From: Geothrix sp. 21YS21S-2
GTDB taxonomy: Bacteria; Acidobacteriota; Holophagae; Holophagales; Holophagaceae
Direction: 5' to 3'
Length of the DNA: 64,000 bases
Assembly (NCBI RefSeq): GCF_030846775.1
Contig: NZ_CP132910.1
Location: 3,072,001-3,136,000, forward strand
In this document: piece by piece, positions 1 to 64,000 of the stretch
Position numbering within the stretch: position 1 is the first letter of the stretch
How the letters are laid out: the number at the start of each line of letters is the position of its first letter
The notes under the pieces: model-generated
What the model saw: the letters and a program-made list of their open reading frames with translations, nothing else
Database searches by the model: none
What the model was told of the DNA's origin: nothing
Program-made: the position numbers and the translations under genes

Positions 1-139
1 CTTCCAGGCAGCCCTGGACAGGAAGGTTGCCGAGCTCACCAACGACCAGATCCTCTCGGCCCTGAAGAAGTTCCTGGCGCCCGGCAGCATCAGCGTGGTC
101 AAGGCCGGCGACTTCGCGAAGGCCGCCCCGGCCAGGTAG
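1..139 (+). CDS. C-terminal end of an M16-type (insulinase-like) zinc peptidase, partial
   Basis: Only the last 45 codons are inside the window, in the frame that ends at the TAG at 137-139. They read as a helix followed by the strand SVVKAGDF. M16 peptidases of the pitrilysin/processing-peptidase type typically end this way: a helix, then a short strand ending in a V-x-G-D-F/L-like motif. The catalytic HxxEH domain would lie upstream, outside the window. A strong terminator follows 17 bases after the stop, so this is the last gene of its transcript. The assignment rests on this tail alone. Confidence 0.55.
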   Translation, partial: FQAALDRKVAELTNDQILSALKKFLAPGSISVVKAGDFAKAAPAR

Positions 140-156
140 GGTGGACCCCCCAAGGA

Positions 157-187
157 GGGCGGCCCCGGGTGGGGCCGCCCTTTTTTG
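157..187 (+). terminator. Rho-independent terminator after the M16 peptidase gene
   Basis: A perfect 10-bp G+C stem (157-166 with 171-180) closes a 4-base loop and is followed directly by six T (181-186). This is a textbook intrinsic terminator. It separates the peptidase gene from the pseudouridine synthase gene. Confidence 0.9.
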
Positions 188-264
188 TTGATAAATATGG
201 GTTTTTATGGTTCCATGGTCAGGAAGCTCAGCGTTTCAACGGACGCCGGGCACTGGAGGAGCCC

Positions 265-1530
265 ATGGCCCGATCGAAGGAAAACTGGACCGGCGCGGTC
301 GAAGGTACCGCCCTTGCCGCGGAGCTGCACCGCAAGCTGGAGGTCAGCCACCGCCAGGCCAAGGGCCTCATCGACGCTGGCTGCGTCAAGGTCAACGGCC
401 TGGAGGTCCGCACCTACGGCCAGCGCCTCACGGCCGGGGACGTCATCGACGTGGTCTTCGACCCGGACATGGTCTACAGCGCCCAGCCCAAACCCAGCAG
501 GTCCGCCGACTGCCCGTTCACGATCCTCCTGGAGGACAAGCACCTCGTCTTCGTGGACAAGCCCGCCGGCCTCCTGACGGTGCCCGCAGAGAAGAACACC
601 GACCCCTGCCTGGCCGAGGCCCTCACCGACCTGTACCGCCGCCGCGGCTTCAAGCGCTTCCAGCTCTTCATCGCCCACCGCCTGGACCGATTCACCTCCG
701 GCGTGCTGGTCTTCGCCAAGACCCCCGAGGCCCTCAACGGCCTCAAGCGCATCTTCGACGAGCACCACCTCCACCGCATCTACAAGGCCATCCTCGTGGG
801 CGAGCTGCCCGAGAACGCCGGGACCCTCTCGGACAAGCTGGTGGAACGGAAGTCCCTGCGCATGCAGGTGGTGCCCGAGAACTCCAAGGCCAAGCACGAC
901 GTCAAGGGCGCCAAGGTCGCCATCACCCACTACCGCGTGCTGGAGCGCCTCCCGGGGCACACCGTCGTGGAGGTCAAGCTGGAGACGGGCCGGCGCAACC
1001 AGATCCGCGTCCAGTTCGCCGACCGCGGGTTCCCGCTCCTGGGCGACCAGGTCTACGGCAGCCCCAGCCCCATCATCGACCGCCAGGCCCTCCACGCCGA
1101 GCTGCTGGGCTTCCGCCACCCCGTCACCGGCGAATCCGTCACCGCCTCGGCCCCGCTGCCCTCGGACATGGAGAAGGCGCTCAAGGCCCTGCGCACCGCG
1201 CGCCGGGTGGAGCGCGCCGACGCCGGCCTCAAGGGCGAGGCCGACATCTACAAGCCCAAGATCACCGCCGAGCGAAAGCTGGACCGGGTCCGGCGCGCCG
1301 AGCGCTACACCAAGGACGAGCCCCGGCGGGCCCCCTCCGGCCGCGAAGACGCCCCCCGGCCACGCCGCGCCGCGGGCCCCCGCGACGACGCCCCCAGGCC
1401 GCGCCGCGCTGCGGGCCCCGGTGACGACGCCCCCCGGCCGCGCCGGCCCGCCGATGCCCGGCCCGCGGGCGGCAGGCCCGTGGCGAAGCCCACGGGCGGC
1501 TTCCGCAAGCCCGGCCCCAAGAAGGGCTAG
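265..1530 (+). CDS. RluA-family 23S rRNA/tRNA pseudouridine synthase with basic C-terminal repeats
   Basis: Predicted RluA-type pseudouridine synthase that isomerises uridine in rRNA or tRNA in the cytoplasm. An N-terminal S4-like RNA-binding domain (about residues 20-65, with SHRQAKGLIDAGCVKVNG) precedes the catalytic domain. The family motif HRLDRFTSG carries the catalytic Asp near residue 140, and RRNQIRVQF marks the end of the core. ATG 265 was chosen because GGAGGA lies 4 bases upstream. The frame stays open further upstream, but that stretch runs into the terminator. The last ~70 residues are an Arg/Pro/Ala-rich tail with three 13-residue repeats. Its last 4 bases overlap the convergent marR stop. 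The target uridine cannot be told from sequence. Confidence 0.88.
   Translation: MARSKENWTGAVEGTALAAELHRKLEVSHRQAKGLIDAGCVKVNGLEVRTYGQRLTAGDVIDVVFDPDMVYSAQPKPSRSADCPFTILLEDKHLVFVDKPAGLLTVPAEKNTDPCLAEALTDLYRRRGFKRFQLFIAHRLDRFTSGVLVFAKTPEALNGLKRIFDEHHLHRIYKAILVGELPENAGTLSDKLVERKSLRMQVVPENSKAKHDVKGAKVAITHYRVLERLPGHTVVEVKLETGRRNQIRVQFADRGFPLLGDQVYGSPSPIIDRQALHAELLGFRHPVTGESVTASAPLPSDMEKALKALRTARRVERADAGLKGEADIYKPKITAERKLDRVRRAERYTKDEPRRAPSGREDAPRPRRAAGPRDDAPRPRRAAGPGDDAPRPRRPADARPAGGRPVAKPTGGFRKPGPKKG
1345..1461 (+). repeat. Three tandem 39-bp coding repeats in the pseudouridine synthase tail
   Basis: Three consecutive 39-base units (1345-1383, 1384-1422, 1423-1461) encode variants of the 13-residue unit DDAPRPRRAAGPG. 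The third unit has drifted. The unit is a whole number of codons, so copy-number change would keep the reading frame. The encoded tail is basic and disordered and probably binds RNA non-specifically. Confidence 0.8.
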
Positions 1531-2012
1531 TCCGCGGTCTCCAGCCGTTCCTGCATCCCTTCCCGCAGCTTCTGCTGGAGGGCGATGAGGACCCGGTTGT
1601 CCTCGGGCCCCAGGAGTCCGTCGATCTCGCGGCACAGGGCCGTGTGCACCGGGGCGAGCTTGGCCTCCAGCGCACGGCCTTCCGGGGTGAGCTTCACGAG
1701 GCAGCCCCGGCGGTCGTTGGGGTCCTCCCGGCGGCACACCAGACCCGCCTTCACCATGCGGTCCACGAGCCGCGGCACGTCGGCGCTCCTGCTGATGATG
1801 CGGCGGCGCAGCTCCCGGATGAGGTAGCCGTCGTCGGGTCCCCCCTTGAGGATCCGCAGCACGTTGAACTGCTGATCCGTAATGCCGGCGGGCTTGAAGA
1901 GCCGCTCGTCGGAGAGCCGGGTGGCGTACTCCCGGCAAAGGAGGATGGACAGGAGCAGCTCCTGGCCGGGGTCCAGGGGCTTGTTGATGAGGAGCTCTTC
2001 GCGCAGCTGCAT
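1527..2012 (-). CDS. MarR-family winged-helix transcriptional regulator
   Basis: A 161-residue protein with the MarR layout: an N-terminal dimerisation helix (about 15-40), then a winged helix-turn-helix (about 45-110) containing ITDQQFNVLRILKG and the recognition helix/wing segment VDRMVKAGLVCRREDPNDRR, the family's DxxDRR wing signature. A C-terminal dimer helix follows. It probably represses transcription and is released by a small ligand. It is convergent with the pseudouridine synthase gene (4-base overlap) and divergent from nuoE, so it may control itself or the nuoEF genes across the 285-base gap. No ligand can be inferred. Confidence 0.88.
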   Translation of the reverse strand: MQLREELLINKPLDPGQELLLSILLCREYATRLSDERLFKPAGITDQQFNVLRILKGGPDDGYLIRELRRRIISRSADVPRLVDRMVKAGLVCRREDPNDRRGCLVKLTPEGRALEAKLAPVHTALCREIDGLLGPEDNRVLIALQQKLREGMQERLETAD

Positions 2013-2297
2013 GGGGTGGCCGTTTCCTGTGCCCTTGGGCGTGCCTTCAGTGTAGATGGGGGCGCTGGCGTGTCCAGCCGCGGGATTTCGGGAACGGGCG
2101 GCCGGCAGGGGCGGGTGCGGAATGCGCCCGGGAGCGGCCGGAGGGGTCCCGCGGGCGAATTAGGCGTTTCAACACATACGCCCCGGAACGCCTTCCCGGG
2201 CGCGCCGGCGGACGGAGCCGGGCCGCGAGGCTTTGGTGCCGTGGTGCGGGGGATACAGGATAGACTGGGTGTCCTTAGTTACCTTCGCGGACGAGCC
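2013..2297. promoter_or_regulatory. Divergent intergenic region between marR and nuoE
   Basis: This 285-base spacer must hold promoters for both marR (leftward) and nuoE (rightward). On the plus strand a TAGACT hexamer at 2261-2266, about 31 bases before the nuoE ATG, resembles a -10 element. It is the same hexamer used in the stronger dnaK promoter of this window. I find no convincing -35 hexamer at 16-18 bases and no clear palindrome for MarR binding. Confidence 0.3.
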
Positions 2298-2873
2298 ATG
2301 AACCATCCCCTGCCCCCTGAAACCAGCGATGTGCCCCTGGCGCCGGGCGAGCGTCTGCCCAAGACGCAGCGGGACAAGCTCAGCCCGGAGGCTGTCGCGA
2401 AGATCCAGGCCATCGCCTCCCAGTTCCCGGACCGGATGGCCGGGACCCTGCCGGCCCTGTACATCGCCCAGAAGGAGTTCGGCTTCCTGAGCCTGGGGGC
2501 CATGAAGGAAGTGGCGGCGGCGCTGGGGGTCACCGAAGGGCACGTCTTCGGGGTGGCCACGTTCTACACCATGTTCCGCAAGAAGCCCGTGGGACGGTAC
2601 CACTTCGAGGTGTGCACCAACCTCTGCTGCGCCCTGAACGGGGCCGCGGAACTGCTGGCCAAGGTCATCGAGAAGACCGGCGCCAGGCCCGGCGAGGGCC
2701 CCTCCCCGGACGGGCTCTGGAGCGTGGATGAGGTGGAGTGCCTGGCCTCCTGCGGCAGCGGGCCCTGCATCCAGATCAACCACGGCGTCTTCGACGAGTT
2801 CGTGGACGAGGCGAAGCTGGAGGCCCTCATGGATGCCTGCCGGCGCGGCGAGACCGCAGCGTGGGGGGAGTGA
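2298..2873 (+). CDS. nuoE: NADH-quinone oxidoreductase subunit E-like [2Fe-2S] protein
   Basis: A 192-residue thioredoxin-fold ferredoxin of the NuoE/HoxE/HndA type. The four cluster ligands are visible as CTNLCC (C-x4-C) near residue 112 and CLASC (C-x3-C) near residue 148. In complex I, NuoE holds cluster N1a beside the FMN subunit. The ATG at 2298 sits behind only a weak ribosome-binding site; the same frame stays open upstream, but that part lacks similarity to the family. nuoF follows after 2 bases, so the two are certainly cotranscribed. No other complex I gene is in the window, so this could belong to a hydrogenase or formate dehydrogenase diaphorase instead. Confidence 0.85.
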   Translation: MNHPLPPETSDVPLAPGERLPKTQRDKLSPEAVAKIQAIASQFPDRMAGTLPALYIAQKEFGFLSLGAMKEVAAALGVTEGHVFGVATFYTMFRKKPVGRYHFEVCTNLCCALNGAAELLAKVIEKTGARPGEGPSPDGLWSVDEVECLASCGSGPCIQINHGVFDEFVDEAKLEALMDACRRGETAAWGE

Positions 2874-2875
2874 CC

Positions 2876-4249
2876 ATGGCCGCCATCCGCACCAAGCCCG
2901 ACCACCAGCTCTACACCTTCGAGGGCTTCGGCTCCTCGAAGTACCCCAACCTCATGCTCCGCGGCGCCGGGGACCTGCACAACTGGCACCTCAAGGTCTA
3001 CACGGAGAAGTGGGAAGGCTACGAGGCCTGCCGCAAGGCCCTGAAGATGGAGCCCGCGGCCGTCACCGCCGAGGTGAAGGCCTCCGACCTGCGCGGTCGG
3101 GGCGGCGCCGGCTTCCGCACCGGGATGAAGTGGGGCTTCATGCCCAAGGACACCCCCGAGCGCAAGGTGACCCGCTACCTCGTTTGCAACGGCGACGAGG
3201 GCGAGCCCGGGACCTTCAAGGACCGCGCGATCCTGGAGTACAACCCCCACCAGCTCATCGAGGGCATGGTCATCGCCGGCTGGGCCATGCAGTGCCGCAC
3301 CGGGTTCATCTACCTGCGGGGCGAGTTCTCCTGGCTCATCGACAAGCTCGAGGCCGCGCTCCAGGAGGCCCGCGACGCCGGGTTCCTGGGCAAGGACATC
3401 CTGGGCACCGGCTGGGACTTCGACATCCTCACCTACCGGGGCGCCGGCGCCTACATCTGCGGCGAGGAGACCGCCCTGCTCAACAGCCTCGAGGGCCGCC
3501 GCGGCGAGCCCCGGGTCAAGCCCCCCTTCCCGGCCTCCGTGGGGGCCTTCGGCCAGCCCACCACCGTGAACAACGTGGAGACCCTGGCCGCCGTGGCCCC
3601 CATCCTCCGCATGGGCGGGCACGCCTACGCGCAGCTGGGCACCCCCGGCAACACCGGCACCCGCATCTACGGCCTCAGCGGCCATGTGAAGCGCCCCGGC
3701 CTCTACGAGCTCCCCCTGGGCCTGCCCATGGACTTCATCCTCAACGACCTGGGCGGCGGCTCCAGCACCGGCCGCAAGCTCAAGGCCGTCATCCCCGGCG
3801 GCTCCAGCGCCCCGGTTTTCGACGCCAAGGACTTCGACTGCCCCATGGACTTCGACACGGTCAAGGCCCGCGGTTCCATGGCGGGTTCGGGCGGCATGAT
3901 CGTCATGGACGAGAGCACCTGCATGGTCCAGGCCCTGCTCCGCCTCACCCACTTCTACGCCCACGAGAGCTGCGGCCAGTGCACCCCCTGCCGGGAAGGC
4001 TGCAACTGGATGGAGATGATCCTCCACCGCCTGGAGCACGGCCAGGGCCGCCCAGGCGACCTGGAGCTTCTCGCGAGCCTGCCGCCGCGGATCAACCTCA
4101 GGACGCTCTGCCCCCTGGGGGATGCCGCCTGCGGACCGGTGGAGTCGTTCCTGCAGAAGTTCAGGGGCGAGTTCGAGTACCACCTGGAGCACAAGACGTG
4201 CATGGTGGGCGCGAAGAGCATCCTGCCGGAGCTGGTGGCGGCGCACTGA
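2876..4249 (+). CDS. nuoF: NADH-quinone oxidoreductase subunit F-like NADH/FMN/[4Fe-4S] protein
   Basis: A 457-residue NADH-oxidising flavoprotein. FMN/NADH motifs are GRGGAGF near residue 72 and GAGAYICGEETAL near residue 189. The [4Fe-4S] N3 ligands are SCGQCTPC near residue 364 plus a Cys near 411 (LCPLGDAA). Length matches stand-alone NuoF; the thioredoxin-like N-terminal and ferredoxin C-terminal extensions of HndC/HydB-type proteins are missing. The start codon lies 2 bases after the nuoE stop, with GGGGGAG serving as Shine-Dalgarno. Since nuoG and the membrane arm are absent here, NADH-linked electron transfer is certain but the partner is not. Confidence 0.9.
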   Translation: MAAIRTKPDHQLYTFEGFGSSKYPNLMLRGAGDLHNWHLKVYTEKWEGYEACRKALKMEPAAVTAEVKASDLRGRGGAGFRTGMKWGFMPKDTPERKVTRYLVCNGDEGEPGTFKDRAILEYNPHQLIEGMVIAGWAMQCRTGFIYLRGEFSWLIDKLEAALQEARDAGFLGKDILGTGWDFDILTYRGAGAYICGEETALLNSLEGRRGEPRVKPPFPASVGAFGQPTTVNNVETLAAVAPILRMGGHAYAQLGTPGNTGTRIYGLSGHVKRPGLYELPLGLPMDFILNDLGGGSSTGRKLKAVIPGGSSAPVFDAKDFDCPMDFDTVKARGSMAGSGGMIVMDESTCMVQALLRLTHFYAHESCGQCTPCREGCNWMEMILHRLEHGQGRPGDLELLASLPPRINLRTLCPLGDAACGPVESFLQKFRGEFEYHLEHKTCMVGAKSILPELVAAH

Positions 4250-4282
4250 GGGGCGTGGGGACCCGCAGGGCCCGAACGCTCA

Positions 4283-5344
4283 TTAGGGAAGGATCAGCCT
4301 CCCGGCCAGATCAAAGCGGAAAGCCAGGGTTTCACCCGCGGGCCAGGAGGTGGGGGCGCGTTCGAGCACAGCCGGATCCGGGTCGCCGACCCTCCCCTCG
4401 AAGGGGTCAACCTCCTTCCATTCGATTTCGTCCAATCCCTGGCCATCGGGCGGCTGGGGGACGGAGCTCCTGGGCGCCTGTTCCAATCGGATGGAGGCCT
4501 CGATCGCCTTCCGGGTCCGCATGGCCACCAGCACCCGGTCGTTGGGCATGGGCTGGATCCCCAGGAGCACGGGGCTGTGCCGCTTCCGCCCCGACAGGCA
4601 GTCGTCGTCCAGCGGCAGGAGTTTGATCGTCCGGGAGGGCCACGGGTCATCGTCCTTGATCACCCAGATGATCCCGGCATTCCAGGAGACCACAAGGAAG
4701 GCCCCCTTCACCTGGATGGGGAACTCCAGGAACGGTAGCAGTCCTTGGTAACGGAGGGCCACCTGGGCAATCCACGCTCCGCCCGGTCCCACCGGATGGA
4801 AGGCCTGGAAGACCGGTACGTCGAGGGCGATGGGAATCAGGGCCTCCGCCTTGAAGACCCCGCCGTTCGTCTGCTTCCACCAGGAGCAGATGGAAGCGTC
4901 CTCCCCTTTCGAAAATCCGGGCATCACATCCATGACGAAAAATCGCGAGCCGGTATCGGTCTGATAGAGCTTCGAAGGCAGTCCGAAAAATTCGTCGCGT
5001 CCGAAGGTCCCGAAATCGATGGGGAAGTTTTCCCAGAGGCCCGGGAGCCTCTGCTGGGAGACCAGGATGGTCTTGTCCACGAGCCGGCAGGTGGTTGCGA
5101 CACCGGCACGGTAGGTCAGGCCCAAGGCGCCCTCGGGCTCTTCAAGGGTTTCCTCCTTTCCTGATGTCTGATCGGCGATTTCGAGCGCACGGCCAAAATC
5201 AAGGGACAGAATGCGCTTCCCACCACTCCAGACGAGGCCCGGCAGGCCGCGGAAACCGGGGTAGTCAGGGGGATCCTGTGGCCAAAGGCAACAAAAAAAG
5301 GTAAGGTAGCAAATAATTGTCTTAATGGATTTTGTCGATTGCAT
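4283..5344 (-). CDS. Exported protein of unknown function
   Basis: A 353-residue protein I do not recognise. It begins with a lysine-containing leader and a hydrophobic, Cys-rich stretch (about residues 8-20, KTIICYLTFFCCLW) that looks like a signal peptide or lipoprotein-like leader. The rest is rich in Trp, Pro and strand-forming segments, with an acidic and proline-rich C-terminal third, suggesting a beta-rich envelope protein. AAGGG lies 8 bases before the ATG. The gene reads leftward, and its first codons lie in the AT-rich patch shared with the small Cys protein at 5481-5759. It converges with nuoF. Confidence 0.6.
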   Translation of the reverse strand: MQSTKSIKTIICYLTFFCCLWPQDPPDYPGFRGLPGLVWSGGKRILSLDFGRALEIADQTSGKEETLEEPEGALGLTYRAGVATTCRLVDKTILVSQQRLPGLWENFPIDFGTFGRDEFFGLPSKLYQTDTGSRFFVMDVMPGFSKGEDASICSWWKQTNGGVFKAEALIPIALDVPVFQAFHPVGPGGAWIAQVALRYQGLLPFLEFPIQVKGAFLVVSWNAGIIWVIKDDDPWPSRTIKLLPLDDDCLSGRKRHSPVLLGIQPMPNDRVLVAMRTRKAIEASIRLEQAPRSSVPQPPDGQGLDEIEWKEVDPFEGRVGDPDPAVLERAPTSWPAGETLAFRFDLAGRLILP

Positions 5345-5480
5345 GGAAAACCCTTGATAATAAAATTATTAATTGCTGACTGAGTAGGTATATCAAGACG
5401 GTTATAGTATTATTTATGTTTTAGGTGCCAGGTGACGCAAAGTCGGAGAGATATGTAAAAAACGGAGAGAGAACAATCTC

Positions 5481-5759
5481 TTAAGATGGGCAGCCAGCAA
5501 CACATTTGTCATATTCATTTTTTATCAGTAGAGCCCACGTAAATAGCTCAATACCGGTGAGGAGGGCTCCTGCCTTGACCTTCTCCGCATATTTTTTATC
5601 ACACACCTTTATGCAGTCCTGACGAGAACTCGAACCCCCACCCCTCGAATCCATTTCATCAAAAATGGGATGCTGAATTCCTGGATCCTGCGGAACCACT
5701 GCACCAGCCTGAAAATAGGCAGTTGACAAGAAAACCAAGGTGAGTATGGTATATTTCAT
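5481..5759 (-). CDS. Small exported twin CX3C protein
   Basis: A 92-residue protein with a clear signal peptide (residues 1-20, hydrophobic, probable cleavage after AGA). The mature part holds exactly four cysteines in two C-x3-C pairs: CIKVC near residue 49 and CVAGC near the C-terminus. They are separated by a hydrophobic helix. This spacing is that of disulfide-bonded alpha-hairpin folds, but I recognise no bacterial family. The gene has much lower G+C than its neighbours and uses many A/T-ending codons, suggesting recent acquisition. There is no obvious Shine-Dalgarno before the ATG. Another 136-base AT-rich spacer separates it from the next gene. Confidence 0.6.
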   Translation of the reverse strand: MKYTILTLVFLSTAYFQAGAVVPQDPGIQHPIFDEMDSRGGGSSSRQDCIKVCDKKYAEKVKAGALLTGIELFTWALLIKNEYDKCVAGCPS

Positions 5760-5831
5760 AAATTACATCAAAATTAGTTTATTAAAATCAGACCGCTCAA
5801 TTGCGAACTGAAACATCATGCTAAATCGCAT

Positions 5832-5858
5832 CCGGCCGGGGTGCAAGGCCCCGGCCGG
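5832..5858. terminator. G+C-rich hairpin downstream of the nupC-like gene
   Basis: A perfect 10-bp stem (5832-5841 with 5849-5858) closes a 7-base loop. It lies 35 bases past the stop of the leftward transporter gene and probably ends its transcript. The T run (5861-5865) is on the plus-strand side, however; on the minus strand the hairpin is followed only by a mixed sequence with three T. It would work best against rightward read-through. Confidence 0.5.
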
Positions 5859-5892
5859 ACTTTTTCCGTGCCCAGATGGCTCCAAGTCCCCT

Positions 5893-7299
5893 TCAGCTCA
5901 GGATCCCCGCGATGCAGGCCGACATGAAGTTCGCCAGGGTCCCCGCGATCATCGCCTTCAGCCCGAGCCGCGCGAGGTCGCCGCGCCGCTCCGGCACCAG
6001 CGCGCCGATGCCGCCCACCTGGATGGCGATGCTGCTGAAGTTCGCGAAGCCGCACAGGGCGAACGTCGAGATGAGGCGGGCCTTGGTGCTCAGCTCGGGA
6101 AGGTTGCCCAGCTGGATGAAGGCCACGAACTCGTTGATGACCATGCGCTGGCCCAGGAGGGAGCCCACGATGCCGGCCTCCTTCCAGGGGATGCCCATGA
6201 GCCACGCGAAGGGCCGGAAGATGACGCCGAGCACCAGCTCCAGGGACAGCGCCGGGAAGATGGCCTTCAGGATGCCGTTCATCAGGGCGATGAGCGCGAT
6301 GAAGGCGATGAGCATGCCGGCCACGTTGATGGCCAGGTGCAGGCCCTCGGAGGCGCCGCGGGCGGCGGCGTCCAGGACGTTGGCGTCGTTGGAGGGGATG
6401 TTCACCTGCACTTCGCCGGCGGTGGCGGGGGTGCCGGTCTCGGGCTCCAGGATCTTGGCGATCATGATGGCGCCGGGGGCGGTCATGATGACGGCGGTGA
6501 GGAGGTGCACCACGTCAACGTGGGCCACCTGCACGTAGGCCACCATGATCGAACCCGACACGTGGGCCATGCCGGCGGTCATGACGACCATGAGCTCGGA
6601 CCGGGTGAGGCCGGCCAGGTAGGGGCGGATGGTCAGCGGGGCCTCGGTCTGGCCCATGAGGATGCTGGCCGAGACCGACAGGCTCTCGGCGCCGCTCACC
6701 TTGAGGAAGCGGCTGATGGCGCGGGAGAAGGCCCCCACGACCCACTGCATGGCGCCCACGTGGTAGAGCACGGCGAAGATGCTGGCCACGAAGATGATGG
6801 TGGGCAGCACCACGAAGGCGAAGATCATGCCCATGCTGCCCACGGTGGCGCCCTGGGCGTTGGTGACGGCGGCGCCGGAGGGGGTGGCCAGGGGGCCGAA
6901 GACGAAGGTCGCGCCGGCCTTGGCGTAGGACATGAGGCCCTCCACCACCACCCGGGCCTTGTCGAAGACCGAGCCCACCAGGTTGCCGCGGACCAGGGCC
7001 ACGGCCACCACGGTGCCCAGGGCCCACTTGAACCAGGCCACCTGGAGGATGCCGTAGCGCTTGAAGAGCATCGGCACGAACAGGAGCGCGAAGATCACCC
7101 AGCCGGCGTGGGGGGGGAAGGGGATGAAGCCCAGGGCGCTGGAAAGGAACTCGCCCTTGAGGACCACCAGGGCCAGGATCCACTGCAGGGCCATGCCCCA
7201 GCCGACGGTTTTCCAGTGGATGGCCTTGCGGTCCGAGGACCACGCGTAGGCCAGAGCCATGAAGCAGACAAGACCAAGAAGACCCGTAAATCGGACCAT
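5893..7299 (-). CDS. Concentrative nucleoside transporter (CNT/NupC family)
   Basis: A 468-residue inner-membrane protein with about 10 hydrophobic segments. CNT-family signatures are present: a nucleoside-recognition/Gate region around [17 protein letters not shown], then [11 protein letters not shown] near residue 215, and NEFVAF near residue 395, which matches the conserved N-E-F/L-V-A motif of the transport core. CNT proteins import nucleosides with H+ or Na+. The protein is longer than E. coli NupC by about 70 residues, mostly in a loop near residues 290-310 ([16 protein letters not shown]). GGGAG lies 5 bases before the ATG. It follows the roadblock gene by 42 bases and may be cotranscribed with it. 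Confidence 0.9.
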
Positions 7300-7341
7300 G
7301 ATTCTCCCATATCACTCGTTTTTTGGTGTTTCAGAAGGGAT

Positions 7342-7701
7342 TCACAGCTGCTGGTTGAGCTGTTCCAGGGCCTGCTGCATCTGGAAGCGGGCGCGGCCCA
7401 GGATGCCGTCCCGGCGCATCACCAGCACCAGGGAGCAGTGTTCCAGCCCGCCCATCATGAGGATCCAGTGCTGGTCGGTGCAGAAGGCCACCTGCTCGAC
7501 CTCGCCCCGGTCGAACTCCTCCACGGCCTGCTGGAGATGGCGCTTGACGACGTTCCGGTAGGCGCCCAGGAGCTGCAGGGCGTCGTTGGGCACCTCGATG
7601 GTGCGCGAGCAGAGGGGATCCCCGTCCTTGTCGTTGAAGGTCGCCGCGATGGCTTCGGGCACCCGCTCGATCAGATTGTCCAGAATGGCCTGGAAGGACA
7701 T
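7342..7701 (-). CDS. Roadblock/LC7-domain protein (MglB-like)
   Basis: A 119-residue protein consistent with one roadblock/LC7 domain: an amphipathic first helix (AILDNLIERVPEAIAA), central strands around QVAFCTDQHWILMMG and LVLVMRR, and a long closing helix with many Gln. Roadblock proteins dimerise and commonly act as partners or GTPase-activating proteins of small Ras-like GTPases such as MglA. No GTPase gene is adjacent. The start at 7701 has AAGGGAG 6 bases upstream; longer in-frame starts would run into the neighbouring gene. The fold assignment is from pattern, not from a strong motif. Confidence 0.6.
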   Translation of the reverse strand: MSFQAILDNLIERVPEAIAATFNDKDGDPLCSRTIEVPNDALQLLGAYRNVVKRHLQQAVEEFDRGEVEQVAFCTDQHWILMMGGLEHCSLVLVMRRDGILGRARFQMQQALEQLNQQL

Positions 7702-7772
7702 GGGGGAACTCCCTTGGGGGAACGTGGTCACATGATGACCTGTCTGCGGGGGGAACGCCACCATGAACCATT

Positions 7773-8474
7773 CTACAGGAGCATGAGGAGCATCAGGAGG
7801 CAGGCCAGGATCATCAGGACCAGCCAGACTCCCACAAGGGCCACGTGCACCAGGGTGGCCGTCACGCCCTTCCAGGGCGGGCACCCGTGCCACGCGGCCA
7901 GGGCGTACCCCCGCAGGATCCAGAAATAGACGGCCACGGGCAGGAGGAGCAGGCCGAAGGCGAACCCCACCACGGGGAGGTCGCCCAGCAGGGCCGCGGC
8001 GGCCCCGAAGGCGCCCACCTTGAGGGCTTCGGCGTCGGCCACGAGGCTGGCCCGGAACCCGCGGCGCTCCCGCAGCCCCCCCAGGAGCCACAGGGCCACG
8101 TGGTCGAAGGTCGCGTCGTGGAGCCAGAGGCCCAGGACCGCAACGGGCGCCAGCAGCACCATCCAGGGCAGCAGCGCGTGGAGCCCCGGGGCCGCGGGAA
8201 GGTTCGCCAGGGCCGCGCGGAGTTCCGCCGGATCGACGGCTTCCGGGAGCTGCCGGAGGATGTGCGTCCACACCTCGCTGTCCGGGGAGACGAGCCGGGC
8301 GTAGAGGCCCGAGAAGCTCAGGTAGCCGAGGACCAGGCCCAGGAAGGCCAGGGGCGCGCGCAGGAGCAGGAGGTCCTTGACGGACCCCGCCAGGGTGGGG
8401 GCCTCCAGGGCCCGCGCCCGGAAGCCCTCCCGGGGGCGGACGGCCCGTGTCCAGAGCTCGCGGAAGGATTCCAT
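7773..8474 (-). CDS. Yip1-like multi-pass membrane protein
   Basis: A 233-residue integral membrane protein with about five hydrophobic segments, the last at the extreme C-terminus (LVGVWLVLMILACLLMLL). The overall plan of a soluble ~30-residue start (including RPREGFRAR) followed by clustered membrane segments resembles Yip1-domain proteins, whose bacterial role is not established. Its ATG overlaps the stop of the upstream gene by one base (TGATG), so the two are probably translated together. Function unknown. Confidence 0.65.
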   Translation of the reverse strand: MESFRELWTRAVRPREGFRARALEAPTLAGSVKDLLLLRAPLAFLGLVLGYLSFSGLYARLVSPDSEVWTHILRQLPEAVDPAELRAALANLPAAPGLHALLPWMVLLAPVAVLGLWLHDATFDHVALWLLGGLRERRGFRASLVADAEALKVGAFGAAAALLGDLPVVGFAFGLLLLPVAVYFWILRGYALAAWHGCPPWKGVTATLVHVALVGVWLVLMILACLLMLLMLL

Positions 8475-9154
8475 CAGCGCTTCGGGAAGAGGGCGTCGAA
8501 GTCGTGGACCGCCACGGGATCGCCTTCGCTCCGGAGGGGATCGCGGAACTCCTTCGGGTCCCGTTCGGCGAACTGGCCGAAGGTGGCGATATTGCCGTTG
8601 ATGTAGGCGATGAACTCGTCCTGGCGGTGGCGGATGTAGCCCTGGAAGGGCCGGGCGACGATGCCCAGGACGGCCGAGTCCAGGGCGGTCCAGGTCTGGA
8701 GGTGGGTCTCGAACCCCTGGGGCGTGTCCCAGTAGCGGTAGGCCACGGCCATGCGCGCGCCCACGGCGAAGGGCGTCTTCAGCCGGCCCGCCTCGGCGCG
8801 GCCCTCCACCAGGTAGACCCGGAAACCGGGCTTGGCCAGCACGCACCGCAGGCGCCCGGTGAGGCCCCGGGCGTCGTCCAGGGTCCAGGACCCGTCGGGG
8901 AGGACGAAGCCGTGGAACCTGGGCACGAACTGGCAATAGCGCCACATGGCCAGGCTCATGCGGGGGTGGTCGAAGATCTTTTCCATGGTGGAAGTTCGAA
9001 CGTGCACCGGCTGCGTACGGGTCTGGAAGGCGAAGTCGGCCTTCTTCACGATCTGGGCGGCTTCCTCCCGGTCCATGGGGGCCAGTTCCCCGAAGGGGAT
9101 CTGGGCCCCGAGGAGGCAGGACATGGCCAGGAGCAGAAAATACGGAATGCGCAT
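8474..9154 (-). CDS. Exported protein of unknown function
   Basis: A 226-residue protein with a short signal peptide (residues 1-17, ending CLLGAQ). The rest has features of an outer-membrane lipid-binding or cyclase-like fold: a helical start (MDREEAAQIVKKADF), then strands with many aromatic residues (VAYRYWDTPQGFETHLQTW) and a pattern seen in START/polyketide-cyclase-like proteins. I do not assign a family. It is translationally coupled to the Yip1-like gene downstream and divergent from the HEAT-repeat gene at 9225. Confidence 0.6.
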   Translation of the reverse strand: MRIPYFLLLAMSCLLGAQIPFGELAPMDREEAAQIVKKADFAFQTRTQPVHVRTSTMEKIFDHPRMSLAMWRYCQFVPRFHGFVLPDGSWTLDDARGLTGRLRCVLAKPGFRVYLVEGRAEAGRLKTPFAVGARMAVAYRYWDTPQGFETHLQTWTALDSAVLGIVARPFQGYIRHRQDEFIAYINGNIATFGQFAERDPKEFRDPLRSEGDPVAVHDFDALFPKR

Positions 9155-9224
9155 GTGGAAACGCTAGCGAATCGCGGCGATTGTGAAAAGAATAATGCTT
9201 GCCGCCCCTCTTTCACAGGATGTA

Positions 9225-11912
9225 ATGCCAAGCCCGCTACGGAAGATCCCGCACACACCCCTGGACAACCTCCGCGACCTCCTCAAGGAGTTCGCCGAAG
9301 GGGATGTGCAGTTCCCGGCCAGGCTGGCCAGTCAGCTCCAGACACTCAAAAAGCAGGCCCTGCATGAGTTGGGCAGCCGGCTCGGCTCCCAGGGGACGCC
9401 CCGGGGACTGCGCAAGGCCATCCTGGGCGCCGTGGCCAAGTTCGACTGGCCCGAATGGACGCCCTGGATCGCCATGGCCCTCAAGACCGAGCAGGACCTG
9501 GGCATCTTCGACGAGGGGTGCGCCACCCTGGGCGCGCTTGGGACCCGGGGGGCCCTGACGGCCCTGACGGCGCTGAAGACCTCCCGCACCGAGCACGACT
9601 ACCAGGTGATCCTGAACCGGGAGCTGGGCCTTTTCCAGAGCCAGCAGAGCGCCGCCTACCACATCAGCCGGCTCATGGAGGGCCAGGGCAACCTCCGCAT
9701 GGCGGCCCAGGGCGCCAAGCTGCTTGGGGCCACGGCCGGCGCCCAGGACCTGGGTGCCATCGTGGAGGCCTATCACAACGGGGACCCCCTCGCCCAGCGC
9801 CTGGCCATCCGCGTCATGGGCTCGCTGCCCGAGGCCGGGGCCACGGCCTTCCTGAAGGCGGTGGCGGAATCGGCCCGGGAGGACTTCCTCGACCACCAGC
9901 TGCTCCTGGCCGGGCTCAACCGCCTCCAGACCCTGCAGCGGGCTTCGGTCCTGCCCGAGCTCCTGCGCCAGACACTCGCCCACTTCTCCAGCCGGCACCC
10001 GGAGACCAAGGAGCTGCTGGCCGGCCTCCAGCGGGCCGCGGCCCAGGAGGAGCCCGACATCCTGGGCGCCGTCGAGGACCTGCGCCCCTGGGTGGGGGGC
10101 GTCTACGAGACCTTCCTCACCGACGCCCTGACCCTCATGGGGGAGGGCAAGGTGGCCCGGTACTCCGCCATGGTCTCCGACGCCGCCCAGGGCGTGGAGG
10201 CCCGCCTGGGCTTCCTGACCTCCCTGGTGGACCAGGTGGCCGAGGCCCTGGCCTTCAAGGTGGACTGCGGGGAGATCACCCGGGAGGAGATCCTGCCCAT
10301 CTTCGCGCCGATCCTCCGGAGCCGGGCCGGGGGCGACGGGTTCGTCACGGCCTTCCTCCGCCTGCTGCCCGTGACCGAGACGGCCCTCCTGGCCGAGCTG
10401 CTCAAGGACCCCGACATCTCGCGCCGGGAGAAGTACCTGGACGCGCTGGGCACCCGCGAGGACGACGCGCTGACCCCCTTCTTCCTGGCGGCCATGGAGG
10501 ACCCCATCGTCGAGGTGGGCCAGAGGGCCATCCACCACCTGGGCAAGCTCCCTTCCAGCTTCCCGGCCCTCATGGGCATGTTCGAGAGCGGCCAGCAGGA
10601 CCAGGTGCGCAGCGCCATCCGGGTCTTCGGCGAGAACCGCACCCGCATGGCCGCCGAGCCCCTCCTGGGCTTCCTCCAGAAGGACAACCGGGACGCCCTC
10701 ATCGTCGAGACGGTGGAGGCGCTGTCCGCCATCGGCTACCCCGGCAGCGCTCCCGTGCTCCTGGAGCTCCTCCACGACGGCAAGCCCCTCAACCTCCAGA
10801 TCGCCCTGGCCGCCGCGCTCAAGGAGCTGGGCACCCCGGAGGCCTCCCTGGGCCTCCTGCGCAAGGCCCCCAACCTCAAGCAGCCCCAGGTGCTCATCCT
10901 GGCCCTGGAGGGCGCGCTCACGGCCTTCCCCGGCTTCGACCGGCCCCTGCCCCTGGACGCCCTGCCCGACTTCATCAAGCTCTTCGAGAGGTGCTGCGAC
11001 GAGCGCGAGGGGGAGGGCCAGCGCCTGCGCGCCATCCTGGCCTCCCAGGACCTCTTCGTCTTCGACCGGCCCGCGTACAACCTCCTGAAGGACCGGGTCT
11101 CGGACTTCCTGTTCGACATGCGCACCAAGGAGACCTGGGACCGGGAGTCCAACGACCGGGTCGCCCTGGTGGTCAAGGAGCTGGCCCGGCGCGGCGACGG
11201 CCTGGGGCTCCTGGCGCAGAAGGAAGCCGGCATCAACGCCCAGATCCAGAAGCTGCCCGAGAAGGGCCCGAAGAAGGCCGAGGCCCTCCTGGCCCTGCGG
11301 GAGGCCCTCTCCGACCCCGAGCTCATCATCCGGCCCGAGCTGGCCCAGACCCTCTCCGGGGTGGTGCTGGGCATGCTCTCGGCCCCTGGCGCCGAGTGGC
11401 GCGAGGTGGCCCACCTCTGCGAGATCGGCGGCCTGACCCGCCAGCCCGGAATGGTGGAGCCCATCCGGGAGATCTACCTGAGTGCCTCCGGCCTGGGCCT
11501 CAAGAGCGCCGCGCGCGCCGCCCTCCTGGCCCTGGGCCTGACGGAATCCGATCTCAACCGGCGGCCCCCGGTGCGCTCCGTCCTGCTGCTCGAGCCCAGC
11601 GCCTTCTTCCGCAAGCGCCTGGCCATGGCCCTGGCCAACGGGGAGCGCGAGGTCATGGAGGCCGGAAGCCGGGAGGAGGCGGAGGCGATCCTGGCGGGCC
11701 GCTCCGTGGACCTGGTCATCACCGAGAGCAAGGACGCCCAGGGCGACCTCGCCCCGTGGCTGGAGGACCTCAAGGGCCGCGAGCGCTTCCGCTACGCCCT
11801 GCTCTCCACCGCCAACCGCGACATCGCGCCGCTGCGGCTGAATCCCTGGGTCATCGGGGCCCTCTTCAAGCCCTACCCCACGGAGCACGTCCTCCAGGCG
11901 CTGGAGCCCTGA
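9225..11912 (+). CDS. HEAT-repeat protein with a C-terminal pseudo-receiver domain
   Basis: An 895-residue cytoplasmic protein. Most of it (about residues 30-770) is an array of helical pairs of HEAT/PBS-lyase type, such as DPIVEVGQRAIHHLG and NRDALIVETVEALSAIG. The last ~115 residues look like a CheY-like receiver: VRSVLLLEPSAFFRKRLA, then LVITESKD, a Ser/Thr after a hydrophobic strand (LLSTANRD), and the conserved Lys (LFKPY). The acidic pair and the phosphoacceptor Asp are replaced by Glu-Pro and Glu, so it should not accept phosphate normally. ATG 9225 has AGGA 4 bases upstream; an in-frame GTG at 9183 would add 14 residues. It leads a five-gene co-directional cluster. Confidence 0.75.
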   Translation: MPSPLRKIPHTPLDNLRDLLKEFAEGDVQFPARLASQLQTLKKQALHELGSRLGSQGTPRGLRKAILGAVAKFDWPEWTPWIAMALKTEQDLGIFDEGCATLGALGTRGALTALTALKTSRTEHDYQVILNRELGLFQSQQSAAYHISRLMEGQGNLRMAAQGAKLLGATAGAQDLGAIVEAYHNGDPLAQRLAIRVMGSLPEAGATAFLKAVAESAREDFLDHQLLLAGLNRLQTLQRASVLPELLRQTLAHFSSRHPETKELLAGLQRAAAQEEPDILGAVEDLRPWVGGVYETFLTDALTLMGEGKVARYSAMVSDAAQGVEARLGFLTSLVDQVAEALAFKVDCGEITREEILPIFAPILRSRAGGDGFVTAFLRLLPVTETALLAELLKDPDISRREKYLDALGTREDDALTPFFLAAMEDPIVEVGQRAIHHLGKLPSSFPALMGMFESGQQDQVRSAIRVFGENRTRMAAEPLLGFLQKDNRDALIVETVEALSAIGYPGSAPVLLELLHDGKPLNLQIALAAALKELGTPEASLGLLRKAPNLKQPQVLILALEGALTAFPGFDRPLPLDALPDFIKLFERCCDEREGEGQRLRAILASQDLFVFDRPAYNLLKDRVSDFLFDMRTKETWDRESNDRVALVVKELARRGDGLGLLAQKEAGINAQIQKLPEKGPKKAEALLALREALSDPELIIRPELAQTLSGVVLGMLSAPGAEWREVAHLCEIGGLTRQPGMVEPIREIYLSASGLGLKSAARAALLALGLTESDLNRRPPVRSVLLLEPSAFFRKRLAMALANGEREVMEAGSREEAEAILAGRSVDLVITESKDAQGDLAPWLEDLKGRERFRYALLSTANRDIAPLRLNPWVIGALFKPYPTEHVLQALEP

Positions 11913-11951
11913 AGGGGTTAAGCTGTCTTTAATTAATATTTCGAGGCCCTC

Positions 11952-13412
11952 ATGCATGTCCTAGGAACCTGGATCCGCCCCGTGACCCTGATCCTGGCTG
12001 CCGTGCCCCTGCTGCATGCCCAGGACGGCGACATGGCCGAGCGGCTCTACCGTTCCGGGGAGCGCGCCTACGCCGCGCACAGCTACCCCGAGGCCCTGGA
12101 GACCTGGAACCAGCTCGTCGCGCAGCTCCCCCAGTCCCCCTTCGCCGCCCGGGCCCTGCTCAGCCTGGCCCGGCACCAGATGGACGTGGAGAAGAAGCCC
12201 GAGGCCGCCACCCCCTTTCTCGAGAAGCTGAAGAACGAGTACCTCAAGACCCCCCAGGCCGGCGACGCCCTCCTCCTCCTGGGCAGGCGCAGGGCCGCGC
12301 GCAGCCACGCCCCCGCCGACATCAAGGAGGCCCTGGCCGACTTCAACCGGCTGGTGGACCTCTTCCCGGACCACCCCCTCGTGCAGGAGGCCCGGCTCCA
12401 GATGGGCCTGGCCCGGAAGCTCCAGGGCGAGTGGGGCCGGGCCCTCCAGGCCTTCACCGAGGCCATGCGCATGGACCCGGCCTCCCCCGCGGGCATCGCC
12501 GCCCAACTCCAGGCCGCGGAGACCCTCGACATCATGGGCGACCTCACGGGCTGCCTGCGCATGCTCCAGGACCTGAGGAACCGTCACCCCCAGGCCCCTG
12601 AGGCCCAGGAGGCCCAGTGGCGCATCCAGGTGCGGGTGCTCCAGCGCCTCCAGAAGCCCGCCCTAAAATCCATGGGCCCCTGGCCCCAGGGCAGGACCAA
12701 GTGGCTGAAGACCCCCACCCTCCTGGCCACGGGCCCCGAGGGCGGCCTTTACCTGTACCAGTCCGATGACGACCGCGCCTACCACTTCAAGGATGGGGCC
12801 CTGGTCCCCTCCGGCCCGGTGGTCAAGGGCGGCAAGGCCCTCCTGGTGCCGGCTCCGGGGACCACCTGGGTGGTGAGCGCCAAGTTCGGCCTGGTGAAGG
12901 AGGACGCGCCCCAGCCCGCCGCGCCCCCGCTGCCCTCCCCTTCCGGCGGGATGCTGGACACCTGGGGCAACGCCTGGATCTGCGACCCGGGATCGCAGGT
13001 CATCCAGGTGCTGGCAGGGGACGCCGCGCCCCGGCCCCTGCCCGTGCCCGCCGTGCAGGCCCTGGCCCCCCTTCCCGACGGCGGCGCCGCCGCGGCCTCG
13101 GACGCCACCCGGACCCTTCTCTTCCTGGACGCCGCGGGGCGGACCCGGGCCTCCGTGCCCTACGGGAAGGACCTCCCGGCCTCCTTCAAGTACGTGGTCT
13201 CCCTCGCCTCGGATCCGCTCGGCCACGTGGCCGCCCTGGTGGACGGGGACTTCGAAGGGGTGGTGGTGTGGGGGCCGGACGGTTCCGTGCTGCGCTCGGC
13301 CACCTACAAGACGCTGGGCATCGCCGGGAAGTTCCGGGCCGTCGCCCTGGACCGCGCCGGCGGGCTCATCCTCGCGGACCGCTCCAACGACTTGCTGATC
13401 AGGCTGCAATGA
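11952..13412 (+). CDS. Exported TPR protein with C-terminal beta-propeller-like region
   Basis: A 486-residue protein with a signal peptide (to about residue 23, LLHAQ). Residues 25-220 form TPR-type helical repeats of the kind seen in CpoB/YbgF and BamD (RLYRSGERAYAAHSYPEALETW, GEWGRALQAFTEAMRMDP). The C-terminal 240 residues are strand-rich repeats such as GMLDTWGNAWICDPGSQVI and FRAVALDRAGGLILADRS, resembling NHL/SMP-30-like propeller blades. A periplasmic scaffold is likely. GAGG lies 6 bases before the ATG, and the stop overlaps the start of the next gene (ATGA), so the two are coupled. Confidence 0.7.
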   Translation: MHVLGTWIRPVTLILAAVPLLHAQDGDMAERLYRSGERAYAAHSYPEALETWNQLVAQLPQSPFAARALLSLARHQMDVEKKPEAATPFLEKLKNEYLKTPQAGDALLLLGRRRAARSHAPADIKEALADFNRLVDLFPDHPLVQEARLQMGLARKLQGEWGRALQAFTEAMRMDPASPAGIAAQLQAAETLDIMGDLTGCLRMLQDLRNRHPQAPEAQEAQWRIQVRVLQRLQKPALKSMGPWPQGRTKWLKTPTLLATGPEGGLYLYQSDDDRAYHFKDGALVPSGPVVKGGKALLVPAPGTTWVVSAKFGLVKEDAPQPAAPPLPSPSGGMLDTWGNAWICDPGSQVIQVLAGDAAPRPLPVPAVQALAPLPDGGAAAASDATRTLLFLDAAGRTRASVPYGKDLPASFKYVVSLASDPLGHVAALVDGDFEGVVVWGPDGSVLRSATYKTLGIAGKFRAVALDRAGGLILADRSNDLLIRLQ

Positions 13413-15442
13413 TGCGACGTCTCCTCTGCCTCCTCCTCACCGCCTGCGCCGCCCTGGGCGCCCAGGATCCCGCCCTGCGGGACACGCTGGCCGCGGCCAA
13501 GGCCCTGTGGGCCACCCAGGGCGACCGGGACGGCGCCGCCGCCAAGTTCGAGTCCATCCTCGCCGCCCTGGAGCCGTCGGCACGCACCCTGGACGAGGGC
13601 TGGACCAGGGTGCTCTGCGAGGCCTACAACTGGACGGCGGTCCTGGACGACCGCACCGCGGGCAGGAAGGCCCAGGCCCCCAAGCGCCTGGAGAGCCTCC
13701 TGGAACTGGATCCCGACTACGAGATCGACCGCTCCATCACCAACCCCAGGCTGCAGGCCGCCTACGACGGGCTCCGCACGGCCCGGTTCGGCCGGGTGAA
13801 GCTCTCGTTGGACCCCGCGGGAGGCGTCCTCACCGTGGACGGCAAGCCCCGGCGCCCCGAGCCCGGCGTCCACTGGCTGGCCCCGGGCGCCCACGCCGCC
13901 GCCTATTCCCGGCTCGGGTTCCAGGGCCAGGACGTGAAGTTCGACGTGGCCCTCAAGGACACCAGGACCCTGGACTTCAAGCTCGCGCGCACGTCCTCGG
14001 TCATCACGGTCTTCACCTCCCCCGCGGGCGCCGAGCTGTTCGTGGACGGCAAGTCCCGCGGCTTTTCCCGGGGCCAGGCACCCGCGGACCGGAGCTATCT
14101 GGCCGACCGCGCCGGCGTGAAGCCCGACCAACTCTCGGAGGGCCTGCGCATCGCGGACCTGGCGCCCGGCAAGCACCTCCTCGAGGTGCGCCTGCCCTGC
14201 CACCGGACCCGCCGCATGGAGATCGCCGAGGCCCTGACCACCCCGTTCGCCGACGCCGATCTCGAACCCGTCAAGCTCGAGCCCAGCCGCGGCACCCTCA
14301 CCGTCCAGAGCGCCGTCCCCGGCGGCCAGCTGCTCCTTTCGGGCCTCGACATGGGCCGGGTGCCCGTGCGGGACCTGCAGGTCTGCGCCCAGGCCTACGA
14401 CCTCCAGGTGAAGTACGCCGCGGGCAGCTTCACCCAGCGCATCGAGGTGCTGGAGGGCAAGTCGCTCACCCTCGTGGCCCGGCCCAAGCCGCGCCTCACC
14501 TACGCGGGCTTCGAGGGGAGCGATGACTTCGCGGGCCGCGACCGGCTCCTGGGCATGCTGGCGTCCCTGGGCGGCAGGCTCCACGAAGTGGCCTTCATCA
14601 CCGCGGCCAAGGGCGAGTCCCTCAAGGACTGCCTGGCCCGCCTGCGGGCCACCCGCGAGACCGAGCTCCTGCTGTGGGCGCGGCCCGCCCCAGGCAGGCC
14701 CATCCAGCAGGTGGAACTGGTCCTCTCGACCCTCACCGGACAGGAGGAGCGCCTTGCCGTCATGCCCCTGGAGCAGGATCCCCTGGGGTCGCTGGCCGCG
14801 CGCATGGAGCGGCAGCCCGCGCTCTCCGAGCCCTGGGCCGGCCTCACCCTCCTGGACCTGCCCGAGGGCGCCCACGTCCTCACGGCCGACGCCGCCGCCC
14901 TCAAGGCCGGGATCAAGCCCGGCAGGATCCTCACCGAGGCCGGCGGCAGGCCCGTGGCCAACGTTGCGGACTTCCGCAGGGCCCTGGCCGAGGCAGGGGG
15001 CGGCAGCCTCGCCGTCTCGCAGGGGGATGCCCCCGTGAAGCTCACGGTCTCGCAGATGCCCGCCGAACTCCCCGTCAACTCCCCGGACCTCTGCTATCCC
15101 CTGGTCCTCTCCGACCTGCGCCTGCGCTACCTGGGGGCCCAGGGGGACGAGGCCTCGCTCCTGCGGCTCGACCAGGCCCTCGCCCTCATGCACTTCCGGG
15201 AGTACGACAAGGCCCTGGAGGTCCTTCGCGACGCCCGGATGGTGGGCGTCCAGGGCGTGAGCCAGGGCACCCTCGACTACTACACCGGCATCTGCCTCCT
15301 CCACATGGGCAGCGTCTATGTGCGCGACGCAGCCCAGTCCTTCACCCAGGCCCTGAAATACCCCCAGGCCACCCTGTTCGGTCCCGACGGGCCGCTGCTG
15401 GCGCCCCTGGCCCGGCAGGCCCTCCAGGACCTCCAACCCTGA
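13409..15442 (+). CDS. Exported PEGA-domain and PDZ-like protein with C-terminal TPR segment
   Basis: A 677-residue protein with a signal peptide (MMRRLLCLLLTACAALGAQ). Visible modules are PEGA-type segments at about residues 130-215 (VTVDGKPRRPEPG-like and FTSPAGAELFVDGKSRG), further strand repeats at about 280-355, a PDZ-like unit at about 475-550 with AALKAGIKPGRILTEAGG, and a C-terminal helical repeat segment (MHFREYDKALEVLRDARMVG) that resembles TPRs. PEGA proteins are surface or envelope proteins of unknown partner. The ATG at 13409 overlaps the previous stop; a second in-frame ATG follows directly. The DUF4845-like gene begins 18 bases after its stop. Confidence 0.68.
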   Translation: MMRRLLCLLLTACAALGAQDPALRDTLAAAKALWATQGDRDGAAAKFESILAALEPSARTLDEGWTRVLCEAYNWTAVLDDRTAGRKAQAPKRLESLLELDPDYEIDRSITNPRLQAAYDGLRTARFGRVKLSLDPAGGVLTVDGKPRRPEPGVHWLAPGAHAAAYSRLGFQGQDVKFDVALKDTRTLDFKLARTSSVITVFTSPAGAELFVDGKSRGFSRGQAPADRSYLADRAGVKPDQLSEGLRIADLAPGKHLLEVRLPCHRTRRMEIAEALTTPFADADLEPVKLEPSRGTLTVQSAVPGGQLLLSGLDMGRVPVRDLQVCAQAYDLQVKYAAGSFTQRIEVLEGKSLTLVARPKPRLTYAGFEGSDDFAGRDRLLGMLASLGGRLHEVAFITAAKGESLKDCLARLRATRETELLLWARPAPGRPIQQVELVLSTLTGQEERLAVMPLEQDPLGSLAARMERQPALSEPWAGLTLLDLPEGAHVLTADAAALKAGIKPGRILTEAGGRPVANVADFRRALAEAGGGSLAVSQGDAPVKLTVSQMPAELPVNSPDLCYPLVLSDLRLRYLGAQGDEASLLRLDQALALMHFREYDKALEVLRDARMVGVQGVSQGTLDYYTGICLLHMGSVYVRDAAQSFTQALKYPQATLFGPDGPLLAPLARQALQDLQP

Positions 15443-15460
15443 ACCCCCGAAAGGAACGCC

Positions 15461-15856
15461 ATGACCGAAAACCGCAGGAATGAACGCGGCGAAGGCAAGA
15501 TCGGCTGCATCGTCAGCCTCCTGGTGCTGATCATCGTGGGCGCCGTGGCCCTCAAGGTCGTGCCCGTGCTCTACGCCAACAACAGCCTGGTGAATGCCGC
15601 CGAGGACCTGGGATCCCGGGCCGGCATCATGCCCGCGGCCGCCCTGGAGCAGCAGCTGCGCGCCAAGGCCGCCGAGCTGGAGATCCCCGAGGCCCTGGCC
15701 AAGGGCTGCATCACCTTCACGGTCCTCGGGGACCACAACGCCGGCACCTGCGTCATCAAGCTCAAGTACACCCAGAAGCTGGATCTCTACGGCGCCTACA
15801 CCCTGCCCATCTCCACGGACAAGACCATCAGCCGGCCGTACATGGACGCCAGGTAG
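15461..15856 (+). CDS. DUF4845-like membrane-anchored protein
   Basis: A 131-residue protein with a basic N-terminus, one membrane segment (about residues 15-34, IVSLLVLIIVGAVALKVVP) and a small periplasmic domain. The layout of an anchor followed by KVVPVLYANNSLVNA and a final strand pair (YTQKLDLYGAYTLPIS) resembles DUF4845 proteins, whose role is unknown. GAAAGGAA lies 7 bases before the ATG. It sits between the PEGA protein gene and the sigma-54 activator gene and is cotranscribed with them by spacing. Confidence 0.6.
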   Translation: MTENRRNERGEGKIGCIVSLLVLIIVGAVALKVVPVLYANNSLVNAAEDLGSRAGIMPAAALEQQLRAKAAELEIPEALAKGCITFTVLGDHNAGTCVIKLKYTQKLDLYGAYTLPISTDKTISRPYMDAR

Positions 15857-15874
15857 GGGGTGTAGGGTGGGGGG

Positions 15875-16837
15875 GTGAGGAACGCGCCCCCCGAACCCGA
15901 GCTGCTGACCGATGGGTCCGAGCCCATGGGGGCGGTGCTGCGGGAGCTGGATCTCGTCGCGCAGACCTCCCTGACCGTTCTCATCCTGGGCCCCTCCGGG
16001 AGCGGCAAGGAACTCGCCGCGCGGGAACTGCACCGCCGATCCGGCCGTTCAGGCCCCCTGGTGCCGGTGAACTGCGCGGCCCTGGCCGAAGGGGCGCTGG
16101 AATCCGAGCTCTTCGGCCATGTACGGGGGGCCTTCACGGGCGCCGACCGGGACCGGCCAGGAGCCCTTGTGTCGGCTTCGGGGGGGACCGTCTTCCTTGA
16201 CGAAGTGGCCGACCTATCAGCCCGGACCCAGGCGATGCTGCTAAGAGTTCTGCAAGAAAGCGAGATCCGCCCCCTCGGCAGTGACCGGTGGAGACCGGTG
16301 AACCTGCGATTCGTAGCTGCCACAAATCAGCCCCTGGAGGAGATGGTGCGGACCCGGCTGTACCGGGAGGATCTCCTCCACCGGCTCCAGGGCTCCGTGC
16401 TGGTTACACCGGCTTTGGCGGAACGGGGCCATGAATTCCACTACCTAGTGCCGCGCCTTGTGGAACGCATCTCGCTGGCTCTCGGCCGGAACGGGCCGCC
16501 CTTGGAACCCGGCCTATGCGAGGCGCTTGCCGCCCAGTCCTGGCCTGGCAATGTGCGCCAGCTCCTCCACTGCCTTGAACGCGCCCTCCTAAGGTGCGGG
16601 AAGGGGCCTCTGGGGTCAGAACATTTCCCCGAGCTCGCCAAGGCACCAGGCATCCCGCTGCCTTGGCAGGAAGCCACCCTGGCGTTCCAGCGGCGCCACC
16701 TCCTGGAGTCCCTCGGCCGCAGGGGGTTCCACGCCGCCGAAACGGCCCGGGACCTGGGGCTCAGCCGCACCGCTCTCTACGCCACCGCCCGGCGCCTTGG
16801 GGTGGACCTGGCCCAGGAGCGACGGCGCAAGGGCTGA
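15875..16837 (+). CDS. Sigma-54-dependent transcriptional activator lacking a receiver domain
   Basis: A 320-residue AAA+ enhancer-binding protein. Walker A is GPSGSGKE (about residue 38), the sigma-54 contact loop GAFTGA (about 84), Walker B TVFLDEV (about 104) and the sensor 2 motif WPGNVRQL (about 224). A Fis-type helix-turn-helix ([20 protein letters not shown]) closes the protein. There is no N-terminal sensory domain: the AAA+ domain starts within 20 residues, so activity may be controlled by a partner, as with PspF. It uses a GTG start, 18 bases after the previous stop. Targets are unknown; the nearby genes are candidates. Confidence 0.9.
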
Positions 16838-17208
16838 CCATCGGCGGACACCCCGTGCGCCGGCCGAACGTGGCGGCGGGACCGCCCCCCGGGTAGGCCA
16901 CGCAGGGCCTCAATGGGCTCGCAAGGGCCGGGTAGGCGCCCCTGTCAAGCGTCACAAGTATTGACCACGGGTGGGTCAATGATTAAGTCGGTTGACTGCG
17001 GACGCTGGGTATCGTCCTTCGGACCCCGTGAACCGACAGAAATCCGCCATTCTCGCCCAAGCCCTGGCGGTGGAAGGGAAGGCTGGGCACCCTGGCGGGG
17101 CTCCCCGGCTTTGGCGTATCCTGATCTTCAGCAAAGGTTGTCCTGGATCTTCCATGCAGATAAGTTCGCCCGCCCTGCCAAGGCGCGCCACCCTTCCGGA
17201 GGGCCCCA
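16838..17208. other. Non-coding stretch at the left edge of the lower-G+C island
   Basis: No convincing gene in these 371 bases. Open frames exist but have mixed codon use and no good start. The stretch contains one inverted repeat (16960-16980). G+C falls from the level of the flanking activator gene toward that of the glycosylation genes, so the island boundary is probably here. Confidence 0.5.
16960..16980. repeat. Perfect inverted repeat, possible operator
   Basis: Two 7-base arms (ATTGACC at 16960-16966 and GGTCAAT at 16974-16980) flank a 7-base spacer. There is no T run, so it is not an intrinsic terminator. The 14-base centre-to-centre spacing fits a dimeric regulator site. No linked regulator is evident. 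Confidence 0.35.
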
Positions 17209-17380
17209 ATGACCGAACAACAGGCTGCCCTGGTTGCAGGGGCCCAATGCCCGGGCGGCTGCGGCCTCACGGAAGAAGGTTCTGAACAGGGCAACCGGAT
17301 ATGCGGATTTCAGTTTGGACAGAAGAGTCGCCTGGGTCAGCGGGGCACTAGGTAGAGCGGAAATTGGGGAGGCCCGATGA
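17209..17380 (+). pseudogene. Probable frameshifted small gene coupled to the FkbM gene
   Basis: ATG 17209 has GGAGGG 5 bases upstream and starts MTEQQAALVAGAQ. This frame stops after 48 codons (17353-17355) and has an odd tail. In the +1 frame, an open stretch runs from 17213 to a TGA at 17378-17380 with a more protein-like sequence (AAASRKKVLNRATGYADFSL) and overlaps the ATG of the FkbM gene by 4 bases (ATGA). A single frameshift near 17215-17245 would join a good start to a coupled stop. I infer a decayed or frameshifted ~55-residue gene; the alternative is that neither frame is real. Confidence 0.3.
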
Positions 17381-18003
17381 TTAATTTTTTCAGCCACTTG
17401 CACTCCCGCCGACTCAGGATCAGGAATTTCCTCGAAATCGGTTCCCGGGATGGCGAAGATGCCAATACCTTCGCAAAGGCCGCTGGTATTCGCCAAGTCC
17501 ATGTCATCGAGCCGGCACCTCAGTCCTTTGCGCGGATCCAGGCCCATTTCCCCTTCTTCCAGGTTTACAACCTGGCCTTGTCAAACCGAAACGGGCATCA
17601 GGTGTTTCACAACATTGTCGATCCTGACCTCAATAAGCAGGGAATGAGTTCTCTGATGCCAAGGGAGATCTACGAACGATTCCCCTCGGAGAATATTTTA
17701 GTTGAACTGATGCGGGGCGACACATTTCTCGATAAATATGGGATCCAAGACATTTCAGCATGCAAGATCGATGTCGAAGGCCATGCTGTGGAAGTCCTTG
17801 AAGGTTTTGGGACAGAACTGACTCGCATCCATGCCATCCATCTGGAATGCGAGACGGTGCCGGTTTGGGAGGGCCAGCGACTTTTCGGCGAAGCGAAGGC
17901 ATTGCTGGAAGGAAGGGGCTTCCAGATGGTCAGCTACTGGGAGTACAACCAGCCGACAACCCAATGCGATTCGATTTGGCTCCTGGCCCACAACCGTGCA
18001 TGA
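17377..18003 (+). CDS. FkbM-type SAM-dependent methyltransferase
   Basis: A 208-residue class I methyltransferase of the FkbM type. The SAM loop is FLEIGSRDGEDA near residue 18. IEPAPQSFARIQ is the acidic ribose-binding strand, and ACKIDVEGHAVEVLEGF near residue 128 is the family's KIDVEG signature. FkbM enzymes O-methylate sugars or other small molecules, often in surface glycan gene clusters. It is the first gene of the lower-G+C island. The next gene starts 9 bases after its stop. It is probably cytoplasmic and acts on a nucleotide sugar or glycan of this cluster. Confidence 0.82.
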   Translation: MINFFSHLHSRRLRIRNFLEIGSRDGEDANTFAKAAGIRQVHVIEPAPQSFARIQAHFPFFQVYNLALSNRNGHQVFHNIVDPDLNKQGMSSLMPREIYERFPSENILVELMRGDTFLDKYGIQDISACKIDVEGHAVEVLEGFGTELTRIHAIHLECETVPVWEGQRLFGEAKALLEGRGFQMVSYWEYNQPTTQCDSIWLLAHNRA

Positions 18004-18012
18004 GGAAGCCCA

Positions 18013-19125
18013 ATGCCAATCCTGGAAGATGCCTTCGGCACACGGCGCAAGAAAAAGGCCCTCCTATGTGGCGCGGTAGAAGGTCTTGTGGACAGGGAGT
18101 CCATGAATTTTTTCCACACAAACACCCATGAGGCATTTGAACAAGGATTGGCCCTGCACGAATCGGGCTATTCGGTTGATGCCATCGACCATTGGGCTGA
18201 ACCCCCCCGAGGGTATGGCGAATATGACGTCATCCTGGGCCTCGGGCGGGCCCTGGTCGAGTGCCATTCGGGTGGCCGGCGCCCCAGACGGGTCCTTCTT
18301 TACTCCCCCGGCATCCACAACCAGGTCCAGAATCTCCGCACTCTGGACCGGGTCAAGGCCTTCAGGGAGAGGTATGGCCCCTGCCTCCTGGAGTCCGGTC
18401 GGTTTGCGTCGGAGGATTTCACCTCCATCGCCTCCCTTTGCGATGCAGTGCTGGTCCTCGGCAATGAGGCCACTGCCGCGACTTATCATGGCCGGACCTC
18501 CAGCGAGATTTTCATCATCCGGGCATTTTTCCATCACCTCGTGGACGGGGCGGCCCTCGCCCAGCGGAAGGACCCCAGGAAGGCCGGCCGGGGATTTCTT
18601 TGGTTCGGCAGTGCCGGCCTCATTCACAAGGGTCTCGACCTCCTCCTGGAGGTCTTTCTCGCCCGCCCATGGCTTGAACTTTATGTTTGCGGTCCTCTTG
18701 AAGGGGAAGGGGCCTTTGGACGGGTGTTTCAATCCCGTCTGGCAGCGTCGAGGAATATCCATATGATCGGAATGGTCCGGATTGGAAGTCCTGAGTTCCT
18801 GCGGATCGCGGAACAATGCGGCTTTGCGGTTCTTCCTTCCTGCTCCGAGGGTGGGGGGGTAAGCCTGCTCTCTGCTGTCGGAAACGGTGGACTTCTCCCC
18901 GTGGCAACTCTGGAGGCAAGCGTCGAGCTCGGTACCTTTGGCATTCCCATTGCGGGCTGCAGCGAAGCCCTGGTAGCCCAAGCGATCGAATCGTGCGAAG
19001 TCCTCCCCGTGGAGGAGCGGCTTGCCCGGACCTTGCAAGCAATAGACTTTGTGAATTCCGGCCACACCCTCGAAATGCACCGGAAATCCCTTCGAGCAGC
19101 CCTCTCGACGGTCCTGGCCGAATGA
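18013..19125 (+). CDS. GT-B-type glycosyltransferase
   Basis: A 370-residue protein resembling GT-B glycosyltransferases of the GT4/GT1 type. The second Rossmann-like half is visible as FLWFGSAGLIHKGLDLLLEVF near residue 197 followed by LELYVCGPLEGEG near residue 222, and an E-x-G segment (CSEGGGVSLLSAVGNGG near residue 277) matches the donor-binding region. The first half is less conserved (SMNFFHTNTHEAFEQGL). GAGGA lies 7 bases before the ATG. Together with the FkbM gene and the large enzyme downstream it probably builds or decorates a surface glycan. Donor and acceptor are unknown. Confidence 0.75.
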   Translation: MPILEDAFGTRRKKKALLCGAVEGLVDRESMNFFHTNTHEAFEQGLALHESGYSVDAIDHWAEPPRGYGEYDVILGLGRALVECHSGGRRPRRVLLYSPGIHNQVQNLRTLDRVKAFRERYGPCLLESGRFASEDFTSIASLCDAVLVLGNEATAATYHGRTSSEIFIIRAFFHHLVDGAALAQRKDPRKAGRGFLWFGSAGLIHKGLDLLLEVFLARPWLELYVCGPLEGEGAFGRVFQSRLAASRNIHMIGMVRIGSPEFLRIAEQCGFAVLPSCSEGGGVSLLSAVGNGGLLPVATLEASVELGTFGIPIAGCSEALVAQAIESCEVLPVEERLARTLQAIDFVNSGHTLEMHRKSLRAALSTVLAE

Positions 19126-19193
19126 ACTTGGCGCAAAGCTTGCTCGGTAGGCACTTTGTATGCACCCACGCTATCTAACCCCTGGAGCTTTCC

Positions 19194-22100
19194 ATGCCCG
19201 ACGCTGAGATCCGTGACTTCGAGACATGCTGGTGCGGGGGCAAACTGGTAGATGGAGTCCACCCTGGGTATGGCAGTTGTACGTCCTGTGGAACCCAGGT
19301 GAAATGGACGGGCTATGGCGAACAAGCACTGAAAGCCCTGTATGCATTCGGCCCCTACTGGAACGGCGAAGGCGCGGACCACCCGGAGACGCCTGGCCTG
19401 ATCGCGGAAAGAGCCTTGCATGACTTCAATGACCGGATTCCGGAATGGTTCGAGCGGCTCACCCGGCGCAATGGCGTTCCTGATCGGCTCCTCGAAATCG
19501 GATGTGGTCACGGCGGCTTTCTCCGGTATTGCCTGGATCGCGGCACGAAGCGTGCTGTCGGCGTGGAGGTGGACGAAGCCACTTGCGCATTCGCAAGGAG
19601 GGAATTCGGTCTCGCAGAGGTCTACCCGGGTCTATTCCCTGCCGTCGCCATCCCTGAGCCCCGGTTTGATGCGGTCGTAGCGTTCGATGTGCTCGAACAC
19701 GTGCCGGACCCACTCGGGTTCCTGCGCGGTATTGCTGGGCTGCTGGAGGAGAAGGGCAGGCTCCTGCTGCAGACACCCATCTTTGACGGAGAGGGTGCGG
19801 ACTGGTACCCATTCGAGAGCCCGGCCCACTTGAACTTGTTCTCAGGCAAGGCTTTGGTTCGCCTCTTCGAGGCAGCGGGCCTTGAAGTCCAGGAGCTCCT
19901 TTGGGCGCCGTTCCCGTACGACGCACTCATTTTGGGCCGTAAGGTCAAGGCCTCAGCGGGCGTGCGAATTGCCGGCGAGGGGGCTGGGGATAAGGACCTG
20001 ACCGTGGTTGAGGGCAATTCCGATTTCTCCACCGCCATGGACCGGGTCTTCCGCAACAACCGGCCGGCCAAGGTGCTTGAAACGGGCACTTACCTGGGCA
20101 CCGGTACGACCCGTACCTTGGCCATCCTATTGCGCGACTACAAGATCGATTCCCCCAGGTTCTTCAGCCTTGAAGTGAACCCCTCCAACCATCTGCAGGC
20201 TAAGGAGAACCTTGGAAGAGATGGCCTATTGGCAATGGTGGAACCCCTTCTTGGCCTTTCCGTGCCAAGAACCCGATTGCCGGGGCTGGCGGAAATCGAG
20301 GAGGCCATGGTGAGGAACATGGCCTTCAAGGATGTCTATGTGGACCACCAGGAAAACGAGCGGTCTAGGCTGTACGCCCAGGAAACAGATTTTTCCGAGG
20401 TCCCCGATGATCTTCTCCGCCAATGCCTGAAAGCGTTCGGATATCGGCCTGACCTCGTGCTCCTTGACAGCGGAGGCCATATGGGCTTCGTGGAATTCCA
20501 GTATCTCCTGGAACTCCTTGAAGGCCCTTGCACGATCGCCCTTGACGACGTGTTCCACGTCAAGCACCGGCGAAGCCTCCAGTGCATCCTCGAGGATCCC
20601 CGGTTTGACCTGACCTACCTATCGCGGGAAAAATTCGGGTTCTGCGTGGCGAAATTCGATCCGGGCAGAGTACCGGCCAAGCCCCACGTGGAAAACATCC
20701 TTTGGGTCCGACTGGATGCCGTTGGAGACAACCTTCTTGCCGCCTCCATGCTGGAAGGCGTAAGTGGCCATTTCCCAGATGCCCGGATTACCGTGCTCTG
20801 CCAGCCACGAGTAGCCGAGCTGTACGAGGCATGCCCATTTGCTGATGAAGTCTACCCGGTCGACAAGCAACTGGCTCTGGGTGGAGGCCCCTACCTCCAG
20901 GACCTGATCCGGGACCTGACCCACAGGCACTTCGATCTCTGCCTGCATAGTGTCTACTCAAGGGAGCCGCTGGCGGACGTCCTCACCGGGATGTGCGGGG
21001 CCTTGCGCCGGGTGGGCCACTTCGGGGACGACCATAACCGCAATCCCAGGGAACGGCCGGCTTTGGACGCGTTGTATACGGATCTCGTTCCTGCGCAGGA
21101 GGACTGGGCCTTGGAACTGGATCGACATAAATCCTTCCTCCAATACCTGGGCATCGAACCTAAGGATCTGCAACCAGAGGTCTGGTTCACTCCAGAGGAC
21201 GTCCAGGCGGTCGAAGCCATTTTAGGGGAGGAGAAGCTTCAGGACAGGAAGCTGGTGGCACTCTTTGCGGGGGCCCAATGGGAATCACGGATCTACGAAG
21301 GCTATGGCCTGGCCCTGGCCCCCGTCCTGAAGGACCACCCTGAGCTTGCTGTTGTCGCCCTTGGTGTCGAGGCAGAACAGGGGATCAATCAACGGCACCT
21401 CGACCTGTTCCCGACGGCTGGGGTGAATTTGTGCGGGCGCCTGACACTTCGCCAATGCGCCGCATTGATGAAAAGATGTGCCCTCGCGGTTGGCGCAGAA
21501 ACCGGCCTGGCCCATATGGCCTGCGCGGTTGGCCTCCCGAATGTGGTGGTACTTGGCGGGGGGCACTTCGGCCGGTTCATGCCGTATTCCCCTCTGACGA
21601 CGTGTTCGGTCCTGCCTCTGTCCTGCTATTTGTGCGATTGGAACTGTCCATATGAACGCCCGTATTGCGTCAAGGACCTTTCTCCTGAAGTCCTCACGAG
21701 GGCAGTCAGAACGGCCATGGAAGGCAGATCCGAGGTCCCTCTCCTGGTGGCCCAGGATGGCTGGGAACAAACGTGGAATGGCCCAAACGCAATTGATTTA
21801 AAACCAAACCTGGATCTCGCCAGGGTGGGGCTGGAAACGGTTACCGTGGCCGCGCCCCAGGGCCCTGCACCGGTTCTTTCGCTGGTGGTTCCGTCCATCG
21901 GGCGGCCAAAGCGCCTCGAGGCCATGCTCGCGAGCGCACACGCGTCATTGGGCACCATCCCTTGGGAAGTAATAGGGATCTGCCCCAGCGGCGACCAAAG
22001 CAGCCGGGAGGTATTCCAGAAGATGGGAGCCAGGATTGTTCTGGCGGATGAGGACTACCTGGGCACAGACGGCAAGTTCAGCTGGTCCCTCCTCATGAAC

Positions 22101-23576
22101 GCAGGCTTCGCAAAGGCCAGGGGCAAGTGGGTGATGTATGGCAGCGATGACCTTTTGTTCGAACCCGATTCCTTGCCGCGGCTGCTTGCCTATGGAGAGC
22201 TGGCAGGCATCAAGGTTGGTGGCCTTTCGCTGATGGAACACAACCCCGGCTGGCAGGGGTACCCCGATTGGTGGGCTCCCATGGGGTCCGACGGCTGGTT
22301 GATGATCAACTTCGGGATCGTGCGCAAAACCGCATGGGAGGCCGTGGGGGGATTCTTCCCGGGCTACCATTTCTATGGCGCGGACTGGGATCTCTGTTAC
22401 CGAATCCATGCTGCGGGCTGGCAGATTCTGCCCGTATGGGATGCGCGTGTCCACCACAATCAGGAAGGGGACGAAGTCAAGAAGAGCCATGAAGAGCGAT
22501 GGCAAGAGGATAAGGACCTTATGGAGGCGCGGAAGCACCTTCGCCCTGCACACCAGATCGCGGTCAGTCAGGGCCTGACGGCCCTCGCTGCGGCCGGGGC
22601 CCGGACGTTCGCCGCCAATATCTTTCATGATCAAGTCCGTTCCCTGCTCTCCATGGATGCTGCCCGCTTGACGTCCACACTTGAGCTTTGGCTTGAGTTG
22701 GCACCCAGGGCGGGTTTCCTCTGGGCCTTAAAAGCCGAGTTCCTCGATGGAGACGGAGCCGCCCAGGCCGAGCGGGAAGACTCACTGGAACGGGCCGATG
22801 CCCTCGGATGGGACTTTGGCCACGAAAGCGGCCAGAAGCCATCGCTGGCGCGGGCCACCGTCCTTTGCGCCGTTTGGCACAAGGACCCCGACCGCCTGGA
22901 ACGTCTGCAGGGGCACCAGTCCTGCCTGGATGCCCAGTCCGTAGCGGTGGACCGGATCTATGTCTTCGACGCCGGGGATACCGTCCCCAATTGGTTGAGG
23001 GGAACAGCCCTCGTTTCCCGGGAGCCTCTCAGAATCTATGAAGCCTGGAACCTGGCCCTCAGCCAAGTAAAGACCCCCTTTGTCATCAACCTGAACCTGG
23101 ACGACCGGCTGAACCCGGATGCGGTGGAATTGTTTCTGAAAACCTTGGAGGGGGGGGCGGACCTGGTGGCAGGCGATTGGCGCGTTTGCTTCTCACAGGC
23201 GGAAACGGATGCCGTCACACCGAGCATCCTTGCGAAAGAACTGCCCTTCAATCCCGTCTGGCCCCCTAGCCAAGGGGAGTGCGTAAGACTGGGGAGTGGC
23301 ACCGGAGAACGCGCGACGCTCGGTCCTGCCACCGGATGGCGCACGGCCCTGCACGGCGAATTGGGTCGCTATCCCTTCGCCTTCAATGATGGAAGCACCA
23401 TTAACATCATCGGTGATTCACTTTGGTGGCAACGCCTCCTGTCCAAAGGTAAGCGAGTTCTTCGCTTGCCTGTTATCGTGGGCCGCTATTTCAGCCATCC
23501 CGGAGATCAGGCAGAATTTCGCACCCCTGCCTCCACCGAACATGAAAAAGCCTTGGGCATCGGGGTTATGTGGTAG
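19194..23576 (+). CDS. Giant fusion: two methyltransferases and three glycosyltransferases
   Basis: One uninterrupted 1460-residue frame. Reading order: a zinc-ribbon-like CxC...CxxC (C12, C14, C29, C32); a SAM methyltransferase (LLEIGCGHGGF near 99, FDVLEHVPDP near 164); a second methyltransferase-like unit (VLETGTYLGTGTT near 293, LVLLDSGGHMG near 420, DDVFH near 450); a GT9/heptosyltransferase-like unit (WVRLDAVGDNLLAASML near 503, GAETGLAHMACAVG near 767, CYLCDWNCPYE near 811); a GT2-like unit (SLVVPSIGRPKRLEAML near 897, YGSDDL near 982, GADWDLCYRIH near 1062); and a final GT2-like unit (NLNLDDRLNPDAV near 1297). The DD motifs are the expected metal/donor sites. GGAG lies 7 bases before the ATG. 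Such enzymes are usually separate polypeptides. Domain calls rest on motifs read by eye. Confidence 0.8.
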   Translation: MPDAEIRDFETCWCGGKLVDGVHPGYGSCTSCGTQVKWTGYGEQALKALYAFGPYWNGEGADHPETPGLIAERALHDFNDRIPEWFERLTRRNGVPDRLLEIGCGHGGFLRYCLDRGTKRAVGVEVDEATCAFARREFGLAEVYPGLFPAVAIPEPRFDAVVAFDVLEHVPDPLGFLRGIAGLLEEKGRLLLQTPIFDGEGADWYPFESPAHLNLFSGKALVRLFEAAGLEVQELLWAPFPYDALILGRKVKASAGVRIAGEGAGDKDLTVVEGNSDFSTAMDRVFRNNRPAKVLETGTYLGTGTTRTLAILLRDYKIDSPRFFSLEVNPSNHLQAKENLGRDGLLAMVEPLLGLSVPRTRLPGLAEIEEAMVRNMAFKDVYVDHQENERSRLYAQETDFSEVPDDLLRQCLKAFGYRPDLVLLDSGGHMGFVEFQYLLELLEGPCTIALDDVFHVKHRRSLQCILEDPRFDLTYLSREKFGFCVAKFDPGRVPAKPHVENILWVRLDAVGDNLLAASMLEGVSGHFPDARITVLCQPRVAELYEACPFADEVYPVDKQLALGGGPYLQDLIRDLTHRHFDLCLHSVYSREPLADVLTGMCGALRRVGHFGDDHNRNPRERPALDALYTDLVPAQEDWALELDRHKSFLQYLGIEPKDLQPEVWFTPEDVQAVEAILGEEKLQDRKLVALFAGAQWESRIYEGYGLALAPVLKDHPELAVVALGVEAEQGINQRHLDLFPTAGVNLCGRLTLRQCAALMKRCALAVGAETGLAHMACAVGLPNVVVLGGGHFGRFMPYSPLTTCSVLPLSCYLCDWNCPYERPYCVKDLSPEVLTRAVRTAMEGRSEVPLLVAQDGWEQTWNGPNAIDLKPNLDLARVGLETVTVAAPQGPAPVLSLVVPSIGRPKRLEAMLASAHASLGTIPWEVIGICPSGDQSSREVFQKMGARIVLADEDYLGTDGKFSWSLLMNAGFAKARGKWVMYGSDDLLFEPDSLPRLLAYGELAGIKVGGLSLMEHNPGWQGYPDWWAPMGSDGWLMINFGIVRKTAWEAVGGFFPGYHFYGADWDLCYRIHAAGWQILPVWDARVHHNQEGDEVKKSHEERWQEDKDLMEARKHLRPAHQIAVSQGLTALAAAGARTFAANIFHDQVRSLLSMDAARLTSTLELWLELAPRAGFLWALKAEFLDGDGAAQAEREDSLERADALGWDFGHESGQKPSLARATVLCAVWHKDPDRLERLQGHQSCLDAQSVAVDRIYVFDAGDTVPNWLRGTALVSREPLRIYEAWNLALSQVKTPFVINLNLDDRLNPDAVELFLKTLEGGADLVAGDWRVCFSQAETDAVTPSILAKELPFNPVWPPSQGECVRLGSGTGERATLGPATGWRTALHGELGRYPFAFNDGSTINIIGDSLWWQRLLSKGKRVLRLPVIVGRYFSHPGDQAEFRTPASTEHEKALGIGVMW

Positions 23577-23946
23577 CTCTCCTTGCCAAAAGCCCGTCCG
23601 GATTCAACAATTTCGACAATGGTGGGGCTCCGTGGTGCCCAAGGGTGACGTTGGTGCCAGGCCCCTGGAAGACCTTCACGGTTCTCGCCAGGAGGTGCAC
23701 CGGGAAGTGTCTCCGGCAGTTTGGAGGAACCGCCGGCCAAAGACCGCCGATCCCCAATAAACACCTGAATCTGAAAGCCAAGGAAACGGACGTTCCGGGT
23801 CGCAAGCAGCGTCTCCACCAGCCAAAGGCCGAAAATGCCAATGCAGCCGTTGCACAGGAGCCTTGCTCAGGCCTCGTTTCCCCTCAGTCAGCCTAGGTGC
23901 GTTGGCCCGGATGAGGAGGTTTTGACAAGCGCAATAGCCACATGAT
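23577..23946. other. Non-coding or decayed stretch at the right edge of the island
   Basis: No supported gene in these 370 bases. A plus-strand frame from a GTG at 23570 runs 108 codons to 23896, overlapping the end of the large enzyme, but its composition is basic and irregular. Two leftward frames (to 23818 and 23841) also stay open but lack a start context and recognisable motifs. I read it as gene debris between the island and mutL. Confidence 0.4.
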
Positions 23947-25710
23947 CTAAGCCCGCCGCCCGAAGCTCCGCTCCAGCTCCGTCCGCGTCAGTTTCTTGAT
24001 CACCGGCCGCCCATGGGGGCACGTGTGCGGCACCTCGCAGGCCATGAGGTCCTCGATGAGGCGCTGGGCAAGGTCGGCCGGGAGGTGGTGGTGCTTCTTG
24101 ATGGCGCTGCGGCAGCTGAGCTCGGCGTTGAGCTCCCGGCGGAAGTGGTCCAGGTCCACCCGGCCCAGCTCCTCCAGGCGCTGGAGCAGGTCGGCCAGCA
24201 GGGCCTCGGGGTCCCGGTCCATGAGGAAGTCCGGCAGGCCGCGGACCACCACGGCGTCCTCGGCGAAGGGCTCCACCTCCATGCCGGCTTCGGTGAAGGC
24301 GTCCAGAAAGGGGGTCAGGCGAGACATGGCCTCGGGGCCCACGCGCACCACCCGGGGGGGCATAAGGGGTTGCACGGCAGGCTGGTGTTTGCGGAGGAAG
24401 TGGCGCTCGTAGAGGATGCGCTCGTGGGCCACGTGCTGGTCCACCAGCCACAGTTCGGGTTCGGCGCCGCCGGTCACCTCGGCCAGGAGGTAGGTGGAAT
24501 CGAAGGAACCCAGGTAGCGCACGGCGGGCCCATGGAGGGGTTCCGCCACACGGGCGGGTTCCTCCCGGCGGGGGAAGGCCGCTTCCAGGGCCTGGTAGGT
24601 GCCGGTGCCGGCCGAGCCCGCGGCGGACCACAGGTGGGGGTGTTCGGCGGCCACGGGGGCCAGGGGGCGGTCCAGTTCCGGTTCCAGGGGGCGGGGGGGG
24701 AGGTCCAGCACGGAGGCCAGGCCGCCGCGCAGTTCGCTCCAGGCCTCGCGAAGGGCCCGGCCCACCCAGGGGAAGATGCGCTGGGGCTCCCGGAACCGCA
24801 CTTCGGCCTTGGTGGGGTGGACGTTCACGTCCACCGCGTCGGCGGGCACGTCCAGGAAGACCACGGCGGCGGGATAGGAGCCCTTGGGGAAAAATCCCTC
24901 CCAGGCCGAGGCCAGGGCCGCCAGCAGCAGGCGGTCCCGCACGGCGCGGCCGTTGACGAAGAGGTAGAGGTGGTTGCGGTCCCGGAAGCTGAGCTCGGGG
25001 GGGGACACGTAGCCGTGGAGGGTCCAGGGGGCCGTGCCGTCCCGGAAGGGGACCAGGGCGGTGAGCTTGTCGCCCAGGAGGGGCCCCAGGCGGGCGCCGG
25101 CTACCGGGACGGCGGGGAGGGCGAGGCGGCCGCTGCGGTCGGATTCCAGCACCCAGTGGATGGCGGGCGTGGCCAGGGCCATGCGGGTCACCACGCCCCA
25201 CAGGTGGGCGTGCTCGGTCTCGGTGGCCTTGAGGAAGCGCTTGCGGGCCGGGAGCTGGGCGAAGAGGTCCCGCACGGTGATCGTGGTGCCCCGGGACCGG
25301 CTGAAGGGCTGCACCTCCTTGATGACGCCGAACTCGCACCGCAGGCGGTGGCCGGCGCCGTCCTGCTCGGCCGAGGCCATGTCGAAGCGGCTCACGGAGG
25401 CGATGGAGGGCAGCGCCTCGCCCCGGAAACCGAAGGAGGCCAGGTGGCCCAGGTCGTCGGCCGTGCGCACCTTGCTGGTGGCGTGGCGCTCCAGGGCCAT
25501 GTACAGGTCGTCCCGGGCCATGCCGCAGCCGTCGTCGGCCACGTCCAGCATGCGCTTGCCGCCCTCCTCCCAGCGCACCTCCAGGCGGGTGGCGCCGGCG
25601 TCCAGGGCGTTCTCCACCAGTTCCTTGAGCACGGAGGCGGGACGCTCCACCACTTCGCCCGCGGCGATCTGGTTGGCCACCTGGTCGGGAAGGACGCGGA
25701 TGCGGGGCAT
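23947..25710 (-). CDS. mutL: DNA mismatch repair protein MutL
   Basis: A 587-residue MutL. The GHKL ATPase motifs are VENALDAGA near residue 33, DDGCGM near 59 and GFRGEALPS near 93. The C-terminal domain carries DQHVAHERILYE near residue 425, matching the DQHA(x)2E(x)4E endonuclease motif with A to V, and CPHGRP near the C-terminus, so this is the endonuclease-type MutL, not the E. coli type. A proline-rich linker (about 325-390) joins the halves. The start lies 1 base after the stop of the upstream glycosyltransferase gene, so the two are coupled. mutS is not in the window. Confidence 0.95.
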   Translation of the reverse strand: MPRIRVLPDQVANQIAAGEVVERPASVLKELVENALDAGATRLEVRWEEGGKRMLDVADDGCGMARDDLYMALERHATSKVRTADDLGHLASFGFRGEALPSIASVSRFDMASAEQDGAGHRLRCEFGVIKEVQPFSRSRGTTITVRDLFAQLPARKRFLKATETEHAHLWGVVTRMALATPAIHWVLESDRSGRLALPAVPVAGARLGPLLGDKLTALVPFRDGTAPWTLHGYVSPPELSFRDRNHLYLFVNGRAVRDRLLLAALASAWEGFFPKGSYPAAVVFLDVPADAVDVNVHPTKAEVRFREPQRIFPWVGRALREAWSELRGGLASVLDLPPRPLEPELDRPLAPVAAEHPHLWSAAGSAGTGTYQALEAAFPRREEPARVAEPLHGPAVRYLGSFDSTYLLAEVTGGAEPELWLVDQHVAHERILYERHFLRKHQPAVQPLMPPRVVRVGPEAMSRLTPFLDAFTEAGMEVEPFAEDAVVVRGLPDFLMDRDPEALLADLLQRLEELGRVDLDHFRRELNAELSCRSAIKKHHHLPADLAQRLIEDLMACEVPHTCPHGRPVIKKLTRTELERSFGRRA

Positions 25711-25711
25711 G

Positions 25712-26989
25712 TCAGCAGAGCTCCAGGAGTCGGGTGAGATCGGGGTGGCCGGGGAAGGCCGCCAGGCCCAGGGTGATGACCTGGCGCCCCTCGGCCGCGG
25801 CGCCCTGGCGCAGGAGGAAGATGCCCACGAGCTTGTGCCAGCTGCCGTCGCCCCCCTGGGGGCAGTGCTGGATGGCTACCCAGGCGTCCCGGACGGCCTG
25901 CTCCAGCAGGCCCTCCTCCACGCCCAGGCGCACGAGGCGGCCCCACAGGGAGGCGTCCGATGGCGCGGCCTCCAGGCCGGCCAGCAGGACGGTCCGGGCC
26001 GCGTCCTGGGCGCCGGCCCTCGCGTGGAGGTCGGCCAGGTCCAGGTACGCCGTGGTGTAGCCGGGGGACTCCCGGATGCAGGCCTCCAGGAGGGCCCGGG
26101 CCTCCTCGCGGCGCCCCAGGCGCTCCAGGGAGACCCCCCGGCCCACGGCGGCGGGGATGCTGCCGGGAAGCTCGGCGAAGACCCGCAGGGCCTCCTCGTG
26201 GCGCCCGCTGCGCTGGAGCGCGGTGCCGTGGGTGAGGCGCAGGGTCGGGGGGACCTCCGGCGACAGGGCGCGATAGCGTTCGGCGGTGCGGACGGCCAGC
26301 TCCCAGTCCTCGGCGGCGGCGGCCTGGATCACCACGTTGAAGAGGCTCAGGAGGTCCTCCGGGCGGTCCTGGGCGTCCTTCAGGGCCAGGTCCAGGTACA
26401 CGGGCTTCTTGGCCTCCACGCGGTCGGCGAGGGTGAAGCCGTAGTGGTGGATCACCGTGTCCAGGTCCGGGAGGGGACCCGGGAAGGAGGCCTCAACGCT
26501 CTCGTGGATGCGGCCCCGGAAGGCCACGCCCGGAAGGCGCCTGAAGAGCCGAACGGCCCGGGTGTCGCCGCAGGCCGGCCAGGAAGCCCCCTCGGCATAC
26601 CCGCCGGGGTTGGGCCGGGCCTGGGTGTCCATCATCGTGTAGGCGGCGTCGGGCAGGTAGCTGCGGATGAGCACCCGGTAGGCGTCGGCGCCCCCGCAGG
26701 CCGCGCGCAGGGCGGCGTGGTCCCTGGGATCCACGGCCTCGTCGGCGTCCAGCACCAGCACCCAGTCGCCCGTGGCGTGGGCCAGGCTGGCGTTGCGGGC
26801 CGCGGAGAAGTCGCCGTTCCAGGGGAACGGGTGCACCGCGGCGCCCCTGGCCCGGGCCAGGGCCACGGTGCCGTCGGTGGAGCCGGTGTCCACCACGACG
26901 ATCTCGTCCACGAGGCCCCGGACGGAGTCCAGGCAGTGGCCCAGGTGGGCCTCCTCGTCCTTCACGATCATCGAAAGCGACAGCTTCAT
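25712..26989 (-). CDS. GT2 glycosyltransferase with C-terminal TPR repeats
   Basis: A 425-residue protein. Residues 1-110 are a GT2 (GT-A fold) catalytic core: SLSMIVKDEEAHLGHCLDSV, VDTGSTDGT near residue 34, the metal-binding region LVLDADEAV near residue 77. This form (SCDSV-type start, W-x-F/G-D-F-S-x-A-R-N) is common in SunS/lipopolysaccharide-core-like GT2 proteins with TPR tails. Residues 210-420 are TPR repeats (RSGRHEEALRVFAELPG, RLGRREEARALLEACI). It precedes mutL by one base on the same strand. It might glycosylate a protein or envelope glycan; the acceptor is unknown. Confidence 0.85.
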   Translation of the reverse strand: MKLSLSMIVKDEEAHLGHCLDSVRGLVDEIVVVDTGSTDGTVALARARGAAVHPFPWNGDFSAARNASLAHATGDWVLVLDADEAVDPRDHAALRAACGGADAYRVLIRSYLPDAAYTMMDTQARPNPGGYAEGASWPACGDTRAVRLFRRLPGVAFRGRIHESVEASFPGPLPDLDTVIHHYGFTLADRVEAKKPVYLDLALKDAQDRPEDLLSLFNVVIQAAAAEDWELAVRTAERYRALSPEVPPTLRLTHGTALQRSGRHEEALRVFAELPGSIPAAVGRGVSLERLGRREEARALLEACIRESPGYTTAYLDLADLHARAGAQDAARTVLLAGLEAAPSDASLWGRLVRLGVEEGLLEQAVRDAWVAIQHCPQGGDGSWHKLVGIFLLRQGAAAEGRQVITLGLAAFPGHPDLTRLLELC

Positions 26990-27004
26990 CCGGTAAGGAT
27001 AAGC

Positions 27005-27817
27005 CTATATTGCAAGATCCCGCAGGAAGGTCCGCACGAGCTTCTCGAAGCTTGCGGCCGCGGCGGCGCCGGCCTCCAGGACCTCGGCGTGCGTGAGGGG
27101 CTGGGGGAGCATGCCCGCGGCCATGTTGCACAGGCAGGAGATGCCCGCGGCCTTCATGCCCTCGTGGCGGGCCACGATCACTTCGGGCACGGTGCTCATG
27201 CCCACGGCGTCGGCGCCCAGGGTGCGGAAGGCGCGGATCTCGGCGGGGGTCTCGAAGCTGGGGCCGGTGACGGCGAGGTAGACGCCCTGCTGCACGTCCT
27301 GGCCCAGCGCCTTGGCGGCCGCCAGGATCTGCGCGGAGAGGGCGGGGTCGTAGGCGCCGGTCATGTCCGGGAAGCGGGGGCCGGGTTCCTGGTTGGGGCC
27401 GATGAGCGGGTTGGTGCCCATGAGGTTGATATGGTCGTTGATGACCATGAGCTGGCCCACCTTGAAGCCCGCGTTCACGGCTCCGGCGGCGTTGGTGTGA
27501 ACCACGGCCTTCACCCCGAGCCGCGCGTGCATGCGCATGGGGGCCGTGACCAGCGACATGGGGTTGCCTTCATAGAAATGGAAGCGGCCGGCCTGAAGCA
27601 CGACCTTCCGGCCTTCCAGCTCGCAGAAGATGAGCTTGCCCTGGTGGCCCTGCACGGTCTGCACGGGAAAGCCCAGGTCGGTGAAAGGGATGGACACGCC
27701 TGCCTTGGCCTCGACGCAACCGGCCAGGGCTCCGAGTCCCGAGCCCAGCACGAGGGCCAGGTCCGGCACGAACGGGGCACGGGCCCGGAGGATTTCGAGT
27801 GCGGGCTGGATGTTCAT
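27005..27817 (-). CDS. Purine nucleoside phosphorylase (PNP class I, trimeric type)
   Basis: A 270-residue enzyme that cleaves purine nucleosides with phosphate to base and ribose-1-phosphate. Family signatures: LVLGSGLGAL near residue 22 (phosphate loop), GHQGKLIFCELEG, HFYEGNP near residue 84, HTNAAGAVN near 113, and MSTVPEVIVARH near residue 213. Length and motifs match the trimeric inosine/guanosine-type enzyme. The ATG overlaps the stop of the upstream lipoprotein gene by one base (TGATG), a surprising coupling of a salvage enzyme to an envelope protein. It works with the nucleoside transporter at 5893-7299 in the same pathway but is not linked to it. Confidence 0.93.
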   Translation of the reverse strand: MNIQPALEILRARAPFVPDLALVLGSGLGALAGCVEAKAGVSIPFTDLGFPVQTVQGHQGKLIFCELEGRKVVLQAGRFHFYEGNPMSLVTAPMRMHARLGVKAVVHTNAAGAVNAGFKVGQLMVINDHINLMGTNPLIGPNQEPGPRFPDMTGAYDPALSAQILAAAKALGQDVQQGVYLAVTGPSFETPAEIRAFRTLGADAVGMSTVPEVIVARHEGMKAAGISCLCNMAAGMLPQPLTHAEVLEAGAAAAASFEKLVRTFLRDLAI

Positions 27818-29781
27818 CAATTTACCTTGTCCAGATGGATGGTGACCTGGGTGTCGGACACCAGGGTCGTGGGGCTGAGCAGGCGGATCCTGAACCGGTG
27901 CCAGTTGGGGGTGGTCAGGTCGGCCGGGTTGCCCTTGATGGCGAGGGGGTAGGCCGTGGCGGCGCCGGAAGGGAAGAGATAGGCGTTGGCGATGTCGCCG
28001 TCGATCACCACCTCGATGGAAGCGCCGGCCGGCAGAGCGGGCACCGTGGTGACCCTGAAGGAGTAGGCGCGGTCCAGGCTCCAGGCGCTCATGGCGTAGA
28101 GCACCTCGCCCCGGGAGTTGTTGGGGTAATAGTCCTCGGCCTGCTCCACGTTGCCGGTGTCCAGGAAGTAGCGCTTGATCTTGGCGGCGGAGGACATGGA
28201 CAGCGTGAAGCTGGGCAGGGGCGTGACCAGGGAATCGGGATCGGAGCCCCAGTTGACGGTGTACTTGGGCAGGATGGCGTTGGCGGCGGTTGACCAGGGG
28301 ATGTTGAACTTCGCGCACAAGGGGGTGAGCACCGCGTCCCCGAAGAAGGTCTTCAGGTCGGAGTTGTCGGAGGCGGTCCGGTCCTCCTGCAACCGGGCCA
28401 GCTGGGTGTACAGGCTGGTCACGTCCGTGGAGACGGTCTTCGTCCCCGAGGTCATGGTGGGGTTGTTGCCGGAATACATGCGCGTGAAATTGAGGGCGGT
28501 CATGTTGGACCAGTTGGCCACGGACCCCGGGGACGTGATGCCGCCGTTGATGAGGGCCAGTTCCCAGGTGAGGGCCGTGATGGCCGGGGCGGAGAAGGGG
28601 CCGATCTGGGAGGCGTTCAGCTTGCTGAGGTCGCGGATGTCCCGCACGGTCTGGTAGCGGTTGCTCCCGGTGGCGGAGGGCAGGTAGGGGTGCTCCAGCA
28701 GGGTGACGGCGATGGCGTCGCCGAAGCCTTCGACCAGGGCCAGGTCCGGCGCCAGGCTGGTGGCGGGGACGCCGGTGGGGAGGATGTTCGTCTTGCCCTG
28801 GCCCAGGATGGCGTTGCGGCCCATGAGCGCGTAGAGGGTGGCCGGATCGAAGGCGTCGTCCGGCTGGGGGACGCCGTCGATGGTGCCGCCGCCGCAGATG
28901 GAGCCCATGTACAGATATGTGGACCCGTTATAGGACTTGGGGAGGAGCGTGGGGCGCCACTCGACGAAGGTGCCCCGCCGGGTGGACAGGCCGGGGCGGT
29001 AGTGCATGGCCAGCTCCGTCTCGGAGCTGCTGGGCACGGCGTTGCCGATGTTGTTGTTGAATTCGTAGAAGGTGTCCAGGATGGCCGGGATCCGGCTGCC
29101 GGCGGCCACGGTCTCGGGGAAGGGGAAGCTGCTCTCGTAGGGCACCCACCAGTTGGGCAGGACCACCATCCACGGGTCGTTCAGCCCGATGTCGAAGTTC
29201 ACGACCACGTCGGCGGTGCCGACGGCGGCCGGGGTGGCATTCGTGGTTGAAGTGCTGCCGTCAATCGACTTCCGGATCACGTACACGGGGCGGTCGATGA
29301 TCTGCTTCGTGCTGTAGACGCCGTCGGGGTCGGCGCCGAGGGTCACGAGGGAGGCGGGGGTGGTGGGCTGGGTCATCTGCCCTTCCACTTCCACGAAGGT
29401 GAGGTAGTTCTTCTGGACGCCGAGGCTGGCGGTGTAGAGGCCGGTGCTGGACGTGGTGGCCTGGGAGACCAGGGTCCATACGTTCTTGACGGTGTAGTCC
29501 GGCAGGGTCTCCGGGCGCACCTGGAAGACCCGGACCTTCAGGCCCCGGGCCGGAACGGTCTTGAAGAGCGCGGGATCGGTCTCCAGGCCGGTGGGGACGC
29601 CGTTGGCGTCGTAGTGCATGGGCACCCGGGTGTAGGTCACGGTGCCCGAGATCTTGTACGTGGTGGATTCCGCGGCCTTCTCGGCCAGGGACTTCTTGGC
29701 GCACCCGAGGCCGGCGCCAAGCACGAGAGCGGCGAGCAGCATGGCTGCGCACGCGCGCAACCCGTAATGACGTACAACCAT
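27817..29781 (-). CDS. Large lipoprotein of unknown function
   Basis: A 654-residue protein with a lipoprotein signal: a positively charged start, a hydrophobic core and the lipobox-like LGAGLGC near residue 26, so it is probably lipidated and anchored in an outer or inner membrane. The mature part is rich in Thr, Ser, Asn and strand-forming segments (TYKISGTVTYTRVPM near the start, similar in style to carboxypeptidase-regulatory or big-repeat domains), typical of surface proteins. I recognise no catalytic motif. I chose the ATG at 29781, which has GAGGTGATC just upstream; an in-frame ATG 54 bases earlier is less likely. It precedes the PNP gene with one base of overlap. Confidence 0.65.
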   Translation of the reverse strand: MVVRHYGLRACAAMLLAALVLGAGLGCAKKSLAEKAAESTTYKISGTVTYTRVPMHYDANGVPTGLETDPALFKTVPARGLKVRVFQVRPETLPDYTVKNVWTLVSQATTSSTGLYTASLGVQKNYLTFVEVEGQMTQPTTPASLVTLGADPDGVYSTKQIIDRPVYVIRKSIDGSTSTTNATPAAVGTADVVVNFDIGLNDPWMVVLPNWWVPYESSFPFPETVAAGSRIPAILDTFYEFNNNIGNAVPSSSETELAMHYRPGLSTRRGTFVEWRPTLLPKSYNGSTYLYMGSICGGGTIDGVPQPDDAFDPATLYALMGRNAILGQGKTNILPTGVPATSLAPDLALVEGFGDAIAVTLLEHPYLPSATGSNRYQTVRDIRDLSKLNASQIGPFSAPAITALTWELALINGGITSPGSVANWSNMTALNFTRMYSGNNPTMTSGTKTVSTDVTSLYTQLARLQEDRTASDNSDLKTFFGDAVLTPLCAKFNIPWSTAANAILPKYTVNWGSDPDSLVTPLPSFTLSMSSAAKIKRYFLDTGNVEQAEDYYPNNSRGEVLYAMSAWSLDRAYSFRVTTVPALPAGASIEVVIDGDIANAYLFPSGAATAYPLAIKGNPADLTTPNWHRFRIRLLSPTTLVSDTQVTIHLDKVN

Positions 29782-29884
29782 GATCACCTCGTACAACCGC
29801 GCAAAGGCCAAGCCTAACATGCCAAACCCAAACATGCTCGTTCCAGGCAGGGATGCTGCGAACGGACGAGAGGTTCTGTAAAAA

Positions 29885-30850
29885 TCAATGCCGGGTCTTG
29901 GGAGCCACCGCGGCCTGGTTCTCGGCGATCTGGTCGGCGGGGATCTCCTCCACGTCGTTCAGGAACGGCAGGGGGTTCTTCACGGTCCCGTCCACCCGCA
30001 GCTCGAAGTGGAGGTGGGGGCCGGTGGCGTTGCCGGTGCGGCCCACTTCGGCGATCTTCTGGCCCCGGTGGACGATCTCGCCTTCGCGGACGAAGTTCTT
30101 CCGGTGGTGGCCGTAGACGGTCACGACGCCGTTGCCGTGGTCGAGGATCACGAAATTGCCGTAGCCCCGCTTCATGGAGCCCACGGTGACCACCTGGCCG
30201 TCCAGGGCGGCGAAGACGTCGGTGCCCGTGGGGGCGGTGAGGTCGACGCCCTTGTGGCTGCCCCGGTACTTCACCCGGCGCTTGGAGGCCTTCACCTTGA
30301 TGGTCCTGGAGCGCATGCGGGGGCCCCAGGCGGAGCTGACCGTGCGGGTCTCCACGGGCCAGAGCAGGTCCAGGCGGCCCGGATCGGCCGGCGTGAAGGC
30401 CAGGGCGGGGGCCACCACCGCATCGGCGGGGTCCACGGGAGGCAGGACGGCCTTGATGCCCGCAAGGGCCGGACGGTCCTCCCCAACGGGGGCCATGGCG
30501 GAGAGATCCCGCGCCGAGGCGGGGAGGATCCGCTCCAGGTGGGTGAAGCTGGTGGGCCCGGGGGCGGGGGTGGCCGGCAGGGAGGGCACGGGCGCGCCCG
30601 GCTTCCGGTGGGAGGCCAGGGCGGGCTTGCCCTTCACCTTGACCGTGGAACCCACCAGCAGGTGGCCCAGGTCCAGGCCGGGGTTGATGGCTTCAAGCTG
30701 GGCCAGGGAAAGGCCGTTGTCGCGCGCGATGCGCGCGGCGGTCTCCCCCCTCCTGACCTTGTGGAGGCTGGAGGTCACGGTCCTGGAAGCCTGAAGGCTC
30801 CCGGTCATTCCGGAGATGGCGAGTGCGAGTGCAATAATGGCATTGCGCAT
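29885..30850 (-). CDS. Exported LysM plus M23 peptidoglycan endopeptidase
   Basis: A 321-residue cell-wall enzyme. A signal peptide (residues 1-21) is followed by one LysM domain (about 28-75, VRRGETAARIARDNGLSL), a proline-rich linker and an M23 peptidase domain (about 165-300). The zinc ligands are intact: SHKGVDL near residue 201 (H-x3-D) and PHLHFELR near residue 281 (H-x-H). M23 enzymes of this type cut peptide crosslinks in peptidoglycan, in the periplasm. GAGGAG lies 5 bases before the ATG. Contrast the degenerate M23 domain of the gene at 34505. Confidence 0.92.
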   Translation of the reverse strand: MRNAIIALALAISGMTGSLQASRTVTSSLHKVRRGETAARIARDNGLSLAQLEAINPGLDLGHLLVGSTVKVKGKPALASHRKPGAPVPSLPATPAPGPTSFTHLERILPASARDLSAMAPVGEDRPALAGIKAVLPPVDPADAVVAPALAFTPADPGRLDLLWPVETRTVSSAWGPRMRSRTIKVKASKRRVKYRGSHKGVDLTAPTGTDVFAALDGQVVTVGSMKRGYGNFVILDHGNGVVTVYGHHRKNFVREGEIVHRGQKIAEVGRTGNATGPHLHFELRVDGTVKNPLPFLNDVEEIPADQIAENQAAVAPKTRH

Positions 30851-30963
30851 GGGTTCTCCTCATGCGGGAACGGGAATCAGGTGGTGGGACGCTAGCAACC
30901 CTCCTGGGGATCACCCCATGGTGGACAATCGGAACTCTGATCCTAGCCAGCACATTTCCCCAA

Positions 30964-31039
30964 CGCAAACGAAAATGCATTCCGTTTGCGCCGAATGGAA
31001 TCAAGGAAATAGCGCATCACCCTTTGTTTTCAGGGTGAT
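30964..31039. repeat. Two hairpins between moaC and the LysM-M23 gene
   Basis: A perfect 8-base inverted repeat (30964-30971 with 30983-30990) and a second 8-base one (31016-31023 with 31032-31039). The second lies 37 bases past the moaC stop and could end that transcript, although no T run follows on the minus strand. The first lies in the likely promoter region of the LysM-M23 gene and could be an operator. Neither role is proven. Confidence 0.45.
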
Positions 31040-31075
31040 CAATGGCAGCCGGGCAGCGGCTGGAAAATGGCGGCA

Positions 31076-31573
31076 TTATTCTTGCCAAGGACAATCCGGC
31101 CAGCTCTCCAGGATCCGGCCCCGCCGTCCCCCCTCCTTCAGGAGGAGGCGCACCGGGCCCACCTCCATGCGGTGGTTCACGGCCTTGAGCATGTCGTAGA
31201 GCACCAGGAGCCCCAGGCTGACCCCGGTGAGCGCCTCCATCTCCACCCCCGTGCGCCCCTCCAGGGCCACCTCCACCCGCAGCCAGGCCCGGCGGAGCTC
31301 CGGGTCCCAGTGCTGGGCCACGGTCACGGCGTCCAGGACCAGGGGGTGCGCGAGGGGGATGAGGTCCCCGGTGCGCTTGGCCCCGCCGACGGCCCCGATG
31401 CGGGCCACGGTCCAGGGGTCCCCCTTGGGGCCGCCGCCTTCCTCCAGGGCGCGGGCGCACTCCGGGCTCAGGGCCAGGTAGCCCGCGGCCACGGCGCGGC
31501 GCCGGGTGGCGGCCTTGGCCGACACGTCCACCATCACGGGGCGTCCTTCGGGGTCCAGGTGGGTCAGGCTCAT
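31076..31573 (-). CDS. moaC: Cyclic pyranopterin monophosphate synthase
   Basis: A 165-residue MoaC, the second enzyme of molybdenum cofactor synthesis, making cyclic pyranopterin monophosphate from the MoaA product. Signatures are KRTGDLIPLAHPLVLDAV near residue 68 and GRTGVEMEALTGVSLGLLVLYDM near residue 110. The ATG used here overlaps the stop of the HAD gene by 4 bases (ATGA), so they are coupled; a second in-frame ATG 12 bases upstream is possible. Other moa genes are not in the window. Its neighbour is a phosphatase, not a Moco gene. Confidence 0.93.
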   Translation of the reverse strand: MSLTHLDPEGRPVMVDVSAKAATRRRAVAAGYLALSPECARALEEGGGPKGDPWTVARIGAVGGAKRTGDLIPLAHPLVLDAVTVAQHWDPELRRAWLRVEVALEGRTGVEMEALTGVSLGLLVLYDMLKAVNHRMEVGPVRLLLKEGGRRGRILESWPDCPWQE

Positions 31574-32223
31574 GACGCGCTCCATGCCAGAAGGATGTCC
31601 CGGAGGGCCGCCGTGTCGGGGGCGTAGGCCATGGGCCCCGAGGCCGCCAGGGCCTCCTCCCCGTAGAAGCCGTGGCCCACGGCCACGCTCCGGATCCCGG
31701 CCTCCCGGGCCATGTCCAGGTCGAAGGGGGTGTCCCCCACCATCACCGCATCCTCCGGGGCAACCCCCAGGCGCCCCAGGATAAGGTGGATGCTCTCCGG
31801 GGCCGGCTTGGCGTCGGCCACGTCGTCGGGGGTCACCACCGCCTCGAAGAAGCGGGTCCATCCCAGGGCCTCCACCTGCCGCACCAGGGGCGCGGTGCGC
31901 TTGCTGGAGGCGATGGCCTGCCGGACGTCCCGGCGGTGAAGCTCCGCCAGGAGCTCGGAAATGCCCTCGAAGCCACGGATCAGGTGCTCGTTGGCGGTGT
32001 AGTTGTAGGACCGGTAGATGGGGAGGACCTCCTCCATGGCCCGGCCCAGGGGGCCGAAGGTGCGGGTGATCCCCTCCTCCAGGGGCAGTCCGACGTACTT
32101 GAGCCACTCCTCCCGGACGGTCCCCGGCAGCCCCATCGCCTTGAGGGCGTGGTCCATGCCCGCCTCGATGATGGGCCGGGTGTCGGCCAGGGTTCCGTCG
32201 AAATCCCAGATGACGAGCTTCAC
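31570..32223 (-). CDS. HAD-family hydrolase, phosphoglycolate phosphatase-like
   Basis: A 217-residue HAD hydrolase with a helical cap. Motif I DFDGTLADT near residue 7, motif II SSKR near residue 105, motif III AKPAPE near 139 and motif IV GDTPFDLDMA near 164 are all present. The layout matches Gph/YieH-type phosphatases. The substrate cannot be read from sequence. It is coupled to moaC downstream, and the M20 peptidase gene lies 51 bases upstream on the same strand. Confidence 0.88.
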   Translation of the reverse strand: MKLVIWDFDGTLADTRPIIEAGMDHALKAMGLPGTVREEWLKYVGLPLEEGITRTFGPLGRAMEEVLPIYRSYNYTANEHLIRGFEGISELLAELHRRDVRQAIASSKRTAPLVRQVEALGWTRFFEAVVTPDDVADAKPAPESIHLILGRLGVAPEDAVMVGDTPFDLDMAREAGIRSVAVGHGFYGEEALAASGPMAYAPDTAALRDILLAWSAS

Positions 32224-32274
32224 GCAAAAACCTCCATGGGTCCGATTCTCCCATGGGGCCGGGCCGGGCGGCCT

Positions 32275-33645
32275 TCAGAATCCGCTGACCACCTGGAAGT
32301 ACCGCGCGAACGCGGCGATCCCCCCCGAGGCCTGCTCCCAGTCGTAGTTCTCGTTGGGGGCGTGGTAGCCGTGCGACGGCAGGCTCAGGCCGAGGAAGTA
32401 GACCTCGCACCCCAGGACGTCCTCCATGGTCTTGACGGCCCCGATGGAGCCGCCCTCCCGGGTGAAGCAGCAGGGGGCGCCGAAGGCGAAGGCGTAGGCG
32501 TCCTTCACGGCCTCGGCGTAGGGGCCGGACACGTGGCCCTTGAAGGGGGCCAGGCCGTGCTCCTCGTGGACCTGCACGTCGGGGTAGTGCATGGCCAGGA
32601 ACTTCCGGATGAGGTCGAAGGTGGAGGCCTCGTCCATGTCGGGCACCAGCCGGCAGCTCATCTTGACCTCGGCCCGGGGGGGGACGGCGGACTTGATGCC
32701 GGGGCCGGTGTAGCCCCCCACCACGCCGTGGACCTCCATGGTGGGCCGGCCCCAGATGCGCTTCATGACCTTCAGGGGGTTCTCGGTGCGCAGGCCGTGG
32801 ATCTCGTGGTCGGCCTTGAAGGTCTCCACGGAGAAGCCGGAGTGGGCCCACTCCTTCAGCTCCTTCCTGGAGGGCTTGGCCACCTTCCTGTAGAAGTGGG
32901 GGATCTTCACCTTCCCGGTGTGGCCGTCCACCATGGCGGCCACGACGCTCATGAGCTCGGCCAGGGGATTGCGGGCCGCGCCGCCCACCACCCCGGAATG
33001 CAGGTCGTGGCTGGCGGTCTCCAGGGTGAGCCGGAAGCCCTTCAGGCCCCGGAGGCCGGCGGGGGTGCTGGGCTTGCCCCGGGTGATCCACACGGTGTCG
33101 CTCACCACGATGGCCTGGGTGCCCAGGAGGTGCTTGTGCTTCTCCAGGCCGCCCCGGAAGCTGGGGGACCCGATCTCCTCCTCCAGCTCCCAGAGGAAGT
33201 GGACGTTCAGGGGGACCCCGGCCTCCCGGGCGGCCATGGCCCCGAAGAAGGCCGACAGGGCCGGCCCCTTGTCGTCGGTGGTGCCCCGGCCCTTGTAGGT
33301 GTCGCCCTGGATCTCCATCCGGAAGGGCTCGGTGGTCCACTCGGGCTCGTTGGCGGGCTGGACATCCATATGGTTGTAAACGGTGAGCGTGGGCAGGGCC
33401 GGGTCCAGGTCGTAGCGGCCCAGGACCAGGGGGTTGCCTTCGGTCTCGAGGAGGGTGGCCTCCCCGCCGTGGCGGCGGAAGAGGTCCACGGCCGCCTCGG
33501 CGCAGCGGCGGATGTCGCCGGCCCGGTCCGGGTCGCTGGAGACGGAGGGGATCTCGACGAGCGTGCGGAGTTCGGCTTCGAAGGCCTGGCGCTTGGACTG
33601 GGCGAAGGCTGCAAGGGCTTCACGGGTGAGGGCATCGGCGTTCAT
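32275..33645 (-). CDS. M20-family metallo-dipeptidase
   Basis: A 456-residue zinc peptidase of the M20 type with a dimerisation insert. Metal ligands and catalytic residues are visible: VYNHMDVQPAN near residue 86 (H-x-D), TDDKGPALSA near residue 118, and LWELEEEIGS near residue 146 (the Glu-Glu pair). The dimer/linker region follows (about 205-330). Such proteins cleave dipeptides in the cytoplasm. AGGAG lies 6 bases before the ATG. It is followed by the HAD gene 51 bases downstream. Confidence 0.92.
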   Translation of the reverse strand: MNADALTREALAAFAQSKRQAFEAELRTLVEIPSVSSDPDRAGDIRRCAEAAVDLFRRHGGEATLLETEGNPLVLGRYDLDPALPTLTVYNHMDVQPANEPEWTTEPFRMEIQGDTYKGRGTTDDKGPALSAFFGAMAAREAGVPLNVHFLWELEEEIGSPSFRGGLEKHKHLLGTQAIVVSDTVWITRGKPSTPAGLRGLKGFRLTLETASHDLHSGVVGGAARNPLAELMSVVAAMVDGHTGKVKIPHFYRKVAKPSRKELKEWAHSGFSVETFKADHEIHGLRTENPLKVMKRIWGRPTMEVHGVVGGYTGPGIKSAVPPRAEVKMSCRLVPDMDEASTFDLIRKFLAMHYPDVQVHEEHGLAPFKGHVSGPYAEAVKDAYAFAFGAPCCFTREGGSIGAVKTMEDVLGCEVYFLGLSLPSHGYHAPNENYDWEQASGGIAAFARYFQVVSGF

Positions 33646-33758
33646 GGCGTCTCCTGGGGAGGGGCCTCTACCATAGCCCCAGGGCGGGAACCCGGAAAGG
33701 GGAATCCTCATGCGGGCCGCGGGCGCAGTACAATCCTCGGGAACAACCAGGAGAAGGC

Positions 33759-34508
33759 ATGGACCGTTTCGGAAGCTCCAGATTGCGCATCGTGTGGACC
33801 AGCATCTGCCTGCTCCTGACCGGCCTCGTGCTGGGCGGCATCCAGGGCATCAACGGCGACGGCCAGCTGATGGTCTTCGGCTCGGGCATCCCCCTGGGCT
33901 TCATCGACGATCCCAAGGCCTGGGCGGCCGACATCCTGGGGCGCTTCCTGTTCGCCGTGGTGCCGGCGGTGATCCTGCTGGGCGGCATCTTCCCCCTGGG
34001 GGAGTGGCTGGCCTCGGGCTCCCGGCCCGAGCGGTTCAAGGGACTGGCCCTGGGCGCGCCCCTGGCCTTCGCCCACGGGCTCGTCCTGAGCCAGATCGCC
34101 ATCCTTCCGATCCTGGCCGCCAGCTATAGGCTCCTGGGCAACCCCCTGGCCCCCCGCATCCTCCTGGCCGACACCAACGCCGTGCTCCTGGGCCTGGAGC
34201 TTCTGCTCTGGTCGGCCGCCCTGGGGTGCCTCCTCAAGTCCAACCGCGGCCTGGCGGTGATCCTCGCCTTCGGGCTCCAGGAGGTGGGGCGCGTCATGGC
34301 CTGGGGCGGGGAATTCCTGGGGGACCTGGACGTCCCCAAGGCGGCCGTGAAGACCATGGCCTTCCTGGGCCGGGCCCTGCCCAGCACCCAGCTCCCCTCC
34401 GACCCCTTCGCCTGGAAGGCCCTGCCGCTGACCCTGGGCCTGCCCATCCTCCTCGCGGCCCTCCTGCTCCTCCTGCCGGGCAAGGCCCCCAAGCGGAGCA
34501 AGGCTTGA
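33759..34508 (+). CDS. Multi-pass membrane protein of unknown function
   Basis: A 249-residue hydrophobic protein with about five or six membrane segments and few charged residues between them. I recognise no family. AGGAG lies 8 bases before the ATG. The final codons overlap the TTG start of the EnvC-like gene (TTGA), a strong sign of translational coupling and a possible joint role in cell-wall work. Confidence 0.6.
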   Translation: MDRFGSSRLRIVWTSICLLLTGLVLGGIQGINGDGQLMVFGSGIPLGFIDDPKAWAADILGRFLFAVVPAVILLGGIFPLGEWLASGSRPERFKGLALGAPLAFAHGLVLSQIAILPILAASYRLLGNPLAPRILLADTNAVLLGLELLLWSAALGCLLKSNRGLAVILAFGLQEVGRVMAWGGEFLGDLDVPKAAVKTMAFLGRALPSTQLPSDPFAWKALPLTLGLPILLAALLLLLPGKAPKRSKA

Positions 34509-35656
34509 GACGGACCCTCGCCCTCGTCCTCGGCGCCGCGCTGGCGGCCCAGGAGCCCCTGCCGCCCCCCCAGGACCTCAACCAGGTCAAGGGCCGGCTC
34601 ACCCAGATCCAGGCCGCGCTCACGGCGGCGGACCAGCAGATCGCAGCCCTCAAGAAGCGCCGGAAGGGCGTCCTGGTGGAGCTGCAGGCCATCTCCCTGC
34701 AGGCCGACCGCGTGCGGGCCCAGGCCGAGCAGGCCCGGCTCAAGCGCGACCAGGCGCAGATGGAGGTCCAGTCCATCAGCCGCAAGAAGGAGGAGATCAG
34801 CCTGGAGATCCGCCAGCGGCGCAACGAGCTGCGCAAGGAGGTGCGGTGGATGCAGGCGCTGGGCCCCCTGGGGGACCTGGGCCTGTTCGCCAGCTTCGCC
34901 ACCTTCGAGCAGTACATCGTGCAGGGACGCTACCTCGCCTACCTGCGCAACCAGGAGCGCATCCGCCTGGACCGCATCCAGCACCTCCAGACCGACCTGG
35001 CCCGCCGGGAGGGCGAGATCCAGGAGGCCATGAAGCGGCTCACCCGGGAGGAGGAGGAGGCGGTGCGCTTCCAGGCCAGCCTCACCCTCAACGAGGAGCG
35101 CCTGGGTTCCTTCCTGGACGGCCTGCGCATGGACGAATCGCGCCAGAAGGAAGTCCAGGCCGAGCTCGCCGAGGAGGCCCTTCAGCTCGAGCGCATGCTC
35201 ACCCAGCTCCTGGGCAAGCCCCGGGCCGACGCCTTCGAGAGCCCCGTGGCCTTCGCGGGCCTGCGGGGGGACCTGCCCCAGCCCACCCCCGGCACCCTGG
35301 CCCAGGGCTTCGGCGAGCACCTGCACCCCAAGTTCCACACCCGGACCATGCAGAGCGGGCTCCTCATCTCGGCCACGGCCGGCGCCCAGGTCAACGCCGT
35401 GGCCGACGGGAAGGTGGTCTACGCCGACATCTACCAGAGCTTCGGGCCGATGGTGATCCTCGACCACGGCGGCGGCTTCTTCACGCTATACACCCATCTG
35501 CGCGGCATCTCGGCCGCCAAGGGCCAGATCCTCAAGCAGGGGGAGGCCCTGGGCACCGTGGGCGTCACCGTGGACGGGCCCCGGCTGGGCTTCGAGGTCC
35601 GGCATCTCACCCAGCCCCAGGATCCCAACAAGTGGCTGAAGCAGCACTACCGGTAG
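34505..35656 (+). CDS. EnvC-like protein: coiled coil plus degenerate LytM domain
   Basis: A 383-residue periplasmic protein with a short signal peptide (LALVLGAALAAQ), a long coiled coil (about residues 22-235, rich in E, R, Q and L) and a C-terminal LytM/M23 domain (about 265-375). Zinc ligands are lost: the H-x3-D position reads MQSGLLIS and the H-x-H position reads RLGFEVR. Family knowledge: EnvC/NlpD-type proteins with such degenerate domains activate amidases and do not cut peptidoglycan. The start is a TTG at 34505 overlapping the previous stop; no other in-frame start fits the signal peptide. Confidence 0.8.
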   Translation: MRRTLALVLGAALAAQEPLPPPQDLNQVKGRLTQIQAALTAADQQIAALKKRRKGVLVELQAISLQADRVRAQAEQARLKRDQAQMEVQSISRKKEEISLEIRQRRNELRKEVRWMQALGPLGDLGLFASFATFEQYIVQGRYLAYLRNQERIRLDRIQHLQTDLARREGEIQEAMKRLTREEEEAVRFQASLTLNEERLGSFLDGLRMDESRQKEVQAELAEEALQLERMLTQLLGKPRADAFESPVAFAGLRGDLPQPTPGTLAQGFGEHLHPKFHTRTMQSGLLISATAGAQVNAVADGKVVYADIYQSFGPMVILDHGGGFFTLYTHLRGISAAKGQILKQGEALGTVGVTVDGPRLGFEVRHLTQPQDPNKWLKQHYR

Positions 35657-35686
35657 GACCGGGATTGGGGTTGCGGACGGATATTA

Positions 35687-35761
35687 ATTGATTATTAATT
35701 ATTGAACCCACAACCGGGAACTGGCCTGGATTGTTGGGTTCAATTTTAATTATTAATCAAT
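35687..35761. repeat. Long AT-rich imperfect inverted repeat
   Basis: Left arm 35687-35713 and right arm 35731-35761 pair over about 27 bases with two or three small mismatches and bulges; the loop is a short G+C-rich segment. The inner parts pair as TTGAACCCA with TGGGTTCAA. The outer parts are AT-only. It follows the EnvC-like gene and precedes the LtaS-like gene. It may be a terminator, since the right arm ends in an AT-rich tract, or a small transposable remnant. The very low G+C contrasts with its surroundings. Confidence 0.6.
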
Positions 35762-35822
35762 GTCCTGCCGGGGGGCGGTCCTGGGCCGCCCCTGGCACCG
35801 CCCTGCCCGGGCCGGAGGCGTC

Positions 35823-37673
35823 ATGTCCGCACTGCGATCGGCCCTGGGGGCGCTCCGCCCCACCCGGCCCGAACTCGTCCTCTTCGGCTTGGTGTGGCTG
35901 AAGTTCCTGGTGTTCTACTCCGCGATCTTCAGCGTGGACCACCTGGACTTCTCGCTGGGCATCCTGAACCGCGAGATCTTCCGGTCCCTCCTCCGCCCCG
36001 CCTACTACTCCCTGGTCATCCTCCTCCTGCTGTCCCTGCTCAACGCCTTCCCGCAGCGGCGGCGCACCGCGGCCTTCTGCGCGCTGAGCGTCCTCCTCAC
36101 GTCGCTCCTGCTGGCGGACCTCTGGTACTACCGGGCCTTCCGGGCCTTCCCCTCCCTGGGCATCCTCTCGGCGGCGGGGGGCATCTCCCTGCCCCTGGAC
36201 CACATCACGCCCTTCATCCAGGGGTGGGACCTGCTCCTCCTGGCGGACCTGGCCCTCCTCTACCTCCTGCGCCGCCAGATCCCGGCCTGGGGCCCGGGGC
36301 GCTTCGGGCGCCTGGCCCTCCAGTCCGGAACCTTCGGCGGCCTCTTCCTGCTGGTGCCGGTGCTGGGCGGGGGCGTCCTGGGCTCCGGAAGCGCCAGGGA
36401 GCCCCTGACCCTGGCCAAGCCCGTGGACCTCGCGGTCCTCGTCACGCCCCTGGGGTACCACGCCCTGGACCTCGTGGCCTACCTGGAAAAGGGGAGTGCC
36501 TTCCTGGACCTGTCCCGCACGGAGCGCGACCGCATCGGAGGCTGGCTCCGGGGGAACCGCGAGGGCAGGTCTCCGGGACCGCTCCGGGGGAGCCTCAAGG
36601 GGCGGAACCTGCTCCTCATCCAGGTGGAATCCCTCGAGTCCTTCGTCCTGGGCCAGACCGCGGGCGGCGTGCCCGTGACCCCCACCCTGGACGCCCTGCG
36701 GCGCCGGGGGCTCTCCTTCACCCGGTTCCACGAGCAGGTGAACCTGGGCATGAGCTCGGACGCCGACCTCATGACCAACGCCTCCGTGTACCCCGTGCGC
36801 CGGGAGGCCACCTTCGCCTCCTACCCCCTGGCGAGCCTGCCCTCCCTGCCCCGGCTGCTGGCCGCGCGGGGCTACGCCACCCTCTCCATCCACCCGGACC
36901 CCGGGTCCTTCTGGAACGTCCGGCAGGGCCACGTGAACCTCGGGTTCGAGCGGATCCTCGATTCCGGCTCCTTCGACTGCAGCGAGTCCTTCGGCATGGG
37001 CCTGGCCGACGCCTCCTTCCTGGCCCAGGCCACGCCCCTCGTCCGCGGCCTGAAGGAGCCCTTCTACGCCTTCCTGGTCACGCTCTCCAGTCACGAGCCC
37101 TTCAATCTCCCGGACTACCTGCGGGAACTCCCCCTGGACCCCGCGCTGGACCAGGGCCCCATGGGGGGCTACCTCCAGAGCATCCACTACACCGACAAGC
37201 ACCTGGGCATCTTCCTGAAGCGCCTGGAGGAAAGCGGGCTCCTGGACCGCACGGTGGTGGTGGTCACCGGCGACCACCAGGGCGTGCACAGGTACTATGA
37301 AAAGGAGCTGCTCCGGTCGCCCCTGGCCCAGCCCTGGTGGGGCGCCCGGGACCACCGCATCCCCTTCATCATCGCCGCCAAGGGTCTTGAGCCGAAGGAG
37401 CTCGACATCCCGGGCGGCCAGGTCGACATCATGCCCACCCTCCTGGACCTGCTGGGCGTCGACCCCGGGGAATGGGGCGGCCGCATGATGGGCCGGAACC
37501 TCCTGAACACCGCCCGCGGCCAGATCGTGCTGGCCGACGGCACCCTGCGCGGCTCGGCGTCCCCGAAGGAGGCCGCGCACTGCAGGGAGGGCCTGGAGGT
37601 GGCGGACCTGATCATCCGCGGCAACTACTTCCACGGCGACCCGGTGGCCCTGGAGGCCAAGGCGCGGGATTAG
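35823..37673 (+). CDS. LtaS/OpgB-like sulfatase-fold membrane phosphotransferase
   Basis: A 616-residue protein: about five membrane segments (about residues 15-200), then a periplasmic sulfatase-fold domain (about 255-600). Signatures: NLLLIQVESLES near residue 262, the nucleophile region QVNLGMSSDADLMTNASVYP near residue 309, TLSSHEPFN near 421, VTGDHQGVH near 482 and the metal site PFIIAAKG. LtaS uses a Thr in a G-K-T-S-D motif; here GMSSD suggests Ser at that position. Family members transfer phosphoglycerol or similar groups to glycans or lipids. ATG 35823 has a GGAGGCG just upstream; an ATG at 35760 in the same frame would lack a signal-like start. Confidence 0.82.
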   Translation: MSALRSALGALRPTRPELVLFGLVWLKFLVFYSAIFSVDHLDFSLGILNREIFRSLLRPAYYSLVILLLLSLLNAFPQRRRTAAFCALSVLLTSLLLADLWYYRAFRAFPSLGILSAAGGISLPLDHITPFIQGWDLLLLADLALLYLLRRQIPAWGPGRFGRLALQSGTFGGLFLLVPVLGGGVLGSGSAREPLTLAKPVDLAVLVTPLGYHALDLVAYLEKGSAFLDLSRTERDRIGGWLRGNREGRSPGPLRGSLKGRNLLLIQVESLESFVLGQTAGGVPVTPTLDALRRRGLSFTRFHEQVNLGMSSDADLMTNASVYPVRREATFASYPLASLPSLPRLLAARGYATLSIHPDPGSFWNVRQGHVNLGFERILDSGSFDCSESFGMGLADASFLAQATPLVRGLKEPFYAFLVTLSSHEPFNLPDYLRELPLDPALDQGPMGGYLQSIHYTDKHLGIFLKRLEESGLLDRTVVVVTGDHQGVHRYYEKELLRSPLAQPWWGARDHRIPFIIAAKGLEPKELDIPGGQVDIMPTLLDLLGVDPGEWGGRMMGRNLLNTARGQIVLADGTLRGSASPKEAAHCREGLEVADLIIRGNYFHGDPVALEAKARD

Positions 37674-37688
37674 GGGTTTCCCGCCCGG

Positions 37689-38876
37689 CTAGTGGACCGT
37701 GCTCCCGGCGTTGAAGAGCGGGATGTACACCGCCAGCAGCAGCCCCAGCACCGTCACGCCCATGAAGAGGATGAGGATCGGCCCGATGAGCGCCGTCACG
37801 GCCGTTGTGGCCTTCTCCACTTCCTGGTCGAAGAAGTCCGACACGTGGTTGAGCATCTCCGGCAGGGCCGAGGACTGCTCGCCCACCCGGGTCATCTCCA
37901 CGGCCAGGGGGTCCAGGAGCTGCGACTGCTCCAGGGCGGTGTGCAGGGACGAACCGGCCCGCACCAGCTCGGTGACGTTGCGCAGGCGCTTTTTCATGCG
38001 CTCGCTGGGGGTGGTGCGCTGGATCACTTCCAGGGCCTGCAGCGCGGGCATGCCGCCCGAGAGGAGCACGCCCAGGGTGCGCGTGAAGACGGAGGAGTGG
38101 TACATGCGGTAGAGCGTGCCGAGCTTGGGCAGGGACAGGAGGATCCGCTCCCAGACCTGCCTGCCGGCCGGGGTCGTGAACATCCAGCGGATGAAGACGG
38201 CCAGCACGGCCAGCAGAACCAGCTGGAAGTAGATGGTGCGGCGCACGAACTCGCCGATGTCCAGGAGCCACTGGGTGGCCTGGGGCATCTCGATGCCGCT
38301 GCCCTGGTAGATCTCCGCGAACCGGGGGAGCACCACGTTGAAGATCACGGCCAGGGCGATGATGAGCACGCCCACCAGGAAGCAGGGGTAGAACAGGGCC
38401 TCCATGATGCGCCGGCGGCTGTTCTGGGCGAAGGACTGGAAGGCCAGCCACCGCGCGATGACCTCGGGCAGGGTCCCGCTGCGCTCGCCGGCGACCACGT
38501 TGGCGCGGTACACCGCCGGGAAGGTGCCCACCTGCTCCATGGACTCGGAGAAGGACATGCCCTCCTTGAGCAGCTCCACCACGCGCTCCAGGGAGCTGCG
38601 CAGCAGCGCGTCCTTGCCGTGGCCCACCAGCAGCTCCAGGGACTGCAGCAGGGGGATGCCGGCCTTGAGCAGGGCCAGCAGCTCCTGGTTGAAGAGGATC
38701 AGGGTCTCGGCCTTGAGGGTCTTCTGGCTCTGGAAGGCGCCCATGGTGCGGCGCACGTCCATGGGGAAGTTCCCCTCGGCCATGACCTTGGCCTTCACCT
38801 CGGCGGCGTCGCCGCCCTCGAAGTCCCTCACGAGGATCTCGCCGGCGGATGTTGTGAACTTCACGGTGAATCGCAT
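37689..38876 (-). CDS. Type II secretion/type IV pilus inner-membrane protein, GspF/PilC-like
   Basis: A 395-residue protein with the two-lobed GspF plan: a soluble N-terminal part (about 60-170, GIPLLQSLELLVGHGKDALLRSSL), a first membrane segment (LVGVLIIALAVIFNVVLP, near residue 195), a second soluble half with the paralogous motif GGMPALQALEVIQRTTP near residue 275, and a closing membrane segment (ILILFMGVTVLGLLLAVYIPLF). Glycine-rich GERSGTLPEVIA and GEQSSALPEML are the family's repeated signature. The neighbours are not secretion genes, so its machine lies elsewhere. It converges with the LtaS-like gene. Confidence 0.9.
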   Translation of the reverse strand: MRFTVKFTTSAGEILVRDFEGGDAAEVKAKVMAEGNFPMDVRRTMGAFQSQKTLKAETLILFNQELLALLKAGIPLLQSLELLVGHGKDALLRSSLERVVELLKEGMSFSESMEQVGTFPAVYRANVVAGERSGTLPEVIARWLAFQSFAQNSRRRIMEALFYPCFLVGVLIIALAVIFNVVLPRFAEIYQGSGIEMPQATQWLLDIGEFVRRTIYFQLVLLAVLAVFIRWMFTTPAGRQVWERILLSLPKLGTLYRMYHSSVFTRTLGVLLSGGMPALQALEVIQRTTPSERMKKRLRNVTELVRAGSSLHTALEQSQLLDPLAVEMTRVGEQSSALPEMLNHVSDFFDQEVEKATTAVTALIGPILILFMGVTVLGLLLAVYIPLFNAGSTVH

Positions 38877-38958
38877 GGGCAGCTCTGAGAAAGGATAGCC
38901 GCTAATGGGCCGCGGCCGGAACCGCTACACTGGCTGTACGTTCATTACGGGAGGCCGC

Positions 38959-41427
38959 GTGATCCTCAGGACCGCCATCATCGCCCTCGGCTGCGCCGCG
39001 CTTCAAGGCCAAGCTCCCCTCCGGGTGGGTGAATCGGTTCCTGGAATGCTCGACCTCAGGGATGCCGCGGCGGCCGACTGGGTTCCTGGCGATTCGCGGG
39101 ATCCCGCCCAGGTCCAGGCGAAGATCGAGGCCTGGTCCGCCCGGGTCGCCCCCCTCCTGGGGAGGCCGGCCGTCCGGATCCTCCTGCCCCGGGGCCCCGG
39201 GCGCGTCCCGCTGCTCCTGGCCGCCAGCCAGGCCCTGAAGGCCCAGGCTCCCGCCGTGGTCCTCTACCTGGGCTTCGATCCCGGGGGGGAGCCCCTGTGG
39301 GACGAGGCCGCCTGGGGCGCGGTGCAGGGCGGCGCGCTCCTGGCCGAGGACCTGGGGCCCGACCCCGCGGCCTGGCCCGGCCTCCTGGCGCGGGCCCAGG
39401 AACTCATGCCCGGGCGGCCCTGGACCCTCTGGCTCCCCTCCGATCCCGGACCGCGCCTGGGGCAGCTCCTGGGGGACGGGGGCCGGCTCGTGATCCCCCC
39501 CGGCGGACCCGGGGCCGGGCTGGAGATCCCGGCCGGGTTCACGGACGTGGAGGGCGGCGCGGGCACCCTCCTCCTGCGCAACCCCAGGACGGGCTCCGAG
39601 CGCCGCTGGCGGTTCGTCCAGGGCGCCTGGGCCGTGGTGGAGGCCCCCCGGGACCGCCACGAGGTGCAGGTCACCGCCCGGGACGCCTACGATGTGGGCG
39701 CGCTCCTGGCCAGGGTCCGGGCCGAGCGGCTGCGGGAGACCCTGGCGGTGCGCACCCTGGAGGCCGACCTCGCCGTGGACCTCCATATCCAGGCCTCCCA
39801 GGGCCCGGGCTCGGACCTGGGCTTCCGGTTCCGGTCGTTCCAGGCCGCGGGCGAGCCCGAGGAGACGCTCCAGAAGGAGGTGCTCCTCAACGGGGTGAAG
39901 GCCAAGCTCAAGGGCGGCCTCCAGCTGCCCATCGTGGAGAGCCGCACCAGCCTGGCGCCGCCGGCGGCGCTGACCTTGACGGAGCGGTACCGCTACCGGG
40001 ACGGCGGCGAGGCCGGCGCCGGCCGGCGGCGGATCCTCTTCGAGCCCGCGGACGGGGACGCCACCCTCCACGAGGGGTCCCTGCTGGTGGAGGAGGCCTC
40101 GGGGCGCATCCTGGAGGAGCGCTCCTCCCGCTCGGGCCTGCCGGGCATGGTGAAGTCCGAGACCCGGACCCTCACCTACGGCGAGGCGGCCCCGGGCATC
40201 TGGCGCCTGGAGAAGGCCGTCATCTTCGAGCGCTGGGTGGGCGGCGGAGGCGTCACCCAGGCCCGGCGCACCCTGGCCTATTCCGGCTTCACGGTGAACG
40301 GCCCGGGGTTCGCCGAGCATCGGCTCGAGGCCCGCAGGTCGGACGGAACCATGCTGCGGAGCACCCCGGACGGCCTCCGGTACCTCAGCCGCCAGAAGGA
40401 CGGGACCCGGAAGGCCGAGGAGAAGCCCCGGACCTCGGGGCGCCTCATCGGCGGCCTTCTCCTCTTCGACCCCACCCTGCCCCTGCCGGTGATCCCCCTG
40501 CCCGCCCTCGCCTACTTCGACTTCGACGCCTTCGGCAAGGGGATCCAGGTTTCCGGGCTCACCGCGGGAATCTTCAACACCGGGCAGATCTCGGTCCCCA
40601 ACGTGGGCGCGGGGTTCGACTTCGCCGCCAGCACCGCCTTCAGCCTCCTCTCCGGCACCGAGCGCCCCGTGCGCAAAGGGCATCTGGTGGACCGCGAGGG
40701 CGTGGGGCGCAGGACGGGCAACCTCCTCCTCTCCGTGGGCCACGACCTGGGCTGGGGCTTCCGGCTCCAGGGGCGCATGGACCTCCGCCACGACCACTAC
40801 TCCAGGCCGCGGGAGGGCAAGTACTGGACCGAGGGCTTCGTCCTGCCTCCCTCGGGGTGGAACCGCGAGACCACGGGCGAACTCAGCTGGCTGCGCAGCG
40901 GCTTCCAGCTCAAGGGCTACTATGGCGAGGGACGGCGGCCCGAGGGCGTCTACGGGCTGCCGGGTTCCCTCCGGGAATTGAAGGGGCCCTACGCGCGGTG
41001 GGGAGGGTCCGCGGGCTACGACCATGAGCTTGGCCGCGGTTCCTGGCTGCACGGCGAGGCGGGCTTCGCCGGGGGCCGCAGTTTCGACCGCTTCCAGGCC
41101 CTGGACGTGGGCGGCACCGGGGGGAGCGTGCGCATCGCCGGCATCCGGAACAACGCCATCGCCGCGGACCGGCTCACCTACGCCAAGGCCGCGCTGGTGC
41201 TCCCGTCCGGGCCCAGCCTGCGCGTCACTCTCGGCCTGGACCACGCCTGGCTGCGCAGCCTGGACGACCAGCGGACCTACCAGGTCACCGGCCTTGCCAT
41301 CGCGGGGGACCTCCCCGGCTTCTGGTGGTTCACCGCCGTGCGCGTGGACCTGGGCGTGGGGCTTCTCAGCACCCTCCCAGGCGTCCGCTCATGCAACGGG
41401 TTCGTGGGCTTTTTCAGGGTCTTTTGA
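38959..41427 (+). CDS. Large exported protein with beta-barrel-like C-terminal half
   Basis: An 822-residue protein with a signal peptide (VILRTAIIALGCAALQGQA). The first half has helices and strands without a recognised family. The second half (about 500-822) is a series of amphipathic strands with aromatic residues and turns, ending in Phe (FVGFFRVF), as outer-membrane barrels do. The GTG start at 38959 has GGGAGG 6 bases upstream. The last 39 bases overlap the convergent glycosyltransferase gene. A Thr-rich porin-like or TonB-like family cannot be named; outer-membrane location is my inference. Confidence 0.6.
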   Translation: MILRTAIIALGCAALQGQAPLRVGESVPGMLDLRDAAAADWVPGDSRDPAQVQAKIEAWSARVAPLLGRPAVRILLPRGPGRVPLLLAASQALKAQAPAVVLYLGFDPGGEPLWDEAAWGAVQGGALLAEDLGPDPAAWPGLLARAQELMPGRPWTLWLPSDPGPRLGQLLGDGGRLVIPPGGPGAGLEIPAGFTDVEGGAGTLLLRNPRTGSERRWRFVQGAWAVVEAPRDRHEVQVTARDAYDVGALLARVRAERLRETLAVRTLEADLAVDLHIQASQGPGSDLGFRFRSFQAAGEPEETLQKEVLLNGVKAKLKGGLQLPIVESRTSLAPPAALTLTERYRYRDGGEAGAGRRRILFEPADGDATLHEGSLLVEEASGRILEERSSRSGLPGMVKSETRTLTYGEAAPGIWRLEKAVIFERWVGGGGVTQARRTLAYSGFTVNGPGFAEHRLEARRSDGTMLRSTPDGLRYLSRQKDGTRKAEEKPRTSGRLIGGLLLFDPTLPLPVIPLPALAYFDFDAFGKGIQVSGLTAGIFNTGQISVPNVGAGFDFAASTAFSLLSGTERPVRKGHLVDREGVGRRTGNLLLSVGHDLGWGFRLQGRMDLRHDHYSRPREGKYWTEGFVLPPSGWNRETTGELSWLRSGFQLKGYYGEGRRPEGVYGLPGSLRELKGPYARWGGSAGYDHELGRGSWLHGEAGFAGGRSFDRFQALDVGGTGGSVRIAGIRNNAIAADRLTYAKAALVLPSGPSLRVTLGLDHAWLRSLDDQRTYQVTGLAIAGDLPGFWWFTAVRVDLGVGLLSTLPGVRSCNGFVGFFRVF

Positions 41428-43148
41428 GGCCAGCGGGCCCAGGTCCCTGGAATGCTCGAGCAGGTCCAGGGCCCGGCGGTTCAGGAGCAGCACCGGGGCC
41501 CGGTCCCGGAGCCGGCGGGAGCGGGAGGCCTCGGTGGGGATCTCCACGGCCCCCTCGGCCCGGGCCGCCAGCTCCCCGCGCCAGAAGTGCCTGGGTTCCA
41601 GGAGGAGGGCCACCGGTTCGGCGCGGGAGAGCGCTTCCCGCACCGCCCGGGCGTCGGCCACCTCGGGCAGGACACGGCCGAAGGTGAGGCTGGCGTAGCC
41701 CACCTGGGTCTCCTCCAGGCGGCCCTGGAGCACGCGCGCGCCCTGGTCCTCCAGCTTCTTGGCCTCCAGGTACGGCTCCAGGATGGGGTTCCACTCCCGG
41801 TCCAGGTGCGGCACCGCCTGCACCATGAAGAGGAGGAGCGTGGCTACCCACTGGGCCAGGGTCCAGCGCAGGGCCGCCTCCAGCCTGCCCCGGGCCGCCA
41901 GGGTCCAGGAGACCGCGCCCAGCGCCAGGGGCGGGAGGCTCAGGGCCAGGGCCTCCGTCCAGGCCATGCCCACCCGCGCCACCACGAACCAGGGCAGGCC
42001 CGCGCCGAGCACCAGGGCCAGGAAGAGGGTGATCCATAGCGCGGCCCGCGCCACGCCGTCCGGACCGCGGAGGAAGACGCGGTCCAGCCACAGGCCCGTG
42101 TTGAGGAAGGACAGGGGCAGCACGGGCAGGAGGTACACCATGCGCTTTTCCGAGGACACCGTGAGCAGGACCAGGGTCGCGGCGAGCACGGCGGGGATGC
42201 CCCAGGCCCGCACCCCCCGCCAGCCGCGGGGAACCAGGGCCGCGCACCACAGCGCCAGCCACGGCAGGAGGTTGCCCGGGGTCCGCTCCAGGTAGAACAG
42301 CGCGGACTCCCGGTGCTCGTCCAGGCGGCCCGTTCGCGGCACCAGACCCGCCCGCTCCAGGAAGCGGCCCAGGGTGTTTCGCATGAACACCTCCGTGAGG
42401 CACTCCCGTCCGCCCCGCAGGGCCAGCGGCAGTACCCAGGCCAGAGCCAGGGCCAGGCCCGCGGCCATGCCCCACCCGGGGCGGAGGAATCCGGGGGCGG
42501 CGCCGCGGTCCAGGGCCAGCAGGGCCGCCAGGGCCCACAGCGCCATCACCGGGCCGATGACGCCCTTGGCCAGGAACAGCGGTCCGAGGCTGGCCCAGAA
42601 GAGGTCAACCCAGAGCCGGCGCCCGGGCTCGGCCAGGGCCAGGAGCGCCAGGCCCAGGGTCGCCGTCAGGGCCGCCGTGAGGGTCATGTCCACCACCGCC
42701 TGGTGGCCCATGCGGAAGAACAGCACGTGGGTCGCGGCCAGGAGCCCCCCCACAGCCCGGCCCGGCAGGACTGCAGCCTGCATCCCACCCAGGTGATCCA
42801 GGCCACGGTGGCCATGGCCATGAAGGCGCTGGGGAGCCGCAGGGCCCAGGGCTCGAAGGTGCCGGCCAGGCGGGTGGCGGCCACGCCCATCAGGTAGTGG
42901 AGGGGCGGCTTCTCCAGGTAGGGCTGGCCGCCCAGGGTCGGAACGACCCAGTCCCCCCCGGTGGCCATCTCATGGATGATGCCGCCGACGTAAGGTTCAT
43001 GATAATCCCAAAGCGCATGGTTATTCAGGCCCACCAGGAAGAGGGCCGCGGCAACGAGGAACGCCAAGGCTGTTGCGTTATAAACACCGGTCTTACCCCA
43101 AATGCGGGCAAGCGGATCCCGGGGACCCGGCAGGGGACGAAAGGACAT
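41389..43148 (-). pseudogene. Frameshifted ArnT/GT39-like glycosyltransferase
   Basis: Two frames join into one ArnT/GT39-like membrane glycosyltransferase. The start (43148 down to about 42750) contains WDYHEPYVGGIIHEMATGG and GGQPYLEKPPLHY, the family's N-terminal D-x-H/E and P-x-P motifs. The second part (frame from 42783 to 41389) holds about ten membrane segments from LLAATHVLFFRMGHQAVVDM onward. The frames meet at a run of seven C on the plus strand (42745-42751, G7 in the coding strand). Adding one G would give AGLWGGLLAATH. Either a real mutation, slippage control, or a sequencing error. The family moves sugars from polyprenyl phosphate to lipid A or proteins. Confidence 0.75.
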
Positions 43149-43187
43149 CCCGTAATATTAATGATTTATTTCAGTTCCGCAAGGCCT

Positions 43188-44438
43188 TCAGGCGTAGAAG
43201 CCCCGGGCGTGCATGGCCTGGCTCACGCGGTCCAGGGCCAGGATGTAGGCGCCGATGCGGGGGTTCGTCTTGAACTTGTCGGTGGTGGCGAACACGGCCT
43301 GGAAGGCGTGGGTCATGTATTCCACCAGGCGCTCGTTGACCTCCCGCTCGCGCCAGTAGAAGCCCAGGCGGTTCTGCACCCACTCGAAGTAGCTCACGGT
43401 CACGCCGCCGACGTTGGCCAGGATGTCGGGCACCACCAGGACGCCGTTGTCCAGGAGGATGGGATCGGCCTCGGGGGAGGTGGGGCCGTTGGCGCCCTCC
43501 ACCACGACCTTGGCCCGCACCTTGGCGGCGTTGTCCTCGGTGATCTGGTTCTCGGTGGCCGCCGGCACCAGGATGTCCACGGCCATGGTGAGCAGGTCCT
43601 TGGCGTCCATGGGCTCGGCGCCCTTGAAGCCCACCACCGTCTTGTGCTCGGCGTGGTACTTGAGGAGGGCGTGGGTGTCGATGCCGCGGTCGTTGCGGAT
43701 GGCGCCCTTGAGGTCCGATACCGCCACCATGCGCGCGCCGGCCTCGTGCAGGAGCCTTGCCGCCTGCGAGCCCACGTTGCCGAAGCCCTGCACGGCCAGC
43801 GTGGCCCCGGCCAGGGGCTTGCCCAGGCGCTGCATGGCCTCGCGGGCGGAGATGAGGATGCCGCGGCCCGTGGCCTCGGTGCGCCCGAGGCTGCCGCCCA
43901 GGGAGATCGGCTTGCCGGTCACCACGGCGTTCTCGGTCTTGCGGGTGTGCATGGTGTACGTGTCGAGGACCCAGGCCATGACCTGGCTGTTGGTGCCCAT
44001 GTCGATGCCGGGCACGTCCCGGTCGGGGCCCAGCAGGTCCATGATCTCGGCGATGTAGCGCCGGGTGAGCCGCTCGAGCTCGCCGTCGCTCATCTTCGTG
44101 GGATCGCAGATGACGCCGCCCTTGCCGCCGCCGAAGGGCACGTCGACCACCGCGGTCTTCCAGGTGTTCCACGCGGCGCCGGCCTTGATCTCGTCCAGCG
44201 TGATGCGCGGGTCGTAGCGGATGCCGCCCTTGGCGGGGCCGCGCGCGACGTTGTGCTGCACGCGGTAGCCCGTGAACACCTCCCAGCCCCCGTCGTCCAT
44301 GTGCACGGGGCAGCTGACGATGATCGAGCGGATGGGAGCGATGAACACCTTGAAGAGCGCCTCTTCGAGGCCGTAGAGCTCGGCCGCGACGCGCAGACGC
44401 GACTGCATGGCGTCGAATGCGCTGTGTTGATTGAGCAT
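43188..44438 (-). CDS. gdhA: NAD(P)-glutamate dehydrogenase
   Basis: A 416-residue Glu/Leu/Phe/Val-type dehydrogenase linking 2-oxoglutarate, ammonia and glutamate. Signatures: PAKGGIRYDPR near residue 69, the VPFGGGKGG catalytic-Lys motif near residue 100, and the dinucleotide-binding GFGNVGSQAARLL near residue 212. Length matches the hexameric small form. GGGAGGGG precedes the ATG, and the nadD-rsfS fusion gene ends 3 bases upstream on the same strand, so they are probably one transcript. Cofactor choice (NAD or NADP) is not clear from the Rossmann strand I can read. Confidence 0.94.
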   Translation of the reverse strand: MLNQHSAFDAMQSRLRVAAELYGLEEALFKVFIAPIRSIIVSCPVHMDDGGWEVFTGYRVQHNVARGPAKGGIRYDPRITLDEIKAGAAWNTWKTAVVDVPFGGGKGGVICDPTKMSDGELERLTRRYIAEIMDLLGPDRDVPGIDMGTNSQVMAWVLDTYTMHTRKTENAVVTGKPISLGGSLGRTEATGRGILISAREAMQRLGKPLAGATLAVQGFGNVGSQAARLLHEAGARMVAVSDLKGAIRNDRGIDTHALLKYHAEHKTVVGFKGAEPMDAKDLLTMAVDILVPAATENQITEDNAAKVRAKVVVEGANGPTSPEADPILLDNGVLVVPDILANVGGVTVSYFEWVQNRLGFYWREREVNERLVEYMTHAFQAVFATTDKFKTNPRIGAYILALDRVSQAMHARGFYA

Positions 44439-44441
44439 GGC

Positions 44442-45436
44442 TCACCCCTCCCGGTGTTCGGTGTTCGGAATGGAGGGATGCACTTCGGGCGGGAGCTCCA
44501 GCTCCCGGGCTTCCTTCCACAGGCCTTCAAGATTGTAGAAGCCCCGCGTGTCCTCATCCATGACGTGGACGATGATGTCGCCGTAGTCCAGGAGGATCCA
44601 GTTGCCGTTCTGCTCGCCCTCGCGGGACAGGGGGCGGGTGCCGATGGCCTTCAGCTGCTCTTCCACCGCGTCGGCGATGGCGCGGTTCTGGCGGTCGCTG
44701 GACCCGGACATGAACGCGAAGGTGTCGGTGAAGCTGGCGATCCCGGTGACGTCGAAAAGGCGGATCCGGAAGGCTTTCTTGGAGCGGGCAGCTTCCACCA
44801 CACTCGCGAGCCGAGGCTCTAGGGTCATTCGTTCTCCCAAACAGACATTACGGTACTGGTTTTCCCGGCAAATGACAGCCAGAACTTGCGGCGGAATTTC
44901 GGGGGGCGCCCCCCCGCGGGCCAGCTCCCCCCGGAGCTCGGTGGAAGCCAGCTCCAGCGCGGTTCCGGGCAGCTCGACCACCTCTCCCGGAGATCCGGAC
45001 CAGCGGGCCCGAAACCGGTCCCGCAGGAGGTCCGGCACGGCGGAGCCCTCGAAGCCCGGACGGGGCGACACGGCCAGGGAGGCCAGCTCCAGGATGCGCT
45101 CCGGCCGCTTCCAGCCCTGGAAGCCGGCCAGCTGGTCGCTTCCCATGACCAGGATCCAGGCGGTGCCGGGCTCCCTCCCGGCCAGGGCCTCCAGGGTGTC
45201 CACCGTGAAGCTGGGGCCGCCCCGGTCCACCTCCAGGGTCTCCACCGGGTAGGGCAGGTCGCGGAGCAGGCGCAGGCGCATGGCCCCGTCCAGGGCCGGA
45301 CGGGGCTTGTGGGGGGGGATGGCGGTGGGGACCAGGCGCAGCTCGTCCAGGTCCAGGGCCGGTATTGCGAGGTCCGCGAGCTTCAGGTGTCCGGCGTGGG
45401 GAGGGTTGAAGGTGCCTCCCAGGAGCCCCACCCGCC

Positions 45437-45440
<4 letters not shown>
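44442..45440 (-). CDS. nadD-rsfS: Fused nicotinate-nucleotide adenylyltransferase and ribosomal silencing factor
   Basis: One 332-residue frame combining two normally separate proteins. Residues 1-197 are NadD, with GGTFNPPHAGHL near residue 8 (nucleotide-binding), SFTVDTLEAL near residue 77 and WILVMGSDQLAGF near residue 94. It makes NaAD from NaMN. Residues 205-332 are RsfS: ARSKKAFRIRLFDVTG followed by NRAIADAVEEQL and NWILLDYGDIIVHVM. RsfS binds L14 and blocks subunit joining. The 7-residue linker replaces the missing nadD stop, and it encodes a ribosome-binding site for the internal Met 205. Both a fusion and a free RsfS may be made. obgE overlaps its start. Confidence 0.9.
44834..44838 (-). 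promoter_or_regulatory. Internal ribosome-binding site for rsfS inside the nadD-rsfS fusion
   Basis: On the minus strand GGGAG lies 5 bases before an in-frame ATG (codon first base at 44828) that begins the RsfS part, MTLEPRL. This matches a normal rsfS start (128 residues). The site lies inside the linker codons Leu-Gly-Glu. It decides whether free RsfS is also made. Confidence 0.6.
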
Positions 45441-46441
<1,001 letters not shown>

Positions 46442-46515
46442 GGTTTTGCCTGAAAGACGATGAGCGCACAGCCCCGATTCTCAAGGCCGCGCGCTCACCG
46501 GAATGGAGCCTGGGA

Positions 46516-46776
46516 TCAGGCCTCGACGGGGTCGATGTGGATGAAGCGGCCGTGCTGGCCCTTGTCCTGGAAGCGGACCTTGCCCTCGATCTTGGCGAAG
46601 AGGGTATGGTCGGTGCCCATGCCCACGTTGACGCCCATCTTGAAGCGGGTGCCGCGCTGGCGGACGATGATGGAGCCGGCGGTGACCAGCTGGCCCCCGA
46701 AGGCCTTCACGCCGAGGCGCTGAGCATTGGAATCGCGGCCGTTGCGGCTGGAACCTACACCTTTTTTATGTGCCAT
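46516..46776 (-). CDS. rpmA: 50S ribosomal protein L27
   Basis: An 86-residue L27. It begins [16 protein letters not shown] and contains [21 protein letters not shown] and [18 protein letters not shown], all diagnostic. There is no N-terminal extension of the kind cleaved in Firmicutes. GAGAGG lies 7 bases before the ATG. It follows rplU by 27 bases. Confidence 0.98.
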
Positions 46777-46803
46777 GACAAAACCTCTCTTCTCTTACCG
46801 GGC

Positions 46804-47115
46804 CTAAGCCTGGATGCCCTTGATGCGAACTTCCGTGTACCCCTGGCGGTGGCCCTTGGTGCGCTGGTAGGTCGTGGTGCGCTTCTTCTTGAAGATGAGA
46901 ACCTTCTTGGCGCGGTCGTGGCAGATGACCTCCGCCGAGACGGTGGCGCCTTCGAGGGTGGGCTTGCCCACCTTCAGCTCGCCGTCGTTGTCCACCAGGA
47001 GGACGCGATCGAAGATCACGGCTTCCTTGAGGTCCTTTTCGAGCAGTTCCACGCGGAGGATGTCCCCCTCGGAAACCCGATACTGCTTGCCACCGGTCTG
47101 GATCACTGCGTACAT
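46804..47115 (-). CDS. rplU: 50S ribosomal protein L21
   Basis: A 103-residue L21 with MYAVIQTGGKQYRV at the start and VLIFKKKRTTTYQRTKGHRQ near residue 77, both family signatures. It is the first gene of the rplU-rpmA-obgE run. GAGG lies 5 bases upstream of the ATG. A small perfect hairpin (CTTGGG/CCCAAG, 47164-47178) lies in its 5' region; whether it has regulatory meaning is not clear. Confidence 0.98.
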   Translation of the reverse strand: MYAVIQTGGKQYRVSEGDILRVELLEKDLKEAVIFDRVLLVDNDGELKVGKPTLEGATVSAEVICHDRAKKVLIFKKKRTTTYQRTKGHRQGYTEVRIKGIQA

Positions 47116-47227
47116 GACGTCCTCGCAAAGGAGGCTTGGGCGGTGCCAGGTAAAGTCGGCACACTTGGGGAGCCCAAGACAAGGCCCAATAGAATGTCAT
47201 CCATTCCCTTGAATCGCAAGGGAAAAA

Positions 47228-49357
47228 TCACTTCATGAAGCCCCGCTTGCGCATGAGGGCGTCCGTGTTGACGTCCCGGCCGCGGAAATTCCGGAAGGCG
47301 TCGGCGGGGTCCACGGTGTTGCCCACGGACAGGACGGTGGCCTTGAGGCGGGCCGCCACGGCGGGGTCCCAGGGCCCCTTGCCCTCCAGGAAGGCCTCCC
47401 AGGCGTCGGCGGTGAGGGCGTCGGCCCAGAGGTAGGCGTAGTACCCGGCGGAATACCCGTCCGACGAGAAGATGTGGTTGAACTGGGTGGGCCGGTGGCG
47501 CATGACGATCTCCTCCGGCATGCCCAGCCTGGCCAGCTCCTCCTTCTCGAACTTCGCGGGATCGACGGGCCCGGCCCCGGCCAGGTGGAACTTCATGTCG
47601 ATGACGGCCGAGGCCAGGAATTCCATGGTCTGGAAGCCCTCGTTGAACTTGGCGGCCTTCTTGATGCGGTCGACCAGCTCCTGGGGGATGGGCTTGCCGG
47701 TCCTGTAATGGACCGCGTAGGTGTTGAGGATCTCCGGGGTCAGGAAGAAGTGCTCGTTGATCTGGGAGGGGAACTCCACGAAGTCCCGGACGGTGTTGGA
47801 GCCGGCCACGCTGGGGTAGGTGGCGTTGCTCAGCATGCCGTGGAGGGCGTGGCCGAACTCGTGGAACATCGTCTGGGCGTCGTCGAAGGAGATGAGGACG
47901 GGCTCGCCGGGGGCGCCCTTGGTGAAGTTGGAGTTGTTGCTGACGATGGGGGTGATCTCTCCGTCGTAGCGCTGCTGGGTGCGGTACTCGTTCATCCAGG
48001 CGCCGGAGGACTTCCCGGCCCGGGCGAAGGGATCGAAGTACCAGAGCGCCACGTGGGCGCCCTTGGCGTCCTTGACCTCCCACACCTTCACGTCGGGATG
48101 CTGCACGGGCAGGCCCTGCACGGGGCTGAAGTACAGCCCGTAGCACTTGCCCGCGGCCCAGAACATGCCTTCGCGAAGCTTGTCGAGCTGCATGTAGGGC
48201 TGCACCTCGTTTAGGTCGAGGTCGTACTTGGCCTTGCGCAGCTTCTCCGCGTAGAAGCGGTAGTCCCAGGCGGCCAGCTTGAACGTCCCGCCCTCCTTGG
48301 CGATGATGGCCTGCATCTCGGCCACGTCGGCCTTCACCTGGGCCACGCCGGGCTTCCACACGGCCTCCATGAGGGCCACGGCCCGCTCGGGGGTCTTGGC
48401 CATGCTCAGCTCCACGGACCAGTGGGCGTGGCTCTTGTAGCCCAGGAGCCGGGCGCGCTCGTAGCGCAGCTGGAGGATGCGGGTGATGGCGGCCTTGTTG
48501 TCCCGGGCGTCGTTGTTGTCCCCGCGGTTCACGTAGGTGCGCCAGACCTTCTCGCGTAGCGCGCGGTCCTGGGCGTAGGCCAGGAAGGGCTCCATGGCCG
48601 AGCGGGTGTTGGCGACCACCCACTTGCCCTTGAGGCCCCGGGCCTCGGCGGCGCGGGCGGCGCCGGCCTTGTAGTCCGCGGAGAGCCCGGCCAGGCCGGC
48701 TTCCGAGTCGATGACGGTGAAGAGCCCGCTCTCCTCGGCCACCACGTTCTGGGCGAACCGGGTGTTGACGGTGGCCAGTTCCTGGTTGATCTCCTGGATG
48801 CGCTTCTTCTGCGCGGGGGTGAGCAGGGCGCCGGCGCGCACGAAGTTCGTGCGGCAGAGCCAGGTGAGCCGCTTCTGCTCGGGGGTGAGGGCGGCCTTGT
48901 CCAGGCCCGCGTACACCGCCTCGATGCGCTTGAAGAGACCGGCGTTCTGGGTGATCTCGTCGGCGAAGGCCGCCAGCTTGGGATTGGTCTCGGCCTCGAT
49001 GCGGGGCACGTCGCCGGTCTTCAGGGTGCTGAAGTGGACGCCGGTGAGGATGTTGACCCGGTCCAGCATCCGGCTGGAGCGCTCCAGGGCCGCGATGGTG
49101 TTCTCGAAGGTGGGGGCGGCCGGATTGTCCACGATGGCCTTGATGGCCTTGCGCTGGTCGGCCATGGCCAGGTCGAAGGCGGCGGCGAAGTCCGCGGGGC
49201 GGACCTGGTCCCAGGGCGGCACGCCGCCGAAGGGGCCCGTCCAGGGGGCGGTGAGCGCTTTGAGGGTGGGGGTCATGGGCTGCTCCGGCCGAAGCGGCAT
49301 GGCGGCCAGGGCCAGGATCGGCACGAGGCCCAGGGTGATGCGGTTGCGGGTGGACAT
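47228..49357 (-). CDS. Exported M3-family metallopeptidase (Dcp/OpdA-like)
   Basis: A 709-residue zinc peptidase. Metal site MFHEFGHALHGM near residue 495 is the HExxH-type H-E-F-G-H motif, followed by the downstream Glu in VEFPSQINEHF. The rest is the all-helical M3 fold. A signal-peptide-like start (GLVPILALAAMPLRP) suggests export, unlike most M3 enzymes. M3 peptidases degrade short peptides. The start at 49357 was chosen over an earlier in-frame ATG because it begins directly before the leader. It precedes rplU by 112 bases. Confidence 0.93.
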   Translation of the reverse strand: MSTRNRITLGLVPILALAAMPLRPEQPMTPTLKALTAPWTGPFGGVPPWDQVRPADFAAAFDLAMADQRKAIKAIVDNPAAPTFENTIAALERSSRMLDRVNILTGVHFSTLKTGDVPRIEAETNPKLAAFADEITQNAGLFKRIEAVYAGLDKAALTPEQKRLTWLCRTNFVRAGALLTPAQKKRIQEINQELATVNTRFAQNVVAEESGLFTVIDSEAGLAGLSADYKAGAARAAEARGLKGKWVVANTRSAMEPFLAYAQDRALREKVWRTYVNRGDNNDARDNKAAITRILQLRYERARLLGYKSHAHWSVELSMAKTPERAVALMEAVWKPGVAQVKADVAEMQAIIAKEGGTFKLAAWDYRFYAEKLRKAKYDLDLNEVQPYMQLDKLREGMFWAAGKCYGLYFSPVQGLPVQHPDVKVWEVKDAKGAHVALWYFDPFARAGKSSGAWMNEYRTQQRYDGEITPIVSNNSNFTKGAPGEPVLISFDDAQTMFHEFGHALHGMLSNATYPSVAGSNTVRDFVEFPSQINEHFFLTPEILNTYAVHYRTGKPIPQELVDRIKKAAKFNEGFQTMEFLASAVIDMKFHLAGAGPVDPAKFEKEELARLGMPEEIVMRHRPTQFNHIFSSDGYSAGYYAYLWADALTADAWEAFLEGKGPWDPAVAARLKATVLSVGNTVDPADAFRNFRGRDVNTDALMRKRGFMK

Positions 49358-49419
49358 GGGGCTCCTTGGCACAAGTGGGGACCCAATTCTATCCCCCCTG
49401 GCGCCCGGTGGCCCGGTCC

Positions 49420-50484
49420 TCAATCACAACTCCTCCAGGCCTCCAGCACCCGGAACCGCTCGCCCATGAAGGTGGGCAGGGTGAGCTGCAGGAGGTTCTC
49501 CATGCGCTTCACGCGTGCCGCCGGCTCCAGGGTCTGCCACGCCTCCTCCCAGGCCGCCAGGGGCGCGTGCTCCCGGATCCAGGCGCTGAGGCTCACGTGG
49601 GCGGACTCGCGCAGGCCCGCGCGCTCCAGGTGGAGGGCGAGGCGGGTGAAGTCCACGTCGGCGGTGAGGTCGGCCTCCCCCAGGTCCTCCCACCAGGCGC
49701 CGTCCACCTTGTGGCCCTTGTAGCGGCGCAGGTCGGAGCCCTTGTCCAGGACCCGGCTGGCGGTGTGGCCGTAGTCGATGGCGAGGAAGAGACCCGCCTC
49801 CAGGCACCCGGCCAGGTCCCGCACCAGCCCGGGCAGGTCCTCGCACCAGGGGGCGCCGTCCCCGGCCTCCAGGCCGCCTTCGGCCTGGGAGGCGAACCAG
49901 TCGACGGCTTCGCAGGGGTCCGCCGGCAGCCATGCCTGGCCCTGGGCGGTCAGGGCCTCGTAGCTCCAGCGCTCGCCGTCCCAGCGGTAGGGCTGGGCGG
50001 GCAGGGCGTCGAAGAGCTCGTTGGAGAGGATGGCGCCCCGGAAGGGTTCCAGGGGCTCCTGCTGGGCGACGATGCGGGCCCGGCCGGATTCGAGGTGGGG
50101 CGCCAGGGCGATGCGCGCGGCGGCCGCGGCGGCGGGGTTGTCGTCCCGGTGGAGGTAGCGCAGGCACGCGCCGAAGGCCCCTCGGGAGGCCTGCAGCAGG
50201 TCCCGGCCCAGCCAGCCCCGGCCGGCGCCGGGTTCCAGCACGACGAAGGGATCGGGCCGACCGAGCCGTTCCCAGGCCCGCTCCAGGCGCGTGGCCAGGG
50301 CCTCGCCCAGCAGGGGTCCCAGGTCCAGGGCCGTGTAGTAGTCTGCGCCCTCGAAGCCCCAGGGGCCCTCGGCGCGCCGGTAGTAGCCGAATTCCGGGTG
50401 GTAGAGGGCCAGGGCCATGGCCTCGGCGGCGGGCAGGGGGCCCTTGGCCAGGCGGGCCTCAACGAGGGCCTTGAGGTCGTTCAC
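49420..50484 (-). CDS. MidA/NDUFAF7-like SAM-dependent methyltransferase
   Basis: A 354-residue protein of the DUF185/MidA type. The N-terminus carries the characteristic ALYHPEFGYYRR near residue 26, then VVLEPGAGRGWLGRDLL near residue 81 (SAM loop) and ILSNELFDALPAQPY near residue 150, the family motif. Eukaryotic NDUFAF7 methylates an arginine of complex I; bacterial substrates are not known. A GTG start overlaps the MMPL stop by 4 bases (GTGA), so the two are coupled. An ATG start would be much shorter. Confidence 0.88.
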   Translation of the reverse strand: MNDLKALVEARLAKGPLPAAEAMALALYHPEFGYYRRAEGPWGFEGADYYTALDLGPLLGEALATRLERAWERLGRPDPFVVLEPGAGRGWLGRDLLQASRGAFGACLRYLHRDDNPAAAAAARIALAPHLESGRARIVAQQEPLEPFRGAILSNELFDALPAQPYRWDGERWSYEALTAQGQAWLPADPCEAVDWFASQAEGGLEAGDGAPWCEDLPGLVRDLAGCLEAGLFLAIDYGHTASRVLDKGSDLRRYKGHKVDGAWWEDLGEADLTADVDFTRLALHLERAGLRESAHVSLSAWIREHAPLAAWEEAWQTLEPAARVKRMENLLQLTLPTFMGERFRVLEAWRSCD

Positions 50485-53048
50485 GGTTCGCTCCGGTGCA
50501 GGGGCCACCGCTCCAGGATCCAGGGAAGGACCCACTGGGTGACGAGGAGGGCCAGGGCCACGCCGCCCAGGGAGGCCAGGCCCAGGCCGCGCAGGCCCCG
50601 GTACCCGCTGAAGGCCAGGCCCCCGAAGCCGGCCAGGGTGGTGCCGGCGCACACGGCGTTGACCCGGGCCACGCGGGCCGCCGCATGGGGCTCCAGGCGG
50701 GCCCGGTGGAGGAGGTTCATGGCGGTGTCCACGCTCACGCCCAGGGCGATGGGGATGGCCACCAGGGACAGGAACGTGAGCGGCTCGCCGATCCAGCCCA
50801 GGATGCCCAGGGCCCCCACCTGGCTCGCCGCCAGGGGCACCAGGGCCAGCCCCAGGAAGCGCAGGCGCCGCCCGAAGACGGCCACCACGGCCAGCACGGC
50901 GGCCAGGGCCAGGAGGATCACCTGGCGCAGGGCGTCCCGGGCCACGGCCTTGATGGCGCGGAAGAGGGGGCGGGTGCCCACCATGCGCCCTCCGGCGGCC
51001 TCCACTTCGGCCTCGATGCGCTCCTGGGCGCCTTCGGAAAGGCGCAGGGGCAGGGTGAAGGTCGCGGCCGGGGCGGCCTCCGGCTCCCGGGGCCCCGCGT
51101 GCCATCCGAAGAGCTGGAGCGGGGCGCGCCGCACCGGGGCCTTCACGGGGGGCATGAGGGCCTGGATGCTCCGGGGCACGTTGGCGGGATTCTCCACGCT
51201 GGCGCGCAGGGCGGTAAGGCTGCCTTCCAGGGCCACCGGGTCCAGGCCCGCGGAGGCCGCCTCCTCCAGGGCCCGGCGGTACCAGGTGTCCGAACCCAGG
51301 ATCCGCTTGAGCTCGGGCGACGGCACCTTCCACTCGGGCATGGGCAGGCCCTCCCTGCGCAGGGGGACGACCACGGCGTTCCACAGCTGGGGCAGGCGCG
51401 CGGGGTCGTCCAGGGGCAGCTGCACCGCCAGGGGCTGGAGGCCGGCTCCCAGGGCGTGGCTGAGGGTCTCCTGCAGGGAGAGGGCGGGGTTTCCCTGCTG
51501 GCGGAAGCGGCGCAGGTCCTCCTCCCACTTCATGGAGCCGATGCCCCAGGTGCCCAGCACCAGCAGGGCCAGGGCCAGGGCGGGCTTCCAGGGCCGGATG
51601 GGGGCGGGGCGGTCGAGGGCGTGCGGGGCGGGCGCGAAGGTCCCCGTGCCCCGGTCCAGGGCCAGGAGCAGGGCCGGCAGCACCAGGAAGCTCGCGGCCA
51701 TGCAGGCCAGGAGGCCCAGGCCGGCGGTCAGGCCCAGGTCCCGGAAGCCCGGGAAGGGCGCCGCCACGCACGCCAGGAACGCCGCGGAGGTGGCAAGGCC
51801 CCCGGCGATGACGCCGGGGCCGGTGCCCAGGAGGGCGGCGCGCAGGCTCAGGGCCTTGGTGCGGCCCGTCTGGCGTTCGTCCCGGTAGCGGCTGAAGAGC
51901 AGGATGCCCACATCGTCCCCGATGCCCAGGAGCACCGCGCCGAAAGCGGCCGCCATGAGGTTGAGCCGGCCCAGGACCCAGCCCGTGAGGCCCAGGGCCC
52001 ACAGCATGCCCAGCAGGAGGGGGACCACCACGAAACCGTAGCCGGCCAGGGTCCGGAAGCCGATCCAGTACACCAGTCCGATGAGCACGAAGCTCAGCAG
52101 GAGGCTCAGGAGGATCTCCCGGGTGAGGGTGTGGGACTCCCAGTAGGCGATGGCGTGGGCGCCGGTGGCCTGGAGCGGGAAGGCGCGGTCGGGGCCCGCG
52201 GCCAGCGCCCCGCGCACCTGGGCGTGGGTGGCCCGCTCCGGCAGGGGACCCCGGGCGCCCGCGCCCAGCCACCGCAGGACCCGCGCCGTGGCCCGGGCGT
52301 CGCCGCTGGGGAAGTCCAGCACCAGGGGGACCAGGACGAAGCGGCCGTCGCGGGTCTCCAGGTAGCCCGTGCGCAGCTTCACGGGGAAGGCCCTGGCGCC
52401 CTGGGTCACCCTCAGGCGGGTCTCGTCCTTTTCCGTCACGAACTGGCTGAGCTGGAGGGGGTCGAGCTGGGCCAGCTTGGCCTTGGCCGGGTCCGGAGAG
52501 GCCAGGGCCTTCGCCGTCGCCCGGAAGCGCCGCTGCAGCTCGGCGGGGTCCTTCAGGGGCGCCAGGCGGTCCCCCAGGAGCATGGGGGCCAGGGCGTAGA
52601 ACTGCTCGGTGACCAGGCGCCCCACGGCGCCGTCGCCCTCGAGGAAGCTGCCCGCGGCCAGCAGGGGCGGCCAGAGGGAGGCGCCCCGGGCCTCCGGCAC
52701 GGGGATGGGCGGCGAGATGCGGCCCTCGCCGCTCATGCCGTTCAGGGGGACGCTGGCGTCGGTGAGGAGGTTCTCCACCAGGTGCTCGGCCCAGGCCTGC
52801 CGGGCCTCCAGGTCCCCGGGCCCGCCTTCGGCGGCGAGCCAGAGCAGTTCCTGCTGGCCCACGCCGGCCTCGATGCTGGCGCGCACCACGGGGTTGTCCG
52901 TGGGCAGGAGGCTCATGAGGTCGAGCCTGCGCTCCACGCGCAGCGCGCCCAGGCCCAGGGCCAGGGTCAGGACGGCCAGCCCGATCCACAGGCCCGCGGG
53001 GCGGCGCAGGTGGAGGAGCAGGAGCGCGCGGAGGAGCTTCCTACCCAT
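50481..53048 (-). CDS. RND/MMPL-family lipid or hydrophobe exporter
   Basis: An 855-residue membrane protein with the RND two-repeat plan: a first TM segment near residue 25, a large periplasmic loop, TM segments about 310-470, a second periplasmic loop and TM segments about 690-850. In the first repeat AAAFGAVLLGIGDDVGILLFSRYRDER (near residue 380) is the MMPL-type motif with the central Asp pair; the second repeat has VAIPIALGVSVDTAMNLLHR near residue 765. This is like HpnN, which moves hopanoids, and other MMPL lipid exporters. No hopanoid genes are near. It overlaps the ATPase gene upstream by 8 bases. Confidence 0.88.
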   Translation of the reverse strand: MGRKLLRALLLLHLRRPAGLWIGLAVLTLALGLGALRVERRLDLMSLLPTDNPVVRASIEAGVGQQELLWLAAEGGPGDLEARQAWAEHLVENLLTDASVPLNGMSGEGRISPPIPVPEARGASLWPPLLAAGSFLEGDGAVGRLVTEQFYALAPMLLGDRLAPLKDPAELQRRFRATAKALASPDPAKAKLAQLDPLQLSQFVTEKDETRLRVTQGARAFPVKLRTGYLETRDGRFVLVPLVLDFPSGDARATARVLRWLGAGARGPLPERATHAQVRGALAAGPDRAFPLQATGAHAIAYWESHTLTREILLSLLLSFVLIGLVYWIGFRTLAGYGFVVVPLLLGMLWALGLTGWVLGRLNLMAAAFGAVLLGIGDDVGILLFSRYRDERQTGRTKALSLRAALLGTGPGVIAGGLATSAAFLACVAAPFPGFRDLGLTAGLGLLACMAASFLVLPALLLALDRGTGTFAPAPHALDRPAPIRPWKPALALALLVLGTWGIGSMKWEEDLRRFRQQGNPALSLQETLSHALGAGLQPLAVQLPLDDPARLPQLWNAVVVPLRREGLPMPEWKVPSPELKRILGSDTWYRRALEEAASAGLDPVALEGSLTALRASVENPANVPRSIQALMPPVKAPVRRAPLQLFGWHAGPREPEAAPAATFTLPLRLSEGAQERIEAEVEAAGGRMVGTRPLFRAIKAVARDALRQVILLALAAVLAVVAVFGRRLRFLGLALVPLAASQVGALGILGWIGEPLTFLSLVAIPIALGVSVDTAMNLLHRARLEPHAAARVARVNAVCAGTTLAGFGGLAFSGYRGLRGLGLASLGGVALALLVTQWVLPWILERWPLHRSEP

Positions 53049-53949
53049 TCAGGGTTTCCAGCAGCCGCTCCAGGGTCGGGCGCAGCACGACCCGCTTGGC
53101 CGAGGCCAGGCGCCGGAAGAGGCTGGGATCGTCGAGGCGCAGCAGCGGGTAGGTGTCCCGGTCGCCGTTCTGGAGGGTCTCGGTCCACCGGCTGGCGGTG
53201 AGGAGGGTGGGGAGCTGCTCCCCGTAGCGGTGGTCCAGGAGCTGGGCCATGGCGCGCACCACGCGGATGTCGCCGTCCATGCGGTCGAAGTCGTCCAGCA
53301 CGAGGATGGGCGCCTCAAGCAGCGGCGCCATTCGGTCGCGCTCGCTGATGAAGTCGGTGTTGGTGAAGCTGCGGGAATCGTAGTAGGTGTCGCGCAGCTC
53401 CAGCGTGAAGGCGCGCACCGAGATGAACAGGCCGCCGCCGCGGGTGCGCTCGCCGCAGGCCTTGAGGGCCGCCGCGGCCAGGGTGCTGCGCCCGGAGCCC
53501 GGAGGCCCGTCGATCCACCAGAAGTCGGAGGGGTCCCGGTCGCTGCGCGCCCAGTTGAACAGCGAGCGGTAGCCCCAGGGCTCCTGGGCCGGCCTGGGGT
53601 CGCGCCAGGTCATCTCGCCGTCGGGGCCGGCCTTGGGCCCGCACTTGTGGACGATGAGGTCGAGCTTGCTGCGCAGGTCCTCGGAGAGGGTGGCGCGGAT
53701 CTCGGCGTTGTCGAGCAGCTGGTTCACCTGCGCCAGCGAGCCCACGAGCTTCTCGCGCGGGTTCTGGATCTTCCACCACTCCCAGAAGGACTCGAAGGTG
53801 GCCTCGCGGTACCGCCCGGGAATGCCGTGCACCGCGCGCTGGGCCGCGGCCGGGGCCGCGCACGTGCAGGGGCGCGCCGGCTTCATGGGATCCGGATCCA
53901 GGATCACCCGCCGCCCGTCGCAGAGGGGGCAGACTTCGGCACCTTTCAC
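53041..53949 (-). CDS. IstB/DnaC-like AAA+ ATPase with zinc-binding start
   Basis: A 302-residue protein. It begins with a short zinc-finger-like segment (CPLCDGRR then CTC, residues 7-30). The AAA+ core has GPPGSGRST at about residues 146-154, where the Walker A Lys is Arg, and Walker B ILVLDDFDRM near residue 215. The general plan resembles DnaC/IstB helicase-loader ATPases. It uses a GTG start overlapping the sigma factor stop (GTGA) and is followed by the MMPL gene with an 8-base overlap. Arg in Walker A usually weakens nucleotide hydrolysis, so this may be a sensor or regulator rather than a true loader. Confidence 0.68.
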   Translation of the reverse strand: MKGAEVCPLCDGRRVILDPDPMKPARPCTCAAPAAAQRAVHGIPGRYREATFESFWEWWKIQNPREKLVGSLAQVNQLLDNAEIRATLSEDLRSKLDLIVHKCGPKAGPDGEMTWRDPRPAQEPWGYRSLFNWARSDRDPSDFWWIDGPPGSGRSTLAAAALKACGERTRGGGLFISVRAFTLELRDTYYDSRSFTNTDFISERDRMAPLLEAPILVLDDFDRMDGDIRVVRAMAQLLDHRYGEQLPTLLTASRWTETLQNGDRDTYPLLRLDDPSLFRRLASAKRVVLRPTLERLLETLNG

Positions 53950-54809
53950 GAACGGTCTCCCTTCAGGAACTGCCCGAGGAGGACGCGCCTGCGCTCGCGG
54001 ATCTTCATGAAGGCGCGCTCCTCGATCTGGCGCACCCGCTCGCGGCTGATGGGGGGCTCGAAGGACTGGCCGATGCGCTCGAGCGTCATGGGGTCCGAGC
54101 CGTCCAGGCCGAAGTGCAGGGCGATGATGCGGCGCTCCTTCTCGTTGAGCAGGCCCAGGCTGAGCCGCACCTGGTCCTGGAAGGACTCCTGGTCCAGGGT
54201 GTCCATGGCGCTGGGCTCGATGGTCTGCTCGAGGCTGTCGCCCAGGGTGAGGTCCGACTCGCCCATGCCCTGCTCGGTGCTGACGGTGGAGGTGGTCTGC
54301 TGCAGCAGCTGCAGGCGCTCCACCTCCTCCGCGGAGAAGTTGCTGTTGGCGACGATGTCGGCCACGGTGGGCGTGCGGCCCAGGTCCTGGCCCAGGCGGT
54401 GGGTGATGCGGTTGAGCTGCACCAGGTGCCCGGCCACCTTCTGGGGCAGGCGGATCTTGCTGCCGTGCTCGGCCAGCGCGTGGAAGATGGCCTGGCGCAC
54501 CCACCAGGACGCGTAGGTAAGGAACTTGTTCTCGCGCTCGGGATCGAAGCGCTTGGCGGCCTCGATGAGGCCGAGGTTACCCTCGGAGATGAGGTCCAGC
54601 AGGTCGAGCCCCATGCCCTGGAACTTGCGCGCCTCCTTGACGACGAAGCGGAGGTTGCCCTCCACGAGCATGCGCAGGCCCTCGGGGTTGCGGTCGTTCT
54701 GCCACAGCCTGCCGTTGATGCGCTCCTCCTCCGCGGTCAGGAGCGGGAGATCCCTGATCGAGTCGAAGTACTTGTCGAGCGACCGCTCTTCCAGATGCCG
54801 TTGGGGCAC
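53946..54809 (-). CDS. RNA polymerase sigma-70-family factor (group 2/3)
   Basis: A 287-residue sigma factor. Region 1.2 is near residues 10-35 (LDKYFDSIRDLPLLTAEEE), region 2 near 60-130 with DLISEGNLGLIEAAKRFD and KFLTYASWWVRQAI, region 3 in the middle and region 4 near 215-285 with ISRERVRQIEERAFMKIRE. It has no region 1.1, so it is an alternative factor related to RpoS/RpoH/SigB-like types. It uses a GTG start with AAGGTGG upstream. Its neighbours dnaK-dnaJ-hspR upstream and the ATPase downstream suggest a stress role, which is my inference. Confidence 0.9.
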   Translation of the reverse strand: MPQRHLEERSLDKYFDSIRDLPLLTAEEERINGRLWQNDRNPEGLRMLVEGNLRFVVKEARKFQGMGLDLLDLISEGNLGLIEAAKRFDPERENKFLTYASWWVRQAIFHALAEHGSKIRLPQKVAGHLVQLNRITHRLGQDLGRTPTVADIVANSNFSAEEVERLQLLQQTTSTVSTEQGMGESDLTLGDSLEQTIEPSAMDTLDQESFQDQVRLSLGLLNEKERRIIALHFGLDGSDPMTLERIGQSFEPPISRERVRQIEERAFMKIRERRRVLLGQFLKGDRS

Positions 54810-54853
54810 ATTCCACCTTGAAGAAGGAACAGCATAACAAAGGGATTGTCAGC

Positions 54854-55246
54854 TTACCTCTTGCGCAGGCCTTGGTGCGTCAGTTTGACCAGGCCTGTCG
54901 AAGAAATGCCTTCCGGACCCCTTTCGGGTTCAAGTCCGGCTGACTTCATTTTAGATTCATTTTTTTCGATAATGTTTTGCATCTCCTCCTGCATTTTTTT
55001 CATGCGGTCCCGGAGGTTCAGGACCACCTCGACGCCGGCCAGATTTACACCCAAGTCTCTGGTAAGACTAAGGATGAACTCAAGGCGTTCCAGGTCGTCC
55101 TCACTGTAGAGGCGGGTCTTGCCCTCCGTCCGGGAGGGGAGAAGGAGCCCTTCCCTTTCATATAAGCGCAGGGTCTGGGGGTGGATTTCATACCGGGCGG
55201 CCACCACGCCGATCATGTACGAGCCGCTTTTCGGATCCCGCCTCAT
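54854..55246 (-). CDS. hspR: MerR-family heat-shock repressor HspR
   Basis: A 130-residue MerR-type regulator. The helix-turn-helix and wing read YMIGVVAARYEIHPQTLRLYEREGLL (residues 9-34), the HspR form of this fold, followed by SRTEGKTRLYSEDDLERLEFI and a coiled-coil dimer helix (about 75-105). HspR represses dnaK operons in Actinobacteria and other phyla by binding HAIR sites with DnaK as corepressor. The ATG at 55246 has GGAGGTGAT just upstream, containing the dnaJ stop codon; a longer start at 55294 is unlikely. No canonical HAIR repeat is seen upstream of dnaK. Confidence 0.88.
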   Translation of the reverse strand: MRRDPKSGSYMIGVVAARYEIHPQTLRLYEREGLLLPSRTEGKTRLYSEDDLERLEFILSLTRDLGVNLAGVEVVLNLRDRMKKMQEEMQNIIEKNESKMKSAGLEPERGPEGISSTGLVKLTHQGLRKR

Positions 55247-55247
55247 A

Positions 55248-56333
55248 TCACCTCCACGCGTCCGCACGGATGGATCCGTCGTTGAGTTCCGCAAGTTCCC
55301 GGAGCAGTTCCTTGGACCGCTCGTCCTCGATCTTCGGCGTCACCACCTTGATGCGGGCGAAGAGATCCCCCCGCTGGGAGGCTCCGGGGATGGGCATGCC
55401 CAGCCCCTTGAGGCGGAGGTTGGCGCCGCCCTGGGTGCCCGGCGGGATCTTGATGGTGGAGTGGCCCTCGGGGGTGGGGATCTCCACCTTGGCCCCCAGG
55501 GCGCTCTCGGAAAAACTGATGGGGAGATCCAGATAGAGGTTCGCCCCCCGGCGCTCGAAGCGCGGGTCCGCTTCCACCTGCACCTGCAGGTAGAGGTCCC
55601 CGGGGCCGCCGCCGCGCCGTCCGGCCTCGCCCTTGCCGGCCACCCGCAGCCGGGTCCCGTCCTCCACCCCCGCGGGGATGGCCACGGTCACGGACTCGTT
55701 CCGGGGGATGCGCCCCTGGCCCTTGCAGGTCTCGCAGGGGGGGGCCTTCTTCCCCGTTCCGCCGCAGGCCGGGCACTCCTCCCTCGAGCGGAAGAAGCCG
55801 CCGCCCAGCTCCTGGTAGCCCCGGCCGGAACAGGTGGGGCAGGTGCTCACCGGCGCGCCCACCTTGTCCCCGCTGCCCTGGCAGGCCGTGCAGGTCTCGG
55901 AGCGGTGCAGGTTGAGGGTGAGGCGGGTGCCGCTGAAGGCGTCCTTGAAGCCGATGCGGACGGTGTGCTGGGTGTCCTCGCCGGCCCGGGGCCCCGGCCT
56001 CCGGCGGCCCGGGGGCCGCTTGCCGAAGCCCTGGAAGAGATCCTGGAAGCTGCCGGCGAATCCGCCGTCCTCGAAGGAGAAGCCCTGGCCGCCGCCCATC
56101 TGGGGCCCCGGCCCGGCCGGGTCGCCGTAGGTGTCGTAGTTCTTCCGCTTGGCAGGATCGGACAGGACGTCGTTGGCCTCGGCGAGCTCCTTGAACCGGG
56201 CCTCCGACTCCTTGTTGCCGGGGTTGAGGTCCGGATGGAACTTGCGCGCGAGCTTCCGGTAGGCCTTCTTGATGTCCTCCTCGGAGGCGCCCTTGGGGAC
56301 GCCAAGAATCTTGTAGTAGTCGGGAGTGGCCAT
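55248..56333 (-). CDS. dnaJ: DnaJ co-chaperone
   Basis: A 361-residue Hsp40. J-domain residues 1-70 include the HPD motif ([12 protein letters not shown] near residue 32), then a Gly/Phe-rich segment, then four zinc-finger repeats of CxxCxGxG ([32 protein letters not shown], about residues 147-210), and the substrate-binding C-terminal domains. DnaJ stimulates DnaK ATPase. It lies 103 bases after dnaK with a hairpin between them and is followed by hspR with 1 base between stop and start. Confidence 0.97.
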
Positions 56334-56393
56334 GGCAGCAATTTACCCTGGATTTGCGCCACCCGGACTAAGGTTTTTTGCCGGATAGACGAA

Positions 56394-56417
56394 GGGCCGG
56401 GGTCGAAACCCCGGCCC
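56394..56417 (-). terminator. Hairpin between dnaK and dnaJ
   Basis: A 9-bp perfect G+C stem (56394-56402 with 56409-56417) with a 6-base loop lies 20 bases after the dnaK stop. On the minus strand it is not followed by a T run, so it may act as an mRNA stabiliser or partial attenuator that lowers dnaJ relative to dnaK. Confidence 0.5.
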
Positions 56418-56436
56418 CACGGGAATGCGTCAATTC

Positions 56437-58326
<1,890 letters not shown>

Positions 58327-58377
58327 ACCTGCCTCCTGGGGGGTGCCGGACGGTTCCGTCACCATTCCGCACTTCCC

Positions 58378-58405
58378 AGTCTACGCATGGAAATCCAGGT
58401 GTCAA
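58378..58405 (-). promoter_or_regulatory. Probable dnaK promoter
   Basis: On the minus strand, TTGACA (58400-58405) and TAGACT (58378-58383) are separated by 16 bases. The -35 hexamer is a perfect consensus and the -10 matches 4 of 6. It lies about 52 bases before the dnaK ATG. No CTTGAGT/ACTCAAG pair (HAIR, the HspR site) overlaps it. Confidence 0.65.
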
Positions 58406-58487
58406 CCGGATCTTCCAAAACTGACTAAAATTTTTTAATGCCGACGCAAGCAGGATTGCGTGGAGGGCCGGGTGGTAGACTGGGGCC

Positions 58488-58676
58488 ATGCTCGTGCGCC
58501 CCTGCCCCCAATGCCGCAAACCCGTCCCCTGGGAGACGACCCCCACCCGGCCCTTCTGCTCCGAACGCTGTCGCACCCGGGACCTGGGAGCGTGGGGCTC
58601 CGAGGCCTACCGGGTGCCGGTGGATCCCGCCCTGGAGGACGGGGAGGGCTGGTCCGAGGAGACGCCTACTTCGTAG
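58488..58676 (+). CDS. yacG: DNA gyrase inhibitor YacG-like zinc protein
   Basis: A 62-residue protein. Four Cys ligands are visible (CPQC near residue 6 and CSERC near residue 24), followed by [13 protein letters not shown], the YacG signature. E. coli YacG binds zinc and inhibits gyrase. It stands alone here, divergent from dnaK. Its last 11 bases overlap a small leftward hydrophobic peptide ORF (58666-58731). Confidence 0.88.
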
Positions 58677-58731
58677 CGAGCAGCCGGATCAGCAGTTCGA
58701 GGATCTGGAGGAGGAGAGTGACCCATTCCAT
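58666..58731 (-). CDS. Possible 21-residue hydrophobic peptide
   Basis: A short leftward frame reads [20 protein letters not shown] plus a final Lys, a leucine-rich amphipathic or transmembrane helix. AAAGG lies 8 bases before the ATG. An AT-rich patch at 58801-58814 upstream could hold its promoter (TATAAA on the minus strand). Its size and character are those of small membrane peptides or type I toxins, but I cannot link it to a known family. It overlaps yacG by 11 bases. It may be a chance frame. Confidence 0.35.
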
Positions 58732-58913
58732 GGGAGCGCCTTTCTTTTGGAAGGATGGCTGAAAAGGGGACGGAGAGGCCCGGCAGGCCCCTTCAAAGGT
58801 AATTATTTATATACTTGTAGCCGTTCCGGCCGGATTCGACCCCGCAAGGATGGTTGCCCCCGGCCAAAGCGCAAGGTCCAACCCTTCAATTCCTTGTGAC
58901 AAACTGGAACCCC

Positions 58914-59714
58914 ATGCGCTTCGACGCCCTGACCCTTCTCCCCGAGTTCTTCGATCTGGCCCTCACGGGGGTCACGGGCCGGGCCTTCCGGGACCTGGGG
59001 CACGTGCTGGCCACCCACTCCTACCGCCCCTTCGCGGGCAACGCCTTCGGCCACGTGGACGCCCCGCCCTTCGGGGGCGGGCCGGGCATGGTGCTCCGGC
59101 CCGACGTGGTCCGGGACGCCCTGGCCTCGCTGCCCCGGGAACCCCGGCGCCGGGTCATCCACTTCAGCCCCGCCGCCCCGCCCCTGGACCAGGCCAAGGT
59201 CCTGGAACTGGCCGCCCTGGACCAGGTCGTGCTGGTCTGCACGCGCTTCGAGGGCCTGGACCAGCGGGCCGTGGACCTCTACATCGACGAGGAGATGAGC
59301 GTCGGGGAGGCCGTGCTCTCCGGGGGCGAGCTCCCGGCCCTCTTCCTCATCGACGCGGTGTGCCGCTGGCTCCCCGGGGTCCTGGGCAACAGCGCCTCGG
59401 CCGACGCCGACAGCTTCGCCGGGGGCCTGCTGGACCACACCCACTACACCCGCCCCGCGGAGTTCGAGGGCCTCCCGGTCCCCGCCGTGCTCCAGGGCGG
59501 CAACCACGAGGCCATCCGCCTCCACCGCCTCCGGGAGGCCATGGCCCGCACGAAGCGCCTGCGCCCGGACCTGTGGGAGGCCTTCCGGGCCCGCATCCCG
59601 GCCCTGCCCCGGGCGGACCAATGGTGCGCCTGGCAGGCCGAGCACCCCGAGGACTGGGACCGGCCCCGGCCCAAAGGCTGGAAAAGCGCTGGAAATCCGG
59701 GCTCATTCCGGTAA
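58914..59714 (+). CDS. trmD: tRNA (guanine-N1-)-methyltransferase
   Basis: A 266-residue TrmD, which makes m1G37 in tRNA in the cytoplasm. It starts MRFDALTLLPEFFD and contains FGGGPGMVLRPD, GLDQRAVDLYIDEEMSVGE and DAVCRWLPGVLGNSASADADSF, all in the trefoil-knot SPOUT fold. The usual rplS gene follows after 81 bases. The ATG has only a weak ribosome-binding site; a GTG 18 bases upstream is the alternative. The usual rimM and rpsP genes are not directly upstream, so the operon has been rearranged. Confidence 0.96.
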   Translation: MRFDALTLLPEFFDLALTGVTGRAFRDLGHVLATHSYRPFAGNAFGHVDAPPFGGGPGMVLRPDVVRDALASLPREPRRRVIHFSPAAPPLDQAKVLELAALDQVVLVCTRFEGLDQRAVDLYIDEEMSVGEAVLSGGELPALFLIDAVCRWLPGVLGNSASADADSFAGGLLDHTHYTRPAEFEGLPVPAVLQGGNHEAIRLHRLREAMARTKRLRPDLWEAFRARIPALPRADQWCAWQAEHPEDWDRPRPKGWKSAGNPGSFR

Positions 59715-59795
59715 ACTGATCAGCCCGAGTGTGGGATTCGTGCGCCATGTCCGGCCGTTCTGGCCCTGGGACCGCTGGCCTCAACAGGAGAAGTC

Positions 59796-60158
59796 ATGAC
59801 CAACATTATGGACCGCCTCGAAGCTGGCATGCTTCGTTCCGACCTCCCCAAGATCGCCCCCGGCGACACCGTCAAGGTGCACGTGAAGGTGAAGGAAGGC
59901 GAGAAGGAACGCATCCAGATCTACCAGGGCGTGGTGATCAGCATCAAGGGCGGCGGCATGCGCACCTCCTTCACCGTCCGGAAGATCTCGGCCGGCATCG
60001 GGGTCGAGCGGGTCTTCCCCCTCCACAGCCCCTCGATCGACAAGCTGGAAGTGCTCCGCAGCGGCAAGGTCCGCCGCGCCAAGCTCTACTTCCTGCGCGA
60101 CAAGCTCGGCAAGGCCGGCCGCCTCAAGGAGCGCCGCCGGGAGCTCGTCACCGAGTAG
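59796..60158 (+). CDS. rplS: 50S ribosomal protein L19
   Basis: A 120-residue L19 with [20 protein letters not shown] near residue 20, [21 protein letters not shown] near residue 60 and [15 protein letters not shown] near residue 88, all diagnostic. AGGAG lies 6 bases upstream of the ATG. It is 81 bases after trmD and ends the transcript at a strong terminator. Confidence 0.98.
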
Positions 60159-60177
60159 ACCGCGCCCAGCGCGACGA

Positions 60178-60210
60178 AAACGCCCGGCACACCATGCCGG
60201 GCGTTTTTTT
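60178..60210 (+). terminator. Rho-independent terminator after rplS
   Basis: A stem of 9-10 bp (60181-60189 with 60195-60203, extended by A-T pairs) with a CACCA loop is followed by seven T (60204-60210). It closes the trmD-rplS unit. Confidence 0.92.
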
Positions 60211-60248
60211 CTGCCCATGTGGATCCGTGCGAAGGATCGTGATTCTTT

Positions 60249-60278
60249 TCGTCACCCTTCGCTCGCTTGCCTTATCAT
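60249..60278 (+). promoter_or_regulatory. Candidate promoter of the DUF1800-DUF1501 genes
   Basis: TCGTCA (60249-60254) and TATCAT (60273-60278) with an 18-base spacer match the sigma-70 pattern at 4/6 and 5/6. The predicted start is about 64 bases before the ATG. A TGGCACG at 60289-60295 (sigma-54 -24 element) also lies here, but its -12 box is imperfect. Confidence 0.35.
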
Positions 60279-60348
60279 ATGAATGGTTTGGCACGGTACA
60301 TGGCCCCCCGGGAATCGAGCGCTAGGCAAGCCCTTCTCGGGAGCACGT

Positions 60349-62088
60349 ATGATCCGCCCCACCTTTATCCGAAGGTCCGTGATCTCCATGGCGGCCGCTT
60401 TCCTGCTGGCGTGCGGCGGCGGCAGCCACCCCACCCTGGCCCCGCCCAAGGATCCCCCCGCGACGCCCGCCGAGGCCCGGCGCTTCCTCACCCAGGCCAC
60501 CTTCGGTCCCTCGGACGCGGACGTGGCCCTGCTGACCACCCTGGGCTACGCCGGCTGGGTGGACCACCAGCTGGCCCAGCCGGCCACCGATACCTTCGTG
60601 GCCCACATGGACGCCCGCCAGGCCCAGTTCGACGCCTACAACTCGGGCAGGACCACCGGGCTCCTCAGTCTCGGTCCCAACCAGTTCTATGAGCATTTCT
60701 ACGGGCAGGCGGTCAACGCCGGGGACCCCCTGCGGCACCGGGTGGCCTTCGCACTGAGCCAGATCATGGTGGTGTCCATGCAGGACGCCAAGGTCGCCGG
60801 CCATCCCCGCAGCGCGGCCTCCTACTACGACACGCTCCGGGCCGGCGCCTTCGGCAGCTTCCGCAGGCTCCTGGAGGACGTCACCCTCCATCCGGCCATG
60901 GGGTTCTACCTCTCCTCCTTCAACAACCGACAGGAGGACCTCACCCGCGGGCGCCTGCCGGACGAGAACTTCGCCCGGGAGGTCATGCAGCTCTTCACCA
61001 TCGGCCTCTACCAGCTCAACGCCGACGGCACCCTGAAGACCGACGCCCAGGGCGCCCCCATCCCCACCTACAGCCATGACGACGTGGCGGGCCTGGCCAA
61101 GGCGTTCACGGGCTGGGGCTGGTACGCCGCCAATCCCACCAGCACCACCTTCTGGAAGATGGAGGGCCCCGCCAGCGAGACCACGGCCATGGGCCTCTAC
61201 CCCGCCTACCACTCCGTGAGCGCCAAGAGCTTCCTGGGCACCACCATCGCCGCCTCCTCCACGCCGGACCCCGCGGGGGATCTCAAGGTGGCCCTGGACA
61301 CCCTCGCCGGCCACCCCAACGTCGGGCCCTTCCTCGCCACGCGGCTCATCCAGCAGCTGGTGACCAGCAACCCCTCCCCGGCCTACGTGGGCCGGGTGGC
61401 CGCGGCGTTCAACGACAACGGCAAGGGGGTGCGCGGGGACCTGAAGGCGGTGGTGCGGGCCCTCCTGCTGGACCCCGAGGCCCGCACGGCCTCCTCCGAC
61501 CCGGGCTACGGGAAGCTGAAGGAGCCCGTGCTGCGGCTCACGGCCTGGATGAGGGCCTTCGGCGCCTCCTCCCAGTCCGGCACCTGGCTCATGCCCGGAC
61601 TGGACTCCAGCTCCACCAGCCTCGGCCAGTCGCCGCTCAATGCGCCGTCCGTCTTCAACTTCTGGCGCCCCGGCTTCGTGCCCCCCCACGGCGAGCTGGG
61701 AGCCGCGGGGCTGCTGGCCCCGGAGTTCCAGACCGTGGACGAGGTCTCGGTGGCGGGCTACCTGAACTTCCTCCTGAACCTCGTCTCCAACGGCATCGGC
61801 GGCGGCACCGGCACCCTGCCCCCCACCACCGGCGCCGACATCACCGCGGCCTACGCCGCGGAACTCCCGCTGGCGGAAACCCCCTCGGCCCTGGTGGCGC
61901 GGGTGGCCGACGTCCTCACCTGCTCGGCCATGTCGGCCACGCTGCGCGACCAGATCACCGCGGCCGTCGCGGCCCGCAAGCTGCCCACCACGGGCGTCCA
62001 GGCCGACCTGGACAAGGCCCGTCTGGACCGGGTGAAGATCGCCGTGTTCCTGACCCTCGCCTCCCCCGAATTCCTGCACCAGCGCTGA
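60349..62088 (+). CDS. DUF1800 family lipoprotein
   Basis: A 579-residue protein with an N-terminal lipoprotein signal (FLLAC near residue 21). The DUF1800 signature region AEARRFLTQATFGPSD occurs near residue 42, then RHRVAFALSQIMVVS near residue 130, LPDENFAREVMQLFTIGLY near residue 205, and the C-terminal helical regions. DUF1800 and DUF1501 genes occur in pairs in Acidobacteriota, Planctomycetota and Bacteroidota; their role is not known. GGGAG lies about 6 bases before the ATG. It is 11 bases upstream of DUF1501. Confidence 0.88.
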   Translation: MIRPTFIRRSVISMAAAFLLACGGGSHPTLAPPKDPPATPAEARRFLTQATFGPSDADVALLTTLGYAGWVDHQLAQPATDTFVAHMDARQAQFDAYNSGRTTGLLSLGPNQFYEHFYGQAVNAGDPLRHRVAFALSQIMVVSMQDAKVAGHPRSAASYYDTLRAGAFGSFRRLLEDVTLHPAMGFYLSSFNNRQEDLTRGRLPDENFAREVMQLFTIGLYQLNADGTLKTDAQGAPIPTYSHDDVAGLAKAFTGWGWYAANPTSTTFWKMEGPASETTAMGLYPAYHSVSAKSFLGTTIAASSTPDPAGDLKVALDTLAGHPNVGPFLATRLIQQLVTSNPSPAYVGRVAAAFNDNGKGVRGDLKAVVRALLLDPEARTASSDPGYGKLKEPVLRLTAWMRAFGASSQSGTWLMPGLDSSSTSLGQSPLNAPSVFNFWRPGFVPPHGELGAAGLLAPEFQTVDEVSVAGYLNFLLNLVSNGIGGGTGTLPPTTGADITAAYAAELPLAETPSALVARVADVLTCSAMSATLRDQITAAVAARKLPTTGVQADLDKARLDRVKIAVFLTLASPEFLHQR

Positions 62089-62099
62089 GCGGAGCAACC

Positions 62100-63617
62100 A
62101 TGCCCTCATCCCGTCGCGACTTCCTCCGCCTTTCCGCGGCCCTGGGCCTGGGTCCTGCCCTGCACCCCTTCGGCCTGCGCCTGGCCTCCCTGGGCGCCCT
62201 GGCCGCGCCCACGGACTACAAGGCCCTGGTGTGCATCTTCCTGCTGGGCGGCAACGACTCCGCCAACATGGTCATGGCCACCGACGCCGATTCCTGGGGC
62301 CGCTACCAGGCCTCCCGGAACGTGGGCGGCGCGTCCTCCATCGCCCTGGCCGAGCCGGGCGCCCCGGCCGTGGCGGGGGCCCTGGGGTCCCAGGGGGCCT
62401 CGGCCCTGGGCGGCGTGCTGCCCATCGTGCCCCGCACCGACAACGGGTGGCCCGCGGGCACCACCGGCACCGGGGTGCGCACCTTCGCCCTCCACCCGCT
62501 CATGACCAACGTCCAGGGCCTCTTCGCCCAGGGCAAGGCCGCCGTGGTGGCCAACCTGGGCACCCTGGTCCAGCCCGTCACCCGCGCCCAGTACAAGGCC
62601 GGCACCGCCACCCTGCCCAGGAGCCTCTACTCCCACAACGACCAGCAGTCCACGTGGCAGACCGGAGCGGGGGAGGGGGCCCGCCTGGGCTGGGGCGGCC
62701 TCCTGGCCGACACGTTCGCCTCCGCCAACGCCAATGGGGTGTTCACCGCCATATCGGTGTCGGGGAACGCCGTGTTGCTCTCCGGGCGCACCACCCTCGC
62801 CTACCAGTCCTCCGCCTCGGGTCCCATCGCCATCAGCGGCACCCGGCAGGGCAGCCTCTTCGGAAGCTCCGCCGCCCCCGGCACCCTCCAGTCGATCATC
62901 ACGTCCCCCACGCCGTCGATCCCATCCCACTTCCAGGCCGACCACGCCGCGGTGGTGAGCCGCTCGGCAACGGCCCAGCAGCAGCTGGCCAACGCCCTCC
63001 TGGCGATCACCGCCGCCCCCGCTCCCCCCAGGGTCACCGACCCCCGCACGGGAGCCAGCGTCGTCAATCCCGTGGCCACCGGCCTCCAGACCATCGCCAA
63101 CCTCATCGCCGCCGGGCAGGTGCTGGGCATGAAGCGCCAGGTGTTCTTCCTGGGCGTGGGCGGCCACGACACCCACATGGACGAGAATGCGAGCCACCCC
63201 AGGCTCATGCTCAACCTGGACGCGGGGCTGGGCTACTTCATGCAGAGCCTGGCCTCCCTCAACGGCGCCGACCTCAGCGGCAGCGTGACGGCCTTCACCA
63301 TGTCCGACTTCGGGCGCACCTTCACCAGCAACGGCTCGGGCACCGACCACGGCTGGGGCGCCCACCACCTGGTGGTGGGCGGCGCCGTCAAGGGCGGCGA
63401 CCTCTACGGGCGCTTCCCCACCGTGGGCCCCGACCTGGGCGCCTTCGTGAACCCCGATTCCCCCTTCAGCGGCGTCTGGATCCCCACCACCGCCGTGGAC
63501 CAGTACGCCGCCACCCTCGGATCCTGGCTGGGCGTGGGCGCCTCCGACCTCGCCGCGATCTTCCCGAACCTCGCGAACTTCGGGACGGGGGGGAACCCTC
63601 TCCTGGGATTCCTCTAA
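62100..63617 (+). CDS. DUF1501 family Tat-exported protein
   Basis: A 505-residue protein. The N-terminus carries a Tat signal with SRRDFLRLSA, then LVCIFLLGGNDSANMVM near residue 42 (the DUF1501 start) and SDFGRTFTSNGSGTDHGWGAHH near residue 402, the conserved metal-site-like motif. The fold resembles alkaline phosphatase/sulfatases. It is cotranscribed with DUF1800, with 11 bases between. Both may act on an exported or surface substrate. Confidence 0.9.
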   Translation: MPSSRRDFLRLSAALGLGPALHPFGLRLASLGALAAPTDYKALVCIFLLGGNDSANMVMATDADSWGRYQASRNVGGASSIALAEPGAPAVAGALGSQGASALGGVLPIVPRTDNGWPAGTTGTGVRTFALHPLMTNVQGLFAQGKAAVVANLGTLVQPVTRAQYKAGTATLPRSLYSHNDQQSTWQTGAGEGARLGWGGLLADTFASANANGVFTAISVSGNAVLLSGRTTLAYQSSASGPIAISGTRQGSLFGSSAAPGTLQSIITSPTPSIPSHFQADHAAVVSRSATAQQQLANALLAITAAPAPPRVTDPRTGASVVNPVATGLQTIANLIAAGQVLGMKRQVFFLGVGGHDTHMDENASHPRLMLNLDAGLGYFMQSLASLNGADLSGSVTAFTMSDFGRTFTSNGSGTDHGWGAHHLVVGGAVKGGDLYGRFPTVGPDLGAFVNPDSPFSGVWIPTTAVDQYAATLGSWLGVGASDLAAIFPNLANFGTGGNPLLGFL

Positions 63618-63665
63618 ACCTCCGGGGCCGCCGATCCGTAGGCATTGGAAAGCCACGGAGATTCC

Positions 63666-64000
63666 ATGCGGCATGTTCTTCGAACCCTCGTCCTCCTCCT
63701 CTGCGCCGCCAGCGTCGCGCCCGTCTTCGCCGACGAGCCCGAGGCCAAGCCGGATCGCCACCGCTGGCACTGGCATTCCCGCGACCGGTCGGAATTCGCC
63801 TGGCAGGTGCAGGCGAACCTCCCCGCCAAGGAGCTGGGGACGGCCCTGGACCACACCACCGGCCTGGGCCTGGGCGTGCAGTGGAACCGCTACTTCAAGG
63901 ACGGCCTCTCCCGGCGCACGCGGCTGGAGTGGAACGTCTTCCCCGAGGGCGGCCCCGCCGGGACCCCGGCCCTGAAGACCAAGGCGAGCAACTACGTCCT
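63666..64000 (+). CDS. Exported protein, outer-membrane beta-barrel-like, partial at right edge
   Basis: A gene truncated by the window end, with 111 complete codons seen. A signal peptide (VLLLCAASVAPVFA near residue 10) is followed by a short His/Arg-rich segment and alternating strand-like segments with aromatic and polar residues (FAWQVQANLP, GLGLGVQWNRYF, TRLEWNVFP), typical of a small outer-membrane barrel. It is 48 bases after the DUF1501 gene and may be in the same transcript. Confidence 0.7.
   Translation, partial: MRHVLRTLVLLLCAASVAPVFADEPEAKPDRHRWHWHSRDRSEFAWQVQANLPAKELGTALDHTTGLGLGVQWNRYFKDGLSRRTRLEWNVFPEGGPAGTPALKTKASNYV

Follow-up and report, generated by a model that had tools for sequence, protein, structure and literature searches.

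The chromosome of Geothrix sp. 21YS21S-2 carries, ~0.2 Mb from dnaA, a 7.1-kb block of glycan-type genes between the stop codons of two convergent genes, a sigma-54 activator (16837) and mutL (23947). This confirms the location given by an earlier sequence-only reading, in which the block was a surface-glycan module recently gained by horizontal transfer. The question raised by the locus is whether the block entered this gap once, is an old native locus, or is one of a series of glycan gene sets exchanged at the same place. Positions are those of the window, i.e. the whole 64-kb stretch that was analysed.

Composition, edges and gene content of the block

Relative to 100 windows of 7 kb taken from 20 samples of 20 kb of the same genome, the block was compositionally distinct, with a G+C content of 59.7% that none of the reference windows reached (0/100 as low; mean 68.9%, sd 2.2, minimum 62.5%) and a tetranucleotide correlation with the genome sample of 0.252 (reference mean 0.839, minimum 0.654, n=100). 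The change was sharp at both edges, as the sequence-only reading had led one to expect, the two-change-point optimum within 10-30 kb falling at 16940 and 23950. G+C was 0.528-0.638 in all 14 of the 500-base steps from 17000 to 23999, and 0.636-0.748 in the 38 flanking steps (8000-16999 and 24000-33999). Third codon positions were less G/C biased than in the flanks from ~16.9 to 23.9 kb, also as had been read, with GC3 values of 0.62, 0.67 and 0.70 in the three block genes versus 0.94 in mutL and 0.96 in the next gene; the mean over 254 called genes of the genome sample was 0.906, with 9/254 at or below 0.70. Composition was therefore not uniform, as G+C, GC3 and tetranucleotide usage were all shifted. 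The anomaly extends slightly to the left of 16838, where the block had been taken to start, because activator GC3 is also lowered (0.80). Homology to relatives stops at 16809-16821 on the activator side (G002, G004, G005) and at 23951-23953 on the mutL side (G001, G002, G003, G005). Another low-G+C region lies near glycan genes elsewhere in the same genome.

The edges had been described as non-coding or decayed, and both indeed lack an intact gene, over 539 bp on the left (16838..17376, low in G+C from ~16940) and 370 bp on the right. No remnant was detected on the left, where a candidate was rejected on a top tblastx match, among the matches listed, of 5.2e-7 versus 1.2e-8 for the top of 20 shuffles. 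The right edge holds a broken NAD-dependent sugar epimerase with two in-frame stops (23681..23899, minus strand), matching residues 18-86 of a G004 protein at 42% (E 1.8e-4, whole genome). The tblastx match for this edge was 1.9e-7 versus 5.7e-5 for the top of 20 shuffles in three-base blocks, was confirmed by the whole-genome search, and has 48% relatives without stops within the gap in both G001 and G002. This suggests that the broken epimerase is a trace of an earlier occupant.

Three intact genes were present in the block, all on the plus strand, and the claim that it holds only glycan-type genes stands for all three, for the second on weak evidence. The first (17377..18003) encodes an FkbM-family methyltransferase of 208 aa (PF05050 7.9e-17; TIGR01444 3.9e-19). 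The second (18013..19125) encodes a putative GT4-type glycosyltransferase of 370 aa with sub-threshold matches only (PF13692 E 0.0035, PF00534 E 0.015), no sequence match in the PDB, and relatives in 10/395 other genomes of the phylum, the top match by E-value having 34% identity. The third (19194..23576) is a single open frame for a 1460-aa fusion of five domains: a class I methyltransferase (residues 80-234, 19431..19895; PF13489 5.1e-26); a second, weakly assigned catechol-O-methyltransferase-like domain (residues 256-488, 19959..20657; PF13578 E 0.01; PDB 4p7f, catechol O-methyltransferase, E 0.001); a GT9 heptosyltransferase-type domain (~residues 495-850, 20676..21743; PF01075 at residues 646-814, 4.4e-15; PDB 3tov, GT9, E 7.7e-4) with 44% identity to G003; a GT2 domain (residues 895-1098, 21876..22487; PF13641 3.6e-11, segment searched alone); and a C-terminal GT2-like domain (residues 1219-1457, 22848..23564; PF00535 at residues 1279-1335, 5.9e-6, segment searched alone) that is common to other bacteria, with 50-59% relatives in seven loci. 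Single-sequence structure predictions of the 370-aa protein and of fusion residues 256-488 were not used (mean pLDDT 36.2 and 36.6). No viral contig matched the patterns of the fusion protein. Pfam searches of the three genes found no transposase or integrase family and no flippase, polymerase, ligase, ABC exporter or transporter; there was no tRNA in the window and no Rfam match there at gathering scores.

These enzymes would be cytoplasmic, with the GT9, two GT2 and one GT4-like activities adding sugars to a glycan or glycoprotein that the FkbM and other methyltransferase domains may cap or decorate. Export would rely on machinery elsewhere, because the block has no transporter, flippase or polymerase. 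Of the proposed surface-glycan module, the glycan part is borne out by the gene families; the surface part is an extrapolation from those same families, with LPS, capsule, flagellin or another molecule as possible acceptors.

Divergence of the boundary genes and a candidate sigma-54 site

The last left-flank gene with normal divergence encodes a conserved 131-aa protein (15461..15856, plus strand; no Pfam match under E 0.05), which is 89% identical in G002 and G005 with a dS of 0.18-0.19; in other genera it is likewise conserved as a left flank of the gap. It is followed by the left boundary gene, the activator (15875..16837, plus strand; PF00158 5e-55), which encodes 320 aa comprising an AAA+ domain without an N-terminal regulatory domain. 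The right boundary gene, mutL (23947..25710, minus strand; PF01119, PF08676), lies on the dnaA (origin) side of the slot in G000 (the genome under study), G001 and G002 and has normal divergence, with dS values of 0.19 and 0.26 and no peak. Activator dS in G000 was 0.87 versus G005 and 1.03 versus G002, other window genes giving 0.16-0.53 (13 genes) and 0.18-0.44 (11 genes), respectively. At ~3.6-fold the average over the other genes, this peak falls slightly short of the published range of 4-34. Two rows (13268-15442 and 27817-29835) were dropped from the G002 table because a dN of 2.6-3.1 at 82-88% identity indicates broken codon register; the former gave a dN of 0.07 and a dS of 0.30 in a separate comparison, where the latter was equally faulty in each of the two pairs that include G002. 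G003 was left out of the dS analysis, the start and remainder of its activator being in different frames, perhaps through a frameshift.

The raised dS among G000, G002 and G005 is probably the mark of exchange by homologous recombination, in which the activator was exchanged too. That the activator instead diverges fast by itself, under relaxed or positive selection and without recombination, is considered unlikely. Its dN is high as well (0.26-0.29), DNA identity drops at the start of the gene and falls along it, the protein is 320 aa in this genus and ~1000 aa in relatives from other genera, and in the activator tree the genus stays together, with only the nearest sister swapped. The contrast is also weaker against the more distant congener G004, with an activator dS of 1.07 for G000 versus 0.45-0.60 for three flank genes, and of 0.75 for G005 versus 0.58-0.60. 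However, synonymous divergence is raised along with dN, and the dS of activator and mutL is alike in all seven pairs taken from other genera (ratio 0.86-1.25). The shifted GC3 of G000 could inflate dS, yet G002 and G005, both near 0.9 GC3, still differ by 0.79 at the activator versus 0.25-0.39 at other genes.

A candidate sigma-54 promoter site with one mismatch to the consensus lies at 19129..19144, 50 bases before the fusion gene and on the same strand. It is the only one-mismatch site in the window, where 1.73 were expected from shuffles of the 64 kb; at two or fewer mismatches there were 16 matches versus 25.5 expected, none of them between the activator and the FkbM gene. The site may be a chance occurrence and is a lead rather than family-wide support, because at least one such site occurred in 17/100 Markov sequences of block length and, among the relatives' gap stretches, in 1/13, there within a called gene. 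A general promoter scan found 4 versus 1.5 expected, and terminator counts were at chance level. It is possible, if doubtful, that exchange takes in the activator itself, as a shortened regulator swapped with and controlling the adjoining glycan set, with 19129-19144 its target in this genome; if so, each exchange would bring a new glycan and a matching switch.

The activator-mutL gap across Holophagaceae

The gap was compared across 37 family genomes including G000, one per species and thus between species rather than strains, and was measurable in 24. The 13 left out of the count had the flanks on different contigs (G003, G004, G021, G032) or 242 kb apart (G013), or lacked an activator orthologue or mutL match (G006, G007, G012, G016, G020, G024, G027, G029); mutL of G004 is in pieces on three contigs of an assembly with 8% contamination. 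The gap was <210 bp in 11 genomes, 0.5-1 kb in three and 2.4-30 kb in ten. Contents mostly differed among these ten larger gaps, nine of which contained recognisable glycan or sugar-nucleotide genes; the exception, G011, has a non-glycan insert. The gap can be measured in three further congeners, G001, G002 and G005, and all of them hold glycan sets other than that of G000. G008 and G025 carry the same set, and G001 and G002 have parts of theirs in common, so some refills are only partial. A NeuB-type gene belongs to the G002 set and has a relative in that of G001, whose slot lacks the activator and has a glycosyltransferase-type gene directly next to the 131-aa one. Across six genomes, 8/56 GT2 domain matches fall in the gap (62 kb of 24.4 Mb) versus ~0.14 expected, or 6/43 versus ~0.12 without G000, counts that are not independent given the common set of G008 and G025. 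Because the relatives' gap is empty or filled mostly with other glycan genes, the slot looks like a swap place for glycan sets, recurrently refilled within the family rather than the site of a one-off insertion.

None of the relatives compared has the block in this gap, so neither its presence nor its order is conserved among all close relatives, and together with the composition edges this absence makes horizontal gain well supported as a reading of the sequence. That the gain was recent is consistent with the foreign composition and the absence in congeners, the basis being these features rather than a dated event or a donor; no donor of the block was found.

That the block entered an empty gap only once, by illegitimate insertion or carried on an element, with no special exchange at the slot, would suit the many nearly closed gaps and the harmless place between convergent genes. 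Spanning the block is one 16-nt inverted pair (15/16 matching; 16800-16815 and 24146-24161), equalled in 0/25 shuffled flank pairs, and this might hint at a different mode of entry. However, its arms lie within the activator and mutL, not at the block's own ends, where the repeat search found none. The other glycan sets in G001, G002 and G005, the raised activator dS between G002 and G005, and the lack of transposase or integrase families in the block's genes and of a tRNA in the window make such an insertion distinctly improbable. An old native locus with unusual codon usage and differential loss in relatives would accord with glycan loci often being low in G+C and with the second such region of this genome, but is very improbable given called gap genes at 0.61-0.74 G+C in G001, G002, G003 and G005, closer to genome level than the block, a tetranucleotide correlation under all 100 windows, and the failure of BLAST at 1e-6 to match either the 370-aa or the FkbM gene in the relatives' loci compared, although by Pfam the gaps of G002 and G003 do contain FkbM-domain proteins.

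Quite likely, then, the activator-mutL gap is a glycan slot of the replacement type that the block now occupies. Incoming DNA would have recombined through the conserved flanks on the activator and mutL sides, replacing an older gene set and leaving the broken epimerase at the right edge. Such a swap would alter which glycan is exposed, and published cases make phage pressure a plausible driver.

Comparison with known glycan islands

In LPS O-antigen and capsule loci, fixed flanking genes enclose a variable complement of genes for glycosyltransferases, methyltransferases and sugar-nucleotide enzymes. The block resembles them in this layout, but contains no gene for a flippase, polymerase, ligase or ABC exporter. 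Flagellin glycosylation islands have a comparable mix of transferases and methyltransferases, and the NeuB-type gene of the G002 set is a further likeness; however, the nearest flagellin match is ~0.28 Mb from the block. No match to PF01973, which is assumed here to cover bacterial Maf proteins, was found in 12 genomes; the control matched only in archaea, and the model may therefore not suit bacterial Maf.

Replacement flexible genomic islands are described from Alteromonas, Vibrio, Pelagibacter and others (PMC4033161, PMC4119200). The slot is like them in having differing sets of similar kind at the same chromosomal place, exposed glycans there and, here, genes for a glycan that may be exposed, and in the raised synonymous divergence of a border gene, here the activator among G000, G002 and G005. 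It differs in its small size (7.1 kb, three genes only), in being compared between species, not strains, and in being almost empty in many relatives. The dS peak of published islands tends to lie origin-side, as a tendency and not a definition (PMC4033161); here it is only on the terminus side, at the activator, with no peak at origin-side mutL.

The slot is consistent with a known type of island, the replacement flexible genomic island, and no report of such islands in Holophagaceae or at the activator-mutL location was found among the literature matches listed. The finding would extend the replacement-island pattern to Holophagaceae, in the form of a fixed near-origin slot for the exchange of glycan gene sets, and it provides a defined site at which the turnover of surface glycans in Acidobacteriota can be studied.

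Composition and edges of the block

The sequence-only reading had described the block as less G/C-biased at codon third positions than its flanks. Base composition shifts sharply at both of its edges, and the best two-breakpoint fit placed the changes at 16940 and 23950. The low-G+C segment occupies the whole gap between the stop codon of a 320-aa sigma-54 activator (15875-16837, plus strand) and the stop codon of mutL (23947-25710, minus strand). Its G+C content was 59.7%. A sample of 100 windows of 7 kb from the same 5.25 Mb genome averaged 68.9%, with a minimum of 62.5%, and none of them correlated as poorly with the genome sample in tetranucleotide usage (0.252 for the block, minimum 0.654 for the windows).

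Low-GC3 genes (0.77, 0.43 and 0.61) were also seen outside the block, at 4283-5759 and 46384-47238, for which a Pfam search found no match. Elsewhere in the genome, a second low-G+C region (L120, C1:2960001-2980000; 62.5% in 7 kb) carries several genes with GC3 of 0.58-0.67 near a cluster of GT2 and epimerase matches at 3.00-3.01 Mb, and the region and cluster together are possibly the main polysaccharide locus.

The stretch between the last intact block gene and mutL contains a fragment of an NAD-dependent epimerase gene (23681-23899, minus strand) with two in-frame stops, recovered by a whole-genome search at 42% identity over 69 residues (E 1.8e-4). Relatives of it that are free of stops (48%) are found in the corresponding gap of congeners G001 and G002. 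This remnant, which shares the composition of the block, may be the scar of a displaced gene set or may have arrived with the block. The block is also spanned by a 16-nt inverted pair matching at 15 of 16 positions, one arm within the activator (16800-16815) and the other within mutL (24146-24161), neither at a block end. Shuffling the flanks 25 times gave no pair with 15 matches; the pair is still possibly a chance match, as coding sequence and hindsight allow.

Variable glycan genes in the same gap of the family

The gap was measured in the 24 of 37 Holophagaceae genomes, own included, in which mutL shares a contig with the activator or, in G001, with the conserved 131-aa gene that in the window lies left of the activator (15461-15856). 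It was shorter than 210 bp in 11 genomes, 0.5-1 kb in three and 2.4-30 kb in ten, and nine of these ten large gaps, in which not every gene was scanned, held glycan-type genes. Besides the block itself, these comprised UDP-sugar dehydrogenase, nucleotidyltransferase, DegT, GT2 and others in G001; NeuB, UDP-GlcNAc 2-epimerase, DegT, FkbM, GT2 and radical SAM in G002; cytidylyltransferase, GT2 and methyltransferase in G005; related sets of C-methyltransferase, DegT, formyltransferase and GT2 in G008 and G025 (the latter assigned by homology to the former); a TylF methyltransferase in G009; three GT2 stretches within one protein plus a C-methyltransferase in G014; and GT2 plus GT4 in G018. The exception, G011, held a multicopper oxidase and a periplasmic-binding-type protein and no glycan-type set. 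Glycan genes also adjoin mutL in congeners G003 and G004, where the gaps were not closed. Among the matches listed, no paper described a mutL-adjacent slot for the exchange of glycan genes in Holophagaceae, most subscription journals being outside coverage.

Divergence and possible regulatory role of the activator

Homology to congeners ends at the mutL stop codon (23951-23953; against G001, G002, G003 and G005) and near the activator end (16809-16821; against G002, G004 and G005). Scanned in steps of 150 bases, DNA identity to both G005 and G002 was 0.79-0.97 from 13701 to the activator start and 0.59-0.79 inside the activator. Activator dS was high: 0.87 against G005 (0.16-0.53 for 13 other window genes), 1.03 against G002 (0.18-0.44 for 11) and 0.79 for the G002-G005 pair (versus 0.25-0.39). 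The contrast was weaker with the more distant G004, both for this genome (1.07 versus 0.45-0.60) and for G005 (0.75 versus 0.58-0.60). The rise is present from the first 40-codon piece onward, piecewise values being noisy. Among other genera, activator and mutL dS were similar (ratio 0.86-1.25 in seven pairs). Because the genus stays together in the activator tree (support 86/95), the tree alone does not demonstrate import from outside the genus.

Replacement islands described by Lopez-Perez and colleagues have border genes with synonymous peaks of 4-34 times the neighbouring average (PMC4033161; PMC4119200), tending to the origin side (PMC4033161). The activator ratio here is about 3.6, and the peak lies on the terminus side, mutL being the origin-side gene given the positions of dnaA (3.306 Mb in this genome, 1.2 kb in both G001 and G002).

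Matches to the sigma-54 promoter pattern were used to look for a link between activator and block. The window contains a single site with one mismatch (19129-19144), which falls in the 68-base spacer between the second and third block genes, on the strand of the third and 50 bases before its start, a position suggestive of such a link in this genome. Such sites are expected 1.73 times per window and occurred in 17 of 100 Markov sequences of block length. Across 13 gap stretches from relatives there was no sign of a family-wide rule, the single one-mismatch site lying inside a called gene.

The activator is a 320-aa protein in this genus and the C-terminal part of an open frame of about 1000 aa in other genera (L074:1714-4758, L080:2706-5501, L149:5139-8165), the first ~600 residues of which gave no convincing Pfam family match. 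An EPSP-synthase-like gene, judged by eye, precedes the long frame in G030 and G035.

Block genes and their relatives

Three intact genes, all on the plus strand, make up the block: an FkbM methyltransferase (PF05050, 7.9e-17); a 370-aa protein that resembles group 1 glycosyltransferases only below threshold (E 0.0035); and a 1460-aa fusion protein (19194-23576) that joins methyltransferase, methyltransferase-like (a weak match), GT9, GT2 and C-terminal GT2-like domains in a single open frame. A search of 60 genomes, the source genome among them, and one scan of GTDB genome contigs using six short peptide patterns recovered only parts of this five-domain order elsewhere. The scan matched mainly the C-terminal domain, at 50-59% in seven loci, including two alphaproteobacterial proteins (L141:9368-10735 and L142:9389-10768) in which an FkbM domain precedes it, a joining that suggests a mobile pair of functions. 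In G003, one open frame adjoining mutL combines GT9 and the C-terminal domain (44% and 59% identity). A further cluster of glycosyltransferase and methyltransferase genes (L129 in G015, L131 in G023), adjoining aroC-like and haem-synthesis-like genes as judged by eye, contains relatives of the first methyltransferase domain.

From their gene families, the block genes are predicted to act on a glycan. The block holds no exporter, flippase or polymerase genes; the genome does carry flagellin genes, the closest of them at a distance of about 0.28 Mb. Further GT2 matches lie near 3.00-3.01 and 3.52-3.53 Mb, and the glycan loci that they mark could supply export.

Follow-up and report, generated by a model that had tools for sequence, protein, structure and literature searches.

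The stretch of Geothrix sp. 21YS21S-2 DNA analysed here (the window, 64,000 nucleotides) encodes a single protein chain made of five enzyme units, with recognisable and apparently intact active-site motifs in all of them. In order, these are a Zn-ribbon Methyltransf_23 unit, a COMT/Methyltransf_24-like unit, a GT9 unit, a GT2 unit and, after a short helical linker, a second GT2 unit. Enzymes that fuse methyltransferases to glycosyltransferases (GTs) are already known, but this set and order of units is new among the genomes searched. Judged from its sequence, the protein is probably a modular, soluble surface-glycan enzyme that adds and methylates up to three sugars in concert with an FkbM methyltransferase and a GT-B enzyme encoded upstream. 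The features of the locus are as follows.

15875..16837, plus strand: sigma-54-dependent regulator, conserved left flank (Pfam)
17377..18003, plus strand: FkbM-family methyltransferase, first cassette gene (TIGR01444 E 3.9e-19, PF05050 E 7.9e-17)
18013..19125, plus strand: GT-B (GT4-like) glycosyltransferase, same cassette (Pfam Glyco_trans_1_4 E 0.0035, below the curated cut-off)
19194..23576, plus strand: five-unit fusion protein, 1460 aa (single open reading frame, ATG to stop)
19227..19289, plus strand: N-terminal Zn-ribbon CxC-x14-CxxC, residues 12-32 (motif)
19431..19895, plus strand: unit 1, class I SAM methyltransferase, Methyltransf_23, residues 80-234 (Pfam E 5.1e-26, motif)
20001..20663, plus strand: unit 2, COMT/Methyltransf_24-like methyltransferase, about residues 270-490 (hhalign, phmmer, sub-threshold Pfam)
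20673..21758, plus strand: unit 3, GT9/heptosyltransferase-like GT-B unit, about residues 494-855 (Pfam, NCBIfam)
21759..21857, plus strand: linker after GT9, residues 856-888 (alignment; resembles the linker of the fused L026 protein)
21861..22583, plus strand: unit 4, GT2, about residues 890-1130 (Pfam PF13641, motifs)
22653..22817, plus strand: helical linker, about residues 1154-1208 (AlphaFold model)
22848..23573, plus strand: unit 5, GT2, residues 1219-1460 (homology, fold match)
23947..25710, minus strand: mutL, conserved right flank (present in all six genomes of the genus)

The preliminary description of this DNA had proposed one uninterrupted frame of 1460 residues, and the open reading frame lies exactly at 19194-23576 on the plus strand. 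The residue blocks into which it had divided the chain agree closely with the unit limits determined here, with about 1150-1205 forming the helical linker. Each of the five units falls within, or resembles, the class it had been given, and no two blocks proved to be non-catalytic or of another family, since families and motifs are recognisable. The genome is one contig of 5.25 Mb with one full-length copy of the gene, whose codon-position GC is coding-like from end to end and does not shift along its length. The first and third units occur as separate genes elsewhere, a Zn-ribbon methyltransferase and a GT9 enzyme lying side by side in the glycan locus L033, which would suit an error of assembly or a frameshift that had merged distinct genes. 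Such an error is nevertheless extremely improbable because a MAG of the same genus, Holophagaceae UBA706, also has a fused homologous GT9/GT2 protein beside mutL, with a similar linker; the single contig and the unchanged codon-position GC argue against it as well. An origin of the protein by duplication of units was dropped because blastp finds no significant similarity within the methyltransferase pair or the GT2 pair.

The zinc-ribbon start and SAM methyltransferase that had been read from the sequence are both borne out. The CxC-x14-CxxC motif at residues 12-32 is shared with stand-alone methyltransferases of L033 and L035 at 44-45% identity, and unit 1 belongs to Methyltransf_23 with 91.8 bits against a Pfam cut-off of 27 and a glycine-rich motif I, LLEIGCGHGG, at residues 99-108. 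The second methyltransferase-like unit is the weakest of the five assignments, yet its homology to COMT/Methyltransf_24 is supported by sequence comparison. Alone against Pfam Methyltransf_24 it gives E 0.01 and 17.2 bits, below the cut-off of 26.3, and it is therefore named Methyltransf_24-like and not filed as a member. Against catechol O-methyltransferase phmmer gives E 0.001, and against a Methyltransf_24 profile built in this analysis hhalign gives a probability of 90% and E 1.8e-6, while shuffled, reversed and GT controls reach a probability of at most 1% with E 0.05 or worse. The unit carries VLETGTYLGTGT at 294, DLVLLD at 420 and IALDD at 448, which supply the E-x-G motif I, the acidic strand 2, the D after strand 4 and the D-[DN] pair. 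Its single-sequence AlphaFold model is uninformative (pLDDT 41). Only one weak match appears in 297 genomes of the phylum and no other among 77 genomes of the family, and its activity is the least certain of the five because matches are so few.

The proposed GT9/heptosyltransferase-like unit is confirmed by two profiles. PF01075 matches residues 646-814 (E 4e-15 in the full chain, 4.7e-16 with the unit alone), and the NCBIfam heptosyltransferase III profile TIGR02201 matches residues 502-799 (E 1e-15), a stretch that takes in the two halves of the GT-B unit, with a score under the cut-off set for that equivalog. The PF01075 match and the homology over both halves place unit 3 in GT9; it shares 37-43% identity with relatives, some stand-alone and some fused, and has the GT9 motifs.

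Two GT2-like units had also been expected, and both are found, by different routes. Unit 4 matches PF13641 at residues 895-1098 (E 3e-9 in the full chain; E 3.9e-11 and 43.9 bits alone, cut-off 27) and has GSDD at 983-986 and GADWD in the catalytic region at 1062-1066, so that profile, DXD and catalytic acidic residue together predict a GT2 enzyme. AlphaFold models this unit poorly because homologues are lacking, and in the GT2-GT2 model unit 5 alone is well predicted. The intervening block, with a pLDDT of about 44-75, is predicted to form three to four helices of TPR-like appearance and has no Pfam match. Unit 5 alone gives E 6e-6 in a profile search and is 48-59% identical to seven loci in which NLDD (1301-1304), D1408 and H1435 are invariant; D1303/D1304 and D1408, unchanged in all eight sequences, would provide the DXD and the catalytic acid. 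A fold search with the GT2-GT2 model, covering mainly model residues 336-581, matched unit 5 to GT-A/GT2 enzymes with Z of about 20, WrtF and heparosan synthase 2 among them. The modelled GT-A fold and the aligned DXD and acidic residue thus point to GT2 membership for unit 5 as well.

The full five-unit order was found in no other genome searched, but parts of it recur, and a comparison with the UBA706 protein (L026:4270-8169) is instructive. Both proteins lie beside mutL and share a homologous GT9 (43% identical), a C-terminal GT2 (59% identical) and a similar linker between them. The UBA706 protein, in contrast, is without the central GT2/helical block of about 330 aa, and its N-terminal part differs, with no Pfam match and a GT-B-like appearance by eye. 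Modules have therefore been gained and lost, and the two fused glycan enzymes, set beside the same conserved gene, differ by entire modules while the joint is kept. More distantly, a 787-aa chain in an Acidobacteriota genome (L080:577-2940) has the order Methyltransf_23-Methyltransf_24-GT2. It resembles our protein in following the same two methyltransferase families with a GT, but no GT9 was found in it, it has one GT2 only and the sequences are distant. Two alphaproteobacterial fusions (L030 and L031) carry a C-terminal GT2 of the unit 5 family, 48-54% identical, with an N-terminal FkbM domain in place of the two methyltransferases, GT9 and first GT2. Genes of the unit 5 family also adjoin FkbM genes in L026 and L028, while no FkbM gene turned up near L027, L029 or L032, three of the eight C-terminal GT2 loci.

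This turnover of units between relatives, together with a unit 2 that has no family relatives and falls below the Pfam cut-off, could mean that some units are inactive leftovers of gene fusion and that the protein has no more than one or two working enzymes. We consider this rather improbable: unit 2 keeps motif I, the acidic residues and the D-D pair, both GT2 units have DXD and catalytic-region acids, the GT9 motifs are present and codon-position GC is coding-like throughout.

As a surface-glycan enzyme, the protein would use its GT9 and two GT2 units to add one sugar each to a growing cytoplasmic glycan, and its two SAM methyltransferase units would put methyl groups on sugars within that glycan or cap it. 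The acceptor may be a lipid-linked glycan, the LPS core or a protein. It would act together with the upstream FkbM methyltransferase and GT-B enzyme of the same acquired cassette. We infer that every unit is active, in which sequence the steps run, and that being fused holds them together; the chain may also be an assembly line that passes substrates along, as first suggested for this gene. That all five units act in sequence on one acceptor to give a complete doubly methylated trisaccharide, and that the variable island swaps entire modules of such one-chain enzymes and so changes the surface glycan, is a more doubtful extension. If active, the protein would be a compact subject for probing substrate passing between fused sugar- and methyl-adding steps, and could supply modules for glycan engineering.

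The closest known enzymes are two, and a search of the literature on GT9-methyltransferase fusions found no case closer. WsaE of Geobacillus stearothermophilus NRS 2004/3a, an S-layer glycan enzyme, carries a methyltransferase at its N-terminus together with two GT domains (PMC2943079). Klebsiella pneumoniae O7 ORF6, which feeds an ABC transporter, is a large protein of several domains: an N-terminal methyltransferase, two C-terminal GT2 modules, a kinase domain and also a coiled-coil (PMC11231755). Like WsaE, whose product is a surface glycan, our protein is one soluble chain that joins N-terminal methyltransferase to GT domains; unlike it, it has two methyltransferase units, a GT9 and two GT2 units, and no Wzm/Wzt in the cassette. 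It shares with O7 ORF6 its large, multidomain build, N-terminal methyltransferase and two GT2 modules, and differs in its second methyltransferase, its GT9 and a genome without a Wzt_C match. The two-domain GT2 polymerases K4CP (chondroitin polymerase) and heparosan synthase 2 likewise have two GT domains per chain and match unit 5 in fold, but are without methyltransferase or GT9 units. The preliminary description's "undescribed system" is therefore too strong: chains of this kind are established in WsaE and O7 ORF6 and partial orders recur in L026 and L080, although the five-unit order itself is unique among the genomes searched. What the protein adds to the fused methyltransferase-glycosyltransferase enzymes is a member of five units, two methyltransferases and a GT9 among them.

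WsaE and O7 ORF6 also suggest a polymerase-terminator of an ABC-transporter-dependent polysaccharide, in which the chain is polymerised from a repeat by the GTs and capped by the methyltransferases. Our protein has the methyltransferase and at least two GT modules in one chain that mark this type. No partner ABC transporter bearing a Wzt carbohydrate-binding domain was found, as Wzt_C (PF14524) has no match in the whole genome and the cassette holds no Wzm/Wzt gene, and three GT units of two folds with two methyltransferases depart from the known plan; we regard this role as quite improbable. Wzy_C proteins are present in the genome, which, with the absent Wzt_C match, counts in favour of the surface-glycan reading.

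The surface-glycan reading draws on the setting of the gene, a compositionally foreign cassette in a variable island. The three cassette genes lie on one strand, GT-B 9 bp after FkbM and the fusion gene 68 bp after GT-B, and have a GC3 of 0.62-0.70 against near 0.9 in most neighbours. Against the reading, the cassette lacks genes for an initiating glycosyltransferase, a flippase, an exporter or sugar-nucleotide synthesis. Promoter and terminator scans of the locus gave nothing clear, and a search for repeats marking the island boundaries gave weak matches only. A viral or phage origin was rejected, as there was no phage match and viral contigs held only relatives of the last unit at 23-27% identity; a plasmid link was rejected because matches were generic only (22-40% identity).

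Large multi-domain GTs and FkbM methyltransferases are frequent in flagellin glycosylation islands, and the protein could instead help modify a flagellin, pilin or surface-layer protein with a short methylated oligosaccharide. Three flagellin-domain matches in the genome and the lack of a lipid-carrier gene in the cassette would fit, but those matches lie at genome coordinates 3380220, 359066 and 209319, away from the island near 3091000, where no flagellin gene was found. Sister islands with NeuB and epimerase genes fit LPS or capsule loci, yet such genes also occur in flagellin-glycan loci; on balance protein modification is unlikely.

In sister species the interval between mutL and the sigma-54 regulator holds other glycan genes. 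Both flanks are present in L048, where the regulator orthologue (65% identical) borders a different island, and in L036 and L049-L052 mutL stands beside other genes, such as those for NeuB, UDP-GlcNAc 2-epimerase and a DegT aminotransferase. Pathogens are a familiar source of hypervariable glycan islands; the one described here is in Acidobacteriota.

The ORF at 19194-23576 (+) encodes 1460 aa without a break, as the preliminary description had claimed. The genome carrying it is one contig of 5.25 Mb with one full-length copy of the gene, and codon-position GC is coding-like in 10/10 tenths of its length. The protein is composed of the following elements.

Elements of the fusion protein (residues; evidence)
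12-32, Zn-ribbon; CxC-x14-CxxC motif
within 1-255, after the Zn-ribbon, unit 1, class I methyltransferase; Methyltransf_23, E 5e-26
~270-490, unit 2, Methyltransf_24/COMT-like; sub-cut-off Pfam, phmmer, profile alignment
~494-855, unit 3, GT9; Pfam E 5e-16
~890-1130, unit 4, GT2; Pfam E 4e-11, GSDD and GADWD motifs
~1154-1208, helices; structure model
1219-1460, unit 5, GT2; model fold match and conserved residues

The proposed zinc-ribbon SAM methyltransferase is borne out by the Methyltransf_23 match and the cysteine motif. The nearest relatives of unit 1 (44-45% identity) likewise carry the ribbon and are stand-alone genes in family members. Unit 2 scores 17.2 bits against Pfam Methyltransf_24, under the 26.3-bit cut-off, and phmmer matches it to catechol O-methyltransferase (E 0.001). 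Despite the sub-cut-off Pfam score, the claim of a second methyltransferase-like unit is upheld by alignment to a profile of Methyltransf_24 proteins taken from relatives (probability 90%, E 1.8e-6), whose 135 columns take in motif I, the strand-4 D and the D-D pair. Against the same profile the control unit 1, itself a methyltransferase, reached 77%, while none of the GT units, five shuffled sequences or the reversed one exceeded 1%. The expected GT9-like and two GT2-like units were also recovered, the last through a model (block pLDDT mostly >80) that matches WrtF and heparosan synthase 2 with Z ~20 and whose residues D1303, D1304, D1408 and H1435 are invariant across eight sequences.

Methyltransferase-GT fusions are already known, so the suggestion of an undescribed system goes too far. 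WsaE joins one methyltransferase to two rhamnosyltransferase domains (PMC2943079), and Klebsiella O7 ORF6 comprises a methyltransferase-kinase, a coiled-coil and two GT2 modules (PMC11231755); in contrast to both, the present protein has two methyltransferase units as well as a GT9. The five-unit order was not found in 60 relatives compared using the whole protein, in contigs of ~85,000 species in a peptide-seeded scan that detects close relatives only, or in phylum samples searched with single units, searches that distant same-order proteins could escape.

Parts of the arrangement recur elsewhere. In L026, a locus of the same-genus MAG UBA706 on one contig with L036, a chain in the island beside mutL carries homologues of the GT9 (43% identity) and C-terminal GT2 (59%) units, and the linker between them is similar too. 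This chain has no counterpart of the central GT2/helical block (~330 residues), and its N-terminal part differs. A 787-aa chain from another Acidobacteriota family (L080:577-2940) unites Methyltransf_23, Methyltransf_24 and GT2, with the methyltransferases in the same order, and an 833-aa chain from the genus of the window (L093:421-2922) has Methyltransf_24 then GT2, its first 350 residues being without a Pfam match. L033 encodes its Zn-ribbon methyltransferase and its GT9 in neighbouring but separate genes. Homologues of unit 5 stand alone at three loci (L028, L029, L032), are joined to FkbM in two mutually related fusions (L030, 7368-8735; L031, 7389-8768), and at L027 lie C-terminal to carrier-protein-like (sub-threshold) and TPR regions in a 973-aa chain. 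Preceding that chain is a protein of 815 aa whose C-terminal part resembles a ligase by eye; the pair (L027:3370-8732) has the look of an acyl-loading step coupled to a glycan enzyme. FkbM is in the cassette of, adjoins or is fused with 5/8 loci bearing the unit 5 family; because it also occurs in 2/8 other glycan loci examined (L049, L051), the link beyond the two fusions is suggestive only.

Upstream of the fusion gene, on the same strand, lie an FkbM methyltransferase (17377-18003) and a GT-B enzyme (18013-19125); 9 bp separate these two genes, and 68 bp separate the second from the fusion gene. GC3 of the three cassette genes is 0.62-0.70, against ~0.9 in most neighbours. The cassette is flanked by a sigma-54 regulator (15875-16837, +) and mutL (23947-25710, -), the latter found in 6/6 genomes of the genus. 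At L048, in a sister species, the same flanks enclose ~11.6 kb of different glycan genes (HAD-type protein, Methyltransf_24 protein, GT2, cytidylyltransferase), and L049 to L052 and L036, also of this genus, have other sets after mutL, including NeuB, UDP-GlcNAc 2-epimerase and DegT aminotransferase. These differing contents therefore make 16838-23946 a hypervariable glycan island, the cassette among its contents. A GT2-like protein (25712-26989, -; by eye) adjoins mutL and is kept there in three sister species (L048, L049 and L050). Separately, a 353-aa ORF (4283-5344, -) without a Pfam match lies in a patch of GC 0.58, with GC3 0.77, and is possibly an acquired gene.

The fusion protein, which has no strongly hydrophobic segment, is most likely a soluble glycan-assembly enzyme. 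It would carry out three glycosyl transfers and at most two methylations, acting together with the cassette FkbM and GT-B enzyme. A role of the ABC-transporter type, as in WsaE and O7 ORF6, is less likely, because the whole genome has no Wzt_C match but two Wzy_C proteins. The soluble enzyme may possibly serve protein glycosylation, although the flagellin genes are sited elsewhere in the genome. One flagellin gene (359066) has a stand-alone Methyltransf_24 gene (L099, genome 361094-361414) ~1.6 kb away, and the two perhaps belong to a flagellin-glycan locus.
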